A DNA stretch of 64,000 nt from positions 1 to 64,000 of the forward strand of contig CACGAG010000006.1 of NCBI GenBank assembly GCA_902571005.1, given 5' to 3'. The notes beneath the pieces were generated by a model. It was not told where the DNA came from, did not search any database, and was given only the letters and a program-made list of their open reading frames with translations. This DNA comes from an uncultured Pelagibacteraceae bacterium. GTDB taxonomy: Bacteria; Pseudomonadota; Alphaproteobacteria; Pelagibacterales; AG-422-B15. The first letter of the stretch is position 1, and every line of letters begins with the position of its first letter. The position numbers and the translations under genes are program-made. Shown in pieces: positions 1 through 64,000 of the stretch.

Positions 1-333
1 CCTAATCTTGGCAGCTTTAATTTTCATTTGATTAACCGGAATAGTTGAACCAACTGGCGCATAAACTACCTTCATGCCTTTCTCTACATTTGGCGCACCA
101 CAAACTACATCAACCTTTTCCTTGCCAATATCAACTTTGCATAGTTTTAATTTATCCGCATTTGGGTGTTTTTTTTCTTCAAGTACCTGTCCAACAATAA
201 AATCTTGGTATGCTTCCCCTGTGTCTTGAATATCTTCAACCTCAAGGCCAATAGAAGTGAGCTTCTTTTCAATTTCTTCGAAATGAACATTTGTCTTAAG
301 ATGCTCAGTTAACCACGAATAACTAAATTTCAT
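1..333 (-). CDS. pheT: Phenylalanyl-tRNA synthetase beta subunit, N-terminal part
   Basis: The first 111 codons of PheT, the beta chain of the alpha2-beta2 enzyme that charges tRNA-Phe; the gene continues beyond the left edge. The visible part begins MKFSYSWLTEHL and contains the EMAP/OB-type tRNA-binding region, with the family pattern HPNADKLKLCKVD and VVCGAPNV near residues 55-85. The ATG directly follows the pheS stop codon with no spacer, so the two subunits are probably translationally coupled. The family is about 800 residues long, so most of the protein is outside the window. Confidence 0.97.
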   Translation of the reverse strand, partial: MKFSYSWLTEHLKTNVHFEEIEKKLTSIGLEVEDIQDTGEAYQDFIVGQVLEEKKHPNADKLKLCKVDIGKEKVDVVCGAPNVEKGMKVVYAPVGSTIPVNQMKIKAAKIR

Positions 334-1404
334 CTAGCTTAAGTCTCCTATGATCGAAGGTATGTTCAAAGGTGAAAAGCCATAGTGCTTATTCCATCTA
401 AGATCACTATCAAAGAAAGTTCTTAAATCACTAATTCCATATTTGAGCATTGCAAGCCTCTCTATGCCCATACCAAATGCATAACCTTGATATTCATTTG
501 AATTGATATTTACATTTTCAAGTACATTTGGATGGACCATTCCGCATCCTAAAATTTCCAACCAATCCTCACCCTCTCCGATAATTAATTGGTTTCCTTT
601 CTTTGTATATCCAATATCAACTTCTGCAGATGGTTCTGTAAACGGGAAATGACTAGGTCGAAATCTCATATTTAATTTATCAGTCTCAAAAAAAGTCTTG
701 AGGAATATTTCTAAACATCCTTTGAGATGGCTCATATTGCTTTCTTGATCTATTACTAAACCCTCAACTTGATGGAACATAGGAGAGTGCGTTTGATCAT
801 TATCACATCTAAACGTTTTTCCAGGAGCTATTAATCGAATTGGTGGTTTTTGCTTTAACATACTTCTTATTTGAACTGGCGAGGTATGAGTTCGCAGAAC
901 ATTTGGCATTCCATCAGTCTCAGTTTCAACATAAAAAGTATCATGCATTTGTCGTGCAGGATGGTGTTCAGAAGTATTTAAAGCAGTAAAATTATTGTAA
1001 TCAGTTTCAACTTCAGGTCCTTCAGCAACAAAAAAATCTAAGTCGCCAAATATAGTTATAACTTCCTCTATAACCTGACTGATTGGATGTATAGTTCCAT
1101 ATGACTTTGAAGTAGATAGAGTGATATCTAAAGTTTCAGAGTTAAGTTTTTTTTCTAATTCCTTGCTATTTAACTCTTCAGTCTTTGAAGCTATTATTTC
1201 TAGAACAGAATCTTTAATTTTATTTAATTTTTCAGCATGCTGCTTTCTTTCATCACCAGAAAGACTGGCTAGCTCTTTCATTTTGAGAGAGATAATACCT
1301 TTCTTACCAAGAAATTTTATTCTAAATTCATTTATACTTTCGATATTTGTAAATTTATCTGAAGCTTTTTTAATTTCAGTTTCTAACTCTCTAAAATCTT
1401 TCAT
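334..1404 (-). CDS. pheS: Phenylalanyl-tRNA synthetase alpha subunit
   Basis: Catalytic subunit of cytosolic PheRS (356 aa, usual length). An N-terminal coiled-coil arm (about residues 1-90) is followed by the class II aminoacyl-tRNA synthetase core. Motif 2 is around residues 196-215 (GKTFRCDNDQTHSPMFHQ) and motif 3 around 308-320 (GYAFGMGIERLAML). The C-terminal extension after DLRW (residues 334-356) is of the kind common in alphaproteobacterial PheS. It lies between rplT and pheT as in the classic thrS-infC-rpmI-rplT-pheST cluster. The 71-bp gap upstream, before rplT, shows no clear terminator. Confidence 0.98.
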   Translation of the reverse strand: MKDFRELETEIKKASDKFTNIESINEFRIKFLGKKGIISLKMKELASLSGDERKQHAEKLNKIKDSVLEIIASKTEELNSKELEKKLNSETLDITLSTSKSYGTIHPISQVIEEVITIFGDLDFFVAEGPEVETDYNNFTALNTSEHHPARQMHDTFYVETETDGMPNVLRTHTSPVQIRSMLKQKPPIRLIAPGKTFRCDNDQTHSPMFHQVEGLVIDQESNMSHLKGCLEIFLKTFFETDKLNMRFRPSHFPFTEPSAEVDIGYTKKGNQLIIGEGEDWLEILGCGMVHPNVLENVNINSNEYQGYAFGMGIERLAMLKYGISDLRTFFDSDLRWNKHYGFSPLNIPSIIGDLS

Positions 1405-1475
1405 CGTAGAACAACAATATCAGATTTAGTTTTTTCTGTAATAATAATATGCTTAAGAATATGATACCAACTGAA

Positions 1476-1832
1476 TTATTTGGCTGAGGACTGAACCTGT
1501 TTTGCTAAATGCTCAAAAGAAGTAGGTTCATTCATAGCAAGATCAGCTAAAATTTTACGATCTAATTCGATGTTTAATTTTTTAAGACCATTCATGAAAA
1601 CTGAATAAGAAATTCCATGTAATCTAGCTCCAGCATTTATTCTTTGGGTCCAAAGTGATCTAAACTCTCTTTTTTTCACTCTTCGATCACGATAGGCATA
1701 CTGCATTGATTTTTCTACAGCTTGCTTTGCGACTTTAAAAGTATTCTTTCTTCTGCCTCTATATCCTTTGGCTTGCTTAATTACTTTTTTATGTCTCGCG
1801 TGTGCAGTAACTCCTCTTTTAACTCTTGCCAT
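1476..1832 (-). CDS. rplT: 50S ribosomal protein bL20
   Basis: 118-residue large-subunit protein that binds 23S rRNA early in assembly. The basic N-terminus ([20 protein letters not shown]) and the C-terminal globular half ([20 protein letters not shown]) are typical, and length is normal. It lies 16 bp after rpmI in the infC-rpmI-rplT operon. In enterobacteria this operon is autoregulated by L20; I did not find a convincing L20-binding pseudoknot here. Confidence 0.98.
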
Positions 1833-1848
1833 TATATCTTCCTATTTA

Positions 1849-2046
1849 TTAAGCGTAGGGTAAAAACTTTTTAACTATTCGGGCATCTTGATCAGATAAA
1901 ATTGTAGAACCTCTCTGGTTTCTTATCTGATTATTTGTTCTTTTAATCATACCGTGTCTTTTTCCACTTTGATATGATTTAACTTTACCAGAAGCTGTAA
2001 GCCTAAATCTTTTATTAGCGCCTTTTTTTGTTTTTAATTTACTCAT
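1849..2046 (-). CDS. rpmI: 50S ribosomal protein bL35
   Basis: Small basic large-subunit protein of 65 aa starting [20 protein letters not shown], the conserved bL35 N-terminus. The frame is open for 14 more codons upstream, to a methionine at 2088, but those residues are not conserved in the family, so the internal ATG at 2044-2046 is chosen. It lies between infC and rplT. Confidence 0.96.
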
Positions 2047-2124
2047 ATTGGATGAACGGTTTATAGACCCTAGGTAAGAAAAAATCAAAAGTTTTTTATT
2101 AATGATAAGAATTAACTACTGCTG

Positions 2125-2673
2125 CTAATTTGCAGTGAAAATCATGGTAAATTGGCGACCTTCAAGTTTTGGCTCTTGCTCGATTTTACTTGTCGTACCC
2201 ATTGTTTCTCGAATTCTTTCCATCAAATTTTCAGCAATATCATGATGTTCGAACTCTCTACCTTTAAATCGGATCGTAAATTTTACTTTATCGCCTGCAG
2301 CGATAAATTTTTGAGCAGCTTTTACCTTGAAGTCGTAATCGTGAACATCAATTCCCGGTCTCATCTTAATTTCTTTAATTGTAATTTCTTTTTGTTTTTT
2401 CTTGGACGTACTAGCTTTTTTTTGGGCCTCATATTTAAATTTACCAAAATCAAGAATTTTGCACACAGGCGGGTCAACTTGTGGTGATACTTCAACTAAA
2501 TCAAGGCCTACATCTGAAGCTTTTTGCATCGCCTCATCAGTATTAACAACCCCTAAGTTGTTACCTTTTTCATCAATTAATCTTACAGTGGAAGAAGTTA
2601 TAAATTCGTTTATGCGAAACTTTGGACCTTTAGTAGATAGCTGGGCTCTATTATTTTTTCTTTGAAGTGCTAT
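2125..2673 (-). CDS. infC: Translation initiation factor IF-3 (non-canonical start codon)
   Basis: IF-3 prevents premature 50S joining and checks the start codon. The C-domain (from about GKFKYEAQKKA to EGRQFTMIF) and the N-domain (KFRINEF, VRLIDEKGNNLGVVN, GLDLVEVSP) are both present. The first ATG in frame (2527-2529) would remove the conserved N-domain. Upstream of it, back to the in-frame thrS stop at 2689-2691, there is no ATG, GTG, TTG or CTG. A Shine-Dalgarno-like AAGGAG at 2680-2685 is followed by ATT (2677-2679) and, 6 nt after the SD, by ATA (2671-2673). I choose ATA for its spacing, giving 182 aa; ATT would give 184 aa. Rare AUU-type starts are known in infC and allow IF-3 to repress its own translation. 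The gene is certain, the exact start is not. Confidence 0.93.
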   Translation of the reverse strand: MALQRKNNRAQLSTKGPKFRINEFITSSTVRLIDEKGNNLGVVNTDEAMQKASDVGLDLVEVSPQVDPPVCKILDFGKFKYEAQKKASTSKKKQKEITIKEIKMRPGIDVHDYDFKVKAAQKFIAAGDKVKFTIRFKGREFEHHDIAENLMERIRETMGTTSKIEQEPKLEGRQFTMIFTAN

Positions 2674-2688
2674 TTTAATCTCCTTTGT

Positions 2689-4428
2689 CTATTGATGAGA
2701 CGGCATCATACATTTTTTTTGAAAAAAATCATTTAATTTTTCAAATTTAATTTTTTCTTGCTTATCATTACCAAACTCCCTCAATGTTACAGTATTGTCT
2801 TCCATTTCATTCTTACCTAGGATTAATTGATAAGGTATTTTTTTTAGAGAGTTTTCTCTAATTTTATAGCTTATCTTCTCATTTCTTAAGTCCTTTTCAA
2901 CTCTAATACCATTATTTTTTAGAGATGAAAAAACACTCTCTGCATATTCGTTTATGTCAGATGTAATTGGAGCAACCACAGCTTGTATTGGCGCTAACCA
3001 AAGTGGTAAATTGCCGGCGTAATGCTCTATTAAAATTCCAATAAAACGCTCTAAAGATCCAAATAATGCTCTGTGTAACATAACCGGATTGTGCTTTAAA
3101 CCATCTTCGCCTACATAAGTAGCATCAAGTCTTTCGGGTAAATTTAGATCAACTTGCAACGTTCCACACTGCCATTCTCTTCCAATTGCATCTTTGAGAA
3201 TAAATTCTAGTTTCGGACCATAAAATGCTCCTTCACCTGGATTTAAAGTATATTCTAACCCTGTAGCTTCCATTGCCTCACGAAGAGCAGCCTCAGATTT
3301 GTCCCATACATCATCATTGCCGACTCTTTTTTCAGGACGGTCAGAAAATTTAATTGATACATTTTCAAATCCGAAATCTTTATAAATACTTAAAACTAGA
3401 TCGCATACCTTTTTGCTTTCTTCAGTAATTTGGTCTTCAGTACAAAATATATGTGCATCATCTTGTGTAAATGCCCTGACTCTCATTAAACCATGAAGAG
3501 CACCCGATGGCTCATATCTGTGAACTTTTCCAAACTCAGCGACTCTCAGGGGAAGATCTCTGTAACTTTTAAGTCCTTGTTTATAAACTTGTACCCCGCC
3601 AGGACAATTCATTGGCTTGAGAGCATATACTCGATCTTCTCTTGGTTCAGTAGTAAACATATTGTCACCAAATTTTTCGAGATGCCCTGATTTTACCCAT
3701 AAGGACTTATCCATTATATCTGGTGTATTAATTTCTTCATACCCAGCCTCTTCTTGTCGCTGACGCATATAATCAATAAGTGTCCTAAACAATGTCCAAC
3801 CATTGTTATGCCAGAAAACTGAACCTTGAGCTTCCTCTTGAAAATGAAATAAATCTAATTCTCTTCCAAGTTTCCTATGGTCTCTTTTTTCAGCTTCTTT
3901 AAGTATGTTTAAATGATTATCTAGTTCTTCCTGAGACTCCCAAGCAGTTCCATAAATTCTTTGAAGCATAGGGTTGTTTGAATCTCCACGCCAATAAGCA
4001 CCTGCTACTTTCGTCAATTTAAATGCTTTTCCAATTTTACCTGTTGATTCTAGATGAGGCCCCTTGCAAAGATCAAACCAGTCGCCGTGATAGTATACTT
4101 TGAGTTCTTCACTCTCAGGTAAGTCCTTAATAATCTCTACCTTATAGTTCTCTCCCTTATCAGAAAATAGCTTAATTGCATCTTCCCTGCTCATTACTTT
4201 GAATGAAGTCCTTTCGTCACGATTAACAATCTCTTTCATTTTCTTTTCAATAGTTCCGAGATCTTTTTCGGTAAACGGCTCTTTTCTATCAAAATCATAA
4301 TAAAAACCATTTTCAATTACTGGACCAATCGTAACTTGCGTATCAGGAAACAACTCCTGTACAGCCATAGCTAAAACATGGGCAGTATCATGTCTTAAAG
4401 TATTTATAAATGGTTCGTCGTTACTCAT
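2689..4428 (-). CDS. thrS: Threonyl-tRNA synthetase lacking the N-terminal TGS domain
   Basis: Class II synthetase charging tRNA-Thr, 579 aa against about 640 for the common bacterial form. The protein begins directly at the N2 editing domain: its first motif, RHDTAH (His13, His17), lies 12 residues from the start, and the second (CKGPH, Cys121/His125) follows. The catalytic core carries [17 protein letters not shown] and [15 protein letters not shown], which hold the usual Cys/His/His zinc ligands, and the C-terminal anticodon-binding domain is complete. Upstream of the ATG the frame meets a stop after four codons and the next gene ends only 25 bp away, so the missing TGS domain (about 60 aa) is a real absence, not a wrong start. 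It precedes infC by 15 bp. Confidence 0.97.
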
Positions 4429-4453
4429 AAGGCTTAAGTATTATATCATCTAT

Positions 4454-5377
4454 CTATAAATGAGAATCTATTTTATCGAAGACTTCTTCCATACTAATAT
4501 TTCTTATATTTTTGGAAGAAATTGATAAAAAACTGCCTGTTTCAATACTTACTTTCTCTGGTGTAGTGTGACCGCCAAATAATGCTAAACCTCTGCATCC
4601 TAAGTGAGCAGCTAAGTGCGCAGGTCCTGTATCATTTGAAATTACATATTTTGCGCCAATAAGCAATTTCGCTAATTGAAAAAAATTTGTTGGCTGATTG
4701 TTATGTAAACATAACTTTACATTATATTTTCTTGCTGCATTTATTTCTCCTGGTCCCGGAGCAATAACAATATCCATTTCAAATAACTTTGATTTAAGCT
4801 TTGAAATGAGCTCTTCATAATAAGGCCAGATTTTTTGATGATGTTTTGGAGAACAAAAAGGAAATAAAACTATGTAATTTTTTTTAATTTCAGAAGAAAT
4901 ATGAAAATCATCATCTATCATCCAAGAAACTTGGGGTTTTTCTGCGAACTGCGTATCTATTTTTGATCTTGATAATTGTAATTTAAATCTTTCTAAAATA
5001 CTTTTTTTATCAAATTCTTCTTTTGTTTCATTAAATCTTAACATTGTCCTTGAAGAGATCCATTCAGAAGTAGATAGATACTTTCGATAAAATTCAGTTC
5101 GATGGGAATTTTGTAAATCAAAAATTCTTTCAAATTTATATTTGGTGAAAAATTTCTTCAATTGATATAGGTAGATTAAATTCCATCGAGACTTCCTCTT
5201 ATCTAAAATTACTTCATCAATAAAAGGACACTTACCAAAATAATTATTAAATGCCGGTGTAGTTAAGATATATATTTTATGTTTTGAGTAGTGCTCTCGA
5301 ATATCTTTTAAACATCCATTTATTTGAATAATATCTCCAAAAGAACCATGCTTAATTACCAAAATATTTTTAACCAT
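4454..5377 (-). CDS. Glycosyltransferase family 9 (heptosyltransferase-like)
   Basis: 307-aa GT-B enzyme of the ADP-heptose:LPS heptosyltransferase family. The N-terminal Rossmann half begins with ILVIKHGSFGDIIQ, the typical GT9 entry motif. The C-terminal donor-site motif SNDTGPAHLAAHLG and the following LFGGHTTPEKV loop are clear. It most likely adds a heptose or related sugar to LPS core on the cytoplasmic face of the inner membrane. The ATG abuts the stop of the upstream glycosyltransferase (no spacer). The acceptor sugar cannot be read from sequence. Confidence 0.88.
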   Translation of the reverse strand: MVKNILVIKHGSFGDIIQINGCLKDIREHYSKHKIYILTTPAFNNYFGKCPFIDEVILDKRKSRWNLIYLYQLKKFFTKYKFERIFDLQNSHRTEFYRKYLSTSEWISSRTMLRFNETKEEFDKKSILERFKLQLSRSKIDTQFAEKPQVSWMIDDDFHISSEIKKNYIVLFPFCSPKHHQKIWPYYEELISKLKSKLFEMDIVIAPGPGEINAARKYNVKLCLHNNQPTNFFQLAKLLIGAKYVISNDTGPAHLAAHLGCRGLALFGGHTTPEKVSIETGSFLSISSKNIRNISMEEVFDKIDSHL

Positions 5378-6517
5378 TTAATTTATAACTTCTTTGTAAA
5401 AATTTATTGTCTCCTCACACATTTTAATTTTTGAATATTTTTCTCTAACATGTGAAATGCATGCTTCTGAAGTCTTTTCTGATTTATATTTTTCATTAGA
5501 AATTGCATCAATAATTTTTTTGCATAGATCCTCAACGTTATTATTTTCAAATAAGTAGCCTGTTTCGCCGTCATTCACTGTCTCAACTGATCCTCCATGA
5601 TTTGACGCTATTACAAATTTACCCATTGCTTGGGCCTCGACAGAAATTCTACCAAAAGCTTCTGGATCTGTTGACGCAGATATTACTAAATCAGACAAAC
5701 TATAAAAATTATTCAGATCTGTTCTTGAACCTACAAAATGTAGAGATTTTGAAAGATTGTGTTCATTTGCAAAATTTTTTAATGAATTCTTTAATTTATA
5801 ATTTTCATCAGGACCAACAAAAATTATCTCGAATTTATAATTTGTTTTTTTAATAATAGTAGAAATCGCTTGAAGAAGAAGTTTATGTCCCTTCCACCCC
5901 GTTATTCTTCCGGCAAGAAGGATCTTAATTGCATCATAATCAATATTGAATTCTTTTATAATTAATTCTACCTGCTTAGCTTTAACGTTAATTGGATCAA
6001 AAAAATTGAGGTCTATGCCTCTAGCAATAGTTCTAATATTATAATTTTTAGTTGGGTAACAATTATTTATATGATCATTAATAAACTCTGAAATTGCTAT
6101 TGTTCCATTTGTTTTTAACATAATGGAGTTATAGTATTTTTTTAGTGGATTACTAAAATTGTATGTACCATGAAATGTAGTAATAAATTTTGTGCCAGTT
6201 ACAGCGCATGCAAAGTATGAGCTCCATGCAGGCGCTCTACTTCTAGCGTGAACAATTGTAATATTTAGTTTTTTGATAAGTTTTATAATTTTAATTATAT
6301 TAAAAAAGATTTTGATTGGATTTTTAGAGTTAACAGAAGCATAGAAAACTTTTTCATTGTAGTCTTTTACTTCTGATGTTTTAGGCCCCGAATGAGTTAG
6401 AATATAAGAATTATAGTTCTTCTCTGACAAAAAATTTGCAACATCTACACATCCTTGAGAAGCACCACTTACATCAAGATTAGGTATTACTTGTAATACG
6501 CAAATTTTTGATTGCAT
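5378..6517 (-). CDS. Glycosyltransferase family 4
   Basis: 379-aa retaining GT-B glycosyltransferase. The N-terminal acceptor domain begins QVIPNLDVSGASQGCVDVA. The donor domain has LLAGRITGWKGHKLL, and the family signature EAFGRISVEAQAMGKFVIAS carries the conserved acidic residues that contact the nucleotide sugar. No signal peptide or membrane segment is seen. Cotranscription with the GT9 gene suggests both build LPS core or a surface glycan. It faces the hydrolase gene at 6558 across a 40-bp divergent gap. The sugar and acceptor are unknown. Confidence 0.88.
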   Translation of the reverse strand: MQSKICVLQVIPNLDVSGASQGCVDVANFLSEKNYNSYILTHSGPKTSEVKDYNEKVFYASVNSKNPIKIFFNIIKIIKLIKKLNITIVHARSRAPAWSSYFACAVTGTKFITTFHGTYNFSNPLKKYYNSIMLKTNGTIAISEFINDHINNCYPTKNYNIRTIARGIDLNFFDPINVKAKQVELIIKEFNIDYDAIKILLAGRITGWKGHKLLLQAISTIIKKTNYKFEIIFVGPDENYKLKNSLKNFANEHNLSKSLHFVGSRTDLNNFYSLSDLVISASTDPEAFGRISVEAQAMGKFVIASNHGGSVETVNDGETGYLFENNNVEDLCKKIIDAISNEKYKSEKTSEACISHVREKYSKIKMCEETINFYKEVIN

Positions 6518-6557
6518 ATAGTATTTCTAATAGTTAAATGATGAATAGTAAATCATT

Positions 6558-7304
6558 ATGCAAAATAAAATTAGTTACATTAATTCTTCTTTTGATGAAC
6601 AAATCGCTTATTTAAAAGATGATCTTAAATCGCAAACAACAATTTTCTTTTTTGGAGGATATAGCTCAAGCATGGATGGAACTAAGGCAACTGCTTTGAG
6701 TAAATGGTGCATTGAAAATAAATTTAATTTTTTGAGATTTGACTATTCAGGTCACGGTGTTTCAAAGGGCAGATTCGAAGACGGTGGAATTAGTAAGTGG
6801 TCAATAGAAGCAGGTGAAATACTTAAAAAATTTAAAACAGATAAAAATATTATTGTCGGCTCAAGTATGGGTGGATGGATTTCTTTGATCGTATCTAAGC
6901 AAGAATCACATTATGTGCATGGTCTAGTTGGCATTGCATCCGCACCAGATTTTGTTGTAGGAGAATGGGATAGGCTTAGTGCTAAACAAAAAAAACAAAT
7001 TAAGTCTGAGGGTAAAATTATAATTAATTGGGATAAGTACTCTGAAGATTACACTATAACTTATAAATTTCTTGAAGATGGAAAAAAAAATATGCTTTTA
7101 ACGAAGCCAATAAATATCTCTTGTCCTGTAAGGCTTCTTCATGGAAGGAAAGATCAGGTGGTACATTTTACAACCTCTGAGAAAATTATTAAATTATTGG
7201 ATAGTAAAAATAAAAAACTAACAATTATTGAAGATGGAGATCATAGTCTTTCAAGAGAGTCTGATTTAAATACTTTATACAAGAATATTGAAGAATTACT
7301 GTAA
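6558..7304 (+). CDS. Alpha/beta-fold hydrolase
   Basis: 248-aa cytosolic serine hydrolase. Visible catalytic triad: Ser103 in the nucleophile elbow GSSMGG, Asp199 in HGRKDQVV and His229 in DGDHSL. The strand with FDYSGHGVSKGR (residues 61-72) is typical of the family. The overall pattern resembles ABHD10/serine-aminopeptidase-like esterases or thioesterases, but no substrate can be named. The stop overlaps the start of the next gene (TAATG), so the two are coupled. Confidence 0.85.
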   Translation: MQNKISYINSSFDEQIAYLKDDLKSQTTIFFFGGYSSSMDGTKATALSKWCIENKFNFLRFDYSGHGVSKGRFEDGGISKWSIEAGEILKKFKTDKNIIVGSSMGGWISLIVSKQESHYVHGLVGIASAPDFVVGEWDRLSAKQKKQIKSEGKIIINWDKYSEDYTITYKFLEDGKKNMLLTKPINISCPVRLLHGRKDQVVHFTTSEKIIKLLDSKNKKLTIIEDGDHSLSRESDLNTLYKNIEELL

Positions 7305-8194
7305 TGAATTCAACTCTCAATAATTATTCACTTTTAATATTTCTTGGCGCTGTTTGGGGAGCCTCTTTTGTAGCAATAAAGTTTTGCAACTTTATGTTTA
7401 ATCCAATTGAAATAGGGTTTTTTAGAACATTTATTGGGGCGATTTTTCTTCTTGTAGCAGTTCTATATAGGGCAGGAAACTTTCAGCTTTTTAAAGAAAA
7501 TACTTTAACTTACGCAATAATTGGATTATTTAACGCCGCAATCCCTTTTACTTTAATTCCTTACGGATTATTAACTCTGCCTAGCAACATAGGTGTTATT
7601 ATAATGTCAGCTAACCCTTTTCTTGCATTGATATTGGCACATTATTTTACAGATGACGAAAAATTAAACCTTAGAAAAATGATAGGAACTATAATTGGTT
7701 TTTCTGGAGTTGTTTTCGCGGTTGGCGTGCAAGTTTTTGTAACTGATATGTCAGGTTTTATCGGCGCTCTAGCGATTTATTTAGCGGGTTGTTCATATGT
7801 GATATCAAATTTAATTATTCGAAAAGTTTCAAACTTGCCTTCCGATATGGTAACGATGAATACGCTCGCATGGGGAAGTATATGGCTTATTCCATTTATG
7901 CTATTATTTGCTGAACCAGTAAATTATGAAATGAATCTTACAGCGATTTCTGCATTGTTTTATTTAGGCATAATTCCAACAGGCCTAGCATTTAGTCTGA
8001 GACAAATATTGATCAGAACTGCAGGAACTACTTTCATGATGCAGGTGGCATATTTAATTCCTGTATTTGGAATATTTTATGGCTGGGCATTAATGAATGA
8101 ACCACTGAAATTTTCATTATTAATTGGTGTTATACTTGTAGTAATTGGGATCGCAATTAGTAGATTACAAGTTGAGTCGAATACAGGAATTTAA
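7304..8194 (+). CDS. EamA/DMT-family transporter
   Basis: 296-aa inner-membrane protein with ten predicted hydrophobic segments in two EamA repeats, the drug/metabolite transporter fold. The first repeat opens with LLIFLGAVWGASFVAIKF; the second has YLGIIPTGLAFSLRQ and PVFGIFYGWALMNEPL. Such proteins usually export amino acids or metabolites; substrate unknown. It starts inside the stop codon of the hydrolase, and its stop is shared on the opposite strand with the next gene (TTAA). Confidence 0.87.
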   Translation: MNSTLNNYSLLIFLGAVWGASFVAIKFCNFMFNPIEIGFFRTFIGAIFLLVAVLYRAGNFQLFKENTLTYAIIGLFNAAIPFTLIPYGLLTLPSNIGVIIMSANPFLALILAHYFTDDEKLNLRKMIGTIIGFSGVVFAVGVQVFVTDMSGFIGALAIYLAGCSYVISNLIIRKVSNLPSDMVTMNTLAWGSIWLIPFMLLFAEPVNYEMNLTAISALFYLGIIPTGLAFSLRQILIRTAGTTFMMQVAYLIPVFGIFYGWALMNEPLKFSLLIGVILVVIGIAISRLQVESNTGI

Positions 8195-9039
8195 TTATTT
8201 AAATTAATGATTTGATTATAACCTTCTTTATATGAGGGATATTCTAAAATAATACCAAGTTCTTCTTTGATAAGCCTGTTGCTTACTTTTTTATTTTCAG
8301 AAAAAAAGCTTTCTACTTGTTCTTTGTTACTTAACGTTTCATAAAGAACTTCATTGGGTATGATAATTGAAATCTTTTTTGAAATATAGTCGATCACATC
8401 ATCAAGAGTAGACGGGCAGTCGTCAGCAATATTGTATATAGAAATAGGATTCGGTTTGTTCATTGAAGCTAAAATAATATTTGTTAAATCATTGATATAT
8501 ATTCTTGAAAAAAAATGTCCCTTTTTTATTATTCTTTTGAAATTTCGAGATTGAATTCTTTCAAGAATATTTCTTTCTGGTCCATATATGCCAGCAATTC
8601 TAAAAATATGTAAGGGTAGATTATATTTTTTAGATAACTGACTCCACTGATCCTCTGCAAGCTGGCGGCTAATTCCTCTTTTAGACTTAGTAAGTAATCT
8701 TGAGGTTTCACTCACAAATTGACCGTCATGATCGCCATAAACACTTGTAGCAGACAAGTAGCCAATCCATTTAAGATTAATTAATTCATGTAAATTAAAA
8801 TTTATATTTTTTAAAAAAATATCACCACTTTGATCTGGTGGCACAGATATAACTAAATGAGTTATTTCATTTTTATATTTTTCCAGAATATTGGGGGTCT
8901 TCGAAGGGTCAATGATTCGAATGTTTTTTTGATTAATTTGTAAACTATTTAGACTTCGAGAAGTGGCAAAAATTTCTTTATCACTTACTTTGCTTACAAG
9001 ATGTTTGGCTGTATATCCATAACCAAATATAAAAATCAT
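8191..9039 (-). CDS. NAD(P)-binding SDR-family protein (YeeZ-like)
   Basis: 282-aa extended short-chain dehydrogenase/epimerase-like protein. The Rossmann entry is FGYGYTAKHL near residue 5, followed later by SATSVYGDHDG and FRIAGIYGPERN. The usual YxxxK pair is not obvious, so enzymatic activity is uncertain. Resembles the YeeZ/YlbE type of NAD(P)-dependent proteins without an assigned reaction. Four bases separate it from queG upstream, so it may be cotranscribed with gltDB-queG. Confidence 0.75.
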   Translation of the reverse strand: MIFIFGYGYTAKHLVSKVSDKEIFATSRSLNSLQINQKNIRIIDPSKTPNILEKYKNEITHLVISVPPDQSGDIFLKNINFNLHELINLKWIGYLSATSVYGDHDGQFVSETSRLLTKSKRGISRQLAEDQWSQLSKKYNLPLHIFRIAGIYGPERNILERIQSRNFKRIIKKGHFFSRIYINDLTNIILASMNKPNPISIYNIADDCPSTLDDVIDYISKKISIIIPNEVLYETLSNKEQVESFFSENKKVSNRLIKEELGIILEYPSYKEGYNQIINLNN

Positions 9040-9043
9040 AAGT

Positions 9044-10219
9044 CTAATTTAACCATTCTTCTTGAACATTTTTATTTTTTTCAAGAGCGAAATATTTTTT
9101 TTTATAGTTTTCAATATGATTTCTATCAATCACTTGCTTTAATGACCAAACAGCCATTGCTCTTACAGTAGAAGACTCATCTTCTAAAAGTGCCTCAATA
9201 TCTTTCTTGTATTTTTTTTCCTTACTATTTCCAACTGCGATCAATACATTTCTTAAAAATCTATCTCTGCCGATCCTTTTAATGCTCGATTTAGAAAACT
9301 TTTTTCTGAAATCTTCATCTGTTAAACTTAAAAAAGCACCTAAATCAGGTTTGATAAGATCATCTCTTGGATGAAAGTTAATTTCTTTAGATTTTTTTGC
9401 AAATTTATTCCAGGGACAAACTGCTAAACAATCATCACAACCAAAAATCCTATTTCCAATTAGTTTTCTTAAATTTTTATCTATAATTCCTTTATGTTCT
9501 ATCGTGAGATATGAAATACATTTAGTAGCATCTAATTTGTAAGGTTCAACAATTGCATTAGTTGGACATACATCAATACAGCTTGAACATGAACCACAAT
9601 GATCAATTTCTGGGCGAGTATTATTAATTTTTTTATCAACAAAAATTGAAGAAAGAAATAACCATGACCCAAAGTCTTTTGAAACTAGGTTTGTGTGCTT
9701 GCCTTGCCAACCAATACCGCCTTTCATAGAAATAGGCTTTTCCATAACAGGAGCTGTATCCACAAAGTATTTAAAACTACAATTAAGCAACTTTGAAATT
9801 TCAAATGAAAGACTTTTCAATTTTTTTTTAATTATTTTATGATAATCAGAATTTCTTGAATAAACAGAAATTATACCCTTATTTTTTTCAGATAATAACT
9901 CAAGCGAATTACATTCAAAGTGATAGTTGATCCCAAGAACAATTATTGACTGAGCTTCATCCCACAAAATATTTGGATTTGATCTACAATTAGATCTTTT
10001 CTCCATCCATGCCATTTCACCATGATGATTTTTTTCCAAGAACTCATCTAGTTCTTTTTTAAAATCCAAGTTCTGGTTTATATCTACAACACCAAAAGTA
10101 TCAAAACCATGCTGCTCTATTAATTTTTTTAGTTCATTACTTTTATCTAGTTGACCTTCTTCAACTGATCTTTGAAGCCTAATGGCTGAGGAAGAATGTT
10201 TACTATCTCTTTTGGACAT
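9044..10219 (-). CDS. queG: Epoxyqueuosine reductase QueG
   Basis: Cobalamin-dependent iron-sulfur enzyme catalysing the last step of queuosine synthesis in tRNA. Conserved DTAPVME (Asp154 as catalytic acid), two [4Fe-4S] clusters from CGSCSSCIDVCP (Cys208/211/214/218) and CDDCLAVCPW (Cys261/264/268), and C-terminal HEAT-like repeats (EDESSTVRAMAVWSL). The only ATG giving a complete protein is at 10217-10219, inside gltB, so the two reading frames overlap by 73 bp. The first about 25 residues lie outside the conserved domain, and no ATG, GTG or TTG is available between there and the domain. Confidence 0.95.
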   Translation of the reverse strand: MSKRDSKHSSSAIRLQRSVEEGQLDKSNELKKLIEQHGFDTFGVVDINQNLDFKKELDEFLEKNHHGEMAWMEKRSNCRSNPNILWDEAQSIIVLGINYHFECNSLELLSEKNKGIISVYSRNSDYHKIIKKKLKSLSFEISKLLNCSFKYFVDTAPVMEKPISMKGGIGWQGKHTNLVSKDFGSWLFLSSIFVDKKINNTRPEIDHCGSCSSCIDVCPTNAIVEPYKLDATKCISYLTIEHKGIIDKNLRKLIGNRIFGCDDCLAVCPWNKFAKKSKEINFHPRDDLIKPDLGAFLSLTDEDFRKKFSKSSIKRIGRDRFLRNVLIAVGNSKEKKYKKDIEALLEDESSTVRAMAVWSLKQVIDRNHIENYKKKYFALEKNKNVQEEWLN

Positions 10220-13200
10220 ACGTGTATGAATTTTTGTATTTCAGTTTCCCAATTGTCTAATATGCTCTTCGCGTGAAGACTTCCCGTATTTTGATAATGT
10301 GAAAGAATAATTTGGTTAAGTTCATTTGTCCAATATTCAGATGCTATAGTATCAAAAATTAGAGTTTCAGTGTTAACTCTCTGATTAAATTTTTTATCCT
10401 CATCATAAATAAAAGCCATACCTCCTGTCATTCCCGCTCCGAAATTATCTCCAGTTTTTCCTAGCACAACAACAGTGCCGCCAGTCATGTACTCACAGCC
10501 GTTAGAGCCACATCCTTCTACAACTGTAATCGCCCCTGAATTCCTTACAGCAAACCGCTCGCCTGCTTGCCCAGCAGCATATAACTCTCCTGAAGTAGCA
10601 CCGTAAAGAACTGTATTTCCGATTATTGTATTTTCATTTGTAACTAAATTACTATTCTTATGAGGTCGAATTGAAATAGTTGCACCAGATAAACCTTTAC
10701 CAACATAATCATTTGAGTCTCCATAAAGATTTATTTTTAGTCCTTTAATAGCAAAAGCTCCTAGTGACTGACCCGCTGACCCCGTTAGATTGATGGTTAA
10801 ATGCTCTTTATTAACTTCGTTATCTTTGAAAGTTCTGTATATAGTCGAAGATAATCTTGTACCAACAGCTCTATCGGTATTTCTAATGGGATAGTTTAGT
10901 TCAGTTTTTTGACCTGTCTGTAAAAATTTAGATGCATCCTCAATAATTTTTTGGTCAAGTGTTGACCCAACATCATTGATAATGGAGTGGTTAAAGTATT
11001 CTACGTTTGGATCCTTTTCCGCTTGAATGAGCAATGAATTAAGGTCTAAGTCATCTAAATGAGTTGATCCCCTTGATATTTGATACAAAAGGTCAGTTCT
11101 TCCAATAATTTCGTTTAGGCTTTTGAATCCAAGTTTTGCTAAGATCTCTCTTACCTCTTCAGCTATATAACTAAAAAGGTTAACCACTTTTTCAGGGCTA
11201 CCTGAAAATCTCGCCCTTAAGTCCTCATCTTGGGTACAAACTCCAACTGGACATGTGTTTGAGTGACATTGCCTTACCATTATACAGCCCATCGCAACGA
11301 GTGAAGTTGTGCCAACCCCAAACTCCTCGGCGCCCATGATTGCAGCAATTACAACGTCACGACCTGTTTTGATACCTCCATCAGTTCTAAGCACAACGTT
11401 TTGCCTTAAGCCGTTAAGTGTCAAAACTTGATTCACTTCTGTTAAGCCCATTTCCCACGGGATACCCGCGTATTTAATACTTGTTTGAGGACTTGCTCCA
11501 GTTCCACCATTATGTCCTGAAATTAAAATGACGTCAGCTTTAGCCTTCGCAACACCTGCCGCTATTGTTCCAATTCCAGATGATGCTACAAGCTTTACAC
11601 AAACTCTGGCATCTGGGTTTGCCTGTTTTAAGTCATAAATAAGTTGAGCAAGATCTTCTATTGAATAAATATCATGATGTGGTGGAGGGCTTATAAGTGT
11701 AACTCCTTCTGTTGAGTGCCGAAGCTTGGCTATCTCAGCTGTCACTTTAAATCCAGGAAGCTGACCACCCTCACCAGGCTTAGCTCCTTGTGCTATTTTA
11801 ATCTCAATTTCCTCACAGTTATTTAAATACTCAGTTGTTACACCAAACCTTGCAGAAGCTACTTGTTTTACTCTTGAGTTGGCACTGTCTCCATTATTGA
11901 GAGGCTTCGATCTTTCAATCGATTCACCGCCTTCGCCTGAACAAGAAGCACCTCCGATCCGGTTCATTGCTATTGCTAGTGTTTCATGGGCCTCCTTTGA
12001 AAGTGCTCCATGTGACATACTTCCTGTACCGAAGCGCTTTCTGATAGACGTTATTGACTCTACTTCGCTTAATTCGATTGAACTTTCACTTTCTTTAAAC
12101 TCGAGCAAATCTCTAATATTGATTGGAGCAAAGTTGCTCATGGAGTTTGAATATTTTTTAAACATCTCATAAGAGTCATCTGCGACCGCTGTTTGTAGAA
12201 GGTGTATCAACTTGCCTTCATAAGCATGAGTTTCACCACCGTTTCTGTACCGATATATACCACCAATTGGCAATGTTTGTACGCTATCCGAATACGCATA
12301 ATTATGAAGATCGGTTAGTTTTTTTTCAATTCCAGATAGACCAATGCCTGACATACGACTTTGTACACCAAGGAAATATTCATTGACCATTGAGCGGCTT
12401 AAGCCAACAGCTTCAAAATTAAATCCGCCCCTGTAAGCACTAATAACTGAAATTCCAAGCTTAGACATAACTTTAAGCAAGCCTTGGTCTACTGCTTTTT
12501 TATATCGCTCAACACATTCCTCGTAAGATAAATTTCCGAAAAGTCCCTTTTGTTGTCTTTCATAAATACAGTCTAATGCTAAGTATGGGTTTACTGTCGT
12601 GGCACCAACACCAATGAGTACAGCAAAGTAATGAGTATCCAGACACTCTGCAGACCTTACGTGCAATGATACAAAAGATCTTATGCCTTTACGTGTCAAA
12701 TCTGTGTGAACTGCAGCGGTGATCAATATCATTGGTAAAGATAATTTGTCGTGATCCGCACTAATATCAGACAGCACGATATGAGACTTTCCGCTTAAAA
12801 CTGCAGTCTCTGACTCGAATTGAATACGCTTTATTTCCTCTTTTAGATTAAAACTATCCTTATGAACTGTACAATCAATCACAGTTGTAGATTCTTGACC
12901 TCGAGTAGAAATCTTTTTGAACAATCCATTTGTTATAAATGGACTATCAATTACAAAAACATTTTCTTCATACGGATTGGGAGATAGAATATCTTGCAAA
13001 TTTCCAAATCGAGTTTTTAAACTCATTCTGCTTTGCTCTCTTAAACTATCAATTGGAGGGTTTGTTACCTGACTAAACTTTTGTCTAAAGAAATGAGATA
13101 ATGGCCGATATTTGTCCGATAATACAGCAACAGGAGTATCATCACCCATGCTTCCAGTAGACTCCTTGGCATCACTCACCATTGGATGAAGAATAAGTTC

Positions 13201-14667
13201 TAGTTCTTCCATTGTGAAGCCAGCCGCGATCATTCTCTTTCTTAATTTTTCAGTTTCTATAACTGTCGACTCTCTTGAAACTGTTACTCTTTTATCTAAT
13301 CGAATTATTTTTTTGACATACTCTTCATAAGGAGCTTCTTTCGCAAGATAGTCTTTTAAATCAGAGTTACGATAAATCTTACCTTCCTTTAAATTTATTC
13401 CAATTATATCACCAGGGCCCAGTCTCCCTTTTTCAACTATCTTTGACTCATCAACTCTGACCATTCCTGTTTCAGAGCCAACGTATATTATGTTGTCATT
13501 TGACACAGAGTACCGCATTGGCCTTAAGCCATTTCGATCCATACCACCAATAATCCAATTTCCGTCAACTGCAGCTATAGCGGCGGGTCCATCCCATGGT
13601 TCTACAATAGCATTGGAAAACTCATACATATTTCTATGCTCAATTGGCATCAGTTCACTCCTTTTTGACCACGCCTCAGGAATTAAAAGAGTTTTAACAA
13701 GGGGGACTGATCTTCCAGCTCTAACATATAATTCAAACGCAGCATCTAAGGCAGCAGAGTCAGAAACATTTTTTTCTATAATTGGTTTAACTTGTTCACT
13801 ATCATCGCCAAAAATTTCTGATGTAATTCTTGTTTGATGATTTCTCATCCAATTTGTATTTCCAGAAATTGTATTTATCTCCCCATTGTGGGCCAACATT
13901 CTAAATGGTTGCGCCAAACCCCAGGATGGAAAGGTATTTGTGGAATATCTTTGATGAAACACTGCATAAGAAGAAACAAAATTTTTATTAGCTAAATCAG
14001 GATAGAATATGGAAAGTTGTTCAGCTAAAAATAGCCCCTTGTAGATGATTGACTCAAAACTTAGAGAGCATACATAAAATCCATTAATTTGCTGTTTTGC
14101 TATTCTCTTTTCAAGTCGACGTCTTACTAGATATAATTCTTTTGAATAGTCAAAATTACTTTCTCTTTCAATGTTATTAACAAACATAACCTGCTCAATC
14201 TCAGGTCTAGTTGAATTAGCTTTTTCACCAATAACACTGTTATTAATAGGCACTTGTCTCCAGCCATATATATAGTATCCATGATCAAGAAGTTCAGACT
14301 CAATTATTGTTCGACATTTTTCTAATGCTGCATAGTCGTTTCTTGGCAAAAACATCATACCAATGCCTAGATGTTCGTCTCTTTTTTCATGGCCTGTTTT
14401 AGCAATTTCGTCATCAAAGAAGTTTATAGGTATTTGAGTAAGTATGCCGGCACCATCTCCTGTTTTACCATCAGCATCAACAGCACCTCTGTGCCATACA
14501 GCTTTTAGCGCATCGATACCACCTTCTACAACTTCCCTTCTTTGCTTACCATCAACTGATGCTACAAAGCCAACACCGCACGCATCGTGCTCTTGTTTAG
14601 GACTATAAAGGTGCCCTTCTTCCAAGACTTGCTTATTTTTTCTGTATCTATTTAAATCTGAACTCAT
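10147..14667 (-). CDS. gltB: Glutamate synthase (NADPH) large subunit
   Basis: 1506-aa GOGAT alpha subunit converting glutamine plus 2-oxoglutarate to two glutamates. The class II amidotransferase nucleophile is Cys30 (HDACGVGF), preceded by a 29-residue propeptide. Later come the central domain, the FMN-binding synthase barrel, the [3Fe-4S] motif CHSNTCPVGVC, and the C-terminal GXGXG beta-helix (GEGGQLPG and the run near GCGSNGCEYMTGG). Its start overlaps the gltD stop by 4 bp (ATGA), so the gene order is gltD-gltB. This is the main ammonium-assimilation enzyme in the window. Confidence 0.98.
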   Translation of the reverse strand: MSSDLNRYRKNKQVLEEGHLYSPKQEHDACGVGFVASVDGKQRREVVEGGIDALKAVWHRGAVDADGKTGDGAGILTQIPINFFDDEIAKTGHEKRDEHLGIGMMFLPRNDYAALEKCRTIIESELLDHGYYIYGWRQVPINNSVIGEKANSTRPEIEQVMFVNNIERESNFDYSKELYLVRRRLEKRIAKQQINGFYVCSLSFESIIYKGLFLAEQLSIFYPDLANKNFVSSYAVFHQRYSTNTFPSWGLAQPFRMLAHNGEINTISGNTNWMRNHQTRITSEIFGDDSEQVKPIIEKNVSDSAALDAAFELYVRAGRSVPLVKTLLIPEAWSKRSELMPIEHRNMYEFSNAIVEPWDGPAAIAAVDGNWIIGGMDRNGLRPMRYSVSNDNIIYVGSETGMVRVDESKIVEKGRLGPGDIIGINLKEGKIYRNSDLKDYLAKEAPYEEYVKKIIRLDKRVTVSRESTVIETEKLRKRMIAAGFTMEELELILHPMVSDAKESTGSMGDDTPVAVLSDKYRPLSHFFRQKFSQVTNPPIDSLREQSRMSLKTRFGNLQDILSPNPYEENVFVIDSPFITNGLFKKISTRGQESTTVIDCTVHKDSFNLKEEIKRIQFESETAVLSGKSHIVLSDISADHDKLSLPMILITAAVHTDLTRKGIRSFVSLHVRSAECLDTHYFAVLIGVGATTVNPYLALDCIYERQQKGLFGNLSYEECVERYKKAVDQGLLKVMSKLGISVISAYRGGFNFEAVGLSRSMVNEYFLGVQSRMSGIGLSGIEKKLTDLHNYAYSDSVQTLPIGGIYRYRNGGETHAYEGKLIHLLQTAVADDSYEMFKKYSNSMSNFAPINIRDLLEFKESESSIELSEVESITSIRKRFGTGSMSHGALSKEAHETLAIAMNRIGGASCSGEGGESIERSKPLNNGDSANSRVKQVASARFGVTTEYLNNCEEIEIKIAQGAKPGEGGQLPGFKVTAEIAKLRHSTEGVTLISPPPHHDIYSIEDLAQLIYDLKQANPDARVCVKLVASSGIGTIAAGVAKAKADVILISGHNGGTGASPQTSIKYAGIPWEMGLTEVNQVLTLNGLRQNVVLRTDGGIKTGRDVVIAAIMGAEEFGVGTTSLVAMGCIMVRQCHSNTCPVGVCTQDEDLRARFSGSPEKVVNLFSYIAEEVREILAKLGFKSLNEIIGRTDLLYQISRGSTHLDDLDLNSLLIQAEKDPNVEYFNHSIINDVGSTLDQKIIEDASKFLQTGQKTELNYPIRNTDRAVGTRLSSTIYRTFKDNEVNKEHLTINLTGSAGQSLGAFAIKGLKINLYGDSNDYVGKGLSGATISIRPHKNSNLVTNENTIIGNTVLYGATSGELYAAGQAGERFAVRNSGAITVVEGCGSNGCEYMTGGTVVVLGKTGDNFGAGMTGGMAFIYDEDKKFNQRVNTETLIFDTIASEYWTNELNQIILSHYQNTGSLHAKSILDNWETEIQKFIHVCPKEIVNILPQPLGFKDQLKKVN

Positions 14668-16103
14668 GATGCTTTAACCTTACTAACCTCTGCCAGTTTT
14701 TTAGCTTCAATATAACTATGTATTGAATTGGCCACATCTCGACCATCCCTTATTCCCCAAACTACTAGTGAAGCCCCTCGAACAATATCTCCTGCAGCAA
14801 AGACTCCATCAATATCAGTCATCATAGTATTGAAACCTACTCTTACTGTGCCCCACTTTGTCACTGGTAAGTCTTTAACATCAAAAAGTGTGGGTAAATT
14901 TTCAGGAGAAAAACCTAGAGCAGCAATGACCATATCAGCCTTCAAATTAAAATCAGATCCATCTATTTGTTGAGGTGTTCTTCTTCCATCGGCATCAGGC
15001 TCACTCAATCTCATTTTGACACATTCAATTTGATAACCATTTTTTAAAACATTCATATTAATTGGAAGAGATTGCCACATGAATTCGACGCCTTCCTCTT
15101 CAGCATTATTTACCTCTCTTGCAGAACCAGGCATATTTTCTTTATCTCTACGATATAAACATTTCACAGATTTAGCCTTTTGTCTTACAGCAGTTCGTAC
15201 ACAGTCCATTGCCGTGTCACCGCCACCAATGACCACAATGTCTTTACCTTTTGCGTCCAACTCACCTTCATCAAATTTCTTAACTTCATCTCCAAGTCCT
15301 TTTCGATTAGATGCGGTTAAGTATTCTAATGCTGGAATTATGTTACTTGTACTTTTACCCAAGTTAATTTCTTTAGCTTTATAAACACCTGTAGCTATTA
15401 AAACTGCATCATGTTTTTTTTGAAGATCTTCAAATTTTATATCTTTTCCAATTTCAACATTAAGATGAATATTAATTCCAGAGTCTTTTAAGTATTGCAT
15501 TCTCCTTTGAACGATATCTTTTTCTAATTTAAAATTTGGGATACCATAAATTAACAATCCACCAGCTCTGTCGTAACGATCATAAACATGAACCTTGTAA
15601 CCTTTTTTTCTAAGCTCTTCTCCAGCGGCTAGTCCTGCTGGTCCTGCGCCAATTACACCTACGCTATTTTCTTTTTCTATCCTCTTTTCAACCTTGAGAG
15701 GGGTAATCCATCCATTCTCAAATGCATTATCTGTTAAATATTTCTCTACTGAGCCAATTGTTACTGATCCATGTCCTGATTGCTCAATTACGCAATTACC
15801 TTCACATAATCTATCTTGTGGACAGATCCTACCACATATCTCAGGCATATTATTTGTACTTGATGAGATTTCATAAGCCTCTTCCAACCTGTCCTCTGCG
15901 GCAAGCTTTAGCCAATCAGGTATATGGTTATGAAGTGGACAGTGGACTGTGCAATATGGAACGCCACATTGAGAGCATCTGCTAGACTGCTCTTTTGCAC
16001 TATTTTTAATGAAATTATCATAGATTTCTTGAAAGTCTTTTTTTCTATCTTTTGACAATCTCTTATCAGGATACTCTTGATTTAGATCAGTAAATTTAAG
16101 CAT
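14664..16103 (-). CDS. gltD: Glutamate synthase small subunit
   Basis: 479-aa GOGAT beta subunit; passes electrons from NADPH through FAD and two [4Fe-4S] clusters to GltB. The N-terminal cysteine clusters are CSQCGVPYCTVHCPL and CGRICPQDRLCEGNC. The FAD-binding motif is GVIGAGPAGLAAGEEL and the NADPH site VIGGGDTAMDCVRTA. The C-terminal FAADGI-like segment reads GVFAAGDIVRG. It is the first gene of the leftward operon and starts at the edge of the 160-bp palindrome-rich gap facing uppP. Confidence 0.97.
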   Translation of the reverse strand: MLKFTDLNQEYPDKRLSKDRKKDFQEIYDNFIKNSAKEQSSRCSQCGVPYCTVHCPLHNHIPDWLKLAAEDRLEEAYEISSSTNNMPEICGRICPQDRLCEGNCVIEQSGHGSVTIGSVEKYLTDNAFENGWITPLKVEKRIEKENSVGVIGAGPAGLAAGEELRKKGYKVHVYDRYDRAGGLLIYGIPNFKLEKDIVQRRMQYLKDSGINIHLNVEIGKDIKFEDLQKKHDAVLIATGVYKAKEINLGKSTSNIIPALEYLTASNRKGLGDEVKKFDEGELDAKGKDIVVIGGGDTAMDCVRTAVRQKAKSVKCLYRRDKENMPGSAREVNNAEEEGVEFMWQSLPINMNVLKNGYQIECVKMRLSEPDADGRRTPQQIDGSDFNLKADMVIAALGFSPENLPTLFDVKDLPVTKWGTVRVGFNTMMTDIDGVFAAGDIVRGASLVVWGIRDGRDVANSIHSYIEAKKLAEVSKVKAS

Positions 16104-16113
16104 AACTTTTAAT

Positions 16114-16206
16114 TATGTCAGAATTATTGACATATATAGAATCTCATTAATAATTTGAATAGTTTTATATCAGTCTATTAATATATTAATAGTCATACAT
16201 TATGAC
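16114..16206. promoter_or_regulatory. Cluster of inverted repeats in the gltD/uppP divergent gap
   Basis: Three inverted repeats lie in one 93-bp stretch. TATGTCA-N7-TGACATA is at 16114-16134. A perfect 18-bp palindrome, CTATTAATATATTAATAG, is at 16175-16192. GTCATA-CAT-TATGAC is at 16192-16206. The half-site TGACATA occurs twice directly (16128, 16203) and once inverted (16114). This spacing and repetition is typical of operator sites; the bound protein is unknown. No T-run follows any of them, so a terminator is unlikely. Confidence 0.5.
16127..16154 (+). promoter_or_regulatory. Candidate sigma70 promoter toward uppP
   Basis: TTGACA (16127-16132), a 16-bp spacer and AATAAT (16149-16154, five of six consensus bases). 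The -35 box lies inside the right arm of the first inverted repeat. The predicted start site is about 100 bp upstream of uppP. In such AT-rich DNA a chance match is possible. Confidence 0.4.
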
Positions 16207-16263
16207 ATAAATAGAACTTTTGCTTGCCTATTTGGCGTAAAACTCTATTTTTTCATATCTGTT

Positions 16264-17061
16264 ATGCATATTTTTCCTGTAATTATTTTAGCAATTATTC
16301 AAGGAATAACTGAATTCCTGCCAATTTCAAGTTCAGCTCACTTGCTTATTACTGCAGAAATGATGAATATAAGAGAAAATTTATCTCTCGATATTAGCCT
16401 TCATTTAGGCACTTTGATGGCTGTATTGATCTATTTTAGAACTGAGGCACTTAACTTCTTTAAATTTATGATGCCTTTTCTTACGTCAAAAAAAATATCC
16501 AAAACAAAGATGAATCAAAATTTGATAGTTGCATCATTACCGATAATTTTTATTGGTGGCTTAGCTTATATATCTGGTTTTGCTGAAATCTTTAGAAATC
16601 TACAATTTATAGGTCTATCAACTATAGTCTTTGGTTTAGCGCTTTATTTTGCGGATATCAGATCTAACGAGGGAGGTCTTAAAGTAGATAATCTTTCTTA
16701 TAAGAAATCTCTGGTTGTTGGTTTTTTTCAAATTTTCGCAATTGTTCCAGGTGCTTCAAGAGCAGGTGTAGTTTATACGGGTTCAAGAATAGTTGGCTTA
16801 AATAGGATAGAGGCTGCAAAATTTTCAATGCTCTTATCAATACCTGTAATACTAATATCAGCCTCAATTCCTGCTATTGAAATAGCGAATGACTCAATTG
16901 CAATAAATTTTTTGTATTTATTTTCTGGTTTTATTATTTCTTTCATTACTGCATACTTATCAATAAGTATATTGTTGAATTGGGTAAAAAATAATTCGAT
17001 GATACCATTTGTAATTTACCGAATAATACTTGGAACAATAATTTTGATTTATTTCACTTAA
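16264..17061 (+). CDS. uppP: Undecaprenyl-diphosphatase
   Basis: 265-aa integral membrane phosphatase (BacA family) that regenerates undecaprenyl phosphate for peptidoglycan and glycan synthesis. Both active-site signatures are intact: QGITEFLPISSSAHLL (from about residue 14) and PGASRAGVVYTGSRIVGL (about residues 162-179). Eight or so hydrophobic helices are present and length is normal. Divergent from gltD, and almost touching the 3' end of the next convergent gene (1 bp). Confidence 0.97.
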   Translation: MHIFPVIILAIIQGITEFLPISSSAHLLITAEMMNIRENLSLDISLHLGTLMAVLIYFRTEALNFFKFMMPFLTSKKISKTKMNQNLIVASLPIIFIGGLAYISGFAEIFRNLQFIGLSTIVFGLALYFADIRSNEGGLKVDNLSYKKSLVVGFFQIFAIVPGASRAGVVYTGSRIVGLNRIEAAKFSMLLSIPVILISASIPAIEIANDSIAINFLYLFSGFIISFITAYLSISILLNWVKNNSMIPFVIYRIILGTIILIYFT

Positions 17062-17062
17062 A

Positions 17063-17968
17063 CTATGAAATATATGTACTTATAATATTTTTTGGCGAAC
17101 TTGGTTCAATTCCTAATTTTTCTAAATTATATTCAGTTTTAGAGATGACATTGTCTTTTCTAAGAAGTTTTACTTGATCAAACGTTATAAGTGGAGAGGG
17201 TAAGGGCAGCATCATAAACGCAATAAAATTTGCAAAAGATAATGGAACTGGAACTATTAGTCTTTTGATTTTTAAAGTATCTAAAATCAATTGATATATT
17301 TCTTTTAGACTCATTTTTTCCGGTCCACCAAATTCAAATATCTTACCATTATATTTATCATCCAAAATAAGTCTGTTTATAGCTGTGGCAATATCTTTAA
17401 CATAAACACATTGGTATTTATTATTAGCGAACAACGGTACAACTGGTAAAGTTTTTAATAATTTAGCTTGAACAGAAAAGAAACCATCACCAGGTCCAAA
17501 AACTATTGATGGTCTAATTATGATTGTGCTGGGATAACTTTTTTGAATATTTTTCTCTCCCAAGCCTTTTGATTGTTGATATTTTGAGTCGCTTTCGATG
17601 TCAGCTCCGATAGATGAAAAATGGATAAATTTTTCAACCTTATATTTTGCCGACAAATCTGCGATATTTTTAGGCCCTAAAGAATGACAATTTTCGAAAG
17701 ATTGACCACCGGAACTATCATTTAAAACACCTACAAAATTAATGACAACATCAGAATTTTTTATATATGGCTCAATTGTGTGCTTAAGCATAATGTTACC
17801 TTTTACAATATCTAATTGTTCTATTGGCGCCATCATTCTCAAGTGACCAGCCAAATGAGGATTTCTGCACACAATTTTCAAATTGTGACCCTCTTTAAGA
17901 AGTTCGGAAATACAATATTTAGCCAAAAACCCAGATCCGCCAATTAATGTGATCGTTTTTTTCTTCAT
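17063..17968 (-). CDS. NDUFA9-like NAD(P)-binding protein
   Basis: 301-aa SDR-like protein of the complex I NDUFA9/YbjT type common in alphaproteobacteria. Rossmann motif LIGGSGFLAKY at the N-terminus; HFSSIGAD, RPSIVFGPGD and FEFGGPEKMSLKEI follow. The frame is open to 18022, but that start would overlap the divergent RNase D start codon, and the extra 18 residues are not family-like. MKKKTITLIGGSG at 17966-17968 is therefore chosen. Probable role in quinone biosynthesis or respiratory complex assembly, inferred from family only. Confidence 0.85.
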   Translation of the reverse strand: MKKKTITLIGGSGFLAKYCISELLKEGHNLKIVCRNPHLAGHLRMMAPIEQLDIVKGNIMLKHTIEPYIKNSDVVINFVGVLNDSSGGQSFENCHSLGPKNIADLSAKYKVEKFIHFSSIGADIESDSKYQQSKGLGEKNIQKSYPSTIIIRPSIVFGPGDGFFSVQAKLLKTLPVVPLFANNKYQCVYVKDIATAINRLILDDKYNGKIFEFGGPEKMSLKEIYQLILDTLKIKRLIVPVPLSFANFIAFMMLPLPSPLITFDQVKLLRKDNVISKTEYNLEKLGIEPSSPKNIISTYIS

Positions 17969-18021
17969 ATTTTTTAAATATACCTTTATGTACAGATTTG
18001 AAATAGAGTAAATCTTACACA

Positions 18022-18633
18022 ATGCAAACTATTTTACATAAAAATGATTTAAGTAACGGCATTAATTTTTCAAACATTATTGCAGCTGACTGCGAAATGA
18101 TGGGACTGCAACCTAATAGGGACCCACTTTGCTTGATACAACTATATGACGGAAAAGGCGATTGTCATTTAGTTCAATTTATTGATCAAAATTTTGATGC
18201 CCCAAATCTAAAAAAATTATTAGATAGCGATAAAACATTTATATTTCACTATGCCCGACATGATTTAGCGGCAATTAAACATGATTTAAACATCATGATA
18301 AAAAACGTTTATTGCACTAAAATTAGTTCAAAAATAGCAAGAACTTATTCGCAAGGACATGGCTATAAAGACTTATGCAAAGAACTATTGAATATTGATA
18401 TTTCAAAAAAACAGCAATCAAGCGATTGGTCAAATCCAAATTTATCAGAAGAACAAATTAATTACGCTGCAACAGATGTAATTCACTTACATGAGATTAG
18501 AGAAAAATTAGACGAAATTTTAGAGAGACAAAATAGAAGAAAGCTTGTTCAGGCTTGTATAGAATTTTTGCCTACACGAGTTGAGTTAGATTTAAGGGGC
18601 TGGAATAATGATATATTCTCACATTCTAGTTAA
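18022..18633 (+). CDS. rnd: Ribonuclease D (short form)
   Basis: 203-aa DEDD-type 3'-5' exoribonuclease. Motif Exo I is ADCEMMGL (Asp23, Glu25), Exo II HYARHDLAAIKHDL, and Exo III YAATDVIHLHEI. The C-terminal HRDC domains of the long enterobacterial form are absent, as is usual for alphaproteobacterial homologues of this size. It probably trims tRNA or other structured RNAs. It is followed after 3 bp by kdsD. Confidence 0.93.
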   Translation: MQTILHKNDLSNGINFSNIIAADCEMMGLQPNRDPLCLIQLYDGKGDCHLVQFIDQNFDAPNLKKLLDSDKTFIFHYARHDLAAIKHDLNIMIKNVYCTKISSKIARTYSQGHGYKDLCKELLNIDISKKQQSSDWSNPNLSEEQINYAATDVIHLHEIREKLDEILERQNRRKLVQACIEFLPTRVELDLRGWNNDIFSHSS

Positions 18634-18636
18634 AAA

Positions 18637-19602
18637 ATGAGAAAAAATAAAATAATCAACGACGGTAAAGAAGTTATTAATACTGAGTTACAAGGTATAA
18701 AAAAACTTAATAAGATAATAGATAAGAATTTTGACAAAGCTGTTAGGGCCCTCGCAAAAGTAAAAGGAAGAGTTATTATCACTGGAGTAGGAAAATCTGG
18801 TCATATTGCAAGCAAAATATCTAGCACAATGAGCTCAACTGGAACCCCATCGCAATATTGTTCTCCAACCGACATGAGTCACGGAGACTTAGGCATTATT
18901 TCAAAAAAAGATGCACTTATTATAATTTCTAATTCAGGGAACAGTAATGAATTGGTAAATCTTTTAAATTTTGCCAAAAAATACTCAATCTCAATTATAG
19001 GAATTTCCTCAAATTCTGAAAGTGAGCTTATTAAAGCTTCAAATATTAGCTTAATTATACCAAATGCAGCTGAGGCATGTTCAATAGGAATGGCGCCAAC
19101 GACCTCAACAACTATGGCACTGATTGTAGGAGATGCTTTATGTGTTTCTCTAATGAAGTTGAAAAAGTTCAAAATTTCAGACTATAAGAAGTTACATCCT
19201 GGTGGATCGCTGGGAATACAGATGCTTCAAGTTAAGGACATCATGCATACTAAAAAGAAAATGCCAATTGTAACAGAGAATGCAAATATGAAATCTGTAA
19301 TTATTGAAATGACAAAAAAATCATTTGGTCATGTAGGTGTAAAAAATAAAAAAAGTGAGTTAATTGGAATAATTACCGACGGTGATTTGAGAAGAAATAT
19401 AAATAATCATTTAATTGAAAGTAAAGCCAAAATGATAATGACGCAGAGACCTAAATTAGTTAATCAAAACATACTTGTTATTGATGCGTTAAATATAATG
19501 AATAAAAATAAAATTACTTGTTTATTTGTAGTAGACAAAGAAAAAAATAAGTCTCCTATAGGTATTGTACATATTCACGATTGCATAAGATATGTTAATT
19601 AA
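18637..19602 (+). CDS. kdsD: Arabinose-5-phosphate isomerase
   Basis: 321-aa KpsF/GutQ-family enzyme making D-arabinose 5-phosphate, the first precursor of Kdo in lipopolysaccharide. The SIS domain (about residues 35-175) has GVGKSGHIASKISSTM, SHGDLG and SNSGNSNELVNLL. Two CBS repeats fill the C-terminus (from about residue 205; ITDGDLRRNI). Its end overlaps the start of lptC by 11 bp. With lptC, lptA and lptB downstream this is the standard LPS synthesis and export block. Confidence 0.95.
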   Translation: MRKNKIINDGKEVINTELQGIKKLNKIIDKNFDKAVRALAKVKGRVIITGVGKSGHIASKISSTMSSTGTPSQYCSPTDMSHGDLGIISKKDALIIISNSGNSNELVNLLNFAKKYSISIIGISSNSESELIKASNISLIIPNAAEACSIGMAPTTSTTMALIVGDALCVSLMKLKKFKISDYKKLHPGGSLGIQMLQVKDIMHTKKKMPIVTENANMKSVIIEMTKKSFGHVGVKNKKSELIGIITDGDLRRNINNHLIESKAKMIMTQRPKLVNQNILVIDALNIMNKNKITCLFVVDKEKNKSPIGIVHIHDCIRYVN

Positions 19603-20104
19603 GTTACTGAATCTAGATAATCTATTATCGTCCCTTATTATTTTATTTATATTAACTTCCCTAACATATAGTGAGGAAGTGTTTATCGAAATTGATAATC
19701 CAAGATTTTCCGAGAAAGGTTTAAGCGATAAAACCTATGAGATAAAAGCGGAGAAGGGGCTAAAATCTGATAATGAACTAAAACTATTTGCGATTGAGGG
19801 TAAATTTAAAACTGTTAAAGATGGTAAATGGATTTACTTAGAGGCTGACAAGGGAAATTTTTCTCAAGATAATAATTTCATAGAATTACGAGAAAATATC
19901 ATTTTTTATACTGATGATGGTGAAAAACTCAGTTCAAATTATGCAACATTTGATATACAAAATGATATTATTGAGTTAGCAGAAAATGTAAGTCACGAGA
20001 GTATGGGGGGATTAATTTTGTCTGACAGTTCTATTATTACAAATAACTTTAGTAAAATTACTTATTTTGGAAATGTTGAATCATTAATAAACACATCAGA
20101 GTGA
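19592..20104 (+). CDS. lptC: LPS export protein LptC
   Basis: 170-aa single-pass inner-membrane protein. A hydrophobic N-terminal segment (residues about 9-27) is followed by a periplasmic beta-jellyroll domain of repeated short strands, for example GKWIYLEADKGNF and GEKLSSNYATFD. LptC hands LPS from LptBFG to LptA. Sequence conservation in this family is low, so the call rests on the topology, the length and the position between kdsD and lptA. Confidence 0.88.
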   Translation: MLIKLLNLDNLLSSLIILFILTSLTYSEEVFIEIDNPRFSEKGLSDKTYEIKAEKGLKSDNELKLFAIEGKFKTVKDGKWIYLEADKGNFSQDNNFIELRENIIFYTDDGEKLSSNYATFDIQNDIIELAENVSHESMGGLILSDSSIITNNFSKITYFGNVESLINTSE

Positions 20105-20553
20105 TGTTTAAAAACGCTTTTAATATTATTATTATAAATTTATTACTAACAATAAATAGTTATTCAAATGAATTAAAAATTACTTCAAAGAGTCTTGAAG
20201 TTAATCGTGAGAATAAGATTACAGTTTTTTTAGGTGATGTTTACGCATATAACAAAGATATAAAGATCTGGTCTGAGAAACTAATCGTTAAGTTTGATAA
20301 TAAAGAGAATGAGATAGAGCAGTTGAACGCTGAGAGTTCTGTTAAAATAATAAAAGAGGAAATTACTGCAACAGGTGATACAGGCTTCTATTATCCAAAG
20401 TCAGATATACTTAACTTATTGGGGAATGTGGAAATTTTTGAGAACAATAATTATGTTAAATGCGACGAATTATATCTAGATATAAAAAACTCTACTAGTA
20501 TAATGAGAAGTAATTCAAACAAAAGGGTCGAAGCATACATAACTAATAATTAA
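20104..20553 (+). CDS. lptA: LPS transport periplasmic protein LptA
   Basis: 149-aa secreted protein with an N-terminal signal peptide (about 20 residues, ending near SYSNE) and an OstA/LptA beta-jellyroll of the form LKITSKSLEVNRENKITVFLGDVYAY. It bridges the periplasm in LPS export. The start is ATG at 20104, overlapping the lptC stop (TGATG); a GTG directly before it (20101) would add one residue. Divergent in sequence but unmistakable in context. Confidence 0.9.
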   Translation: MFKNAFNIIIINLLLTINSYSNELKITSKSLEVNRENKITVFLGDVYAYNKDIKIWSEKLIVKFDNKENEIEQLNAESSVKIIKEEITATGDTGFYYPKSDILNLLGNVEIFENNNYVKCDELYLDIKNSTSIMRSNSNKRVEAYITNN

Positions 20554-20561
20554 TATATAAA

Positions 20562-21314
20562 ATGGAAATAAAACCAAAGCTAGTCGCATCAAATAATGGT
20601 CTTGTAGTAAATAAGCTTAGAAAGACTCTCTCACAAAAACAAATTGTAAGAGATGTAAGTTTAAAACTTCAACGAGGGAAAACAATTGGATTGTTAGGCC
20701 CAAACGGTGCAGGAAAAACTACAACGTTTTATATGATCATGGGCTTAATTGATTGTGATGGAGGTGAAATATTATTGGATGATGTTCATCTTACATCTCT
20801 TCCAATGTATAAGAGAGCTAAGTTAGGTGTAGGGTTTTTACCTCAACAACCGTCAATTTTTAGAGGTTTATCTGTCGAGGACAACCTACTATCAATACTA
20901 GAAACTCAAAATCATCCAAAAGATCAAAAGCAAAATATACTTGAGGAATTACTCACAGAGTTTTCACTTACACACTTAAGAAGAGCAATGCCCCATATGC
21001 TAAGTGGTGGAGAAAGAAGAAGGACTGAAATTGCAAGATGTCTTTGTTCAAACCCTAGCATAATTCTCATGGATGAACCCACTGCTGGAGTCGATCCGAT
21101 AGGAATAGATGATATCAAAGTTCTCATAAAGCAATTAATGAATAAAAATATAGGAGTTTTAATTACCGACCATAATGTTAGGGAAGTCTTAGATATTTGT
21201 GACTATTCTTATGTAATGCATTCAGGAGAAATAATTGCTGAAGGTGAAAGTGAAATAATACTGGGCAATAAGGAAGCACGTAAATTTTACTTAGGTGATT
21301 CATTTAAATATTAA
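20562..21314 (+). CDS. lptB: LPS export ABC transporter ATPase LptB
   Basis: 250-aa cytosolic ATPase powering LPS extraction by LptFG. Walker A GPNGAGKTT (residues 46-54), Q-loop GVGFLPQQPS, signature MLSGGERRRTEIARCL, Walker B IILMDEPTAGVDP, and the switch His in ITDHNVREVLD. The membrane partners LptF/LptG are not in the window. The stop codon is immediately followed by the tRNA-Ala gene on the other strand. Confidence 0.97.
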   Translation: MEIKPKLVASNNGLVVNKLRKTLSQKQIVRDVSLKLQRGKTIGLLGPNGAGKTTTFYMIMGLIDCDGGEILLDDVHLTSLPMYKRAKLGVGFLPQQPSIFRGLSVEDNLLSILETQNHPKDQKQNILEELLTEFSLTHLRRAMPHMLSGGERRRTEIARCLCSNPSIILMDEPTAGVDPIGIDDIKVLIKQLMNKNIGVLITDHNVREVLDICDYSYVMHSGEIIAEGESEIILGNKEARKFYLGDSFKY

Positions 21315-21390
21315 TGGTGGAGCTAGTCGGACTTGAACCGACCACCTCGTCACTGCCAGCGACGCGCTCTCCCAGATGAGCTATAGCCCC
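21315..21390 (-). tRNA. tRNA-Ala (anticodon GGC)
   Basis: A complete 76-nt cloverleaf. The acceptor stem is GGGGCTA/TAGCTCC, with the G3-U70 wobble pair that is the alanine identity element. The D-arm is GCTC/GAGC, the anticodon loop CTGGCAG (anticodon GGC) and the T-loop TTCAAGT. The CCA end is encoded in the DNA. It begins directly after the lptB stop (opposite strand) and ends 2 bp before the FYDLN gene's stop. Confidence 0.97.
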
Positions 21391-21392
21391 AA

Positions 21393-21761
21393 TTATTGTT
21401 CTTCTATATTTTCATGATCACTGTCACTAATATCTAAGTCATCAACTTCATCAGATATGACTTGAACGTCACTTTCTGAGTCTTCAAGGCTAATTGTATC
21501 GTCGTCAATAGCATCTTCTATCTCTAATTCTTCAACCTCTGCAATAGACTCTGATGCATCACTTCCTACCAAATTATTATCAGTCACTGTATCAACTTCA
21601 TCTGTGAAAACTTGCTTAGCATTTGTAGTAAAAGTGTCTAAGACAGGCTCAATATATTCAGTACCACAATTAGGACAAACAGCAGGTTTCCTATTCAAAT
21701 CATAAAATTTAGTTTCACAATTAGAGCAAACTACTTTTTTCCCCCACTCAACTTTTGGCAT
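21393..21761 (-). CDS. FYDLN-type zinc-ribbon acidic protein (TIGR02300 family)
   Basis: 122-aa protein with an N-terminal zinc ribbon: CSNC (residues 12-15), then KFYDLNRKPAVCPNCG. The remainder is a low-complexity, strongly acidic tail rich in Asp, Glu and Ser. This is the alphaproteobacterial FYDLN acidic protein family, of unknown function. It lies between tRNA-Ala and the divergent aroA gene, a common alphaproteobacterial arrangement. An AGGGG Shine-Dalgarno-like site precedes the ATG. Confidence 0.9.
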   Translation of the reverse strand: MPKVEWGKKVVCSNCETKFYDLNRKPAVCPNCGTEYIEPVLDTFTTNAKQVFTDEVDTVTDNNLVGSDASESIAEVEELEIEDAIDDDTISLEDSESDVQVISDEVDDLDISDSDHENIEEQ

Positions 21762-21858
21762 GATTAATCCCCTAATATTTATGGTATAAAATTTTGATAC
21801 AACTCAAAAATAAATAATATATAACTTTAGACTAACAAGATAAATTGACAATATAAAA

Positions 21859-23139
21859 GTGCTAAAATTAAAAGGTTCATTAAAGATCTCTGGAGATAAG
21901 TCTATTTCGCATAGAGCACTGATATTGTCGGCTATGAGTACAGGCAAAGCTAGAATAACTAACTTATTAGAATCTGAAGATGTAATGAGCACATTAAATA
22001 TTTTAAAAGAATTGGGCATTAAAATATTTAAAGACGGTAATGACTGGATTGTTTACGGTAATGGCACTGGAGGTTTTATTGAGCCAAAAAAATCTCTAAA
22101 TTGTGGTAACAGCGGAACTACTGCCCGCTTAATGATAGGGGCTGTATCTTCAAATCCAATTAATTGTACTTTTATTGGTGATGACTCCCTGAGCAAAAGG
22201 TCAATGTCAAGGGTGACAAAACACTTAGAAAAAATTGGGGCTATTGTCCACCTTACAAAAAAAGATTATCTGCCTCTTATCATACATGGCAGTGAAGAAT
22301 TGATACCATGTAAGCATAACATTCAGAAAGCTTCTGCACAAATTAAGTCAGCTTTAATTATTGCAGCGTTAAATATACATGGAAAAACAAAAATTATTGA
22401 AAATATTGCGACCAGAGATCACACTGAGAGACTCTTAAAATTTTTAAATATAAAAATTAAAATTAAAAAAATCAAAAAAAAGGCTAAACAAATTGAATTA
22501 AACGGACCTTACGAATTCAAAGCAAAAAATATTGATGTTGTAGGAGATCCATCAAGTGCATCTTTCTTTATCGTGGGAGCACTAATTTTGCCCGAATCAA
22601 AAATTACTCTAAAAAACATTTTGCTTAATCCATCAAGAATTGCTTTTATTAAAGTATTAAAGAGAATGGGAGGTAAGATTAAGGTAAAAAAAATAAAAAA
22701 AATTTGCGGTGAAGATGTTGGCAATATAACAGCTGAGCATAGTAAATTAAGAGGAATTAATATTCCATCTAATCAGTCAGCGTATTTGATTGATGAATAT
22801 CCAATTTTGTCAGTGGCTGCTTCTCAAGCAAAAGGTAAGACAATTATGAAAGGTTTAGATGAATTAAGATATAAAGAAAGTGATAGAATACAAAGTATCA
22901 TATTTAACTTAAAAAAAATTGGAATTGAAGTTCATGAAGAAAATAATAATTTACATATCTTAGGTAAAAAAACAAAAATTGATAAAGATATAAAAATTAA
23001 ATCATTTGGAGATCACAGAATAGCTATGTCATTTTCTATTCTTAATATACTTTTTAATAATAAACTCAAAATTGATAATAAAAAATGTATCAATATAAGT
23101 TATCCTGATTTTGATAAACACTTAAATTATCTACTATAA
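21859..23139 (+). CDS. aroA: 3-phosphoshikimate 1-carboxyvinyltransferase (EPSP synthase)
   Basis: 426-aa shikimate-pathway enzyme. Substrate-binding motifs GDKSISHRALIL near the N-terminus, NSGTTARLMIGA, and DEYPILSVAASQAKG with catalytic Asp/Glu; LRYKESDRI and GDHRIAMSFSI are near the C-terminus. The start codon is GTG (21859-21861). Two central segments are unusually lysine-rich (for example near residues 194-212), consistent with AT-biased drift. First gene of a long rightward run reaching folC. Confidence 0.96.
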   Translation: MLKLKGSLKISGDKSISHRALILSAMSTGKARITNLLESEDVMSTLNILKELGIKIFKDGNDWIVYGNGTGGFIEPKKSLNCGNSGTTARLMIGAVSSNPINCTFIGDDSLSKRSMSRVTKHLEKIGAIVHLTKKDYLPLIIHGSEELIPCKHNIQKASAQIKSALIIAALNIHGKTKIIENIATRDHTERLLKFLNIKIKIKKIKKKAKQIELNGPYEFKAKNIDVVGDPSSASFFIVGALILPESKITLKNILLNPSRIAFIKVLKRMGGKIKVKKIKKICGEDVGNITAEHSKLRGINIPSNQSAYLIDEYPILSVAASQAKGKTIMKGLDELRYKESDRIQSIIFNLKKIGIEVHEENNNLHILGKKTKIDKDIKIKSFGDHRIAMSFSILNILFNNKLKIDNKKCINISYPDFDKHLNYLL

Positions 23140-23147
23140 TATATATA

Positions 23148-23777
23148 ATGATAGATATAATAACAATTGATGGTCCTGCTTCAGTTGGAAAATCTACTCT
23201 TGCAAAGAGGATATCTAATTATTATGAAGTACCATTGCTAAATAGTGGAAGACTTTATCGTGCAGTAGCATCAGAAATAATTGATAAAAAAATTAATATT
23301 AGAGATAAATATAGAATACTTCAGTGTGCCAAGTCTTTAACAAATAAAAATTTAAGTTCAAAAAAATTATTTTCTAGTAAAATTGATAAAATCGCATCTG
23401 ATATATCCTCTAAAAAATATCTAAGAAACCAACTAAAGATTTACCAGAGAGAGTTCCCTAGAAAATATGCTATAGGAAAGAAATTTTCTGTTATTGAAGG
23501 CAGGGATATTGGAACTGAAATATTTCCACAAGCCAAAATCAAAATTTTTATGTGGGCAGATGCAAAGATTCGAGCTCAAAGGAGATACCTGCAAATTCAA
23601 AAAAAGGGCCGAAAAGTAAGCTTAAAACGAATTTACAACGAAATAATTGCTCGTGATACTAATGATCTAAATAGAAAAATCGCACCATTAAAACCTGCTG
23701 TAAATTCGGTGTTGCTAGATACAAGTTATCTTGATATAGAACAGGCTTTTAGAGTGATAAAAAAGCTAATAAATTAA
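23148..23777 (+). CDS. cmk: Cytidylate kinase
   Basis: 209-aa (d)CMP kinase. P-loop DGPASVGKSTLAKRI at residues 7-21; NSGRLYRAVA, the CMP-binding EGRDIGTEIFPQA and RDTNDLNRKIAPL are conserved. Eight base pairs follow aroA and eight precede rpsA, the widely conserved aroA-cmk-rpsA order. Confidence 0.96.
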   Translation: MIDIITIDGPASVGKSTLAKRISNYYEVPLLNSGRLYRAVASEIIDKKINIRDKYRILQCAKSLTNKNLSSKKLFSSKIDKIASDISSKKYLRNQLKIYQREFPRKYAIGKKFSVIEGRDIGTEIFPQAKIKIFMWADAKIRAQRRYLQIQKKGRKVSLKRIYNEIIARDTNDLNRKIAPLKPAVNSVLLDTSYLDIEQAFRVIKKLIN

Positions 23778-23785
23778 TAAATAAT

Positions 23786-25483
23786 ATGAAGCAAGAGTCT
23801 GTAAATGAAATCATGTCAACTGAGTTTGAGTCATTATTAGCTGAATCCATAAACAACAACAAACTTAAAGAAGGAACTATTATCAAAGGTATAATTGCCG
23901 AAATTGAAGACGACGCAATTATAGTTGATATTGGCGCCAAAGTTGAAGGAAGAATATCTAAAAGAGAATTTGCGTTTCAAAAAGATCAAAAAGAATTATC
24001 AATCGGGGATACTATCGACGTATATTTAGATAAAATAGAGAATCATAATGGTGAATGTATTCTTTCAAGATCAAAAGCCAAATCAAAAGAAATTTGGCGT
24101 GAAATTGAGAAGTCTTTTGAATCAGGTGAACTTGTGGAAGGCGTGATCACTGGAAAGGTTAAGGGTGGCTTGTCATGTGAAATAGGTGTTACTGCTTTTT
24201 TACCTGGCAGCCAAATTGATACAAGACCAGTTAGAGACGTCAGTCACCTTATAGATGTACCTCAGAAATTTAAGATACTTAAAATGGACTTAAAAAGAAA
24301 TAACATTGTAGTTAGTAGAAGAGTTGTTCTTGAAGAAATGCACAAAGAAGTTAGAGAAGAAAGGTTTTTACAATTAAAGCTCGGAGACGTTATTGATGGT
24401 AAAATTAAAGCAATTACAGATTATGGAGCTTTCGTTGATTTAGGAAGTTACGATTCTTTACTCCACAGCAGCGATATTACTTATAAAAGAATTGGTCATC
24501 CCTCAGAAGTTCTGAAAATTGACCAGCAAGTTAAGGTAAAAATTATCAAAGTAGACCCCGATAAAAATAGAGTTTCTGTTGGTATGAAACAACTTGAAGA
24601 TGATCCGTGGAATAAAGTTAAAGATAAATTCAATGTAAACGATAAAGTTACGGGAGTTGTTACAAATGTTACCGATTATGGAATATTTATTGAAATTGAA
24701 AATGGTGTTGAAGGACTATGCCATAAAGACATGTTGACTTGGAGTGCTAGACAAAATTCAAAGCCTGGTAATTTATATGCTAGATCTCAATCGGTTGATT
24801 GTCAAATACTTGAAATTGATCATGATAAAAGAAGATTAAGTCTTGGTATTAAGCAATTGACTCCAAACCCTTGGCAGAAATTTAGTGATGAAAACCCAAT
24901 TGGTAAGATATTAGATACATCAATTACAAGTATTAAAGATAATATTTTATTTTGTAATCTTGATAGCGAAATAGATGGTGCAATTTTTAGTAAAGATTTA
25001 TCTTGGGAGGCGGATCCAAAAGAAGAAATTAAAAAATACAAAGTTGGTGATCAAGTTAAAGTAAAAATAATTTCTAACGATAATGAAAAGGTAGCTCTTT
25101 CTGTTAGAGAAGTTAACGGAAATCCGTATGATGAGATTAGAGAAAAATCAAAAGGTGATGTCGTCACATGCAGTGTGATAGAAACTGGAGATTTTGGAGT
25201 GAAAGTCAAGATTGGAGATGAAGGACCTACAACGATTATAAAGAAGCCTGAGCTTGCACTTAGAAAATCTGATGCAAGGCCAGATAGATGGGCTAAAAAC
25301 GACAAGTTAGATGCATCAATAACTAATATTGATGTAGCAAGTTACAAAGTAAGTCTATCCATACGGGCTATGGAAGAACAAATTGAAAAAGAAGCAATGG
25401 AAAAATATGGGTCTAAAGATTCTGGTGCCTCACTGGGCGCAATTCTAGGTAAAGCTCTAGGCAGAGACAAAAAAGAAGATTAA
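23786..25483 (+). CDS. rpsA: 30S ribosomal protein bS1
   Basis: 565-aa S1 with six S1 RNA-binding repeats, at roughly residues 30-95, 115-180, 200-270, 285-355, 372-440 and 458-528. The third and fourth are the best conserved (GKIKAITDYGAFVDLG and GVVTNVTDYGIFIEIE). It helps unwind and load mRNA on the 30S subunit, important in AT-rich genomes whose genes often lack strong Shine-Dalgarno sites, as here. A second methionine at residue 10 is an alternative start. Confidence 0.97.
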   Translation: MKQESVNEIMSTEFESLLAESINNNKLKEGTIIKGIIAEIEDDAIIVDIGAKVEGRISKREFAFQKDQKELSIGDTIDVYLDKIENHNGECILSRSKAKSKEIWREIEKSFESGELVEGVITGKVKGGLSCEIGVTAFLPGSQIDTRPVRDVSHLIDVPQKFKILKMDLKRNNIVVSRRVVLEEMHKEVREERFLQLKLGDVIDGKIKAITDYGAFVDLGSYDSLLHSSDITYKRIGHPSEVLKIDQQVKVKIIKVDPDKNRVSVGMKQLEDDPWNKVKDKFNVNDKVTGVVTNVTDYGIFIEIENGVEGLCHKDMLTWSARQNSKPGNLYARSQSVDCQILEIDHDKRRLSLGIKQLTPNPWQKFSDENPIGKILDTSITSIKDNILFCNLDSEIDGAIFSKDLSWEADPKEEIKKYKVGDQVKVKIISNDNEKVALSVREVNGNPYDEIREKSKGDVVTCSVIETGDFGVKVKIGDEGPTTIIKKPELALRKSDARPDRWAKNDKLDASITNIDVASYKVSLSIRAMEEQIEKEAMEKYGSKDSGASLGAILGKALGRDKKED

Positions 25484-25538
25484 TTATTCTTTTCAATCAA
25501 TCATTTACAATGCAATCTAATGTCATATAATTATTTAT

Positions 25539-25847
25539 ATGAGCTTAATAAAATCAAAACTTATTCAAAATATTACTGAAGCAAATCCTCATCTGTTTGT
25601 GAGAGATGTTGAGAGAATTGTTAATACGATTTTTAATGAAATTACCCAATCATTAGCTGATGGCAAAAGGGTTGAATTAAGGGGCTTTGGCGCATTTTCA
25701 GTTCAACACAGAAAACAACGCACCGGTAGGAACCCAAGAACTGGTGAAGCTGTTAATGTAGAGGAGAAGTATATTCCTCGCTTTAAGACTGGAAAAGAAC
25801 TTAGATTAAAACTAAATAAACAAGAAAACTCTTCTAACGAGAGTTAG
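25539..25847 (+). CDS. ihfB: Integration host factor beta subunit
   Basis: 102-aa HU/IHF-fold DNA-bending protein. The conserved arm region is [23 protein letters not shown] and the DNA-intercalating proline lies in RNPRTGE. The position directly after rpsA is diagnostic of ihfB rather than hupB. A 55-bp gap separates it from rpsA, without a clear promoter. Confidence 0.95.
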
Positions 25848-25870
25848 AAAGATTTCATAAAACAAAAATT

Positions 25871-26563
25871 TTGACTAGAAACCCAATTTACTGTGCTATT
25901 GATACAAGTTGTATTGATGATGCAGATAGGATTATTAATGAAATTTCACCTCATATTGGCGGGATCAAGTTAGGTCTCGAATTCTTTACATCTTGTGGTG
26001 TCAAGGGTATTGAAAAAATTTCAAAATATGAGCTCCCATTATTTCTAGACTTCAAACTATACGACATACCAAATACAGTAAAAAAATCACTTCAAAATAT
26101 TCTCTCTTACAATCCTTCATATACAACACTTCACGTTTCAGGAGGTTCCCGTATGTTAAAAGAATGTGTCGATTTAAAAAATGAATTAAATAGTAATACA
26201 AATTTAATCGGTGTCACAATGCTAACAAGTTTTGATGATGACTCGATCAATGAAATTGGTATGAGCGGTACAGTTAATAAGAATGTTGATAATCTATCTG
26301 CACTGGCATTTGATTGTGGAATAGATGGTATTGTTTGTAGCCCGATGGAGATAAGAAAAGTCAAAGAAACATTCGGATCTAAATTAAAAGTTATTGTGCC
26401 TGGAATAAGAAATCAGACAGACAATAATAATGATCAAAAGAGAACCCTTTCAGCTAAAAAAGCAATTGAGTTTGGTGCGGATGTAATTGTCGTGGGAAGA
26501 CCAATAACTTCTGCTGACTCACCTGGAAAAGCTGCTGAAATTTTTCATCAAAGCATAAAGTGA
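25871..26563 (+). CDS. pyrF: Orotidine 5'-phosphate decarboxylase
   Basis: 230-aa last enzyme of UMP synthesis. The active-site pattern FLDFKLYDIPNTVKKS carries the Asp-Lys-Asp network; GVTMLTS, IVPGIRN and the phosphate-binding GADVIVVGRPI are in place. The start is TTG (25871), with no ATG between it and the conserved AIDT motif. It overlaps trpF by 4 bp (GTGA). Confidence 0.95.
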   Translation: MTRNPIYCAIDTSCIDDADRIINEISPHIGGIKLGLEFFTSCGVKGIEKISKYELPLFLDFKLYDIPNTVKKSLQNILSYNPSYTTLHVSGGSRMLKECVDLKNELNSNTNLIGVTMLTSFDDDSINEIGMSGTVNKNVDNLSALAFDCGIDGIVCSPMEIRKVKETFGSKLKVIVPGIRNQTDNNNDQKRTLSAKKAIEFGADVIVVGRPITSADSPGKAAEIFHQSIK

Positions 26564-27201
26564 CTAAAGCGTACATTAAAATTTGTGGAGTAAAAGATAT
26601 AAAAATTGCTAAACATGCAATCAATTGTGGTGCATCTTTTTTGGGCTTTGTTTTTTTTGAAAATTCAAGCAGAAACATATCAATCAGTAAGTGTGCAGAA
26701 ATTTTAGATGAAATAAATGGCAAAGTGAACACTGTTGCGGTAACTGTAAACCCAACTCCTAGTGATTTAAAGACTTACTCAAAAATGAAATTTACGCATA
26801 TTCAATTGCACGGAAATGAAAGTTTAAATGAAGTAAGAAAAATCAATGAAGGTTATAATCTTAAAATAATAAAATCATTTAGCATATCGACAGAGTCCGA
26901 TTTAGATAAAATAAAAGAATATTGTCCTTTCATAGACCATATTCTATTAGACTCAAAAAAAAAGAAAGATATGCCTGGAGGGACTGGCCAGACATTTGAT
27001 TGGAAGATTATCAAAAATTTTTCCCCAAATAAGTCATTTTTTCTATCAGGGGGCCTCAACACTAACAATATATCAGAAGCATTAAATTTAAAAAAAACTG
27101 AATATTTTGATGTTAGCTCTGGCGTTGAGAATTCAGAGGGTATAAAAGATGAAAAATTAATATCTGAATTCATATCAAAGGCAAACAAAGCTGTAAAATG
27201 A
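26560..27201 (+). CDS. trpF: Phosphoribosylanthranilate isomerase
   Basis: 213-aa TIM-barrel enzyme of tryptophan synthesis. Catalytic Cys in KICGVKD near the N-terminus; GFVFFENSSRNIS, IQLHGNE, the catalytic Asp in HILLDSKKK, and the phosphate sites LSGGLNTNNI and FDVSSGVENSEGIKD. The start is GTG overlapping the pyrF stop. In contrast to the two genes downstream, its motifs are canonical. Confidence 0.94.
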   Translation: MTKAYIKICGVKDIKIAKHAINCGASFLGFVFFENSSRNISISKCAEILDEINGKVNTVAVTVNPTPSDLKTYSKMKFTHIQLHGNESLNEVRKINEGYNLKIIKSFSISTESDLDKIKEYCPFIDHILLDSKKKKDMPGGTGQTFDWKIIKNFSPNKSFFLSGGLNTNNISEALNLKKTEYFDVSSGVENSEGIKDEKLISEFISKANKAVK

Positions 27202-28427
27202 AACTAGAAAAAGGAATCCCTCTCATTGACCAACATGACGAAAATGGATATTGGGGTGGTAAATTTGGTGGAAACCAAATAGCTGAAAGTCTCAATTATC
27301 CAATTGAAGAATTAACTCGTGAATTTGAAAAATTAAGAAACGATGAGACATTTATCGCTGAGAGAGATTATTATTTTAAAAATTTTGTTGGAGCGCCAAC
27401 GCCATTTATAAAATTAGAGAATCTTACGAAGCATCTTGGTGGAGCTCAAATTTATTGCAAACTAGTTTCTAAAGCAACAGGCGGAGCGCACAAAGCTTAT
27501 AATGCAGTCGTTCACAGCTTAATATGTAAGCGATTAGGCAAAACTTATATAGGGGGTGACACTGGCGCCGGATATGCGGGAAAGATGCTCAGTATGGCTG
27601 CGGCAAAATTTAATTTAAAATGTAAAATATTCATGGGTGCGAAGGATGTGGAAAGACAGTCTATAAATGTATTTTCTATGCGAAGTTACGGTGCTGAAGT
27701 CGTTCCTGTAAACTCTGGCTCACAAACTTTAGTGGATGCTGTGTCAGAGTGCATGAGATGGTGGACAAGTGAGAATGAAGAAGCGCATATGTGTGTTGGA
27801 AGTACTGTTGGCCCTACAATTTTTGTCAAAATATGTGCATGGTCTACCGCTCAGATATCCAGAGAAATGAAAAAACAAGTAATAGATGAATTTGGTGAAG
27901 TTCCAAAAGATATGAAATTAATTAATTGTGTTGGTGGAGGATCGTCAGCAGCAGGTTTTTGGAATGAATGGATTGATCATGATAATATTGAACTCATAGG
28001 AGTAGAAGCTGGGGGACCAGAAGGTTCCTCAAAACATGCTGCGCCCTTGACAAATGATTCACCTATCGGGGTCCTTCACGGAGCAACTCAATATGTTATT
28101 CAAGACGACCAGGGGGAAATTGAGGAAACGGAATCAATAAGTGCTGGACTTGATTATCCAGGTGTAAGTCCGCTTCATTGTTTTTTAAAAGAAACTGGAA
28201 GAGCAAGATACACTTCTGCAAGTGACGAGGAAGCCATAGAAGCTTTTCAATTAGTGAGTAAAAATGAGGGATTTGTAAGCCCTTCACTTGAACCTTCGCA
28301 TGCGTTCGCAGAAGCAATCAAAATTGCACCTAAATTAAGTAAAGATACAATTATTGTTGTAGATTCTTGCGGAGACTCTGCAAAAGACTCAAAAATTATT
28401 GCTGAGAGACTTGGTTATAAAATATGA
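27198..28427 (+). CDS. trpB: Divergent tryptophan synthase beta chain (TrpB-like)
   Basis: 409-aa fold-type II PLP enzyme in the trpF-trpB-trpA position, overlapping both neighbours by ATGA. PLP lysine in TGGAHKAYNA, the phosphate loop GGGSSAAGF, GAKDVERQSINVF, SAGLDYPGV and LEPSHAFAEA align with TrpB. Several otherwise near-invariant sites differ. ETGAGQHG (Salmonella Glu109, Gln114) reads DTGAGYAG. The GPHPYPT loop reads GPTIFVK. The C-terminal NLSGRGDKD (Ser377, contacting the PLP ring nitrogen) reads DSCGDSAKD, placing Cys at that position. It probably still forms tryptophan from serine and indole, judging by operon position, but altered chemistry or substrate is possible. Alternative: a TrpB-derived enzyme with a new role. 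Confidence 0.8.
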   Translation: MKLEKGIPLIDQHDENGYWGGKFGGNQIAESLNYPIEELTREFEKLRNDETFIAERDYYFKNFVGAPTPFIKLENLTKHLGGAQIYCKLVSKATGGAHKAYNAVVHSLICKRLGKTYIGGDTGAGYAGKMLSMAAAKFNLKCKIFMGAKDVERQSINVFSMRSYGAEVVPVNSGSQTLVDAVSECMRWWTSENEEAHMCVGSTVGPTIFVKICAWSTAQISREMKKQVIDEFGEVPKDMKLINCVGGGSSAAGFWNEWIDHDNIELIGVEAGGPEGSSKHAAPLTNDSPIGVLHGATQYVIQDDQGEIEETESISAGLDYPGVSPLHCFLKETGRARYTSASDEEAIEAFQLVSKNEGFVSPSLEPSHAFAEAIKIAPKLSKDTIIVVDSCGDSAKDSKIIAERLGYKI

Positions 28428-29230
28428 CATCGTCTACTTTAATTAAATCTTTTGAACGAGCAAAAAAAGATAATAGAGCTGCGCTATTAACTTATACAGT
28501 TGGAGGAGACCCAGATAAAAAAACTTCACTGAATATATTTAAATCAATTGCAGAGTCAGGTGCTGATATCATTGAATGTGGGCTGGGACATGGAGCAAAT
28601 ATTGGTGATGGTGGAGCAATTCAAGACAGTACTTACAGAGCACTATCTGGTGGGACTAAAACAGATGATATTTTTGAAATTATTGAAGATTTCAAAAAAG
28701 ATTATGAGACAGATGTAATCATAATGACATACCAAAATAAAATTGTGGCTTACGGGGAGGAAGATTTCCTAGAGAAATGCGTCAGTAGTAAAGTTTCAGG
28801 CATAATATGTGTTGATTGGCCATGGCCACTTAATCTTGATTTTGCAAAAAAATGTAAAGAAAATAGTATTGTATTCATTCAATTGCTTTGCCCTACTACA
28901 AATGAAGACCGACTAAAAAATATTTTAAATGATGCTCATGAGGTTGTTTACTATATTTCAATGCTTTCAACTACAGGTCAAAAATTAAAAGTAAGTTCAG
29001 ATGAAATAAAGAAAAGATTTAATTTAATTAAAAAGATATCACCTGATAAAAAATGTATAATTGGCTTTGGAATTACAGCAGATACAATAAATGATTTTAA
29101 GGATACTGATGCATGCGTTGTAGGATCAGCTTTGTGCAGAGAAATAACAAGGTCAATTGATGAAGAACTTAATCCTGCCACAAATGTAGGCAATATGGTA
29201 AGTGATTTAAAACAAAAGCTAAGCTCATGA
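28424..29230 (+). CDS. trpA: Divergent tryptophan synthase alpha chain (TrpA-like)
   Basis: 268-aa TIM-barrel protein overlapping trpB by 4 bp. Catalytic Glu49 and Asp60 equivalents remain (IECGLG, GDGG), as do the phosphate sites GFGIT and VVGSALCREI and the loop-6 threonine (STTG). The loop-2 segment between the two acids, usually GVPFSDPLADGP, reads GLGHGANIGDGG: the Pro-Phe-Ser-Asp-Pro stretch, including the Asp that bonds to TrpB Lys167, is gone. The strand normally reading DLPPEE reads DWPWPL. The changes lie at the loop and the TrpB interface and parallel those in TrpB. Likely indole-3-glycerol phosphate lyase, but with reworked subunit communication. Confidence 0.8.
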   Translation: MTSSTLIKSFERAKKDNRAALLTYTVGGDPDKKTSLNIFKSIAESGADIIECGLGHGANIGDGGAIQDSTYRALSGGTKTDDIFEIIEDFKKDYETDVIIMTYQNKIVAYGEEDFLEKCVSSKVSGIICVDWPWPLNLDFAKKCKENSIVFIQLLCPTTNEDRLKNILNDAHEVVYYISMLSTTGQKLKVSSDEIKKRFNLIKKISPDKKCIIGFGITADTINDFKDTDACVVGSALCREITRSIDEELNPATNVGNMVSDLKQKLSS

Positions 29231-30081
29231 ATTGGTTAACAAGAACTATTTCAAAAGTATTTCCTAGAAAGAAAAAAAGTTTAGATATCGCAGAAAATGC
29301 TTGGATTAAATGCTCTCAATGCCAAACAATGCTCTATTCGAGTGATCTAGAAAAAACTCTTTTTGTATGTCCTAATTGTGATGAACACTTACAAATTCAT
29401 CCTCGCATTAGATTTAAAAATCTATTTGATGGTGGTGTATTTGAAGAAATAAAATACCCCTCTGGATTCACTGATCCACTTAATTTTAAAGCTTTAAAAA
29501 CTTACAAAGAACGATTTAATGATGCTCGTCAAAAAACAGACATGGATGACTGTTTTCTTATTGGTTACGGGCAAATTAATAATATCAATGTAACTATTGC
29601 TGCTCAAAATTTTCATTTCATGGGTGGTTCTGTGGGAGCTTCAGCTGCAGAGGCAATGATTAAAGCAGCTGAACACTCAGTCACAAACCATACTCCATTA
29701 ATTGTGTTCACTTGTTCGGGAGGAGCAAGAATGGATGAAAATCAGCATTCTCTTCAATCACTTCCAAAAACAACAATAGCTTGTCAAATGGTTAAAGATG
29801 CTAAGTTGCCTTATATAGTTATTAATACAAATCCAACAAGTGGAGGTGTGTCTGCGTCTTTTGGATCATTGGGATCAATTACATTGGCTGAACCAAACGC
29901 ATTAATTTGTTTTGCAGGTCCTAGGGTAATTTCAAATACTGTAGGTGAGACTCTGCCTGATGGGTTCCAAAGATCAGAATATCTATTAGAACACGGGTTT
30001 ATAGATCAAGTGGTTCATAGAAAAGAACTTAAAGATAAATTATCTCAAATAATTTCATTATTACTTAAAAGAGTAGCCTAA
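29227..30081 (+). CDS. accD: Acetyl-CoA carboxylase carboxyltransferase beta subunit
   Basis: 284-aa subunit that, with AccA, transfers the carboxyl group from biotin to acetyl-CoA in fatty-acid synthesis. N-terminal zinc ribbon CSQC...CPNC (residues about 29-51). Crotonase-like core with NFHFMGGSVGAS, CSGGARM, TSGGVSASFGSLGS and GFQRSEYLLEHGFID. Overlaps trpA by ATGA. The core is somewhat diverged (ARMDENQHSL rather than ARMQEG..SL), but no catalytic glycine is lost. Confidence 0.95.
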   Translation: MNWLTRTISKVFPRKKKSLDIAENAWIKCSQCQTMLYSSDLEKTLFVCPNCDEHLQIHPRIRFKNLFDGGVFEEIKYPSGFTDPLNFKALKTYKERFNDARQKTDMDDCFLIGYGQINNINVTIAAQNFHFMGGSVGASAAEAMIKAAEHSVTNHTPLIVFTCSGGARMDENQHSLQSLPKTTIACQMVKDAKLPYIVINTNPTSGGVSASFGSLGSITLAEPNALICFAGPRVISNTVGETLPDGFQRSEYLLEHGFIDQVVHRKELKDKLSQIISLLLKRVA

Positions 30082-31368
30082 TTGAAAATATCAAATGAAC
30101 AAATTGATAAGCTTTTAGAAGAGCTTCTTGAACTTCATCCAAAAAGAATAGATTTATCACTTGATAGAGTTTGTAACCTACTAGAAAAATTAGATAACCC
30201 TCAAAATAAAATAAATAATATTGTTCATATTGCTGGAACTAATGGAAAATTTTCTACACTGAAGTTTATTCAGGACATCTTAAAAAGTAATATTAAATCG
30301 ACGAATGCCTATATCTCGCCTCACCTAATTAGATTTAATGAGAGGTTTCAGCTTATGGATAAAGAAATATCAAATGAGGAGCTGTATTCCGTCTTAAATA
30401 AGGTGAAAGATTTTAATCATAGCGATCCGATTACTTTCTTTGAAATAACTAGTTCCGCTTTTTTTGAAGCCGCCTCAAATAGCCCGGCTGATTATACACT
30501 TCTTGAGGTAGGTTTAGGTGGAAGACTGGATAGCAGCAATGTAATAACTCCTGCAATCTCGGTTATTACCTCAATTTCTAGGGATCATCAGGATTTTTTA
30601 GGAGATAGCATTGAGATGATAGCATTTGAAAAGTCTGGAATAATTAAAAGTGATATCCCAGCTATTATTGGTTATCAGCCTTACCCAGAAGCTAGAGAAA
30701 TGCTTATGGATCAGGCGGAGTATAAAAAAGCTCCTATATTTGCTCATGGAATTCAGTGGAACTTAACGGAACATAATGACAAGTTAATATATGAAGATGA
30801 TCAAAATAAAATTGAATTTGATACACTAAATACACACAATGTATTTCAGAAAAAGAACCTTGGACTTGCATTGGCTGCAGCTTCAAAACTAACCAATATT
30901 GATATCGAGTCTTTTGTCTCTAAAAATCTTCACAATAAAACTTACTTTCCAGGAAGAATGGAAAAGATATCTGATGGCAAATTAGGATCTACTATAGCTT
31001 CAACAAATGAATTGTATTTAGATGGTTCTCATAATGAGGACGCTGCGAGTAATCTAAATGAAACAATTAATCAGCTTACGAATAAAAAGTTGTGTATAAT
31101 TTTAGGAATGATCAATACAAAAGATCCAATTAGTTATTTAAGCAAGTTTGATAAAATTGATGCTCTAACTGTTATTACGATACCAAATGAAGAGAGTGCA
31201 ATTGACTCAAATGAATTATATGCTGGGCTTAAAAAGTATTATGAAAATGTAAATAGAGCTGACTCAATTCAGGAAGCATTGGCTAATTTAAATAATAATT
31301 ACGAAGATGCACGTATCCTAATATGTGGATCTTTATATTTAGCCGGAAAAGTTTTAGAAATGAATTAA
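30082..31368 (+). CDS. folC: Folylpolyglutamate synthase/dihydrofolate synthase
   Basis: 428-aa Mur-ligase-family enzyme adding glutamates to (dihydro)folate. ATP loop HIAGTNGKFSTLKF: the usual GTNGKGST has Phe in place of the second glycine. SPHLIRFNERFQL, LLEVGLGGRLDSSNV, SISRDHQDFLG and EKSGIIK are canonical. The start is TTG immediately after the accD stop. Its stop overlaps the convergent trxA stop in the tetranucleotide TTAA. Confidence 0.94.
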   Translation: MKISNEQIDKLLEELLELHPKRIDLSLDRVCNLLEKLDNPQNKINNIVHIAGTNGKFSTLKFIQDILKSNIKSTNAYISPHLIRFNERFQLMDKEISNEELYSVLNKVKDFNHSDPITFFEITSSAFFEAASNSPADYTLLEVGLGGRLDSSNVITPAISVITSISRDHQDFLGDSIEMIAFEKSGIIKSDIPAIIGYQPYPEAREMLMDQAEYKKAPIFAHGIQWNLTEHNDKLIYEDDQNKIEFDTLNTHNVFQKKNLGLALAAASKLTNIDIESFVSKNLHNKTYFPGRMEKISDGKLGSTIASTNELYLDGSHNEDAASNLNETINQLTNKKLCIILGMINTKDPISYLSKFDKIDALTVITIPNEESAIDSNELYAGLKKYYENVNRADSIQEALANLNNNYEDARILICGSLYLAGKVLEMN

Positions 31369-31688
31369 GCGATTGAGTCTTCAATCCACTCAACGATTGC
31401 AGTTTTAGATACCGCTCCTACTTTCGTTGCAGCAGCCTCACCATTCTTAAAAACTAACATAGTTGGGATCCCTCTAACACCAAACTGTGTGGGAGTATTA
31501 GGGTTTTCATCAATATTAATTTTAGCAACGGTGATTTTATCAGCCATTTCATCTGATATCTCTTCAAGAGAGGGACCGATTTGCTTACAAGGTCCACACC
31601 AAGGTGCCCAAAAATCAAGCACAACAGGCTTATCTGATTTCAATACTTCTTCTTCAAAAGATGCGTCTGTTACATTAATAGTTGCCAT
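31365..31688 (-). CDS. trxA: Thioredoxin
   Basis: 107-aa thioredoxin with active site WAPWCGPCKQIGP and cis-proline loop VRGIPTMLVF. General disulfide reductant in the cytosol. A strong Shine-Dalgarno (AGGGAGG) sits 7-13 nt before the ATG, unusual for this window, and the gene has its own promoter, suggesting high expression. Convergent with folC. Confidence 0.98.
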   Translation of the reverse strand: MATINVTDASFEEEVLKSDKPVVLDFWAPWCGPCKQIGPSLEEISDEMADKITVAKINIDENPNTPTQFGVRGIPTMLVFKNGEAAATKVGAVSKTAIVEWIEDSIA

Positions 31689-31715
31689 AGTGATTCCCTC
31701 CCTAAAGTTGTCTGT

Positions 31716-31744
31716 AATTTATGTATGAGGGGGGCCAAAGTCAA
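31716..31744 (-). promoter_or_regulatory. Probable trxA promoter
   Basis: On the minus strand, TTGACT (31739-31744), a 17-bp spacer that includes a run of six C residues, and TAAATT (31716-31721, four of six -10 bases). The predicted start is about 20 nt upstream of the trxA ATG, compatible with the strong ribosome-binding site between them. Confidence 0.5.
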
Positions 31745-31782
31745 GGCTAAATACAAGATAATTTCATCCTAAATAACTGATA

Positions 31783-32778
31783 TTATTTGATTTTTTTTAT
31801 TTTCGTAGACGAAATTTCTTCTGTTTCTGGGATTTCTTTATCAGGTTTTAAACCCCCCAATTTAATCATTTTTTTGACTCGCGATACCAAGCTTCCTTTT
31901 CCATCTCTTAATCTACTCTTTGCAGTTTCAATTGATCCCATTGATTTACTCAATTCATATCCTGCATTTTCAAAAGCACTGTATACCTTTTCAACCTGAG
32001 AATAAATTTCAAGAGCTGTGCCTGCTATTAAATCTGCATTCTTATTTCTTTCATTAATTGACCACATATTATCAATTATTTTTAATACAGATATCAAAGT
32101 AGATGGGCTAGCTAGAATTATCTTATATTTATTTGCCTCAAGTATGATTTCCTCGATTTTATCTAGCATTGAGTCAAAGGCACTCTCATACGGCATGAAC
32201 ATTATAACTGCATCTAATGTTTTAATTTTATATATCTTTTGATAATTAGCTTCACTGAGTTTTTTTAAGTGACTACGTATTGATTGGATATGTCTCTTAT
32301 GAGCATCTTCTTTTATTAATTGATCTTCAGAATTGCAATATTCTTGCCAAGCACTGAGTGAGACCTTTGAGTCAATTATTATGTCCCTACTGTCTGGTAG
32401 ATGTAAAATAATATCTGGATATTTTCTTTTTAGTTCACCATTCACCTCATCATCAAACTTTTTTTGTACTTCAAAATCCTTTCCTTCTCTTAACCCTGAT
32501 TGTTGCAAAATATTAATCAATAAAATTTCACCGGCTGCACCTTGTTTTTTTGTTCCGCCTGTAAATGCAGAAGTTAATCTGTTGACCATCTCATAACGTT
32601 CTTCATCTTTACCTTCTTTAAGAGAAATTTTATCACTTAGATCTTTAACTAGATCTTTTACATTGTTTAAACTTTCACTTTCTTCGATATTATTTGAATT
32701 TCTTTTAAATAAATGAACAGTTATTCCGCCAATTACAGCCCCAATTGCAAATATTATGATTGTAATAATACTATCCAT
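31783..32778 (-). CDS. rmuC: RmuC-family DNA recombination protein
   Basis: 331-aa protein with an N-terminal membrane anchor (SIITIIIFAIGAVIGGITV), a coiled-coil stretch and the RmuC nuclease-like domain, including GEILLINILQQSGL, PDIILHLPDSRDIIIDSKVSL and VIMFMPYESAF. The Asp and Lys of IIDSKVS match a PD-(D/E)XK-like core. RmuC limits inversions at short repeats. Overlaps the end of the exonuclease I gene by 8 bp. The family is often about 450 aa; this copy has a short coiled coil. Confidence 0.92.
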   Translation of the reverse strand: MDSIITIIIFAIGAVIGGITVHLFKRNSNNIEESESLNNVKDLVKDLSDKISLKEGKDEERYEMVNRLTSAFTGGTKKQGAAGEILLINILQQSGLREGKDFEVQKKFDDEVNGELKRKYPDIILHLPDSRDIIIDSKVSLSAWQEYCNSEDQLIKEDAHKRHIQSIRSHLKKLSEANYQKIYKIKTLDAVIMFMPYESAFDSMLDKIEEIILEANKYKIILASPSTLISVLKIIDNMWSINERNKNADLIAGTALEIYSQVEKVYSAFENAGYELSKSMGSIETAKSRLRDGKGSLVSRVKKMIKLGGLKPDKEIPETEEISSTKIKKIK

Positions 32779-34195
32779 CTAGTTTACCTCTATGATATTC
32801 ATCTAGCTCCTGAATGTAGGTATCTATTTCTTCTAGACGATTCATGTCAATTTCATCATCACTTTCTCTTAAATCATCTATTTCTGTCATAGCCGCTGGA
32901 ATAGTATTCCATGTACATTTATCCATTGATAATATTTTTTCAGCTACTTCCTTATCTCTTCTTTGAATTTCTTTTTTTGGTAAATATTCGGGTTTTTCAT
33001 TGTAAATTACCCTTTTTGCGAATTCTTTTGATCTAATATCTGTAATTTTTTCTGCAATTTCGTATTTTTTTTCCCATTCCGCCGCGTGAAAATCTGACAT
33101 CAAATAATTGTCTTTGGAACTTGGAAAACCATTGTATATCTGCTCTTCAACTGGCTTTTCGGTTTGATCTTGGGTTAGTTCTCTGTCTTCTCCTTTATCA
33201 AGAAGTAAATTTGTAAATTTCTCAATAAAATTCTTATTGCCCCTAACTTTTTTCATTCTCTCATTTACAATTTCTGGCGTGAGGTCTTTATAGTTTTCTG
33301 ATCGATATAAATATTCATCATTTAAAAGTATCGGTTGCTCATTTGCTTTGATCATATGAAAACACTTATTTTTTCCTTTAAATAATTTTTTTAGTTCTGA
33401 TCGATCTAGATCAAAAATATAATCTGGATCGACAGTTAAATCATAACAATAGACATGGTTTTCATAAGATGGATCTTTTGTTAAATAGGCAAGACCATGC
33501 GTATATTCTTTTCCTCTGAAAAATCGACTTGCACAAAATACTTTATCTTGATTCACATATGTATACACATCTTGCTTTGAAGCTGTTTGAAGAGCACTCT
33601 CCCAAACATCATTACATTTTTCTTTAACAAGCTTACACACACCAAGTGTTGCTTCAACATCTGAAAGAGCATCGTGAGCTTTAGAATGTTCTATGCCATT
33701 TGCTGCAGCAAATTTTTCGAGTCTAAAAGTTATTTTTCCTGTTTCATCATCAAGAGGTCTTACAAAAGCATTTGGATAAACGGCAGCAGCAGAATGAAGC
33801 AGTTTCATTGCATCACCTCTTTTATTTCCATTTGTATTTGTAATGTAAGGTGGAAGTGCTGATTGATAGAGAGATTGTCTTAAGTGCATGTCATCAAATG
33901 ATATTGAATTGTATCCGATAAATAACGACTCGCCCCAGGAGAGAAATTTACTTTGCATTTGGGAAATCAAACTAAAATTAGAGTTTTCATGATTTTTTAA
34001 TTGATCTATGGAAACACCATTTACTAATAATGCTTTTGCTGAAGGAACAGGATATTCCTTCTTCATCCGACCTCTTAAATCAAATTGGTCCAAAATATTG
34101 AAATCTTCGTCAGTACAAATTGCGGCTGCTTGTATTATTGATCCATAGGCAGCATTTAACGTTGATGTTTCAAGATCCCAGAAAATATATTTCAT
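32771..34195 (-). CDS. sbcB: Exodeoxyribonuclease I
   Basis: 474-aa single-strand 3'-5' exonuclease, the same length as the E. coli enzyme. DnaQ-type exonuclease motifs: FWDLETST (Asp7, Glu9), GYNSISFDDMHLRQSLY, and AHDALSDVEAT with the general-base His. The C-terminal SH3-like and helical regions of ExoI follow (the stretch around RFFRGKEYTHGLAYLTKDP). ExoI is best known from gammaproteobacteria. The ATG overlaps the stop of the 93-aa unknown gene. Confidence 0.93.
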   Translation of the reverse strand: MKYIFWDLETSTLNAAYGSIIQAAAICTDEDFNILDQFDLRGRMKKEYPVPSAKALLVNGVSIDQLKNHENSNFSLISQMQSKFLSWGESLFIGYNSISFDDMHLRQSLYQSALPPYITNTNGNKRGDAMKLLHSAAAVYPNAFVRPLDDETGKITFRLEKFAAANGIEHSKAHDALSDVEATLGVCKLVKEKCNDVWESALQTASKQDVYTYVNQDKVFCASRFFRGKEYTHGLAYLTKDPSYENHVYCYDLTVDPDYIFDLDRSELKKLFKGKNKCFHMIKANEQPILLNDEYLYRSENYKDLTPEIVNERMKKVRGNKNFIEKFTNLLLDKGEDRELTQDQTEKPVEEQIYNGFPSSKDNYLMSDFHAAEWEKKYEIAEKITDIRSKEFAKRVIYNEKPEYLPKKEIQRRDKEVAEKILSMDKCTWNTIPAAMTEIDDLRESDDEIDMNRLEEIDTYIQELDEYHRGKLDG

Positions 34196-34473
34196 TTAAT
34201 TTCCTTCTTCTCCAAGCATCTAAAATCAACCTCTGGTTTCTGCCCATTAAAATTTATATGACAAATATTTATTTGGTGTCTTTGGCACCATAATTGAATG
34301 CCTCTCTCAGTAAAACCTACATCGATTCTTGAGTAATCCTGAAGTGATTTTGCATCCGTCTGGCCAGTCATAAATTCATCAGAACACTTAACGCAAACAA
34401 TTGGCTCTTTGATTTGATTTAACAGATAACTGAGTTTTCCTATATCTTGCTCTAGGCTATTATCCTCACTCAT
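34192..34473 (-). CDS. Small conserved-looking protein of unknown function
   Basis: I do not recognise this 93-aa protein. It is soluble and slightly acidic, with a CVKC pair at residues 27-30 and further cysteines and histidines in the well-formed segment VGFTERGIQLWCQRHQINIC and near the C-terminus (DFRCLEK), so metal binding is plausible. It is fused into the operon by ATGA overlaps on both sides: the thermonuclease-like gene upstream and exonuclease I downstream. The tight coupling is real evidence that it is translated; a role with either nuclease is only an inference. Confidence 0.75.
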   Translation of the reverse strand: MSEDNSLEQDIGKLSYLLNQIKEPIVCVKCSDEFMTGQTDAKSLQDYSRIDVGFTERGIQLWCQRHQINICHINFNGQKPEVDFRCLEKKEIK

Positions 34474-34871
34474 TCACACCAGTCTTTCTTATTATTTTTA
34501 TCATACAAAACTCCTAAACTGTGTGAGACCATCAATTTTGAAACATTTTCACCATCTACAATTATATAAGACAAGATTCTACCGAAAAAGTCTCTATTGT
34601 ATTCGGTTTCAAATTCAATTCTTTTTCCTTCTGAAATTAATTGGTTAATGTACTCACGAGCTTCAATCCCAAGTATATACTCTTTCTCACATTTAGGATT
34701 TGAAATTTCAGGAGTATCTAGATCAAGCAGTCTAACTTTATCTTTCTTTCCTTCATATATTACATAGCATGTATCGCCATCGTAACAAAACAGGTCATTT
34801 TGTTTTCTTATTTGTATATCTGCAAATGAATTAGAGATAAATAAAATTAGAACAGAGAAAATTCTTATCAT
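34470..34871 (-). CDS. Secreted thermonuclease-like (SNase family) protein
   Basis: 133-aa staphylococcal-nuclease-fold protein with an N-terminal signal peptide (about 18 residues, ending FADIQ). Catalytic elements are visible: YDGDTC, the Arg and Asp of KVRLLDLDTPEI, GIEAREYI with the catalytic Glu, and the second Arg in RDFFGRILSYI. Likely a periplasmic or extracellular Ca-dependent nuclease that could help scavenge DNA phosphate. Stop overlaps the next gene. Confidence 0.87.
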   Translation of the reverse strand: MIRIFSVLILFISNSFADIQIRKQNDLFCYDGDTCYVIYEGKKDKVRLLDLDTPEISNPKCEKEYILGIEAREYINQLISEGKRIEFETEYNRDFFGRILSYIIVDGENVSKLMVSHSLGVLYDKNNKKDWCE

Positions 34872-34880
34872 TAATAAATT

Positions 34881-35366
34881 TTAATTGATAATTTCGTGAG
34901 GGTATACTCCTAGTAAATTATTTTTTTCAATCCAGACTTTAATTTCCTTCTCATCATCTGTGATCGTAATCCTACACCAACTTGAGTCACACTTATTAAT
35001 TTTTGCATGAACAAAAGGATCTATTTTAGCAAGTATCTTGTTTTTGTTTGGTTTATCATATCCATAACTGAAAGGTTCTTTTGATGTAAGCGCATATCTT
35101 TTACCTGAAAAAAGAATATGAGACATCCAACCAGTTACTCCATCTTTTGGGTCACGCACCTGTCGCCAACCTTCAATATCCCTAATAATCTCCATTGGAT
35201 AACCTTTAAGTTGATAGCGATAAATAATTGTGGCCTCAGGGAATGGACCTTTTCTTAAGTTTGCATCACCTTTTAATGAAACCCATCGAGGAACAGGAAG
35301 GTCAGATGAAGATGTTGATAATGTTGTAAAAAGTAGAAGAAATATTGGTATTAGTATTTTATGCAT
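34881..35366 (-). CDS. Secreted bacterial SH3-domain protein
   Basis: 161-aa protein with a signal peptide (MHKILIPIFLLLFTTLSTS) followed by two SH3b-like modules: WVSLKGDANLRKGPFPEATI...GWRQVRDPKDGVTGWM, and a second with KIDPFVHAKINKC...WCRI. This is the COG3807 type of periplasmic SH3 protein found in alphaproteobacteria. The frame is open further upstream, but the chosen ATG at 35364-35366 gives a clean signal peptide. It overlaps the end of the CDF transporter gene by 8 bp. Function unknown; cell-wall binding is likely. Confidence 0.85.
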   Translation of the reverse strand: MHKILIPIFLLLFTTLSTSSSDLPVPRWVSLKGDANLRKGPFPEATIIYRYQLKGYPMEIIRDIEGWRQVRDPKDGVTGWMSHILFSGKRYALTSKEPFSYGYDKPNKNKILAKIDPFVHAKINKCDSSWCRITITDDEKEIKVWIEKNNLLGVYPHEIIN

Positions 35367-36288
35367 CAACAAACTCTTTTTCCTCAATAACATTACTTGG
35401 ATCGACATGTAATATTATTTCTGCATCTGGAAATTGATTAAGTATGTTTTCTTCTACTTGATCAGCAATATTGTGCGACTCTTCTAAGCTTACATGCTCT
35501 GATACTTCAATGTGCATTTGCATAAAAAACTTTCCTTTACTTGACCCACTTTGACGAGTACGAACATCATGAAATCCAAGAACTTTATTATGGCTTTTTA
35601 CAATGTCAAAAATCTCAGACTTGAGATCATCATCAATTTCACGATCAATTAATACAGCAATTGATTTTTGAAAAATAGCAATTGTTGTATAGATCATATA
35701 AATCGAAATTAAAGCGGCAATTAATGGATCCGCTCTTGAGAAATCAGCAAACATCACAAGCATAATTCCAACAAAGGCTGCAATATTTGTTAATAAATCA
35801 CTAAGGTAATGAAGCTTTTCTGATTCTACGCTTAATGAAGCCGTGTCTTTCATTATTCTTGTTTGAAACCTCACCAACATAAGAGTGGCAAATATTGAGA
35901 TTGCAATAACAATAAGTGCTATTTCGGAATTAATAATTGTAATTTCAGGATCAATAAAGTTTTGGTAGGCCATATACAGTATAAATATTGAAATTAGTAA
36001 AATAATAATTCCCTCTATAAAAGCAGATAATGCTTCAGCTTTACCGTAACCAAATCGGTATTCATTAGTATTTTTCTTTAATGAGATTCTAACTAAAGTA
36101 AATGTAGTTAGAGTGATAATGAGATCAAAAAAACTATCTGCAAGTAATGACAAAATTATAATTGAGCCAGTAGCAAAATATGCAAATGCTTTGATAAAAA
36201 TTAAAAAAAGAACAACTCCGAGAGTGATCAATGAAGATTTTTTTATTTTTTCTCCATACTCATTTTGAGAAATATTTGCGTAAGTCAT
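35359..36288 (-). CDS. Cation diffusion facilitator transporter
   Basis: 309-aa inner-membrane divalent-metal/proton antiporter (FieF/MMT type). Six transmembrane helices. Metal-site motifs: LLADSFFDLI in TM2 and LHYLSDLLTN in TM5; YGKAEALSAFIEG follows TM3. The cytoplasmic C-terminal domain ends with HVDPSN. Probably exports Zn, Fe or Mn; the metal is not determined. TAATG overlap with pdxH upstream. Confidence 0.92.
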   Translation of the reverse strand: MTYANISQNEYGEKIKKSSLITLGVVLFLIFIKAFAYFATGSIIILSLLADSFFDLIITLTTFTLVRISLKKNTNEYRFGYGKAEALSAFIEGIIILLISIFILYMAYQNFIDPEITIINSEIALIVIAISIFATLMLVRFQTRIMKDTASLSVESEKLHYLSDLLTNIAAFVGIMLVMFADFSRADPLIAALISIYMIYTTIAIFQKSIAVLIDREIDDDLKSEIFDIVKSHNKVLGFHDVRTRQSGSSKGKFFMQMHIEVSEHVSLEESHNIADQVEENILNQFPDAEIILHVDPSNVIEEKEFVDA

Positions 36289-36893
36289 TAAGGATAAAGT
36301 CTTGATTTAATCCATTGATCGTTTGATAATGTAAAGACAATCCTGTCGTGAAGTCTTGTTTTATAATCGTCTCTACTTTTCCAGACTTCTACTTTTTCAG
36401 GTTGTATAATTACTCCACCCCAATGATCAGGTCTGGGAATTTCTTTACCTTCATAATCATCTGCAAATTTTTTAAATTCAGCATCAAGTACTTCCCTACT
36501 TTCAACTGTTTCTGACTGTTTAGAAATACTTGCCGAAATTTGAGCGTTGCGATCTCGAGATGTAAAATAATTGTCTGAAATTGAAGCATCAATCTTTTGT
36601 ACTTTACCTTGAATACGAATAGAAACCCCTTGCGCTCGACTATACCATGTGAGGTGTCCTTTATTATTATGGAAAAGTTCCTTACCTTTTTGAGACTGAT
36701 AGTTTGTGTAAAAAACAAAGCCTTTGTTTGATACATCTTTTATGAGTATAACGCGTGCGTTTGGATTACCTTCCGCATCGACTGAAGATACAAGCGCGGC
36801 ATTAGGATCGAGTTCTACTAATTCCTTTTCTTTTTCGTAAAAATCATTCCACGCATCTAACCAGTTGTTGTAATTAGAAATATCAATGCTCAT
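36288..36893 (-). CDS. pdxH: Pyridoxamine 5'-phosphate oxidase
   Basis: 201-aa FMN enzyme forming pyridoxal phosphate. RVILIKDVSNKGFVFYTNYQSQKGKEL, VRIQGKVQKID, and the C-terminal PDHWGG...EVWKSRDDYKTRLHDR segment with the substrate-binding residues. The frame extends to a TTG at 36911, but the ATG at 36891-36893 matches family length better. With the pdxA fragment at the right edge it is the second vitamin B6 gene here. The window encodes several PLP enzymes that need the product. Confidence 0.95.
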   Translation of the reverse strand: MSIDISNYNNWLDAWNDFYEKEKELVELDPNAALVSSVDAEGNPNARVILIKDVSNKGFVFYTNYQSQKGKELFHNNKGHLTWYSRAQGVSIRIQGKVQKIDASISDNYFTSRDRNAQISASISKQSETVESREVLDAEFKKFADDYEGKEIPRPDHWGGVIIQPEKVEVWKSRDDYKTRLHDRIVFTLSNDQWIKSRLYP

Positions 36894-36965
36894 TAGTTTA
36901 CTTATAGTCAAATTGTAAAAAAATTGAATTGAAATAAGAGCGAATGAGATGCATTATCAAAAATA

Positions 36966-37091
36966 ATGATTGAAGTGTTAAAAAAAATTTGGTTTTTACA
37001 ACTTAGATTCGTCAAAATTTATCTATCAACAGGTGTGTATCCACCTTTAATTAGAAATAGAAAACGTAATAATTGGAGTAAAAAGAAGTGA
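36966..37091 (+). CDS. Possible 41-aa basic peptide
   Basis: A short frame with ATG at 36966 and TGA at 37089-37091. It has a hydrophobic-basic N-terminal half (IEVLKKIWFLQLRFVKIYLS) and a strongly basic tail (RNRKRNNWSKKK). No good ribosome-binding site. It stops exactly where the opposite-strand small membrane ORF ends, the same tight convergent packing seen between real genes here. It fills part of the 36894-37300 gap that holds no larger gene. Could be spurious. Confidence 0.35.
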   Translation: MIEVLKKIWFLQLRFVKIYLSTGVYPPLIRNRKRNNWSKKK

Positions 37092-37241
37092 TTATTCTTG
37101 CTTTTCTTGGTTCTTGATAACAACTTCAGTAACACGCTGCATTTGACTTTCAATCCTTACAGAATGATCCTTAAAGTCCTGTCGAATTAAATAAACAAGA
37201 TAAATTAATACACAAACAGCAATGAACGTTAAAAATTCCAT
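37092..37241 (-). CDS. Small single-pass membrane protein
   Basis: A 49-aa frame, ATG at 37239-37241 and TAA at 37092-37094. An N-terminal transmembrane helix (FLTFIAVCVLIYLVYLI, residues 3-19) is followed by a charged, probably helical tail (KDHSVRIESQMQRVTEVV). The topology, N-out helix plus cytosolic amphipathic helix, is typical of real bacterial microproteins. I do not recognise the family. It lies between the DjlA-like gene and pdxH. Confidence 0.55.
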   Translation of the reverse strand: MEFLTFIAVCVLIYLVYLIRQDFKDHSVRIESQMQRVTEVVIKNQEKQE

Positions 37242-37300
37242 GCTGTTATTATAGCTCTAAATGCATATTTAAAAATGATAAAAAAGAATAGGAATTTTGC

Positions 37301-38035
37301 CTACTTTTCACCTCTAATTTTTAAAATTTGTTCGTATGCATCATTAATTCTCTGAAAGTTTTCTTTTGCTTTTTGAATAAGGCTTTTATCAGTAATGCCT
37401 TTTGCCCGAACGATATCCGGATGATTTTTGCGAGCTAAATTTCTGTAAACTTTTTTTATTTCTGCAGACGTCTGAGACTTAGAAACACCAAGCACCTTGT
37501 ACGGGTCTTCTTTGACAAATTCAGGTCGAGAATTTCTTAATCTATTGAACGTTGCTTGATCAATTCCAAAAATCTGGCTAACTTTTTTTATATATTTTAG
37601 TTCTGGAGCCGATAAATCATGATCAGCATATCCAATTTCAAAGAGGCCTAATATGACTTGCTCTAACATTTGTGGAGTTCGGTAGAAAGTGTCTCTTAAC
37701 TGCTGAGCGTAAGGTTCAAATCCTGCACTGGTTTGTGCAGCTTCTTTCCATATTGCTCCAACCTGTTTCATATTTTCTTGAGGTATTTTAAATATTTTTT
37801 TAAATTTTCTGATTTCATCGTCAGTGACTCTTCCATCTGCTTTTGCCAACTTTGCACAGAGCACAACAAGCCCTAAAGCATAAACACCTTGATTACTATT
37901 AAAGTTAGCCCCAGGATTTCTAAAGTTTGTTTTCTTTCCAAGAAAGTATGCACCTGCAGTAAATGCAAGTGCGCCCAAAGGGCCTGCTATCATATTCCCC
38001 AAAGAAGCAGCTATTAAATATTTCCAAATGTTCAT
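37301..38035 (-). CDS. DjlA-like membrane-anchored DnaJ/TerB protein
   Basis: 244-aa co-chaperone. An N-terminal hydrophobic segment (residues 5-33) is followed by a TerB-like helical domain (about 48-165; KADGRVTDDEIRKFKK, YADHDLSAPELKYI) and a C-terminal J domain (about 175-240) with the HPD motif at residues 205-207. This order (TM, TerB, J) matches DjlA, which recruits DnaK at the inner membrane. Divergent from the DMT gene at 38083. Confidence 0.92.
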   Translation of the reverse strand: MNIWKYLIAASLGNMIAGPLGALAFTAGAYFLGKKTNFRNPGANFNSNQGVYALGLVVLCAKLAKADGRVTDDEIRKFKKIFKIPQENMKQVGAIWKEAAQTSAGFEPYAQQLRDTFYRTPQMLEQVILGLFEIGYADHDLSAPELKYIKKVSQIFGIDQATFNRLRNSRPEFVKEDPYKVLGVSKSQTSAEIKKVYRNLARKNHPDIVRAKGITDKSLIQKAKENFQRINDAYEQILKIRGEK

Positions 38036-38082
38036 AGGTTTAAAAATTGATTAATGATAATCTAAATTTTAATAAAATCTAT

Positions 38083-38985
38083 ATGAACAGAAATAATATT
38101 AAGTTGGGCGCGCTCTATATGCTGATATCTGTTACAGGTTTCAGCATTATGGATATTGCAGTAAAATGGACAACTGCAGAATATTCAATAGGCATGGTCA
38201 TTGCGGCACGTATGATAGGGGGCTTGATCCCTCTTTTTCTTGTTGTGCCTAAAGAAAGGTGGGGTAATTTTTTTCATACTACTAAACCCGGCTTGATGTT
38301 TATTAGAGCATTCACTGGAACAGCTGCACTTTTTTGTGTTTATGCAAGTCTTCATTATTTACCCCTTGCAACCACTGTAAGTCTCACGTTTGCATCACCA
38401 ATTTTTAGTACGCTGCTGTCAATATTTATACTCGGTGAACTTGTAAGAGTAAGAAGATGGATTGCAATTGTGATTGGTTTTGCTGGAGTCTTGATCATAA
38501 TCAATCCAACATCCAGTGAGTTTAGTGTCTACATGTTATTACCAATTTTATTTTGCGTATTCTTTGCGATGGTATCGATTTCAATTCGTTTATTAAGTGA
38601 GACCGAACCATCCTATTTGATTGCTTGGTATTTTACTTTATTTGGTTTCATTGCATCTTTATTTACAATTCCTTTTGGAGGATGGAAAATACCAGTATCT
38701 TGGTTTGACCTTGGAATTTTAACAGCAGTTGGAATTTTTGGAGGAATTGGAAACCTTGCTCTGACCTCGGCATTTAAACATGCCGAGGTCTCTCTGGTTA
38801 CACCTTTGAAATATCTAAGCTTAATTTATGGAATAATATTTGGTTATATGATTTGGAATGAGATACCTGCCTGGAATACTTATGTCGGTGCTGGATTTAT
38901 TATCTTATCAGCAATATTTATTCTTAGACGTGAGACTGCTCTAAAAAAAGAGATCCAACCAGAAAAATTCTCAATTCAGCGTTAG
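38083..38985 (+). CDS. EamA/DMT-family transporter
   Basis: 300-aa ten-helix inner-membrane transporter with two EamA repeats (LGALYMLISVTGFSIMDIAVKW; then a second half around AVGIFGGIGNLALTSAFKHAEVSLVTPLKYL). An upstream ATG at 38047 is in frame, but MNRNNIKLGALYM at 38083 gives the usual short cytosolic N-terminus; neither start has a good ribosome-binding site. Substrate unknown. Its TAG overlaps the TAA of the opposite gene (TTAG). Confidence 0.87.
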   Translation: MNRNNIKLGALYMLISVTGFSIMDIAVKWTTAEYSIGMVIAARMIGGLIPLFLVVPKERWGNFFHTTKPGLMFIRAFTGTAALFCVYASLHYLPLATTVSLTFASPIFSTLLSIFILGELVRVRRWIAIVIGFAGVLIIINPTSSEFSVYMLLPILFCVFFAMVSISIRLLSETEPSYLIAWYFTLFGFIASLFTIPFGGWKIPVSWFDLGILTAVGIFGGIGNLALTSAFKHAEVSLVTPLKYLSLIYGIIFGYMIWNEIPAWNTYVGAGFIILSAIFILRRETALKKEIQPEKFSIQR

Positions 38986-39746
38986 TTTTTATTTAAAAAA
39001 GTGTCTATACCTTTTTTGGTTTCAGGCATTTGTAGATTTTCAACCATTGCTTTACTTGCAAAATCGTAAGCATCAGAAATTTTCATTGCTGACTGTTTGT
39101 ATAATGTTTCTTTCGTGAGCGCGAGTACTTCAGGTGTATGATCACAAACTTGTTGAGAAAATAGTTCAACCCTTTTATCTAATTCGTCATCTTCTAAATA
39201 TTCGTTGATGAGCCCTGCTTCTTGTGCTCTTTGAGCATTAAGAGGCTGACCGCTCACTAATAATTCCATAACATTTTTTGAAGATATTGCACGGGCTACA
39301 GATACTGACGGTTGATGACACCCAAAATTAAAGTTTATACCACCAAGTGCAAATCTTGCTGATTTAGAACTAAAAACACAATCCATTATACTGACTAATC
39401 CCAGTCCGCCAGCAGTTGCAATACCTCTTACCTTAGCAACAAAAATCTTTGGACTTGTTCTAATTTTCATTAACATTTCAGAGCACTCCGCAAATAGAAG
39501 TTCTTGTGATTTCTTATCATTATTTTTAATCATCTCTTGAACTTCATTAAAACTATGTCCGCTACAAAAGATTTTTTCATTTGAACTTTCAAATATAATA
39601 AGTTTGTGATCTTTGGATTGATTTACACGATCTATCTCCATTTTAATTGCTGACATCATTTCCATGGTCAGGCAATTTGCTGGTGCATCATTAAGAGTGA
39701 GCGTTACAACTTGTCCATCGTCTTTACTAACTAAAATATCCGTCAT
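38982..39746 (-). CDS. Enoyl-CoA hydratase/isomerase-family protein (ECHDC3-like)
   Basis: 254-aa crotonase-fold protein. Oxyanion-hole segments FCSGHSFNEVQEM and RGIATAGGLGLVSIMD are clear. The two catalytic glutamates of true enoyl-CoA hydratase are not at their usual places: GGINFNFGCHQPSV replaces the PEI-type motif, the pattern seen in ECHDC3-like proteins. The acyl-CoA reaction is therefore uncertain. It is last in an operon Rieske-less protein, glutamine-synthetase-like ligase, AlaX, ECH, and overlaps alaX by ATGA. Confidence 0.87.
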   Translation of the reverse strand: MTDILVSKDDGQVVTLTLNDAPANCLTMEMMSAIKMEIDRVNQSKDHKLIIFESSNEKIFCSGHSFNEVQEMIKNNDKKSQELLFAECSEMLMKIRTSPKIFVAKVRGIATAGGLGLVSIMDCVFSSKSARFALGGINFNFGCHQPSVSVARAISSKNVMELLVSGQPLNAQRAQEAGLINEYLEDDELDKRVELFSQQVCDHTPEVLALTKETLYKQSAMKISDAYDFASKAMVENLQMPETKKGIDTFLNKN

Positions 39747-40462
39747 GAACTAAACCTTATATTAATTCGCCTGTTTCTTTTACCTTTATTTTCAATCTTT
39801 CCAATCTCAAGTGGTCCAATTTCTTTTGTAGATTGGCAATGTGTTCCTCCACAACATTGAAGATCGATAATGTTTTCTCCCTCACCAATTTGAACTGTTT
39901 GTACTTTATTATCTATAACTGGAGGTGAAACGGCAGCTCCTTTCGCTAAGTGAGGATTTGATTTAAGTTCATCTCCTGTAATTTGATTTATGATTATGGG
40001 ATAGTCTTTACTAATAATATCCCTAATCTTCTCATTTAATTCTTCTTTATTTAGCATTGATGGATCAACATCAAAGTCTATTCTTGATTTAGTACTTCCA
40101 ACCGATGCGCCTGTTATAAGGGCGTCAACTAAGCTACACAAAATGTGGCAGCTGGAATGCATTTTCATATGAGCATATCTGAGTTCCCAATTGATCTTAA
40201 GTTCAGCAGATTGATTAATTAAACTTTGATCAATAGGGCCGTCAACAATATGCAAAATTTCATTTGGCTTCGATCCTTTTTTAGTGTCTGTAACTTTGAG
40301 AACTTGGTCCTTTAATACAATCTCACCTTGATCTCCAGGTTGTCCACCTGACTCTGCATAAAAAATTGTTCTATCCAATTGTATAATATTTTCTTCAACT
40401 CCAATAATACTGGCTTCTGTTTCTTTTAAGTAACTATCTTGATTGAAAAGAAGGTCAGTCAT
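39743..40462 (-). CDS. Alanyl-tRNA editing protein AlaX-like
   Basis: 239-aa free-standing editing domain related to AlaRS. FYAESGGQPGDQGEI at the N-terminus, zinc site from HMKMHSSCHIL (HxxxH-type) and CCGGTHCQSTKEIG. It hydrolyses Ser- or Gly-tRNA-Ala. The frame is open upstream to 40555, but the start MTDLLFNQD at 40460-40462 is chosen because it lies just after the stop of the ligase gene (4 bp) and matches the family N-terminus. Confidence 0.9.
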   Translation of the reverse strand: MTDLLFNQDSYLKETEASIIGVEENIIQLDRTIFYAESGGQPGDQGEIVLKDQVLKVTDTKKGSKPNEILHIVDGPIDQSLINQSAELKINWELRYAHMKMHSSCHILCSLVDALITGASVGSTKSRIDFDVDPSMLNKEELNEKIRDIISKDYPIIINQITGDELKSNPHLAKGAAVSPPVIDNKVQTVQIGEGENIIDLQCCGGTHCQSTKEIGPLEIGKIENKGKRNRRINIRFSS

Positions 40463-40466
40463 AAAT

Positions 40467-41837
40467 CTATAAATAAAAATCGTATTCTTCTGAAGGTATA
40501 AAACTGTTATCCATATGTTCAAATTCACCTTCTTTGGCTGATACGTATAAATCAAGATACTCTTTTCCTAAATACTTAGATAAAATTTTTGATTCTTGAA
40601 AACGATTTAATGCAGACTCCATATTTCTTGGCATTTCAGGATCAGCAGTCTTATCAGCACCTTCAGTGTTATCAAAACTTACTTGGTCTGTTGGTGAGAG
40701 TTTTTTTGTAAGTCCATAATGAAGTCCAGAAAGGATACAGGCTAAAACAAGATATGGATTTGCATCAGCTGATGCTACCCGGTGTTCAATTCTTTTTGCA
40801 CTATCTGATCCAGCGGGTATTCTCAATGAAACATCTCTTCGATTCCAAGACCAACTTTTATTTACAGGAACAAAATTTCGGGTTTGTATTCTTCGATAAC
40901 CATTTCTATTTGGAATAAATATTGGAAATGAGTCATAAAAAGTTTCTTGAAAACCAGCTAAAGCATTTTTTAACTTATCATTTCCGTAACGATTTTTAGT
41001 TGCAAAAATATTTTTTCCATCATCATCGTACACTGAAATATGCAGGTGCATTCCATTTCCAGTCTCCTCAAGAAATGGCTTTGCCATAAATGTTGCTTCA
41101 AACCCATGCTTTGCAGTTGTTTCTTTTATTATTCTTCTTAACATTGCTGCATCATCCGCTGCTTTAAGCAGATCACCGGTATGCTTTAAATTAATTTCAT
41201 ACTGGCCAGCAGCAAATTCACTTGAAGCTGTTGTTGCAGGGATATCTTGAATTTTACAGTTCTCGTTAATTTCATTAAATAAATCCCCAAACATATCAAG
41301 ATCAGGAATTCCATATACATGAGTTTTACTTGCACCTAATGCAGGAACTGGCTTGCCTTCCTCATTTCTTTTCTTATCCAACAAATAAAACTCTAATTCA
41401 AATGCCACTACTGGATTTAAGCCGGTGCCTTTGAATTTATTCATTACTTTTTCTAAAATATTTCTTGGATCAACTTCCGCCGGATTTTCTATTACACCCC
41501 ATTTTTCCTGTTCTTTTCTCATAGAAATTAGTACTTGAAGAACCTTGCTATCCCAAGGGACGGGCTTTATGGAATTTTTAACGGGCATTAAAACCCCATC
41601 TGGATCTCCGTCAGTCCAACCAAGATTCATCGTGTTGGTTACGCCACCGAGGACATCTAAATAAAATGCTGAAAAAGGTAACAATACACCATCTGAAAAA
41701 ATTTTATCTGCCTCTAGTACTGGAAATCTTTTTCCCCTCACATATCCACAGAGGTCTGTAAATATTGCGTCTACATATTGGATATTATGATGACGATTAA
41801 GCACTTCATCAAATTCTGATTGTGTTGCAAGTTCCAT
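40467..41837 (-). CDS. Glutamine-synthetase-family ligase (gamma-glutamylpolyamine synthetase-like)
   Basis: 456-aa GS-fold enzyme, ATP-dependent gamma-glutamylation of an amine. VAFELEFYLLD metal site, GNGMHLHISVYDDDGKNIF, RRIQTRNFVPVNKSWSWNRRDVSLRIPA and RIEHRVASADANPYLVLA. The N-terminal VDAIFTDLCGYVRGKRFP matches the PuuA branch rather than GlnA, and the GlnA adenylylation segment is not evident. Amine candidates are putrescine, other polyamines or methylamine-type substrates; context (polyamine ABC transporter, PuuB-like and PuuD-like enzymes nearby) favours polyamine. It is preceded by the Rieske-less oxygenase homologue (18 bp). Confidence 0.85.
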   Translation of the reverse strand: MELATQSEFDEVLNRHHNIQYVDAIFTDLCGYVRGKRFPVLEADKIFSDGVLLPFSAFYLDVLGGVTNTMNLGWTDGDPDGVLMPVKNSIKPVPWDSKVLQVLISMRKEQEKWGVIENPAEVDPRNILEKVMNKFKGTGLNPVVAFELEFYLLDKKRNEEGKPVPALGASKTHVYGIPDLDMFGDLFNEINENCKIQDIPATTASSEFAAGQYEINLKHTGDLLKAADDAAMLRRIIKETTAKHGFEATFMAKPFLEETGNGMHLHISVYDDDGKNIFATKNRYGNDKLKNALAGFQETFYDSFPIFIPNRNGYRRIQTRNFVPVNKSWSWNRRDVSLRIPAGSDSAKRIEHRVASADANPYLVLACILSGLHYGLTKKLSPTDQVSFDNTEGADKTADPEMPRNMESALNRFQESKILSKYLGKEYLDLYVSAKEGEFEHMDNSFIPSEEYDFYL

Positions 41838-41855
41838 ATAGGTATCGAATTAAGA

Positions 41856-42950
41856 TTAGACTAAGTCGTTCAGGTGTGTCTGTAAATGATTAAGGTAAAA
41901 TTTCTGATATTGAACTAAGCTCGTCTCTAAATCCCCATATTTGCCAGGCTGATAGGACCTGCTTTCAATTCCCTTTTGATTCATTTCACATAACTGGGAA
42001 TCTTCAGTAGAAGTTTGGTCCCACAAAAAAATCATTTTATCAACATCAACTTCCGCATCTTTATGAGTTACCCAATATTGGGTCACTACTGTTTTATTTT
42101 GACTAATTGGTGAGAATAAAAAAAGTATCACAAATTCGTTATTTGCAACAAAGCTGTTAAATGGGCTGAAACCAATTGCAGTATAACCATTGTCAGCACC
42201 AATCTCCCTAAAATCACCCATCAATTTTGAACAAGAATAACTGCCATCCATTGTTTCTGATGCAATACCTTCAGGTAAAGGTGTGCGCTCTGCAATTCTA
42301 AAATATTTTGAGTCATGTTCACTGAACTCTCCAACAAATAAACCCCTTTTTAAAGTTTGTTTTGTCCACTCTTTAATACGTTTTGTAAGTTTAGGGGCCT
42401 CAATCCCCGAACCAACACCTGCCCCATAAGAATTGCAATAATCTTCACCATGCACACTTAGATAATCTTTGTGTGTAAATTCGCCTCCCCAGCAATGAGC
42501 GCATTCTTTAAAATTATGAATTGTAGCTAAATGTGAAGCATTAAAAATAAAATCTTTTTGAAAAGCAATCTTACCATCATTCAGTCCATGTATTTTGATG
42601 TATGGTTCAAGTGGTTTAATGAATTCATCAAATGAATAGGGAGAGTTTGATAAATTGATAAATACTAAACTCTCATACACTTTTAAATGACACTTAATAT
42701 TTGGATCAGATGCGGAAATTGAAAGTTGATTATCATCTGTTTTTTTTATCTCTATAAATCCTTTATTTAAGTTGTATGTAAAGATATCGTTTTGATTAAA
42801 GTACGAGAGATGGGTTAGAAAAACCCATTGTTTTTTGAAAATTGCTTCATAACTTGCATGAAATATCTCTGAATTTGTAAAGAAAAGTTGATCCATTCCT
42901 GCGTGTGGATCTTGGCTCTGTATTAAACTTTTGATTTTTTCACTTATCAT
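41856..42950 (-). CDS. Rieske-oxygenase alpha-subunit homologue lacking the Rieske domain
   Basis: 364-aa protein aligning along its length with the canonical Rieske oxygenase at 49936-51174: QWVFLTHLS/QWLMVDHIS, VYESLVFINL/IYEGLIFINL, FDEFIKPL/FDEFIEPL, RTPLPEG/RTPIGNG, WDQTSTED/WDVTTAHD. The stretch holding CxH and CxxH in the homologue is deleted (IEIKKTDDNQLSISASDP bridges directly to CHLKVYES), about 45 residues, so no [2Fe-2S] centre can form. The mononuclear-iron motif is altered too: ECYHCPTAH becomes ECAHCWGGEFTH, which moves the second His three residues away. First gene of its operon, divergent from the amidase. It may act as a non-catalytic partner or a re-purposed SRPBCC-fold enzyme. 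Confidence 0.85.
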   Translation of the reverse strand: MISEKIKSLIQSQDPHAGMDQLFFTNSEIFHASYEAIFKKQWVFLTHLSYFNQNDIFTYNLNKGFIEIKKTDDNQLSISASDPNIKCHLKVYESLVFINLSNSPYSFDEFIKPLEPYIKIHGLNDGKIAFQKDFIFNASHLATIHNFKECAHCWGGEFTHKDYLSVHGEDYCNSYGAGVGSGIEAPKLTKRIKEWTKQTLKRGLFVGEFSEHDSKYFRIAERTPLPEGIASETMDGSYSCSKLMGDFREIGADNGYTAIGFSPFNSFVANNEFVILFLFSPISQNKTVVTQYWVTHKDAEVDVDKMIFLWDQTSTEDSQLCEMNQKGIESRSYQPGKYGDLETSLVQYQKFYLNHLQTHLNDLV

Positions 42951-43002
42951 AAATTATTTTCAATATATTTTAATAATTGTTAAATTTAAATAAAAAATCA
43001 TC

Positions 43003-44496
43003 ATGAATGATACTGATATTGAAATTTGTTATTTATCCGCTTCAGATACATTAAAGAAGTACAAAGAAAAAAAATTATCTCCAGTTGAAGTCCTGTCGGC
43101 TGTAATTAAAAGAATAGAAACAGTTAATCCTAAGATAAATGCATTTAATTATCTTGATTTTGATAAGTCTATAGAACTTGCAAAAGAGTCTGAGAAAAAA
43201 TTTTCCAATAGTAATGATGTTCTGCCTCTTGAAGGATTACCTTTAGCAATAAAAGACGAAGTGAATATAAAAGGACAACCAAATCGTAATGGTTGCTTAC
43301 TTCTCAAGAATAATATCGCAAAGAAAACTGATATTGATGTTGAAACAATAGTCAATTCTGGCGCGATACTTCACGGTCGCACAACCAATCCAGAATTTTC
43401 TCTCACTTCTTTTTGTCACTCAAAACTAAATGGCGTAACAAGAAACCCTTGGAACTTAGATATGACACCTGGTGGATCAAGTGGAGGCAGTGCGGCTGCA
43501 TTAGCTTCAGGTTGTGCAATGTTGACAACAGGAAGTGACATTGGAGGTTCAATAAGAATACCAGCAGGCGCATGTGGAGTAGTTGGATACAAGCCACCTC
43601 ATGGAAGAAATGCTCAAAGTTATCCATTCAATCATGACCCTTACTGTGTAACAGGACCACTCGCAAGAACAGTGGTTGATACTGCAATGATGCAAAACAT
43701 TATGTGTGGACCAAACCAAAAAGACATAACATCTTTACGTCCAAAAAAAACATTACCATTAAATTACGAAAATATTAAAAATTGGAAAATAGCTTATTCA
43801 TTAGACTTAGGATTTTTTGAGATTGATAAGGAAGTGGAACAGAATACGCTGACGGCATTAAAAAAATTTGAAAGTCTTGGATGTCAGGTCACAGAGGTGA
43901 AACTTAATTGGAAAAAAGATGAAGTAAATTCGGTTTGCTTTAGTCATTACGCAAATTCTTTTTATAAAGAAATTTCTGAGCTTTCAGATTCTGAAAAAGA
44001 GCAGCTGAGTGATTACACAAAAATGTTCAGTGGTGTTACTGAAATGCACATTGACTCCTTAAAAAATAATAAAAAAATTTATCACGAACAAATTGGTGCT
44101 CACTTGGGTTATGGCGTTGAAGAAAGTGCAATGGTGACTGGAAAAATGTATGAAGAAATTGGCCCAATATTGGAAAAATATGATTTATTTATTTGCCCTA
44201 CCAATGCCTTACCAGCAATCAAAGCAGATATTGATATAGTTAACGAACGCGTCATTATTAATGGAAAAGAACAAGAATGTGCTGACTTTGCATGGTGCAT
44301 GTCTCACCCATTCAATATGTTGGGCAAACTGCCAGTCCTTTCTGTACCCTCTGGCTTTAGTTCAAATCAAGTGCCTACCGGCATTCAGATTATTTCACGC
44401 TCCTACAGTGATGAACTAGTATTTCAAGGAGGATACAACTACGAAATTGTCGATCCATGGCTAAATAATGCGAAAAATCGGCCAGTTTTTGATTGA
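43003..44496 (+). CDS. Amidase-signature family hydrolase
   Basis: 497-aa amidase. Catalytic Ser-cisSer-Lys set visible: Lys84 in LAIKDEVNIKG, cis-Ser159 in PGGSSGGSAAAL, and nucleophile Ser183 in SDIGGSIRIPAGACG. Length normal; cytosolic. Together with the neighbouring amine genes it may release ammonia or an amine from an amide; the substrate is not predictable. Its promoter must lie in the 52-bp gap shared with the divergent Rieske-less gene. Confidence 0.9.
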   Translation: MNDTDIEICYLSASDTLKKYKEKKLSPVEVLSAVIKRIETVNPKINAFNYLDFDKSIELAKESEKKFSNSNDVLPLEGLPLAIKDEVNIKGQPNRNGCLLLKNNIAKKTDIDVETIVNSGAILHGRTTNPEFSLTSFCHSKLNGVTRNPWNLDMTPGGSSGGSAAALASGCAMLTTGSDIGGSIRIPAGACGVVGYKPPHGRNAQSYPFNHDPYCVTGPLARTVVDTAMMQNIMCGPNQKDITSLRPKKTLPLNYENIKNWKIAYSLDLGFFEIDKEVEQNTLTALKKFESLGCQVTEVKLNWKKDEVNSVCFSHYANSFYKEISELSDSEKEQLSDYTKMFSGVTEMHIDSLKNNKKIYHEQIGAHLGYGVEESAMVTGKMYEEIGPILEKYDLFICPTNALPAIKADIDIVNERVIINGKEQECADFAWCMSHPFNMLGKLPVLSVPSGFSSNQVPTGIQIISRSYSDELVFQGGYNYEIVDPWLNNAKNRPVFD

Positions 44497-44503
44497 TATA
44501 GTA

Positions 44504-44531
44504 TTGACCAGTTTATCTAGAGGTGTACAAT
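44504..44531 (+). promoter_or_regulatory. Strong sigma70-type promoter of the binding-protein gene
   Basis: TTGACC (44504-44509), 16-bp spacer, TACAAT (44526-44531; five of six -10 bases). The following leader carries an A-rich tract with AAGGA (44553-44557) 9 nt before the ATG. One of the best promoter plus ribosome-site combinations in the window, fitting the high expression expected of a periplasmic binding protein. Confidence 0.6.
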
Positions 44532-44566
44532 TTTTTCAGATTAAACAAAAAAAAGGATAATTAATT

Positions 44567-45691
44567 ATGCCAAAATACGATGTAACTAAAAAGTTCATTG
44601 ATAACTTGCGAGAAGGCAAGGTAAGTCGTAGGTCTTTTGTAAAGGGTATGGGTGCAGCTGGTGTTCTAGGTTTAACATCCGGTCTTGTTCCTGCTACTAA
44701 TGCATTTGCATCTACTGGACGTGCTTTTGTTTGGGGCGGTTATGATGACGATGGTCTATTTGGACCATATGTTGAAGCTCACGGATCACCAGAATATTCA
44801 ACTTTTGGGGATGCGGAGGAAGGTCTTCAAAAATTAAAAGCTGGTTTTGAAGTTGATGTTGCTTGGCCTTGCCAAGGTGAAATTGCACGATGGGTAAGAG
44901 CTGGTGTTATTCAGCCACTTGACACATCAAGATTAGAAAACTGGGGAGATATGTTCCCAGAAGTTAGAGACTTACCAAGTGGTATAGTTAACGGACAAAA
45001 CTATTTTGCACCGGTTGACTGGGGAGACACAAGTATTGTGTACAACACTGATAAAGTCACTTGGATGCAACCAGGTAATGAAAGTCTATATCTCTTAGAA
45101 GATCCAAGAATGAAAGGTAAAGTTGGAGTACTTGATAGTGCTGCAGATAGTTTATTCTTGATGATGCATTATCTAGGAACAGACATTAAGGACATTAACC
45201 AATTAAATAAAGCGGCTATTGATCAAGGTATCAATAAGTTCCGTGAACTCAGAGATAATGGAAACATTAGGACATTCTTCGCTGACTCTGCTTCTATTGC
45301 TGAAGCAATTGGAAACGAAGAGGTCTGGGCTTCAATTTGTTGGAATGAAACATCATGGGAGACTGGTTACCCAATGATGCGTCCTGTTGAAGGTACAATG
45401 ACATGGGCATGCGGACTTGCAATTGCGACAGGTGCAAATCTTGATGTTGCTTATGACATGATTAACGCTGCAACTAGTGCCGAAACTTCAGCTTACCTAT
45501 TAAGCGAATGGGGTTATGGACACTCTAACCAAAAAGGCTTTGGCTCACTTACTGCAGATGAGCTAGCTGAAAGAGGAGTTGCTCCAAACCCAGCTGAACA
45601 CTTAGCGAATGGTGCGTTCTCAGTAATGCCACCAGATGATGTAACGGATTACATGGAAGCTCAGTGGGCAGAAATGACTGCTGGCGGTTAA
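44567..45691 (+). CDS. Tat-exported PotD-like substrate-binding protein
   Basis: 374-aa periplasmic solute-binding protein of the spermidine/putrescine type (SBP_bac family). The twin-arginine signal SRRSFVKGMGAAG starts at residue 20 (Arg21-Arg22), with cleavage near TNAFA. The mature part has FVWGGYDDDGLF, INPL-like DTSRLENWGDMFPEVRDL and the aromatic-rich pocket segments SICWNETSWETGYP and GTMTWACGL. It should serve the PotBCA-like transporter encoded convergently next to it, although it is on the opposite strand with its own promoter and terminator. The ligand may be a polyamine or another cationic amine. Confidence 0.9.
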   Translation: MPKYDVTKKFIDNLREGKVSRRSFVKGMGAAGVLGLTSGLVPATNAFASTGRAFVWGGYDDDGLFGPYVEAHGSPEYSTFGDAEEGLQKLKAGFEVDVAWPCQGEIARWVRAGVIQPLDTSRLENWGDMFPEVRDLPSGIVNGQNYFAPVDWGDTSIVYNTDKVTWMQPGNESLYLLEDPRMKGKVGVLDSAADSLFLMMHYLGTDIKDINQLNKAAIDQGINKFRELRDNGNIRTFFADSASIAEAIGNEEVWASICWNETSWETGYPMMRPVEGTMTWACGLAIATGANLDVAYDMINAATSAETSAYLLSEWGYGHSNQKGFGSLTADELAERGVAPNPAEHLANGAFSVMPPDDVTDYMEAQWAEMTAGG

Positions 45692-45712
45692 TCTTAAATT
45701 TGTGAAATCATT

Positions 45713-45751
45713 AATAGCCTGTTCTCTTATTGAGAGCAGGCTATTTTTTTT
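45713..45751 (+). terminator. Rho-independent terminator of the binding-protein gene
   Basis: A 14-bp stem with one T-G pair (45713-45726 with 45732-45745), loop TTATT, followed by an eight-T run (45744-45751). The right arm and T-run overlap the stop codon and last codons of the convergent potA-like gene. The opposite strand has no T-run after the hairpin, so it should act only rightward. Confidence 0.85.
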
Positions 45752-46823
45752 GCAGTAAGCTAATGTCTTCTAAACTGATACTTATAAAACAAGTATTATT
45801 GTCAAATGACTGATTATCAAAATGCTGGGATGATACAGTTATTACTTTATTTATTCCTGATACCTCAACATAAAATCTTGTCATTTCCCCTAAGTAGGAA
45901 GTCTGATTTATTTTTGCTTCTAAGCAAATATCCCAATCAGATTTATCTCTAGAAATCATCATTGACTCTGGTCGAACACTACAAACAACATCAGATGAAT
46001 TCTCTGGAATATTTAGGTTATTTTTGACTTTAAAATCACCAAGATCTTCAATCGCAACATTAATTTGATCGCCATCTTTTGACTTTGTAGATGCTTTTAA
46101 AAAGTTTGTTTCTCCAATGAAATCACTTACAAAAATATTTTCTGGGTTCTTATAAAGTTCATTTGGAGCAGAAAGTTGTTGTATCTTGCCTTCACTCATA
46201 ACAGCAACTCTATCAGACATGCTGATGGCTTCTTGTTGATCATGAGTTACAAATACAAAGGTAATTCCAATTTCTTTCTGTAGCGTTCTCAATTCAAGTT
46301 GCATTTCGTCTCTTAATTTTTTATCCAATGCTCCAAGAGGCTCATCCAATAAAAGAACTTTTGGTTGTCTAACTAAAGCTCTTGCTAACGCAACACGCTG
46401 TCTTTGCCCACCAGATAATTGCCCACTGAATCTTTCCTCATAACCCTCAAGCTTTACAAGGGCTAAAACATCATCGACTCTTTTTTTAATGTCGTCATCA
46501 GTCAAACCAAGTTTTCTTAATCCAAATTTTATATTTTGCTCAACATTAATGTGAGGAAATATGGCGTAGTTTTGAAATACCATATTTGTAGGTCTTTTAT
46601 CAGGAGGCAATGCGGTGATATCACTGCCATCGATTAATAAATTACCATTTGTTGGATATTCAAATCCTGCTAACAATCGAAGTAAAGTTGTCTTTCCACA
46701 TCCTGATGGACCCAACAAAGAAAAGAACTCTCCTTCTTTAATTGAAAAAGAGACGTCATCAACTGCTTTTACATTTCCAAAATGTTTTGAAATTCCATTT
46801 ATCTGAATAAAATTTTCGTTCAT
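45741..46823 (-). CDS. Polyamine-type ABC transporter ATPase (PotA-like)
   Basis: 360-aa ATPase. Walker A GPSGCGKTT (residues 38-46), Q-loop VFQNYAIFPH, signature QLSGGQRQRVALARAL, Walker B LLLDEPLGALD, switch His in VFVTHDQQEA; a C-terminal TOBE regulatory domain from about residue 230. Third component of the PotB-C-A set, 5 bp after the permease. Its end carries the binding protein's terminator. Confidence 0.94.
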   Translation of the reverse strand: MNENFIQINGISKHFGNVKAVDDVSFSIKEGEFFSLLGPSGCGKTTLLRLLAGFEYPTNGNLLIDGSDITALPPDKRPTNMVFQNYAIFPHINVEQNIKFGLRKLGLTDDDIKKRVDDVLALVKLEGYEERFSGQLSGGQRQRVALARALVRQPKVLLLDEPLGALDKKLRDEMQLELRTLQKEIGITFVFVTHDQQEAISMSDRVAVMSEGKIQQLSAPNELYKNPENIFVSDFIGETNFLKASTKSKDGDQINVAIEDLGDFKVKNNLNIPENSSDVVCSVRPESMMISRDKSDWDICLEAKINQTSYLGEMTRFYVEVSGINKVITVSSQHFDNQSFDNNTCFISISLEDISLLQKK

Positions 46824-46828
46824 ATTTT

Positions 46829-47638
46829 TTATAATTTAATAGCTATATCCTTTTTTTCTTTGCCTTGTCCAACATTTCTCAACCAGAATGCTAACAAAAC
46901 AATAAAAGTAGTAAACACAATTATCACCGCTCCCAAAGCAAGTACATGTGGGAGTTTTTTCACAAACCGCATTTGATTCCACATATACATTGGTAAAGTT
47001 GCATCACTGCCAGATAGAAAGAATGCCAGAATAAATTCATCAAAGGATATAATAAAACTTAGTAATAAAGCTGCTATTATACCTGGCAAATAAAGAGGTA
47101 GTGATACTCTGTAAAATGTTCCCCATGCATTTTCCCCTAAATCACGTGAAGCTTCTTCTAAAGAAAAGTCAAAACCTTCTATTCGCGCAATCAATATCAA
47201 CATTGCAAATGGAGTACAAAACAATATGTGTCCTATTGTTACTGGAACCAGACCCAATGGAAAACCGAGGTTGATCCATATAATTAATATTGATACTGCT
47301 AAAATAATTTCTGGTATTAAAAACGGCATCATTATGGCTCCGTAAGAAACATTCTGACCCCTAAATTTGTATCTAACAAATGCCTTTGCAGCGAGAAGTG
47401 CAATTGCTGTACTTACAACGCTTGCAACAACGCCGACTTTAACGCTCGCCCATAAAGCTTTATGTAAGTTTCGCTTTGACCACATTTCCTCATAATGATC
47501 TGTGGTAAATCCTGCTAATGGAAATGACATATAATTTGCATCATTAAAACTGAAAATCGGTAAAAAAAGAACCGGTATATAGAGAAAACCAAAATATATT
47601 AATGTGTAAACTAGCAGTGAATTGTTTTTTTCATTCAT
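46829..47638 (-). CDS. Polyamine-type ABC transporter permease (PotC-like)
   Basis: 269-aa inner-membrane permease with six helices and the EAA loop LEEASRDLGENAWGTFYRVSLPLYLPGI that contacts the ATPase. Typical PotC features, including PIFSFND near the first helix. Three bases separate it from the PotB-like gene. Confidence 0.93.
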   Translation of the reverse strand: MNEKNNSLLVYTLIYFGFLYIPVLFLPIFSFNDANYMSFPLAGFTTDHYEEMWSKRNLHKALWASVKVGVVASVVSTAIALLAAKAFVRYKFRGQNVSYGAIMMPFLIPEIILAVSILIIWINLGFPLGLVPVTIGHILFCTPFAMLILIARIEGFDFSLEEASRDLGENAWGTFYRVSLPLYLPGIIAALLLSFIISFDEFILAFFLSGSDATLPMYMWNQMRFVKKLPHVLALGAVIIVFTTFIVLLAFWLRNVGQGKEKKDIAIKL

Positions 47639-47641
47639 GAT

Positions 47642-48526
47642 TTAAGAAAGCCTCTGTGTAAGTCTTTTTGTTGTGTATGAGACAATTGCTGTTATGAGAA
47701 TAACGGTCGTCAGCATGATTGTAGCTGATGCCGCTCCAAGTGGTATATTGTTTATTTTTCCAAAATAAGCTTGGATCATATTTGATAACATTCTTCCCTC
47801 AGTGCCCCCAATTAAGGCAGGCGTTACATAATCACCTACAGTTGGAATAAATATTATTAAAATCGCACCAATGACACCTGGCAAGGAAAGAGGAAATGTC
47901 ACTTTCCAAAATACTTCAAATTTTGATAAACCTAGATCTCTTGCAGCTTCAATATATGAAAAGTCTATTTTCTCAAGAGACACGTAAAGTGGCAATAAAG
48001 CAAATGCTGCCCAAGCATGTGTTAGAGTAATAATAACAGCTTCCTCCGAGTACATAAGAAATGTAAGAGGCTCACTAATAATGCCTGCACCTAATAATGT
48101 TGAATTGAAAACTCCTTTGGTGCCCAGTATGATTTTCCAAGAAAATACTCTTAATAGGTATGAAGTCCAAAAAGGTAAGGTTAATAAAACTAACCATAAC
48201 ATTTTGTTTTTTTTCACATAAAAAGCGATGTAATAGCATACAGGGTAAGCTGTTAGAAGAGTGATCAGTGTTACAATGAATGATATTTTAACCGACTTAA
48301 TGAGAAGCGAGACAAGCAAACTTTTTTCAAAAAAGTCAATGTATCGCTGAAATGTTGGAGTGAAATCAATCTCCATCATACTTACTTGTGTAAAAGAGCT
48401 AAAACTTAGCATTAATGCCATAGGAATAAGCATTACGAGAATAATTAAAAATAATGCAGGAGACAGTAATGAATATGCTTTTGCATTATCACTCTTAGAG
48501 TATAAATTTCGCCAAGCTTGAAACAT
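47642..48526 (-). CDS. Polyamine-type ABC transporter permease (PotB-like)
   Basis: 294-aa permease with six helices. EAA loop YIEAARDLGLSKFEVFWKVTFPLSLPG; IPTVGDYVTPALIGG and LPFWTSYLLRVFSWKIIL are PotB-family marks. It follows the flavoprotein oxidase gene by 36 bp, so uptake genes seem to be cotranscribed with the catabolic genes upstream. Confidence 0.93.
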   Translation of the reverse strand: MFQAWRNLYSKSDNAKAYSLLSPALFLIILVMLIPMALMLSFSSFTQVSMMEIDFTPTFQRYIDFFEKSLLVSLLIKSVKISFIVTLITLLTAYPVCYYIAFYVKKNKMLWLVLLTLPFWTSYLLRVFSWKIILGTKGVFNSTLLGAGIISEPLTFLMYSEEAVIITLTHAWAAFALLPLYVSLEKIDFSYIEAARDLGLSKFEVFWKVTFPLSLPGVIGAILIIFIPTVGDYVTPALIGGTEGRMLSNMIQAYFGKINNIPLGAASATIMLTTVILITAIVSYTTKRLTQRLS

Positions 48527-48562
48527 AAGAAAATTTTAATTTATATAAATAATAGATGCAAT

Positions 48563-49918
48563 TTATATTTCTTTTTTGCTTCTATCCGTGAGATTAGCAT
48601 ACCACAAATATAATCTTAAATACCAAAGTCTTAAAAATCCAAATGGGATTTTAGGTGATAGGCCCTGATAGACTTTTGAAATGTTTGTTTCCCCACTATT
48701 TGACTCGTAAATCATTTCAGCTAATTTTTTACCACAATACACAGTTGTATTATTACCGTTAGCTTGATAGCCGTATGAAAAATATACAGACTTATCTTCT
48801 TCTAATGCACCAAATGCTGGAACAAAGTCACGAGTCATAACAACAGTGCCTCTCCAATAATGATCAATATCGACCTTGTCCCAATTTGGAAATACCCCAC
48901 GAAATTTTTTTGTCATGAATTCTTGCATTCTCTCTGCGCTCTTTTCATCACCGTAGGTGTCGCCTCTTGTTCCAAATAACATCCTGTTTGAAGGCATTCT
49001 TCTATAATAATACAAGATCTCTCTAGAGTTGCAGATTGGATTAAGAGTTTTATAGTTTTGTAGTTTAAATTCATCTTCTGACATTTCTCTAGTGACAATT
49101 ATATTAGATAAAACAGGCATCATTCTATTTGCAAAACTTGGATGGAGAGACTCATCTGTGTATCCATTTGTTGCAACAACAACCTTATTTGCAGTAATCG
49201 ACCCACTATCTGTAATTAATTTATGTGAACCGTTTCTTTCCCATTTTTTCACTCTAGAAAAACTATGAAGTTTCGCTCCCACATCTACAGTTGCTGATGC
49301 AAAACCATTCATAAAAGCCATTGGGTTCATTGCAAATCCTGCTTCAGTAAAAACAGCTCCAAATTGTTCTGTTGATTGATGTCCAACTTCATCAAACTCC
49401 TCTTTGGGTATCCACTTGGTGTTAATACCAAAATATTTTTTAAGATCATTGCCCCACTCCTTTAGTTCCTCACTGCTATCAGGGTGATGAGCAACATCTA
49501 GATTGCCTGTGCCAGTTTTTTCACATTCAATATTATTTTCCGAAATAAGTGAGGATAAAAGTTCAACACCTTCAATTTGAGAAGAAAAAAATTTCTTAGT
49601 TTCATCCAGGCCAAACTTTGCAATCAGTTGGTTGACCGATAGTTTTGTTGCAGGCAAACAACAAAAGCCAGCATTCCTTGCACTGCTTGCAAATCCAAAA
49701 TGCCCTGCCTCTAGTAATCTTACGTCACCGCTGTAATTTTTTGCAATGTGATAAGCTGTACTTATTCCAGTAAAGCCGCCACCTATTACACAAACATCAC
49801 AGCTTTCATCAGTTGTGAGCTTAGGATATTTGTCTTGTTCTATTTGACTGACTTTTTCCCAATAACTTTTTACTGGCTTATTAACGTCGTAAATATCTTT
49901 GTTATAAAGTTGCTTCAT
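48563..49918 (-). CDS. FAD-dependent amine oxidase/dehydrogenase (PuuB/OrdL-like, DAO family)
   Basis: 451-aa flavoprotein. FAD-binding Rossmann motif CDVCVIGGGFTGISTAYHIA near residue 38, then LLEAGHFGFASSARNAGFCC, and the C-terminal FSYGYQANGNNTTVYCGKKLAEMI that closes the flavin site. The N-terminus (SYWEK...CDVCVIGGG) resembles gamma-glutamylputrescine oxidase. It would oxidise a C-N bond to imine or aldehyde. The frame extends to 49966, but MKQLYNKDIYD at 49916-49918 is chosen because the upstream codons overlap the Rieske oxygenase gene. Confidence 0.88.
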   Translation of the reverse strand: MKQLYNKDIYDVNKPVKSYWEKVSQIEQDKYPKLTTDESCDVCVIGGGFTGISTAYHIAKNYSGDVRLLEAGHFGFASSARNAGFCCLPATKLSVNQLIAKFGLDETKKFFSSQIEGVELLSSLISENNIECEKTGTGNLDVAHHPDSSEELKEWGNDLKKYFGINTKWIPKEEFDEVGHQSTEQFGAVFTEAGFAMNPMAFMNGFASATVDVGAKLHSFSRVKKWERNGSHKLITDSGSITANKVVVATNGYTDESLHPSFANRMMPVLSNIIVTREMSEDEFKLQNYKTLNPICNSREILYYYRRMPSNRMLFGTRGDTYGDEKSAERMQEFMTKKFRGVFPNWDKVDIDHYWRGTVVMTRDFVPAFGALEEDKSVYFSYGYQANGNNTTVYCGKKLAEMIYESNSGETNISKVYQGLSPKIPFGFLRLWYLRLYLWYANLTDRSKKEI

Positions 49919-49935
49919 ACTCTCTCGCTTAGAGA

Positions 49936-51174
49936 TTATGGTAACTGCATGTTGGTAAAATACCAATTATAAAAGTAAGTTACCGCTGACTCATTTTCAG
50001 ATAAAACTCCAGGTTTAAAAGACTGTGATAGAAGGCCTTCCTGGTTATTTTCAATTATTGTTGTATCATGCGCCGTAGTAACATCCCAAATATAGCTTAC
50101 TTCCTCGGGCTTAAAGTCTTTATTCTCCTCAGCTTCCTCGTTTACGAGCCATATGAGTTCCACTTCAGACTCTAGAAGTGAGATGGGTTTAAAAATAAAC
50201 ATGACGCCAAAATCATTTGTGAAATAACAACAGCCAAATGGATTAAAGCTTACTTGGGTTAATCCTCCATCAAAATCTTTAAACTGTCCCATTAGTGAAG
50301 AAGCTGGCTTTCCATCTTTGGTTTGTGATAAGTTTCCGTTTCCAATTGGAGTTCTGTCAACATATCTGTTTAAGCCTTTTTTTAATCCTTCTTCTGTTTC
50401 AAGATAAACCTCAGACGGAGTTCCATTTTTTTTACATTCCTCGACCCAAGGTTTAATTTTATTTAGATATTCATCAGTCTCTTTTTGAGGTGCAGTACCT
50501 ATTCCAGCACCCATTGCGACAACCCAGTCTTTATCCTGTACTGCACAAAGCTCTGGATGTGCTGTAGGACAGTGATAGCACTCCTGAAAATTTTCAAGAA
50601 CTAATTTAAAATTTGCATGAGTTGGATATTTTTTTCTTATCGCAATTTTTGACTTACTCGTCTGATGAAATTCCATCATTTCTTTTAGAGGCTCAATGAA
50701 TTCATCAAAATTCATTGGTTCTTCTAATGATAAGTTAATAAATATTAATCCTTCATAAATTTTAAAATGGCACTCTCTAAGACCCCACTCTTCTTTTTTA
50801 AAATCCTCCGGCATAAAACGTGCAGCTTTAAGCTCACCTTCTGCTGAAAAACTCCAAGCATGATAGGGACACACTAAAAGTTTTTTTGATCCCTCTTCAT
50901 CTAAACAAATTCTTGATCCTCGATGAGTGCAAACATTATAAAATGCTCTTACTTCATTGTCTCTTCCTCTAATAACTATGATGGACTCCTTTTCGGCATC
51001 AAAAACAAAATAATCACCTGGATTAGGAATACGACTTATGTGATCTACCATTAACCACTGTTTGAAATAAATTCGCTTCATCTCTTCGGAAAAAATATTC
51101 GAATCTGTATAAAAGTCTTGGGGTAATGTTTTACCCTCCTGATAGTTTTTTAGCAGATGGTTAAACTCAAGCAT
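49936..51174 (-). CDS. Rieske non-heme iron oxygenase alpha subunit
   Basis: 412-aa aromatic-ring-hydroxylase/GbcA-type oxygenase. Rieske [2Fe-2S] ligands CTH (Cys82, His84) and CPYH (Cys102, His105). The mononuclear iron motif is ENFQECYHCPTAHPE (His201, His206), with Asp in WDVTTAHD near the C-terminus. The ECYHC form is typical of members acting on quaternary ammonium compounds (glycine betaine, choline, carnitine, stachydrine), where they N-demethylate or cleave. No dedicated reductase gene is adjacent; the electron donor must be elsewhere. Downstream of the class III aminotransferase by 4 bp. Confidence 0.92.
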   Translation of the reverse strand: MLEFNHLLKNYQEGKTLPQDFYTDSNIFSEEMKRIYFKQWLMVDHISRIPNPGDYFVFDAEKESIIVIRGRDNEVRAFYNVCTHRGSRICLDEEGSKKLLVCPYHAWSFSAEGELKAARFMPEDFKKEEWGLRECHFKIYEGLIFINLSLEEPMNFDEFIEPLKEMMEFHQTSKSKIAIRKKYPTHANFKLVLENFQECYHCPTAHPELCAVQDKDWVVAMGAGIGTAPQKETDEYLNKIKPWVEECKKNGTPSEVYLETEEGLKKGLNRYVDRTPIGNGNLSQTKDGKPASSLMGQFKDFDGGLTQVSFNPFGCCYFTNDFGVMFIFKPISLLESEVELIWLVNEEAEENKDFKPEEVSYIWDVTTAHDTTIIENNQEGLLSQSFKPGVLSENESAVTYFYNWYFTNMQLP

Positions 51175-51178
51175 TTAT

Positions 51179-52576
51179 TTAAGATGCAGACCAAAGGCCT
51201 TCTTTCTTGATGTCATCTGTAGCTAACTCAATTCCTTTTCTAAGTATACTTACGAGATCATCTATCTGTTCCTTAGTGATGATCAAAGAAGGAGACATGA
51301 CACACGTATTAAATAGCGGTCTAACAATTAAACCAAGATTTTGACAATGAGAATTGATGCGAGAAGCGATCTCGTATTGTAAATTCAGAGGATCTTTTTT
51401 TTCTTTACTGATTACACATTCAACAGCAGCCATTAATCCCTCACCACGTACATCGCCAACAATCGGTAGATCAATTAATTCACTTAATTTAGATTGAAAA
51501 TAAGGGCCGACTTCCTGTACATGTTCAAGGAGGTTATTTTTTTCAATATAATCAAGTGTTGCTGTAGCTGCTGCCATGCTCACTGGGTGACCCGAGTCAG
51601 TAAATCCATTTGAAAATATAACTTTTTCTTTATTATCAAGTTGAGACATAAGCTTTTCAGAAATAACAACCGCACCACAAGGTACGTATCCTGAAGTAAT
51701 CCCTTTTGCTAAAAGGATGATATCAGGTTCTAAATCGAAATAATTTTCTGAAGCGAATATATGACCTAACCTTCCAAATCCGGTTACTATCTCATCAGAA
51801 ATATAAATAACATTGTACTTAGTACAAATTTCTCTTGTCTTTTTGTGATATCCTTTAGGAGGAACAATTACTCCGCCTGATGCTAGGATTGGCTCTGCAA
51901 TAAATGCCGCGACCTTATCTTGACCAAGTTCTAAAATTTTATTTTCTAACTCTTTAACTTTTAAATCACAGAATTCTTCATCACTTAAATCGTCTGGTTT
52001 TTTAAACGGATTTGGCGCAGACAAATGATGAACTAAGTTATCTGCAAAATCAAAGTTGTTTTTATCTCTTTCTTTACCTGAACATGAAGCCCCTAAAAAT
52101 GTACTACCGTGATATGCATCATGACGTGAGATAATTTGTTTCTTATCTCTTAACCCACGAACGTTATTATAAAACATTACAAATCTTAATGCAGAGTCTA
52201 CTGCTGAAGATCCTCCGGACGTGAAAAATACTCTTTTAAGATCACCGGGCGCATATTTAACAAGTCGTGAAGCATAATTATATGCAATCTCAGTGGACTC
52301 CGTGAATGGGCTGGCGTAGGGCATTCTTGTAATCTGATTATAAACAGCATCAGCAATTTCTTTTACGCCATGTCCTACGTTAACATTCCACATTCCTCCA
52401 GGACCATCAATAAGTTGTCTTCCTGTTTGATCGTAAAGATAAATTCCTTTTGACTTATCAATGAATGTCCTGCTGTCTTCACCACGATACTCAAGATACT
52501 GCCATGGGTATAGAATTCTATCGTCGAGAGTATTAAGGAGATCTTTTTTTTCGGGAATCGAAGTTGATTTGGGCAT
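51179..52576 (-). CDS. Class III PLP aminotransferase (first copy)
   Basis: 465-aa omega-type transaminase. GPGGMWNVNVGHG, the PLP phosphate segment FFTSGGSSAVDSALRF, YHGSTFLGAS, ISDEIVTGFGRLG, and PLP lysine in LLAKGITSGYVPCGA. Acts on a terminal amine of a diamine or amino acid with an oxo-acid acceptor. First gene of the operon that continues through Rieske oxygenase, flavoprotein oxidase and PotBCA. The start codon lies only 5 bp from a -10 box, so its mRNA may be leaderless. Confidence 0.92.
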   Translation of the reverse strand: MPKSTSIPEKKDLLNTLDDRILYPWQYLEYRGEDSRTFIDKSKGIYLYDQTGRQLIDGPGGMWNVNVGHGVKEIADAVYNQITRMPYASPFTESTEIAYNYASRLVKYAPGDLKRVFFTSGGSSAVDSALRFVMFYNNVRGLRDKKQIISRHDAYHGSTFLGASCSGKERDKNNFDFADNLVHHLSAPNPFKKPDDLSDEEFCDLKVKELENKILELGQDKVAAFIAEPILASGGVIVPPKGYHKKTREICTKYNVIYISDEIVTGFGRLGHIFASENYFDLEPDIILLAKGITSGYVPCGAVVISEKLMSQLDNKEKVIFSNGFTDSGHPVSMAAATATLDYIEKNNLLEHVQEVGPYFQSKLSELIDLPIVGDVRGEGLMAAVECVISKEKKDPLNLQYEIASRINSHCQNLGLIVRPLFNTCVMSPSLIITKEQIDDLVSILRKGIELATDDIKKEGLWSAS

Positions 52577-52581
52577 ATTGG

Positions 52582-52611
52582 AGTATAGCCTATATTGAAC
52601 AGCTGTTCAAT
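52582..52611 (-). promoter_or_regulatory. Promoter with overlapping palindromic operator (aminotransferase-Rieske-Pot operon)
   Basis: A perfect 18-bp palindrome, ATTGAACAGCTGTTCAAT, occupies 52594-52611. On the minus strand its first arm supplies a -35 box (TTGAAC, 52605-52610), followed by a 17-bp spacer and TATACT (52582-52587, five of six -10 bases). A repressor bound here would block RNA polymerase. The same arrangement occurs at 57009-57038. TTGAAC-type palindromes are the kind recognised by BetI and related TetR proteins. Confidence 0.7.
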
Positions 52612-52622
52612 AATTGAATTTT

Positions 52623-52647
52623 AAAAAAACAGCCTATTTTTGGCTAT
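52623..52647 (-). terminator. Terminator after the GcvT-like gene
   Basis: On the minus strand ATAGCC-AAAAATA-GGCTGT (six pairs, one T-G) followed by a run of T residues (52623-52629). The hairpin overlaps the stop codon of the GcvT-like gene at 52644. Short stem, but well placed between the two leftward operons. Confidence 0.6.
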
Positions 52648-53843
52648 TCATAAAGGTCTGCAGGTACTTTGTTACGTCTTTCAGGGCTAAAAAATTGTCT
52701 TTTTACAACCTTACACTTTGCCCATATTTTTTTATATTCCAATTCCTCTGGGTGATAAATTTCTGCAAAAATATTTTCTTTAATCTTAATTCCATATGGA
52801 CGCTTTAGAGACGCAAGCGCAACGTTTCTTTTCATGGTAGGTGACCACATTGCTGCGGTAACAATTCCTATATCTTCTTTTTTTTCATTATAAATCACAG
52901 AGCCTACTGCGGGCTTATCGCCATCTATGTCCAATCCAACTAAACATCTTTCAGAATTACCTGTCTCTTTTTCTTTCTTTAAAGCGCGTTTGCCTACAAA
53001 GTAACTTTCTTTATTGAGATGAACAAGCCAACCCATTCCAATTTCATACGGTGAACGCATTCTCACTGGTCTTAAGGAATCTTCAGCTGCCATAAAATCA
53101 GTATTGGTTTGAATAAAGCCAGCTTCAATTCTTGTCATCTCAAGAGCATGCATGCCAAAAGGTCTTATCTTTAATTCTTTTCCAGCTTCCATGATACTAT
53201 CCCACATGTTTTCTGCATTAGCTGGATCAGTCCATAATTCATATCCTAAATCACCTGTGAAGCCTGTTCGTGAGATCAAAACATCATATCCGTTAATATT
53301 ATATTGTTTCATTCCAAATGGTTTTAATAATTCAAGGTCATCTGCTCCGTAGTTTTTTAGTGTTGAACAAGAAGTAGGTCCTTGGATTGCTAATGCAGCC
53401 GTTGTGTCTGTTGCATCCTCAAAAGAAACATCAAAACCTTCAGCAGAGTCATGTAGCCAATTATAGATCTTTACTGCACAGCAAAGCATAAATTTTGTAT
53501 TCGAAAATTTAAATATGGTACCATCGTCCATTACTTTACCATCTTCATTACACCAAATTATGTATGCTACTGTATTATCTTCCATCTGTGATAAATCTCT
53601 TGTTACAAGATAATCAACAAATTTATTAGCATCGCTGCCATTGATCATATATTTGCACATAGGTGTGAGATCCATAACTGAGGTGCCATTTCTAGCAGCA
53701 GTATATTCCAACTCAGTTGTTGAGTATTCTGTGGGTACAGTAAAACCGTTCCAGTTATAATATTTATTTGTTCTTGAAGCTAAGCTTGTTCTAGAGTGAA
53801 AAGGGGTTTTTTTTAGTGCTGTAAATCTTAAATCTCTATTCAT
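52644..53843 (-). CDS. GcvT-like aminomethyltransferase (folate-dependent demethylase type)
   Basis: 399-aa GcvT-fold protein. N-terminal folate-binding domain with RNGTSVMDLTPMCKY, the Asp pair of CNEDGKVMDDGTIFKF, AALAIQGPTS and RTGFTGDLGYELWT; C-terminal barrel with VGLDIDGDKPAVG...IGIVTAAMWSP. Such enzymes pass a methyl or methylene group to tetrahydrofolate (glycine cleavage T-protein, DMSP demethylase, C-terminal part of dimethylglycine and sarcosine dehydrogenases). No GcvH or GcvP is near, so a demethylase role is more likely. The frame is open to 53930, but MNRDLRFTAL (53841-53843) follows the previous stop by 2 bp and is chosen. Confidence 0.88.
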   Translation of the reverse strand: MNRDLRFTALKKTPFHSRTSLASRTNKYYNWNGFTVPTEYSTTELEYTAARNGTSVMDLTPMCKYMINGSDANKFVDYLVTRDLSQMEDNTVAYIIWCNEDGKVMDDGTIFKFSNTKFMLCCAVKIYNWLHDSAEGFDVSFEDATDTTAALAIQGPTSCSTLKNYGADDLELLKPFGMKQYNINGYDVLISRTGFTGDLGYELWTDPANAENMWDSIMEAGKELKIRPFGMHALEMTRIEAGFIQTNTDFMAAEDSLRPVRMRSPYEIGMGWLVHLNKESYFVGKRALKKEKETGNSERCLVGLDIDGDKPAVGSVIYNEKKEDIGIVTAAMWSPTMKRNVALASLKRPYGIKIKENIFAEIYHPEELEYKKIWAKCKVVKRQFFSPERRNKVPADLYE

Positions 53844-53845
53844 AT

Positions 53846-55357
53846 TTATGCGTCCTCCAAGATAGCTTGAGCCGCATTTTTTCCTGGAATTCCAGTTAAG
53901 CCTCCACCCGGATGAGTACCTGCACCACACATATATAGTCCGTCAAGATGGGTTCTATATTGTGATGCCCCAGGAATTGGTCTGAGCATAAAAAGCTGAT
54001 CGATTTGAATTTCTCCATGATGCCAATGTCCGCCTGAAACATAAAAATTTTTCTCTATGTCGTCGGGAGTAACAATTGTTTTAGTCTCTATACAGCTTTG
54101 AATATCAGGTGCATATTTCCCTATTAATTTTATAACGGCATCTACATAGTTATCTTTAATTTTATCCCAACCCTCCTGCGCACCGTAGGAAGCATATTGA
54201 ACTTGAATATCTAATACAGGATTACTCTGGTCAGAATTTTTTAGTTTCATTTCTAAAATAGGTTCCATAGAAAGTTTATCAAACTTACTTGGATTGAATG
54301 CCTCTTCTATATAATCAATTGAAGGAGCAATTACCATTCTACTCTCTAAATCATTTTTATCGCAGTTAATAAATTCAGGTTGTTTATTGAGACTTAATGA
54401 TAATTTTGCAACTTTTCCTTTTGATCGATGATGTTTGATTCTTCTTTTCACATCAGTGTCTAAATTCTCAGTTCCTAAAAGACAGAAATAAGTCGATCTT
54501 GGATCTGCATTAGAAATAATTTTTTTTGCATAAATTTTTTCACCGCTGTGAAGTTCAACTCCTATTGCTTTATCATTTTCAGTAATGCATCTTTTAACCG
54601 ATGAAGACGTTTTAATTTCAACTTTATTTTTATTACTGATGTCTAGCAAAGTATCTACAAAAGCTTTACTGCCACCATCAATTTCATATATTCCCCCAAA
54701 GATTGAGTTGTCATGTGTGGCCATGCGATAAAGTAGATTAATTAATGAACCGGGAGATCTTGGGCCCAAGTTAGAACCAAGCACCGCGTCATGGGCGATT
54801 AGGCCTTGCAAAAGAGTATTTTCAAAATTGTCTTCCAATTCGTCCGCAATATTAAGCCCTATCATTCTTGCAAACTCATTAAATTTTTTCTTTCCAAGCA
54901 TTCGAACATTCATGCCTAGTTTGAATAATTTAAAATAATCAGAGAAAGTATTGTTCATGATCCTTGGTGGTGAAGCCATCATGAAAGAACCTAAAGCCTT
55001 TGAAAAGGACGACATTTTATCATGAAATTCTACATATCTGTCTGCATCCTTCGAAGAGAAACCAGAAATAACTTTATGGTCAATATGTTGGTTTCCAACT
55101 AGGCGAATATGTTGACCGGACTCTGACAGTGCGATCGTAGACTTTGCTTTATACTTTACTGGCAGTCCACCAAGAGAGCTTGATACGCTCAGCGGTATCT
55201 GAGGAACGAAGTTAGTTATACTCTCTTCAACAAGTCCCCCGCAATTCTCACGTGCCTCACAAATCAGAACTTTACGGTTTTTTTTTGCGAGAATATTAGC
55301 GCAAACAAGACCATTATGGCCTGCGCCAATAACTATTACGTCATAATTTTCTGACAT
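53846..55357 (-). CDS. Phytoene-desaturase-like FAD oxidoreductase (PYROXD2-type), second of pair
   Basis: 503-aa flavoprotein. FAD motif DVIVIGAGHNGLVCANILAKK at the N-terminus, GGLVEES, YEIDGGSKAFVDTL, SNADPRSTY and the C-terminal YMCGAGTHPGGGLTGIPGKNAA that closes over the flavin. Paralogue of the upstream gene, with which it shares a TAATG overlap. The carotenoid name is structural only; the operon context suggests oxidation of an amine or amino-acid-like compound. Confidence 0.87.
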   Translation of the reverse strand: MSENYDVIVIGAGHNGLVCANILAKKNRKVLICEARENCGGLVEESITNFVPQIPLSVSSSLGGLPVKYKAKSTIALSESGQHIRLVGNQHIDHKVISGFSSKDADRYVEFHDKMSSFSKALGSFMMASPPRIMNNTFSDYFKLFKLGMNVRMLGKKKFNEFARMIGLNIADELEDNFENTLLQGLIAHDAVLGSNLGPRSPGSLINLLYRMATHDNSIFGGIYEIDGGSKAFVDTLLDISNKNKVEIKTSSSVKRCITENDKAIGVELHSGEKIYAKKIISNADPRSTYFCLLGTENLDTDVKRRIKHHRSKGKVAKLSLSLNKQPEFINCDKNDLESRMVIAPSIDYIEEAFNPSKFDKLSMEPILEMKLKNSDQSNPVLDIQVQYASYGAQEGWDKIKDNYVDAVIKLIGKYAPDIQSCIETKTIVTPDDIEKNFYVSGGHWHHGEIQIDQLFMLRPIPGASQYRTHLDGLYMCGAGTHPGGGLTGIPGKNAAQAILEDA

Positions 55358-56985
55358 TAATAATAATTACCTGTTTGAGGGATATTCATATCAATTAGAA
55401 CCTCCCTTGCAGCATTCGCTCCTGGTGCACCCATAACTCCACCACCTGGATGAGTTGATGAACTGCACATATACATATTTTTAAGTGGTGTTCTGTACTG
55501 TGCATATCCAGGCACAGGTCTATTAAACATGAGTTGATCCATTGTTAATTCGCCTTGAAAGATGTTTCCTTCTGTCAATCCTACTTCATTGTCTAATTCC
55601 AATGGAGTACGAACTTCGTAGTGGTTAATTAAATCTTTAAAATTAGGAGAAAACTCAGCAATACAATCAACAATATGTCTTCCAAATTCTTGCTTTCTTT
55701 CTTCATTCCATCCGCCGTTTGCAAGATTGAATGGAACATATTGAATAAAGACAGACATATAATGCTTTCCCGGAGCTGCCATTGTTGGATCGCTTTTAGA
55801 AGGAATACACATATCTACATAAGGATTTCTTGACCATTCACCTCGTTTCCAATCGTCATAAGCTCCTTCCATTTCTTCAATTGTTTCTGTGAAGTGCATA
55901 TCACCTCCACCACCTGGATCACCTTCTGGAATACATGGGAATTCAGGAAGGCCGTCTAGGGCAATATTAAGTTTTCCCGATGAGCCTCTAATTTTAAAGT
56001 TTTTAACTCTTTCAACAAATTCACCAGGTAAAGAGCTTTCTTCAGTAATTTTTAAGAATGTTCTTTTAACATCTAAGTTAGATACAATTTTTTTTGCGTA
56101 ATATTCATCACCTTTTTTGGTAGCAACTCCAATCGCACGACCATTTTTAGTAATGACATTAACGACTTCATTATCTGGTTTTACTTCACCGCCGTGAGCG
56201 TTTAGGCAGCCTGTCATTGCTTTTGTAATAGAGCCCATACCTCCTCTTGAATACCCCCACGCTCCAACTGAACCATCTACTTCTCCCATATAATGGTGCA
56301 GTAATACGTAAGCAGAGCCAGGTGAGCAAGGACCAAGAGCAGTTCCAATAATTGCACTTCCAGCTAAGTGTGCTTTTGTAATATCGCTTTCAAAATATTC
56401 ATCTAAATAGTCTCTGATGCTCATTGTATAAAATCGAATAGTGTCATAAATTTCTTTTTCACCAAGTCCACCTAACTCGTCTTTAGCTGCAAAATGTTTT
56501 GCAAACTCCAGGGCGCCAAATAAATCTTTTGGTTTAAAAGAAGTTAAATCAGGTGGTGTCATTTTTAATAGCGGTTTGATAATTTTGCATTGCCTCAAGA
56601 CATCACGACTGTACCTTTCATAGGCCTCCGCATCTTTGTGAGAATGTCTTCTGATAGAATTGATCGTCATATCATGATCATGATAGTGGGCATAGTAGTC
56701 CCCATTTCTCATCATTGTTGCGCTACCTTCGTAAGGAATAATTTGTAAACCATATTTATAGAGTTCAAGATCACGCATGATCTCAGGTCTTAGTAAGCTG
56801 CAAACATATGAACAGTTAGAATATTTCCATCCAGGATAGAGCTCACGACTAACAGCAGCCCCTCCAATCCATTCATTTTTTTCTAGAACAACAACATCTA
56901 GTCCTGCCTTCGCCATATAACTAGCAGCGGTCAAACCATTATGACCCGCACCAATTACGATTACATCGTGTGTATTTTTTGCCAT
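55357..56985 (-). CDS. Phytoene-desaturase-like FAD oxidoreductase (PYROXD2-type), first of pair
   Basis: 542-aa flavoprotein. DVIVIGAGHNGLTAASYMAK, VVLEKNEWIGGAAVSRELYPG, GYSRGGMGSITKAM, SNLDVKRTF and C-terminal YMCSSSTHPGGGVMGAPGANAA. First gene of the leftward operon flavoprotein, flavoprotein, GcvT-like. The two tandem paralogues share end motifs but differ in the middle, so they may form a heteromer or act in sequence. Promoter and operator lie upstream, shared with the divergent TetR gene. Confidence 0.88.
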   Translation of the reverse strand: MAKNTHDVIVIGAGHNGLTAASYMAKAGLDVVVLEKNEWIGGAAVSRELYPGWKYSNCSYVCSLLRPEIMRDLELYKYGLQIIPYEGSATMMRNGDYYAHYHDHDMTINSIRRHSHKDAEAYERYSRDVLRQCKIIKPLLKMTPPDLTSFKPKDLFGALEFAKHFAAKDELGGLGEKEIYDTIRFYTMSIRDYLDEYFESDITKAHLAGSAIIGTALGPCSPGSAYVLLHHYMGEVDGSVGAWGYSRGGMGSITKAMTGCLNAHGGEVKPDNEVVNVITKNGRAIGVATKKGDEYYAKKIVSNLDVKRTFLKITEESSLPGEFVERVKNFKIRGSSGKLNIALDGLPEFPCIPEGDPGGGGDMHFTETIEEMEGAYDDWKRGEWSRNPYVDMCIPSKSDPTMAAPGKHYMSVFIQYVPFNLANGGWNEERKQEFGRHIVDCIAEFSPNFKDLINHYEVRTPLELDNEVGLTEGNIFQGELTMDQLMFNRPVPGYAQYRTPLKNMYMCSSSTHPGGGVMGAPGANAAREVLIDMNIPQTGNYY

Positions 56986-57008
56986 AAAATAAAGAATATT
57001 TAGGAATC

Positions 57009-57051
57009 ATGATAATAAAAATTGAATGATTATTCAATACAAAACTATCTT
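57009..57051. promoter_or_regulatory. Divergent promoters sharing one palindromic operator (flavoprotein operon and tetR)
   Basis: The near-palindrome ATTGAAT-GATT-ATTCAAT lies at 57021-57038. Leftward promoter: TTGAAT (57032-57037), 17-bp spacer, TATCAT (57009-57014; five of six). Rightward promoter: TTGAAT (57022-57027), 18-bp spacer, TATCTT (57046-57051; four of six). One bound dimer would cover both -35 boxes. A further half-site ATTCAAT (57077-57083) abuts the regulator's ATG. It matches the site at 52594-52611 in arm sequence and spacing. Confidence 0.7.
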
Positions 57052-57083
57052 TAATAGTTATCTTTGTGTATTGTTTATTCAAT

Positions 57084-57731
57084 ATGATGAAGGCTTTAGT
57101 TAATAAAAAATCTTCAGAACAGGCCAGTGAAACTGAGATTTCTGTTAATCATCAAAAGTTGATTGACGCTACGATAGAAACAATTGCAAAAAGAGGCCTA
57201 GCGGATACTACGATTGCTCATGTAGCAAAAAGAGCTAAAGTTTCTCAAGGTTACGCAAACTTTAGATTTAAGTCGAAAGATAATTTATTAATAAGTTCGC
57301 TGCAGTATTTATCTGATGAATACAAAAAGTCATGGCAAAAGATTTTTGAGGAAAAGAACATAGATCCAATTGATAGAATAATTCGTATAATTCAAAATGA
57401 TTTCAGTTCAAAAATTGCCAACAGAAATAAAATTTCAGTATGGATTGCGTTTTATAGTGAGGTGAAATTTAGACCTTCTTATTTAGCGATTTGTCAAAGA
57501 CAAGATGAAATTTATTCTCAACAAATGGAAAAGTTAGTTAGTGAAATTAATAATATTGCCAATCAAAAGGAATTTACTCCAAAAGAAGTAAGTGAAACCT
57601 ATCATTCCATGGTTGATGGTTTGTGGCAGCGAATATTGTTTGATCCAAAAATATACACAAATGAATTTTGTAAAAATTTAGTGCTTAAATATTTTAAAAG
57701 CATCTATGTTAATGAAGATAGGTTTGCATGA
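57084..57731 (+). CDS. BetI-like TetR-family transcriptional regulator
   Basis: 215-aa repressor. The N-terminal helix-turn-helix has LIDATIETIAKRGLADTTIAHVAKRAKVSQGYANFRFKSKDNLL, with the recognition helix about residues 36-57. The ligand domain has WIAFYSEVKFRPSYLAI, the BetI-type pattern. A GTG at 57066 is in frame, but the ATG at 57084 fits the family start and the operator half-site just before it. It is the obvious candidate to bind the two ATTGAAY-N4-RTTCAAT sites and control both leftward operons and itself. The inducer is unknown; BetI itself senses choline. Confidence 0.9.
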   Translation: MMKALVNKKSSEQASETEISVNHQKLIDATIETIAKRGLADTTIAHVAKRAKVSQGYANFRFKSKDNLLISSLQYLSDEYKKSWQKIFEEKNIDPIDRIIRIIQNDFSSKIANRNKISVWIAFYSEVKFRPSYLAICQRQDEIYSQQMEKLVSEINNIANQKEFTPKEVSETYHSMVDGLWQRILFDPKIYTNEFCKNLVLKYFKSIYVNEDRFA

Positions 57732-58885
57732 ACACTACAGTTCAGAATCTTTTAGGAACAAATTACAAGACATATATTGTCCTATTTCTTTGCGCATTAA
57801 TTATTGGTATTAAGCTTGGTACTTTAATTCCTCTACTTGCACTTATTTTAGAAGCACGAGGATATAGCAATACTGAAATTGGCCTCAATGTAGTAGCACA
57901 ACCACTTGCTGTAATATTATTTGTAAGAATAACACCAATAATTATTCACAAGATAGGTTTAGCGAAATCAATTATCATTGCTCAAATATTTACAATAATT
58001 CTTTATTTTACTTTTCCAATTTTTGATAGTTTGACAGCTTGGTTTGTTATCAGATTCATAATTGGTTTTGCTGGAGCGCTTGCTTGGAATGCATTTGACA
58101 CATGGATGCTGTCAATGGCTGATGATACAAATCGCGGCAAAATAGTAACGATTTATAACACAGTTTTTGTCATCGGTTTTGCAAGTGGCCCGATGGTATT
58201 GTCCCTAACCGGAATTGAAGGCTGGTTACCTTTTATTGTTATTTCTTCTCTTTCTTTTATCGCCATTTTACCGCTTATTATGCTTGAGATTGAAGACCCG
58301 AAATTACCTGATAAAAAGTCTCTTCCAGTATTTGCGGCTATCATTGCAGCTCCAACTATTTTTGGCGCAGCTATTCTATGCGGTTTAGATGATGTAATGT
58401 TTGTATCTTTCTTTCCCATTTTCATGATTAAGAACCAATTTACTCAAGAGATTGCATTACAATATGTAACTATTACTCTTGTAGGAGGTGTGATGTGCCA
58501 ACCCTTGATTGGCGTATTGCTGGACAAATTTAATAAAAGACTGCTATTGAATATAGCAGTTTTAATTACGTTCTTTTGTCCAATTCTATTCGCTATCTAT
58601 CTAGATAATTTTTATGTAATGGCAGCGAGCTGTTTTATATGGGGTGGCGCTGCTAGTGGACTTTTTGCAATTTCACTCACTATGCTTGGTGAGAGATATA
58701 GCGCATCTCAAGTTGCAGGTGCTACAGCAATTCTTGTGATGGTCTTTGAAGTTGGCTCGCTTATTGGTCCTTTAATTGGAGGAAGAGTCATGGATGCAGT
58801 TGGACCAATGGGCTTTATCTATACAGTTACATCTTTTACTTTTATTTTCTTAGTGATATCAATATATCGAACGATTTGGAGATAA
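57728..58885 (+). CDS. MFS transporter
   Basis: 385-aa major-facilitator protein with twelve hydrophobic helices. The loop 2-3 region is short. FAGALAWNAFDTWMLSMADDTNRGKIVTIYN and GATAILVMVFEVGSLIGPLIGGRVMD resemble the YcaD/UMF1-like MFS branch. It overlaps tetR by ATGA, so it is expressed with the regulator and may move substrate, product or inducer. Confidence 0.88.
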   Translation: MNTTVQNLLGTNYKTYIVLFLCALIIGIKLGTLIPLLALILEARGYSNTEIGLNVVAQPLAVILFVRITPIIIHKIGLAKSIIIAQIFTIILYFTFPIFDSLTAWFVIRFIIGFAGALAWNAFDTWMLSMADDTNRGKIVTIYNTVFVIGFASGPMVLSLTGIEGWLPFIVISSLSFIAILPLIMLEIEDPKLPDKKSLPVFAAIIAAPTIFGAAILCGLDDVMFVSFFPIFMIKNQFTQEIALQYVTITLVGGVMCQPLIGVLLDKFNKRLLLNIAVLITFFCPILFAIYLDNFYVMAASCFIWGGAASGLFAISLTMLGERYSASQVAGATAILVMVFEVGSLIGPLIGGRVMDAVGPMGFIYTVTSFTFIFLVISIYRTIWR

Positions 58886-58890
58886 AGTAT

Positions 58891-59346
58891 ATGTCAGAAG
58901 ATTTACAAATAAAAATTGCTCAACCAGATGATTTCGAAAAAATTGGTGAGATCTTTAATTTATATCGGCAGTTTTATAAAAAGGAGTCAAATGTAGAAGC
59001 CTGTAAAAACTATATTAAGGAACGCCTTAGTAATAAAGAGGCACAAATATTTTATATTGAAAATGAAAAAGAATGTATGGGCATGACCCAGTTGTACACA
59101 ACTTTTGACTCGCTGGAGTTGAGTAAAAAAATAATACTCTACGACTTGTATGTGAGATCTGAATATAGAAATAAAGGTATTGGACGTATGCTGATGAATG
59201 CCGCAAAAAGTTTTGCAGAAGAAAAAGGTGTAACGAGTGTGGAGTTGTCGACTGCTATAACAAATAAAAATGCTCAAAGTCTCTATGAGTCATTAAACTA
59301 TCAACGAGATACAGAATACTACGATTACTATCTACAGATTAAGTAA
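58891..59346 (+). CDS. GNAT-family N-acetyltransferase
   Basis: 151-aa acetyltransferase. Motif A with the acetyl-CoA-binding loop YRNKGIGRMLMNAAKSFAEEKG, preceded by ILYDLYVRSE and followed by NAQSLYESLNYQRD. A GGAG site 9 nt upstream supports the ATG at 58891 over an in-frame ATG five codons earlier. Third gene of the tetR-MFS-GNAT operon; possible acetylation of an amine intermediate (diamine acetyltransferases belong to this fold), by inference only. Confidence 0.87.
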   Translation: MSEDLQIKIAQPDDFEKIGEIFNLYRQFYKKESNVEACKNYIKERLSNKEAQIFYIENEKECMGMTQLYTTFDSLELSKKIILYDLYVRSEYRNKGIGRMLMNAAKSFAEEKGVTSVELSTAITNKNAQSLYESLNYQRDTEYYDYYLQIK

Positions 59347-59349
59347 GTT

Positions 59350-60714
59350 TTATTTTGAAATATGGTCTAGTGTTTGGTCCAGCGAGGTTTTTAGCTTTTC
59401 ACAAAGTTCATCCACATGGTTATTATTGAATATAAGAGGTGGACAGAAAATCATGCCATCTCTTACAGCTCGCATTACTAAACCGTTTTCGATACAATAG
59501 TCCCTACAAATCGTTCCAACTGTGCCAGTGTCTTCAAACATTTCTCTAGTTTCTTTATCTTTCACCAATTCTACAGCTCCAATAAAGCTCTTCATTCTAA
59601 CTTCACCAACTAAAGGGTGCTTTTCAATTTCGCGCATTTGCTGCTCCAGATAAACTGAGACATTTCGTGATTGTTCAATTAGATTTTCTTCTTTGATAAT
59701 TTTAAGATTTTCAAGGCTCACTGCACAAGCTACTGGGTGGCCAGAATAAGTATAACCATGGTAGAATTCACCACCTTCATTGATTAAAGTTTCACAAACT
59801 CTGTCGCAAATCATGATTCCAGACAGTGGGATATATCCTGAGGTAATTCCTTTGGCCATAGTAATAATGTCAGGTTTAATATTATAAGTATCTGATCCAA
59901 ACCAGTTTCCAGTTCTACCGAATCCACAAATGACTTCATCAACAACAAGAAGAATGTCATATTTTTTACAAATTTCTTGAACTCTTGGCCAATAGGTATC
60001 AGGAGGAATGATAACTCCTCCAGCTCCCTGAATTGGTTCTCCTATAAACGCCGCAATATTATCTGGACCAATTTCATTTATCTTTTCTTCAATTTTATTA
60101 GCTGCATGAATACCAAAGTCATCATGAGACATATCGCTTCCATACTTGTACCAATAAGGAGGCAGCACATGTTCAAAACCAGGCATCATATCCCCTTGAG
60201 AATGCATCGCTGCCATACCGCCCAAACTCATCCCAGTCATCGTACTTCCGTGATAAGCATATTCTCTACTAATAAATGTTTTTTTATTTGGCTTACCTTT
60301 TAAATCCCAATATCTCCTTACCATTCTTACAACAGTATCGTTGGCTTCAGAGCCACTTGAAGAAAAGAATGCATGATTTAAATCGTGCGGACTAATTTCA
60401 GCTAACTCTTTAGCAAGTTCAATTGATGGTGGTGTCGCTGTTTTAAAAAAAGAATTATAATAAGGTAATTCTTGCATTTGCTTATAAGCAACGTCTGCAA
60501 GATTCTTTCTTCCATAACCTACATTTACACACCACAAGCCAGACATGGCATCAAGCAACTGTTTATCATCAGATGTGGTAAGGTGAACACCATCTGCTTT
60601 TGTAACGATGATACTGCCTTCTTTTGCAAGCGACTTGTAATCAGTAAAAGGATGCAGATGATGAGCTGTATCGATTTCCTGCCATTGCTTTGTTGTACGA
60701 TTTAGATAAGCCAT
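59350..60714 (-). CDS. Class III PLP aminotransferase, SpuC-like (second copy)
   Basis: 454-aa transaminase. DAMSGLWCVNVGYG, FFSSSGSEANDTVVRMVRRYW, YHGSTMTGMSLGG, VVDEVICGFGRTG, PLP lysine in MAKGITSGYIPLSG, and HGYTYSGHPVACA. The pattern is close to putrescine/diamine-pyruvate and beta-alanine-pyruvate aminotransferases. Cotranscribed with glutaryl-CoA dehydrogenase upstream (2 bp), pointing to a C5 route such as cadaverine or lysine via 5-aminovalerate to glutarate. Confidence 0.92.
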   Translation of the reverse strand: MAYLNRTTKQWQEIDTAHHLHPFTDYKSLAKEGSIIVTKADGVHLTTSDDKQLLDAMSGLWCVNVGYGRKNLADVAYKQMQELPYYNSFFKTATPPSIELAKELAEISPHDLNHAFFSSSGSEANDTVVRMVRRYWDLKGKPNKKTFISREYAYHGSTMTGMSLGGMAAMHSQGDMMPGFEHVLPPYWYKYGSDMSHDDFGIHAANKIEEKINEIGPDNIAAFIGEPIQGAGGVIIPPDTYWPRVQEICKKYDILLVVDEVICGFGRTGNWFGSDTYNIKPDIITMAKGITSGYIPLSGIMICDRVCETLINEGGEFYHGYTYSGHPVACAVSLENLKIIKEENLIEQSRNVSVYLEQQMREIEKHPLVGEVRMKSFIGAVELVKDKETREMFEDTGTVGTICRDYCIENGLVMRAVRDGMIFCPPLIFNNNHVDELCEKLKTSLDQTLDHISK

Positions 60715-60716
60715 AA

Positions 60717-61922
60717 TTATTTAAAAGCCTGTATACCTGTTAAGTTTCTTCCCATAATTAAAGTATGCACATCGTGTGTACCTTCATATGTCTTTACGGT
60801 TTCCAAATTTACCATATGTCTCATTACATGATACTCATCTGAAATACCATTGCCACCAAGAATATCTCTTGCACTCCTGCAAATGTCTAAACTTTTTCCA
60901 ACATTATTTCTTTTTATGAGGCTTACCATATTGCTATCTGACTGATTTTCATCCATCAGACGCCCAACTCTAAGTGCAGCCTGTAGACCTAAAGCAATTT
61001 CTGTTTGCATATCAACTAATTTAGACTGAACAAGCTGAGTACCAGCAATAGGTTTTCCAAACATCATTCTATCTAATGCGTATTGTCTAGCTGTTGCGAA
61101 ACAAAACTCCGCTGCTCCCAGAGCACCCCATGAAATTCCGTATCTTGCACTATTTAAGCATTGAAAAGGTCCGCCCAAACCTGATACCTTTGGTAAAACT
61201 TTATCTTCCGAACAAAAAACATTTTCCATAACAACTTGCCCCGTTGCTGAAGCGCGTAAAGATAATTTACCTTCAATTTTAGGTGTTGATAGTCCTTTGG
61301 ACTCTCTGTCCACAATAAATCCTCTGATTACATTATCTTCATCCTTAGCCCAAACAATAATTACATCTGCATAGGGTGCATTACTGATCCATGTCTTGGT
61401 ACCAGTCAATTCGTAACCTCCTTTGACTTTTATCGCTTTGGTTTTCATTGCGCCAGGATCACTACCAGCATCAGGCTCTGTCAGACCAAAGCTTCCAATG
61501 ATTTCACCCTTTGCAAGTCTTGGTAAATATTCTTCTTTTTGTGCTTCAGTACCAAATTGATAAATAGGAAACATAACTAGGCTTGTTTGAACCGACATGA
61601 TAGATCGGTATGCACTGTCAATGTTTTCAATTTCCCGAGCAATAAGCCCATAAGAAACATAATTCGTGCCCGCACATCCATATCCATGTAAATAAGATCC
61701 TAGAATTCCAAGTTCACCCATTTCATTGAAAATCTCTCTACTAAAATTTTCATTTCTGTTGTCATCTATGATCCTTGGTAAAAGTTTTTCCTGGCAATAA
61801 GATCTTACTGATGACTTTAAAATTTTCTCTTCACTTGAAAGTTGATCGTCGATGACTAGTATGTCATCCCATGCAGACATTGCCTTATGTTGTGATTGTT
61901 TATCTTGAATATTTATAACCAT
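60717..61922 (-). CDS. gcdH: Glutaryl-CoA dehydrogenase
   Basis: 401-aa acyl-CoA dehydrogenase oxidatively decarboxylating glutaryl-CoA to crotonyl-CoA. [27 protein letters not shown] at the start, FAD/substrate motifs [19 protein letters not shown] and [15 protein letters not shown], and the catalytic Glu380 in [10 protein letters not shown]; the [10 protein letters not shown] form is the GcdH signature. An internal ATG (residue 15) could also serve as start. Divergent from the PuuD-like gene. Confidence 0.94.
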
Positions 61923-61970
61923 TAAAGTTGTTATATGATATTATCCTGATATTAGTAAACTAATTTTTTT

Positions 61971-62735
61971 ATGGATACTCAAAATAAGCCACTAATTGCT
62001 GTATTTGCCGACGTAATTGAAAAAGCAGAATTGCATCGGACATATCATGCGTCAGGAACGAACTACATAAAAGCTGTGGCTGAAGCTACAAGCTGTATAC
62101 CTGTCATTTTACCAGCCCTTGGTTCAACAATTGACTACAGAAATACTCTTAGAAAATTTGATGGGGTAATGCTAACTGGCAGTCTCTCAAACGTTTATCC
62201 TGAATTTTATAATAAAGACAAAATAGTTGAGCCATTAGACATAGATCGAGATAAGACTGTTCTCCCTATGATTGATTTCATATTTAAAAATGAGATTCCT
62301 ATGTTAGCAATTTGTAGGGGCTTTCAAGAAGTTAACGTTGCAATGGGAGGCTCTCTTCACGCGGATATACATGATGTACCAGGAAGAATGGATCACCGAT
62401 GCCCAGACTCTGATGACCTAGAAGTACAGTTTTCAAAACAGCATGAAGTTTATTTAACTGAAAATGGAAAATTTGAAAAGTTGGCCGGCACGCCAACTAT
62501 TGAGGTAAATTCACTTCATACTCAAGGAATAGATAAAATAGCAAATGATCTTGTTATTGAAGGTGTTGCTAAAGACGAAACAGTTGAAGCTATCAGTTTA
62601 TCAAATTACAGCGGATACTTTTATGGTGTTCAATGGCATCCAGAATATTCAGCAACTACAGATGATTTTTCAAAAAAATTATTTGCTAGCTTCAGCAAAT
62701 CAGTTGAAGAAAATAGTCTGAGTAAAATTAGATAA
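61971..62735 (+). CDS. puuD: Gamma-glutamyl-gamma-aminobutyrate hydrolase-like (PuuD, peptidase C26)
   Basis: 254-aa class I glutamine-amidotransferase-like hydrolase. Nucleophile Cys115 in AICRGFQEVNVAMGGSL, His223 and Glu225 in QWHPEYSA, matching the PuuD triad almost residue for residue. It removes glutamate from gamma-glutamylated intermediates, the counterpart of the ligase at 40467. Its 3' end overlaps the convergent LysE gene by 8 bp. Confidence 0.9.
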   Translation: MDTQNKPLIAVFADVIEKAELHRTYHASGTNYIKAVAEATSCIPVILPALGSTIDYRNTLRKFDGVMLTGSLSNVYPEFYNKDKIVEPLDIDRDKTVLPMIDFIFKNEIPMLAICRGFQEVNVAMGGSLHADIHDVPGRMDHRCPDSDDLEVQFSKQHEVYLTENGKFEKLAGTPTIEVNSLHTQGIDKIANDLVIEGVAKDETVEAISLSNYSGYFYGVQWHPEYSATTDDFSKKLFASFSKSVEENSLSKIR

Positions 62736-63351
62736 AAAAATTACTGTACACTACCGTCCCAATTGTAAGAATCGCAAGAATAGTAACTATAATTTGTCTA
62801 ATTAGATTTTTATTACTCAAAAAGTTAAATATTAAACTTCCAGACCAACACCATATAGAATGTGAAATTGATTGAATGAAAAAAAAGGTTCCTGCAACAA
62901 TAATAACTTCTAATACCCAACTTGAAGAAGTATATGTATTACCAAAGGAAGTGAATTGTGTATAAGCGGCGATTACCATTGCCCAGCCTTTAGGATTTAA
63001 TGGATGAACCAATAAACCGTTTAAGAAATTAGGTACCTTTTCATTTTGGTTACTTTCTGTTGATTGCAAACTTAAAAAAAGTATTTTCCAGGAAAGCCAG
63101 CATATATAGGCTGTACCAATTACTTTTATAATATTAACCAATATTGGATTTGAGTTCAAAATAGTTAAAAATCCAATTCCTAAACCAATTGTTAAAAATA
63201 ATTTCCCACAAGTTACACCTATTACAAAGGGTACTGACTTATAAAATCCATGTTGCGCTCCAGAACTCATAAGTAATAAGTTTGCGGGACCAGGTGTTAT
63301 AACCATAATGGTCGCAAAAATGAATAATGCAGAATAAAGTGACAGTGTCAT
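62728..63351 (-). CDS. LysE-family exporter
   Basis: 207-aa inner-membrane protein with about six helices. The family mark ITPGPANLLLMSSGAQHGF lies in the first helices and HPLNPKGWAMVIAAYTQF near the middle. LysE/RhtB proteins export amino acids such as lysine or homoserine lactone. Overlaps pdxA by ATGA. Confidence 0.88.
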   Translation of the reverse strand: MTLSLYSALFIFATIMVITPGPANLLLMSSGAQHGFYKSVPFVIGVTCGKLFLTIGLGIGFLTILNSNPILVNIIKVIGTAYICWLSWKILFLSLQSTESNQNEKVPNFLNGLLVHPLNPKGWAMVIAAYTQFTSFGNTYTSSSWVLEVIIVAGTFFFIQSISHSIWCWSGSLIFNFLSNKNLIRQIIVTILAILTIGTVVYSNFFI

Positions 63352-64000
63352 TTTCTTCTAGCTTGAGCAATTTTTGAAGCTGATTTCAAAGCTGCTATTA
63401 AGCTATTAGGTGATGCAATAAATTTGTTTGCAATATCAAGTCCGGTTCCATGGTCAGGGCTCGTTCTTACAAATGAAAGTCCAGCGGTATAATTGACCGT
63501 TTCATCAAAACTTATCATCTTGACGGGTATCAAAGCTTGATCATGAAACATGCAAATAAAAATATCATATTTATTATGATTATTTTTTATAAATGCTGAG
63601 TCAGCAGGCAAAGGCCCTTCAACAGATATTTTCTTTTTTTTACAATAATTAATAGCAGGTAGAATTTTTACCATTTCATCATCACCAATAAGTCCACCGT
63701 CACCCGCATGTGGGTTAAGTGCTGTAACAGCTATACGAGGTTTTTTGATTTTAAAATCATTCCTCAAACTTATATTGGTATTAATGATAGCTTTGATGAT
63801 ATTTTTTTTATTTATTTTGCTAGAAACTTTGTTTACCGCAATATGAGTTGTCAGGGGAATAGTTTTCATATTTTTATTCATCATCACCATTAATTGGTCA
63901 TTTGTTCTATCTTTTTTAGCAAGGTACTCAGTATGACCTCTGAAATTTTTAACTTTTTTTCCAATTACATCTTTATTAATTGGGTTCGTTACAATTGCTG
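63348..64000 (-). CDS. pdxA: 4-hydroxythreonine-4-phosphate dehydrogenase, C-terminal part
   Basis: The C-terminal 217 codons of PdxA, which converts 4-hydroxythreonine 4-phosphate in the DXP-dependent route to pyridoxine phosphate; the N-terminus lies beyond the right edge. Reading in from the edge: TNPINKDVIGKKVKNFRGHTEYLA, HAGDGGLIGDDE (metal-binding His), FMCMFHDQ-like FICMFHDQALIP and FVRTSPDHGTGLDIA. The internal ATG at 63890 is not a start; conserved residues continue upstream. Confidence 0.95.
   Translation of the reverse strand, partial: AIVTNPINKDVIGKKVKNFRGHTEYLAKKDRTNDQLMVMMNKNMKTIPLTTHIAVNKVSSKINKKNIIKAIINTNISLRNDFKIKKPRIAVTALNPHAGDGGLIGDDEMVKILPAINYCKKKKISVEGPLPADSAFIKNNHNKYDIFICMFHDQALIPVKMISFDETVNYTAGLSFVRTSPDHGTGLDIANKFIASPNSLIAALKSASKIAQARRK

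Follow-up and report, generated by a model that had tools for sequence, protein, structure and literature searches.

The window, meaning the whole stretch of 64,000 nucleotides analysed here, carries a conserved gene for a Rieske oxygenase paralogue that lacks all four ligands of the [2Fe-2S] cluster. The analysis shows its conservation, its co-occurrence with a full-length paralogue in the same cluster, the candidate ligands and bridging residue in its sequence and its predicted fold; a mixed oligomer, an electron route, iron binding and a substrate are inferred for this short protein. With a little less than even confidence, we propose that it acts as an alpha-prime subunit: it would share a mixed oligomer with the full paralogue and be fed by the partner's cluster.

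An oxygenase gene with an internal deletion

The features of the two paralogues are as follows.

41856-42950, minus strand: Rieske-less oxygenase paralogue, 364 residues, ATG start (BLASTP, Pfam, relatives' copies)
42690-42743, minus strand: internal deletion site, codons 70-87 (alignment; codons counted from the start at 42950)
42504-42506, minus strand: Glu149, bridging-glutamate candidate aligned with CntA Glu205 (invariant in 41 of 41 rows with letters)
42471-42497, minus strand: changed iron loop HCWGGEFTH, codons 152-160, with candidate ligands His152, Glu157 and His160 (alignments)
42000-42002, minus strand: Asp317, candidate third iron ligand (42 of 42 rows; conserved in aligned oxygenases)
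49936-51174, minus strand: full-length oxygenase paralogue and proposed partner, 412 residues (BLASTP, Pfam)
50860-50931, minus strand: long-paralogue codons 82-105, which include the four Rieske cluster ligands (found in all 29 rows with letters there, out of 31)

The first-pass annotation had described an intact gene, similar to the canonical oxygenase on both sides of a gap of about 45 residues that contains all four cluster ligands. BLASTP aligned the short and long proteins on both sides of the gap, with 28% identity and an E value of 1e-51. In the alignment, the columns from K70 to C87 of the short protein hold 18 residues against 67 in the long one, so the deletion was confirmed but its size had to be revised to a net loss of 49. 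The missing stretch is the one that contains C82, H84, C102 and H105 of the long protein. Pfam found Rieske and Ring_hydroxyl_A domains in the long protein and Ring_hydroxyl_A only in the short one. No Rieske domain (PF00355) was detected in the window's short protein or in any of the 13 copies scanned, all of which contained the Ring_hydroxyl_A catalytic domain. The CxH...CxxH motif was absent from all 42 short-protein rows, window included. The best NCBIfam model for the short protein was glycine betaine monooxygenase GbcA, at 140.5 bits, far under the cut-off of 670. A defence-protein identity was rejected, the short protein having no match in PADLOC.

The gene was also said to head an operon. 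Gene order agrees with this: the gene ends 18 bases before a glutamine-synthetase-like gene, and 52 bases separate its start from a divergent amidase gene (43003). A promoter did not emerge, as five promoter-like sites were found upstream against 2.9 plus or minus 2.0 expected, which is not above chance; operon status is therefore read from gene order. No Rfam match reached the gathering score in 38000-57500.

An assembly deletion, or the lack of any similar gene in related genomes, had been named as observations that would overturn the finding, and neither was encountered. The short gene was present in 31 of 35 same-genus relatives, in none of 23 relatives from another Pelagibacterales family, and in 43 of the 53 genomes of its own Pelagibacterales family. 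We collected 41 further loci, all from Pelagibacteraceae or Pelagibacterales, with best segments 67-99% identical and no inner stops. Four of these loci are cut by contig ends; the uncut proteins are 363 or 364 residues long. The dN/dS ratio (Nei-Gojobori) had a median of 0.065 and a maximum of 0.15 over 209 non-independent pairs with dS of 0.1-1, and one pair under this range gave 0.25. For the long gene the median was 0.040 (136 pairs, likewise not independent). The short gene is under purifying selection and, as the two medians indicate, somewhat less constrained than the long gene. We therefore rejected an assembly error or a decaying pseudogene as virtually impossible: the intact copies in relatives and the low dN/dS oppose it, and nothing was found in its favour. 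The host bacteria, which are of the marine SAR11 type, have genomes of about 1.3 Mb and belong to a group that sheds superfluous genes. A Rieske-less subunit that is conserved in such genomes probably has a function.

The long paralogue and the surrounding cluster

It had been proposed to search for homologues lacking CxH/CxxH and to ask whether they co-occur with a full-length paralogue. Among the 53 genomes of the family, 35 contained both genes, 8 the short gene only, 4 the long gene only and 6 neither. The six genomes with neither gene are 54-77% complete, and in all 12 single-gene genomes the contig ends before the expected place of the other gene, about 8 kb away. Both genomes of genus g9 in the set are of the long-only kind, on contigs without room for the short gene. 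In G007, G018 and G088 the two genes are on different contigs, where their spacing is not visible. In all 41 loci, the gene directly downstream of the short one is the glutamine-synthetase-like gene; the long gene is at the corresponding place in 30 of them, and the remaining 11 end before reaching it. Gene linkage alone could explain this co-occurrence, which is thus no proof of protein contact.

The other genes of the cluster are listed below; L076 is a divergent locus of genome G060, described in the next section.

40467-41837, minus strand: glutamine-synthetase-like gene, directly downstream of the short gene (Pfam)
43003-44496, plus strand: amidase, divergent neighbour of the short gene (Pfam; missing at the corresponding place in L076)
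44567-48526: solute-binding protein (plus strand) and PotA/PotC/PotB-like ABC transporter genes (minus strand) (Pfam, NCBIfam)
48563-49966, minus strand: DAO-type FAD oxidase (ORF extending to 49966; for locus comparison the ATG at 49918 was taken as the start)
51179-56985, minus strand: class III aminotransferase, GcvT-like protein and two FAD oxidoreductases (domain scans)

The solute-binding protein has a weak TAT signal, and the GcvT-like protein is related to the C-terminal part of TMAO demethylase. As judged from its predicted products, the cluster suits the breakdown of an N-methylated or polyamine-like compound.

Several side observations were made in this region. An AlaX-type alanyl-tRNA editing protein (39743-40555; NCBIfam AlaXM, below cut-off) is encoded inside the catabolic cluster; its gene is missing in L050, L053, L055 and L076, L053 ending soon after the preceding gene. 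Near the cluster, 61971-62735 encodes a Peptidase C26 protein, which we take to be PuuD-like; such a gene alongside the glutamine-synthetase-like and DAO genes is reminiscent of the gamma-glutamyl-polyamine pathway. In L045, the aminotransferase upstream of the long gene matches two separate frames and looks broken or mis-assembled.

Candidate iron site, predicted fold and a divergent copy

In CntA, according to PMC7948474, the iron is held by His208, His213 and Asp323, while Glu205 forms the bridge to the Rieske cluster of the neighbour, and enzymes mutated there are inactive. The Cys206/Cys209 pair matters for activity, and Cys-x-x-Cys is given as a group V motif in PMC10952381. Glu149, Cys150, His152, Cys153 and His160 of the short protein align with CntA Glu205, Cys206, His208, Cys209 and His213, respectively. 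By sequence alignment, both the bridging-carboxylate position (Glu149) and the group V cysteine pair beside the iron site (Cys150/Cys153) are retained in 41 of 41 rows with letters. Asp317 aligns with the conserved Asp of other oxygenases, the direct alignment with CntA being weak at that end. These six residues are common to the long proteins and to at least 90% of 22 other alphaproteobacterial oxygenases.

The first-pass annotation had also noted a changed iron motif and a distal Asp that remains, and the alignments bear out both points. Glu149, Cys150, His152, Cys153, Trp154, Gly155, Gly156, Glu157, Phe158 and His160 are invariant in all 41 short rows with letters, and Asp317 in all 42 rows; within the loop WGGEF(T/S)H, six of seven positions do not vary. 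All 41 rows with letters have an aromatic residue, Phe147, where CntA has Tyr203, but Stc2 has Asn there in the alignment. Compared with the long paralogue and the short copy of G060, the loop has three extra residues, which puts His152 and His160 8 apart against 5 in the canonical motif, in a region predicted with low confidence. If the gap is left out, Glu157, five residues after His152, takes the place of the second His and is therefore an alternative candidate ligand; the residues downstream of the loop align better with His160 in that role. Within the protein, conservation is among the highest in the iron region and among the lowest in the Rieske-domain remnant (residues 61-100). The invariance of Glu149 may be structural rather than functional.

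The fold was predicted with AlphaFold. A first run with 10 sequences gave a poor active site (pLDDT 70.9), and a second, single-chain run with 39 sequences was used (pLDDT 92.5, pTM 0.91). The only ten-residue block under 70 was 151-160, the iron loop, with a mean of 58. The best matches among solved structures were 3n0q (Z 41.0, rmsd 2.4 over 346 residues) and stachydrine demethylase 3vca (Z 40.8, rmsd 2.3 over 342); CntA 6y9c gave Z 26.9 and rmsd 3.0 over 293 residues. Thus, in the predicted model the oxygenase fold is intact except at the iron loop, and the matches indicate that the deletion leaves the whole catalytic domain and the base strands of the Rieske domain.

A divergent short copy was found in G060 (L076, contig C15, 20000-36000; gene at 3487-4566). 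It has no Pfam Rieske match and carries a normal iron motif, ECYHCGPAH, in a cluster without the amidase and AlaX genes of the window. Trees were built without the deleted and inserted columns, the second one adding an outside oxygenase from G1048. The G060 short protein grouped with the other short proteins, with support of 99/95 in the first tree and 98/94 in the second, and the long proteins formed their sister group. Grouping it with the long proteins instead was disfavoured but not rejected (p-AU 0.064, tested on one of the two trees). The branch carrying the origin of the new loop is long, with 1.12 and 1.19 changes per column in the two trees. The G060 long gene is the first to branch off within the long group, so the whole G060 cluster is a divergent version. 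As G060 shares its genus code with G082 and G088, whose short copies have the usual new loop, a transfer of the cluster is possible. Because this Rieske-less copy with a normal iron motif groups with the short proteins, a single loss of the Rieske domain probably preceded the change of the iron loop.

Electron supply and comparison with known systems

Possible electron suppliers were sought in G000 (91% complete) and in G059, G019 and G060 (98-100%). In each, the Rieske matches were full oxygenases plus one protein of 169-183 residues. Besides the long paralogue, G000, G059 and G019 each gave a second full oxygenase, in a 387-residue frame, and a 169- to 174-residue frame that is probably the bc1 Rieske protein; G060 gave one more full oxygenase. 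The four genomes showed neither a Rieske-reductase fusion nor a stand-alone Rieske ferredoxin. The NAD_binding_1 (PF00175) reductase domain was found in none of them despite their full Rieske oxygenases, and in 10 of 14 control genomes. An NdmD-like Rieske supplier was thus sought by both searches without success, and seems to be absent from these four genomes. All four contained a small Fer2 ferredoxin of 112-133 residues, plus a larger frame, of 839 or 693 residues, that matches Fer2.

The search was also extended beyond the family, with profiles tuned to this family, which would miss an unrelated Rieske-less protein such as NdmC. Among 397 genomes of the order (53 of the family), the other 344 gave no match at all at E 1e-10. 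The class set (385 genomes) and the phylum set (398) share members, the window's own genome being in each; at E 1e-20 they gave matches in 42 and 51 other genomes, respectively. The match stretches listed begin at profile position 56 or later, as do those of full-length enzymes. In 29 class loci (L102-L130), the Rieske motif was recognised by pattern in 27 and by reading in L126, L115 being cut by the contig start; among the phylum matches, two oxygenases of G1048 and two of G655 were read. In L143 (G655, contig C1, 18000-34000), from another alphaproteobacterium, two full-length oxygenases stand in tandem at 6764-9430, with PotABC-like genes in the same stretch, a paired but undeleted counterpart of the short/long pair. 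In the titles and abstract openings of open-licence literature on Rieske-domain-free oxygenases, or on SAR11 and Rieske proteins, nothing was recognised as the short protein; one of the phrase searches missed even the NdmC papers and is thus weak evidence of absence.

The first-pass annotation had suggested either a mixed trimer with the canonical subunit or a re-purposed catalytic domain; we take the mixed oligomer as the likelier of the two, and the re-purposed metal site as its main rival. In such oxygenases, electrons pass from one subunit's Rieske cluster to the iron of the next by way of a bridging carboxylate. A clusterless subunit could therefore still accept electrons if a full-length subunit stood beside it. 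The short gene would descend from a group V (quaternary-ammonium type) Rieske oxygenase that was duplicated on the lineage leading to this Pelagibacterales family. A deletion inside the gene would then have removed the cluster-binding part of the Rieske domain, leaving the domain base and the whole catalytic domain. The short protein would form a mixed oligomer with the full paralogue of its own cluster and receive electrons from that paralogue's Rieske cluster through Glu149. It would oxidise a second substrate, or a later intermediate, of one N-methylated or polyamine-like compound.

Purifying selection, co-occurrence in 35 of 53 genomes, the same gene order and the intact predicted fold count for an alpha-prime subunit, as do the Rieske matches in the four genomes, limited to full oxygenases such as the long paralogue and to one small protein each. 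The retained bridging Glu and Cys pair favour electrons in trans, together with the normal iron motif of the Rieske-less G060 copy, which is what would be expected if electrons come from elsewhere. Against it counts the iron loop, three residues longer, wholly changed and predicted at a pLDDT of 58, which makes the active site a candidate one. The poorly conserved Rieske remnant is a further point against it, as in known oxygenase trimers this domain touches the neighbouring subunit; the missing NAD_binding_1 reductase concerns both enzymes. Moreover, the genome's other full oxygenase could be the partner instead of the long paralogue. The changed and then frozen loop also keeps alive a re-purposed, Rieske-independent metalloenzyme with a rebuilt site (candidate ligands His152, Glu157, His160 and Asp317) and no electron relay, the G060-type copy being a relic of the intermediate stage. 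The near-invariant loop, the position of Glu157 and the long branch followed by strong conservation are in line with such an enzyme. We consider it rather unlikely, as the bridging Glu149 and the group V cysteines are retained and His160 fits better as the second His.

A non-catalytic partner, bound to the full oxygenase or modulating it in the manner of beta subunits and with no turnover of its own, would agree with the shared cluster, the changed loop and the lack of a Rieske cluster. A purely structural role needs neither a highly conserved iron region nor candidate ligands, and we hold this to be unlikely. The protein could also be a stand-alone oxygenase with another donor, such as the small Fer2 ferredoxin present in all four genomes, or peroxide. 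No oxygenase of this class is known to take electrons at its iron straight from a plant-type ferredoxin, and the cluster contains no dedicated donor gene. The peroxide shunt is within CntA's ability, according to PMC10952381; still, we regard a stand-alone enzyme as improbable.

By fold, sequence or NCBIfam, the nearest known proteins are CntA, Stc2 (stachydrine demethylase) and GbcA of group V. They share the Cys-x-x-Cys and the bridging Glu with the short protein, but have a Rieske domain and a normal iron loop, whereas the short protein has neither. In the chlorophyllide a oxygenase of Micromonas pusilla, the sites are divided between the two chains. As proposed here, the function of a Rieske oxygenase is spread there over two polypeptides (PMC9615114). 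In contrast, the long partner here keeps both the Rieske and the iron ligands. NdmC, of the 7-methylxanthine N-demethylase NdmCDE of Pseudomonas putida CBB5, is a non-heme iron monooxygenase that resembles the short protein in having no Rieske cluster and in belonging to the same superfamily, and its electrons come in trans (PMC4408171, PMC10380055). The Rieske domain of that system is fused to the reductase NdmD, a fusion unseen in our four genomes, and a GST-like NdmE is needed, whereas a Pfam scan of the cluster proteins here found no GST family. The internal deletion and the changed iron loop are features of the short-protein family, which is set apart from NdmC by description and not by sequence. 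NdmA and NdmB are an example of an alpha3-alpha-prime3 assembly. Such heterohexamers are known for Rieske oxygenases (PMC12445004), but NdmA and NdmB each carry their own Rieske cluster (PMC4408171), unlike the short protein.

Altogether, the short protein fails the defining test of a Rieske oxygenase, the Rieske domain, yet may well work as part of one. With this pair, nature provides a way to test if a subunit can be served by the Rieske cluster of a neighbour that another gene encodes. An apparent series is preserved, from the full enzyme through a Rieske-less form with a normal iron motif to a Rieske-less form with a new loop. Compared with the systems above, what seems to be new is an internally deleted alpha subunit whose own full-length paralogue is the evident Rieske partner, together with a changed, fixed iron loop and an apparent evolutionary intermediate.
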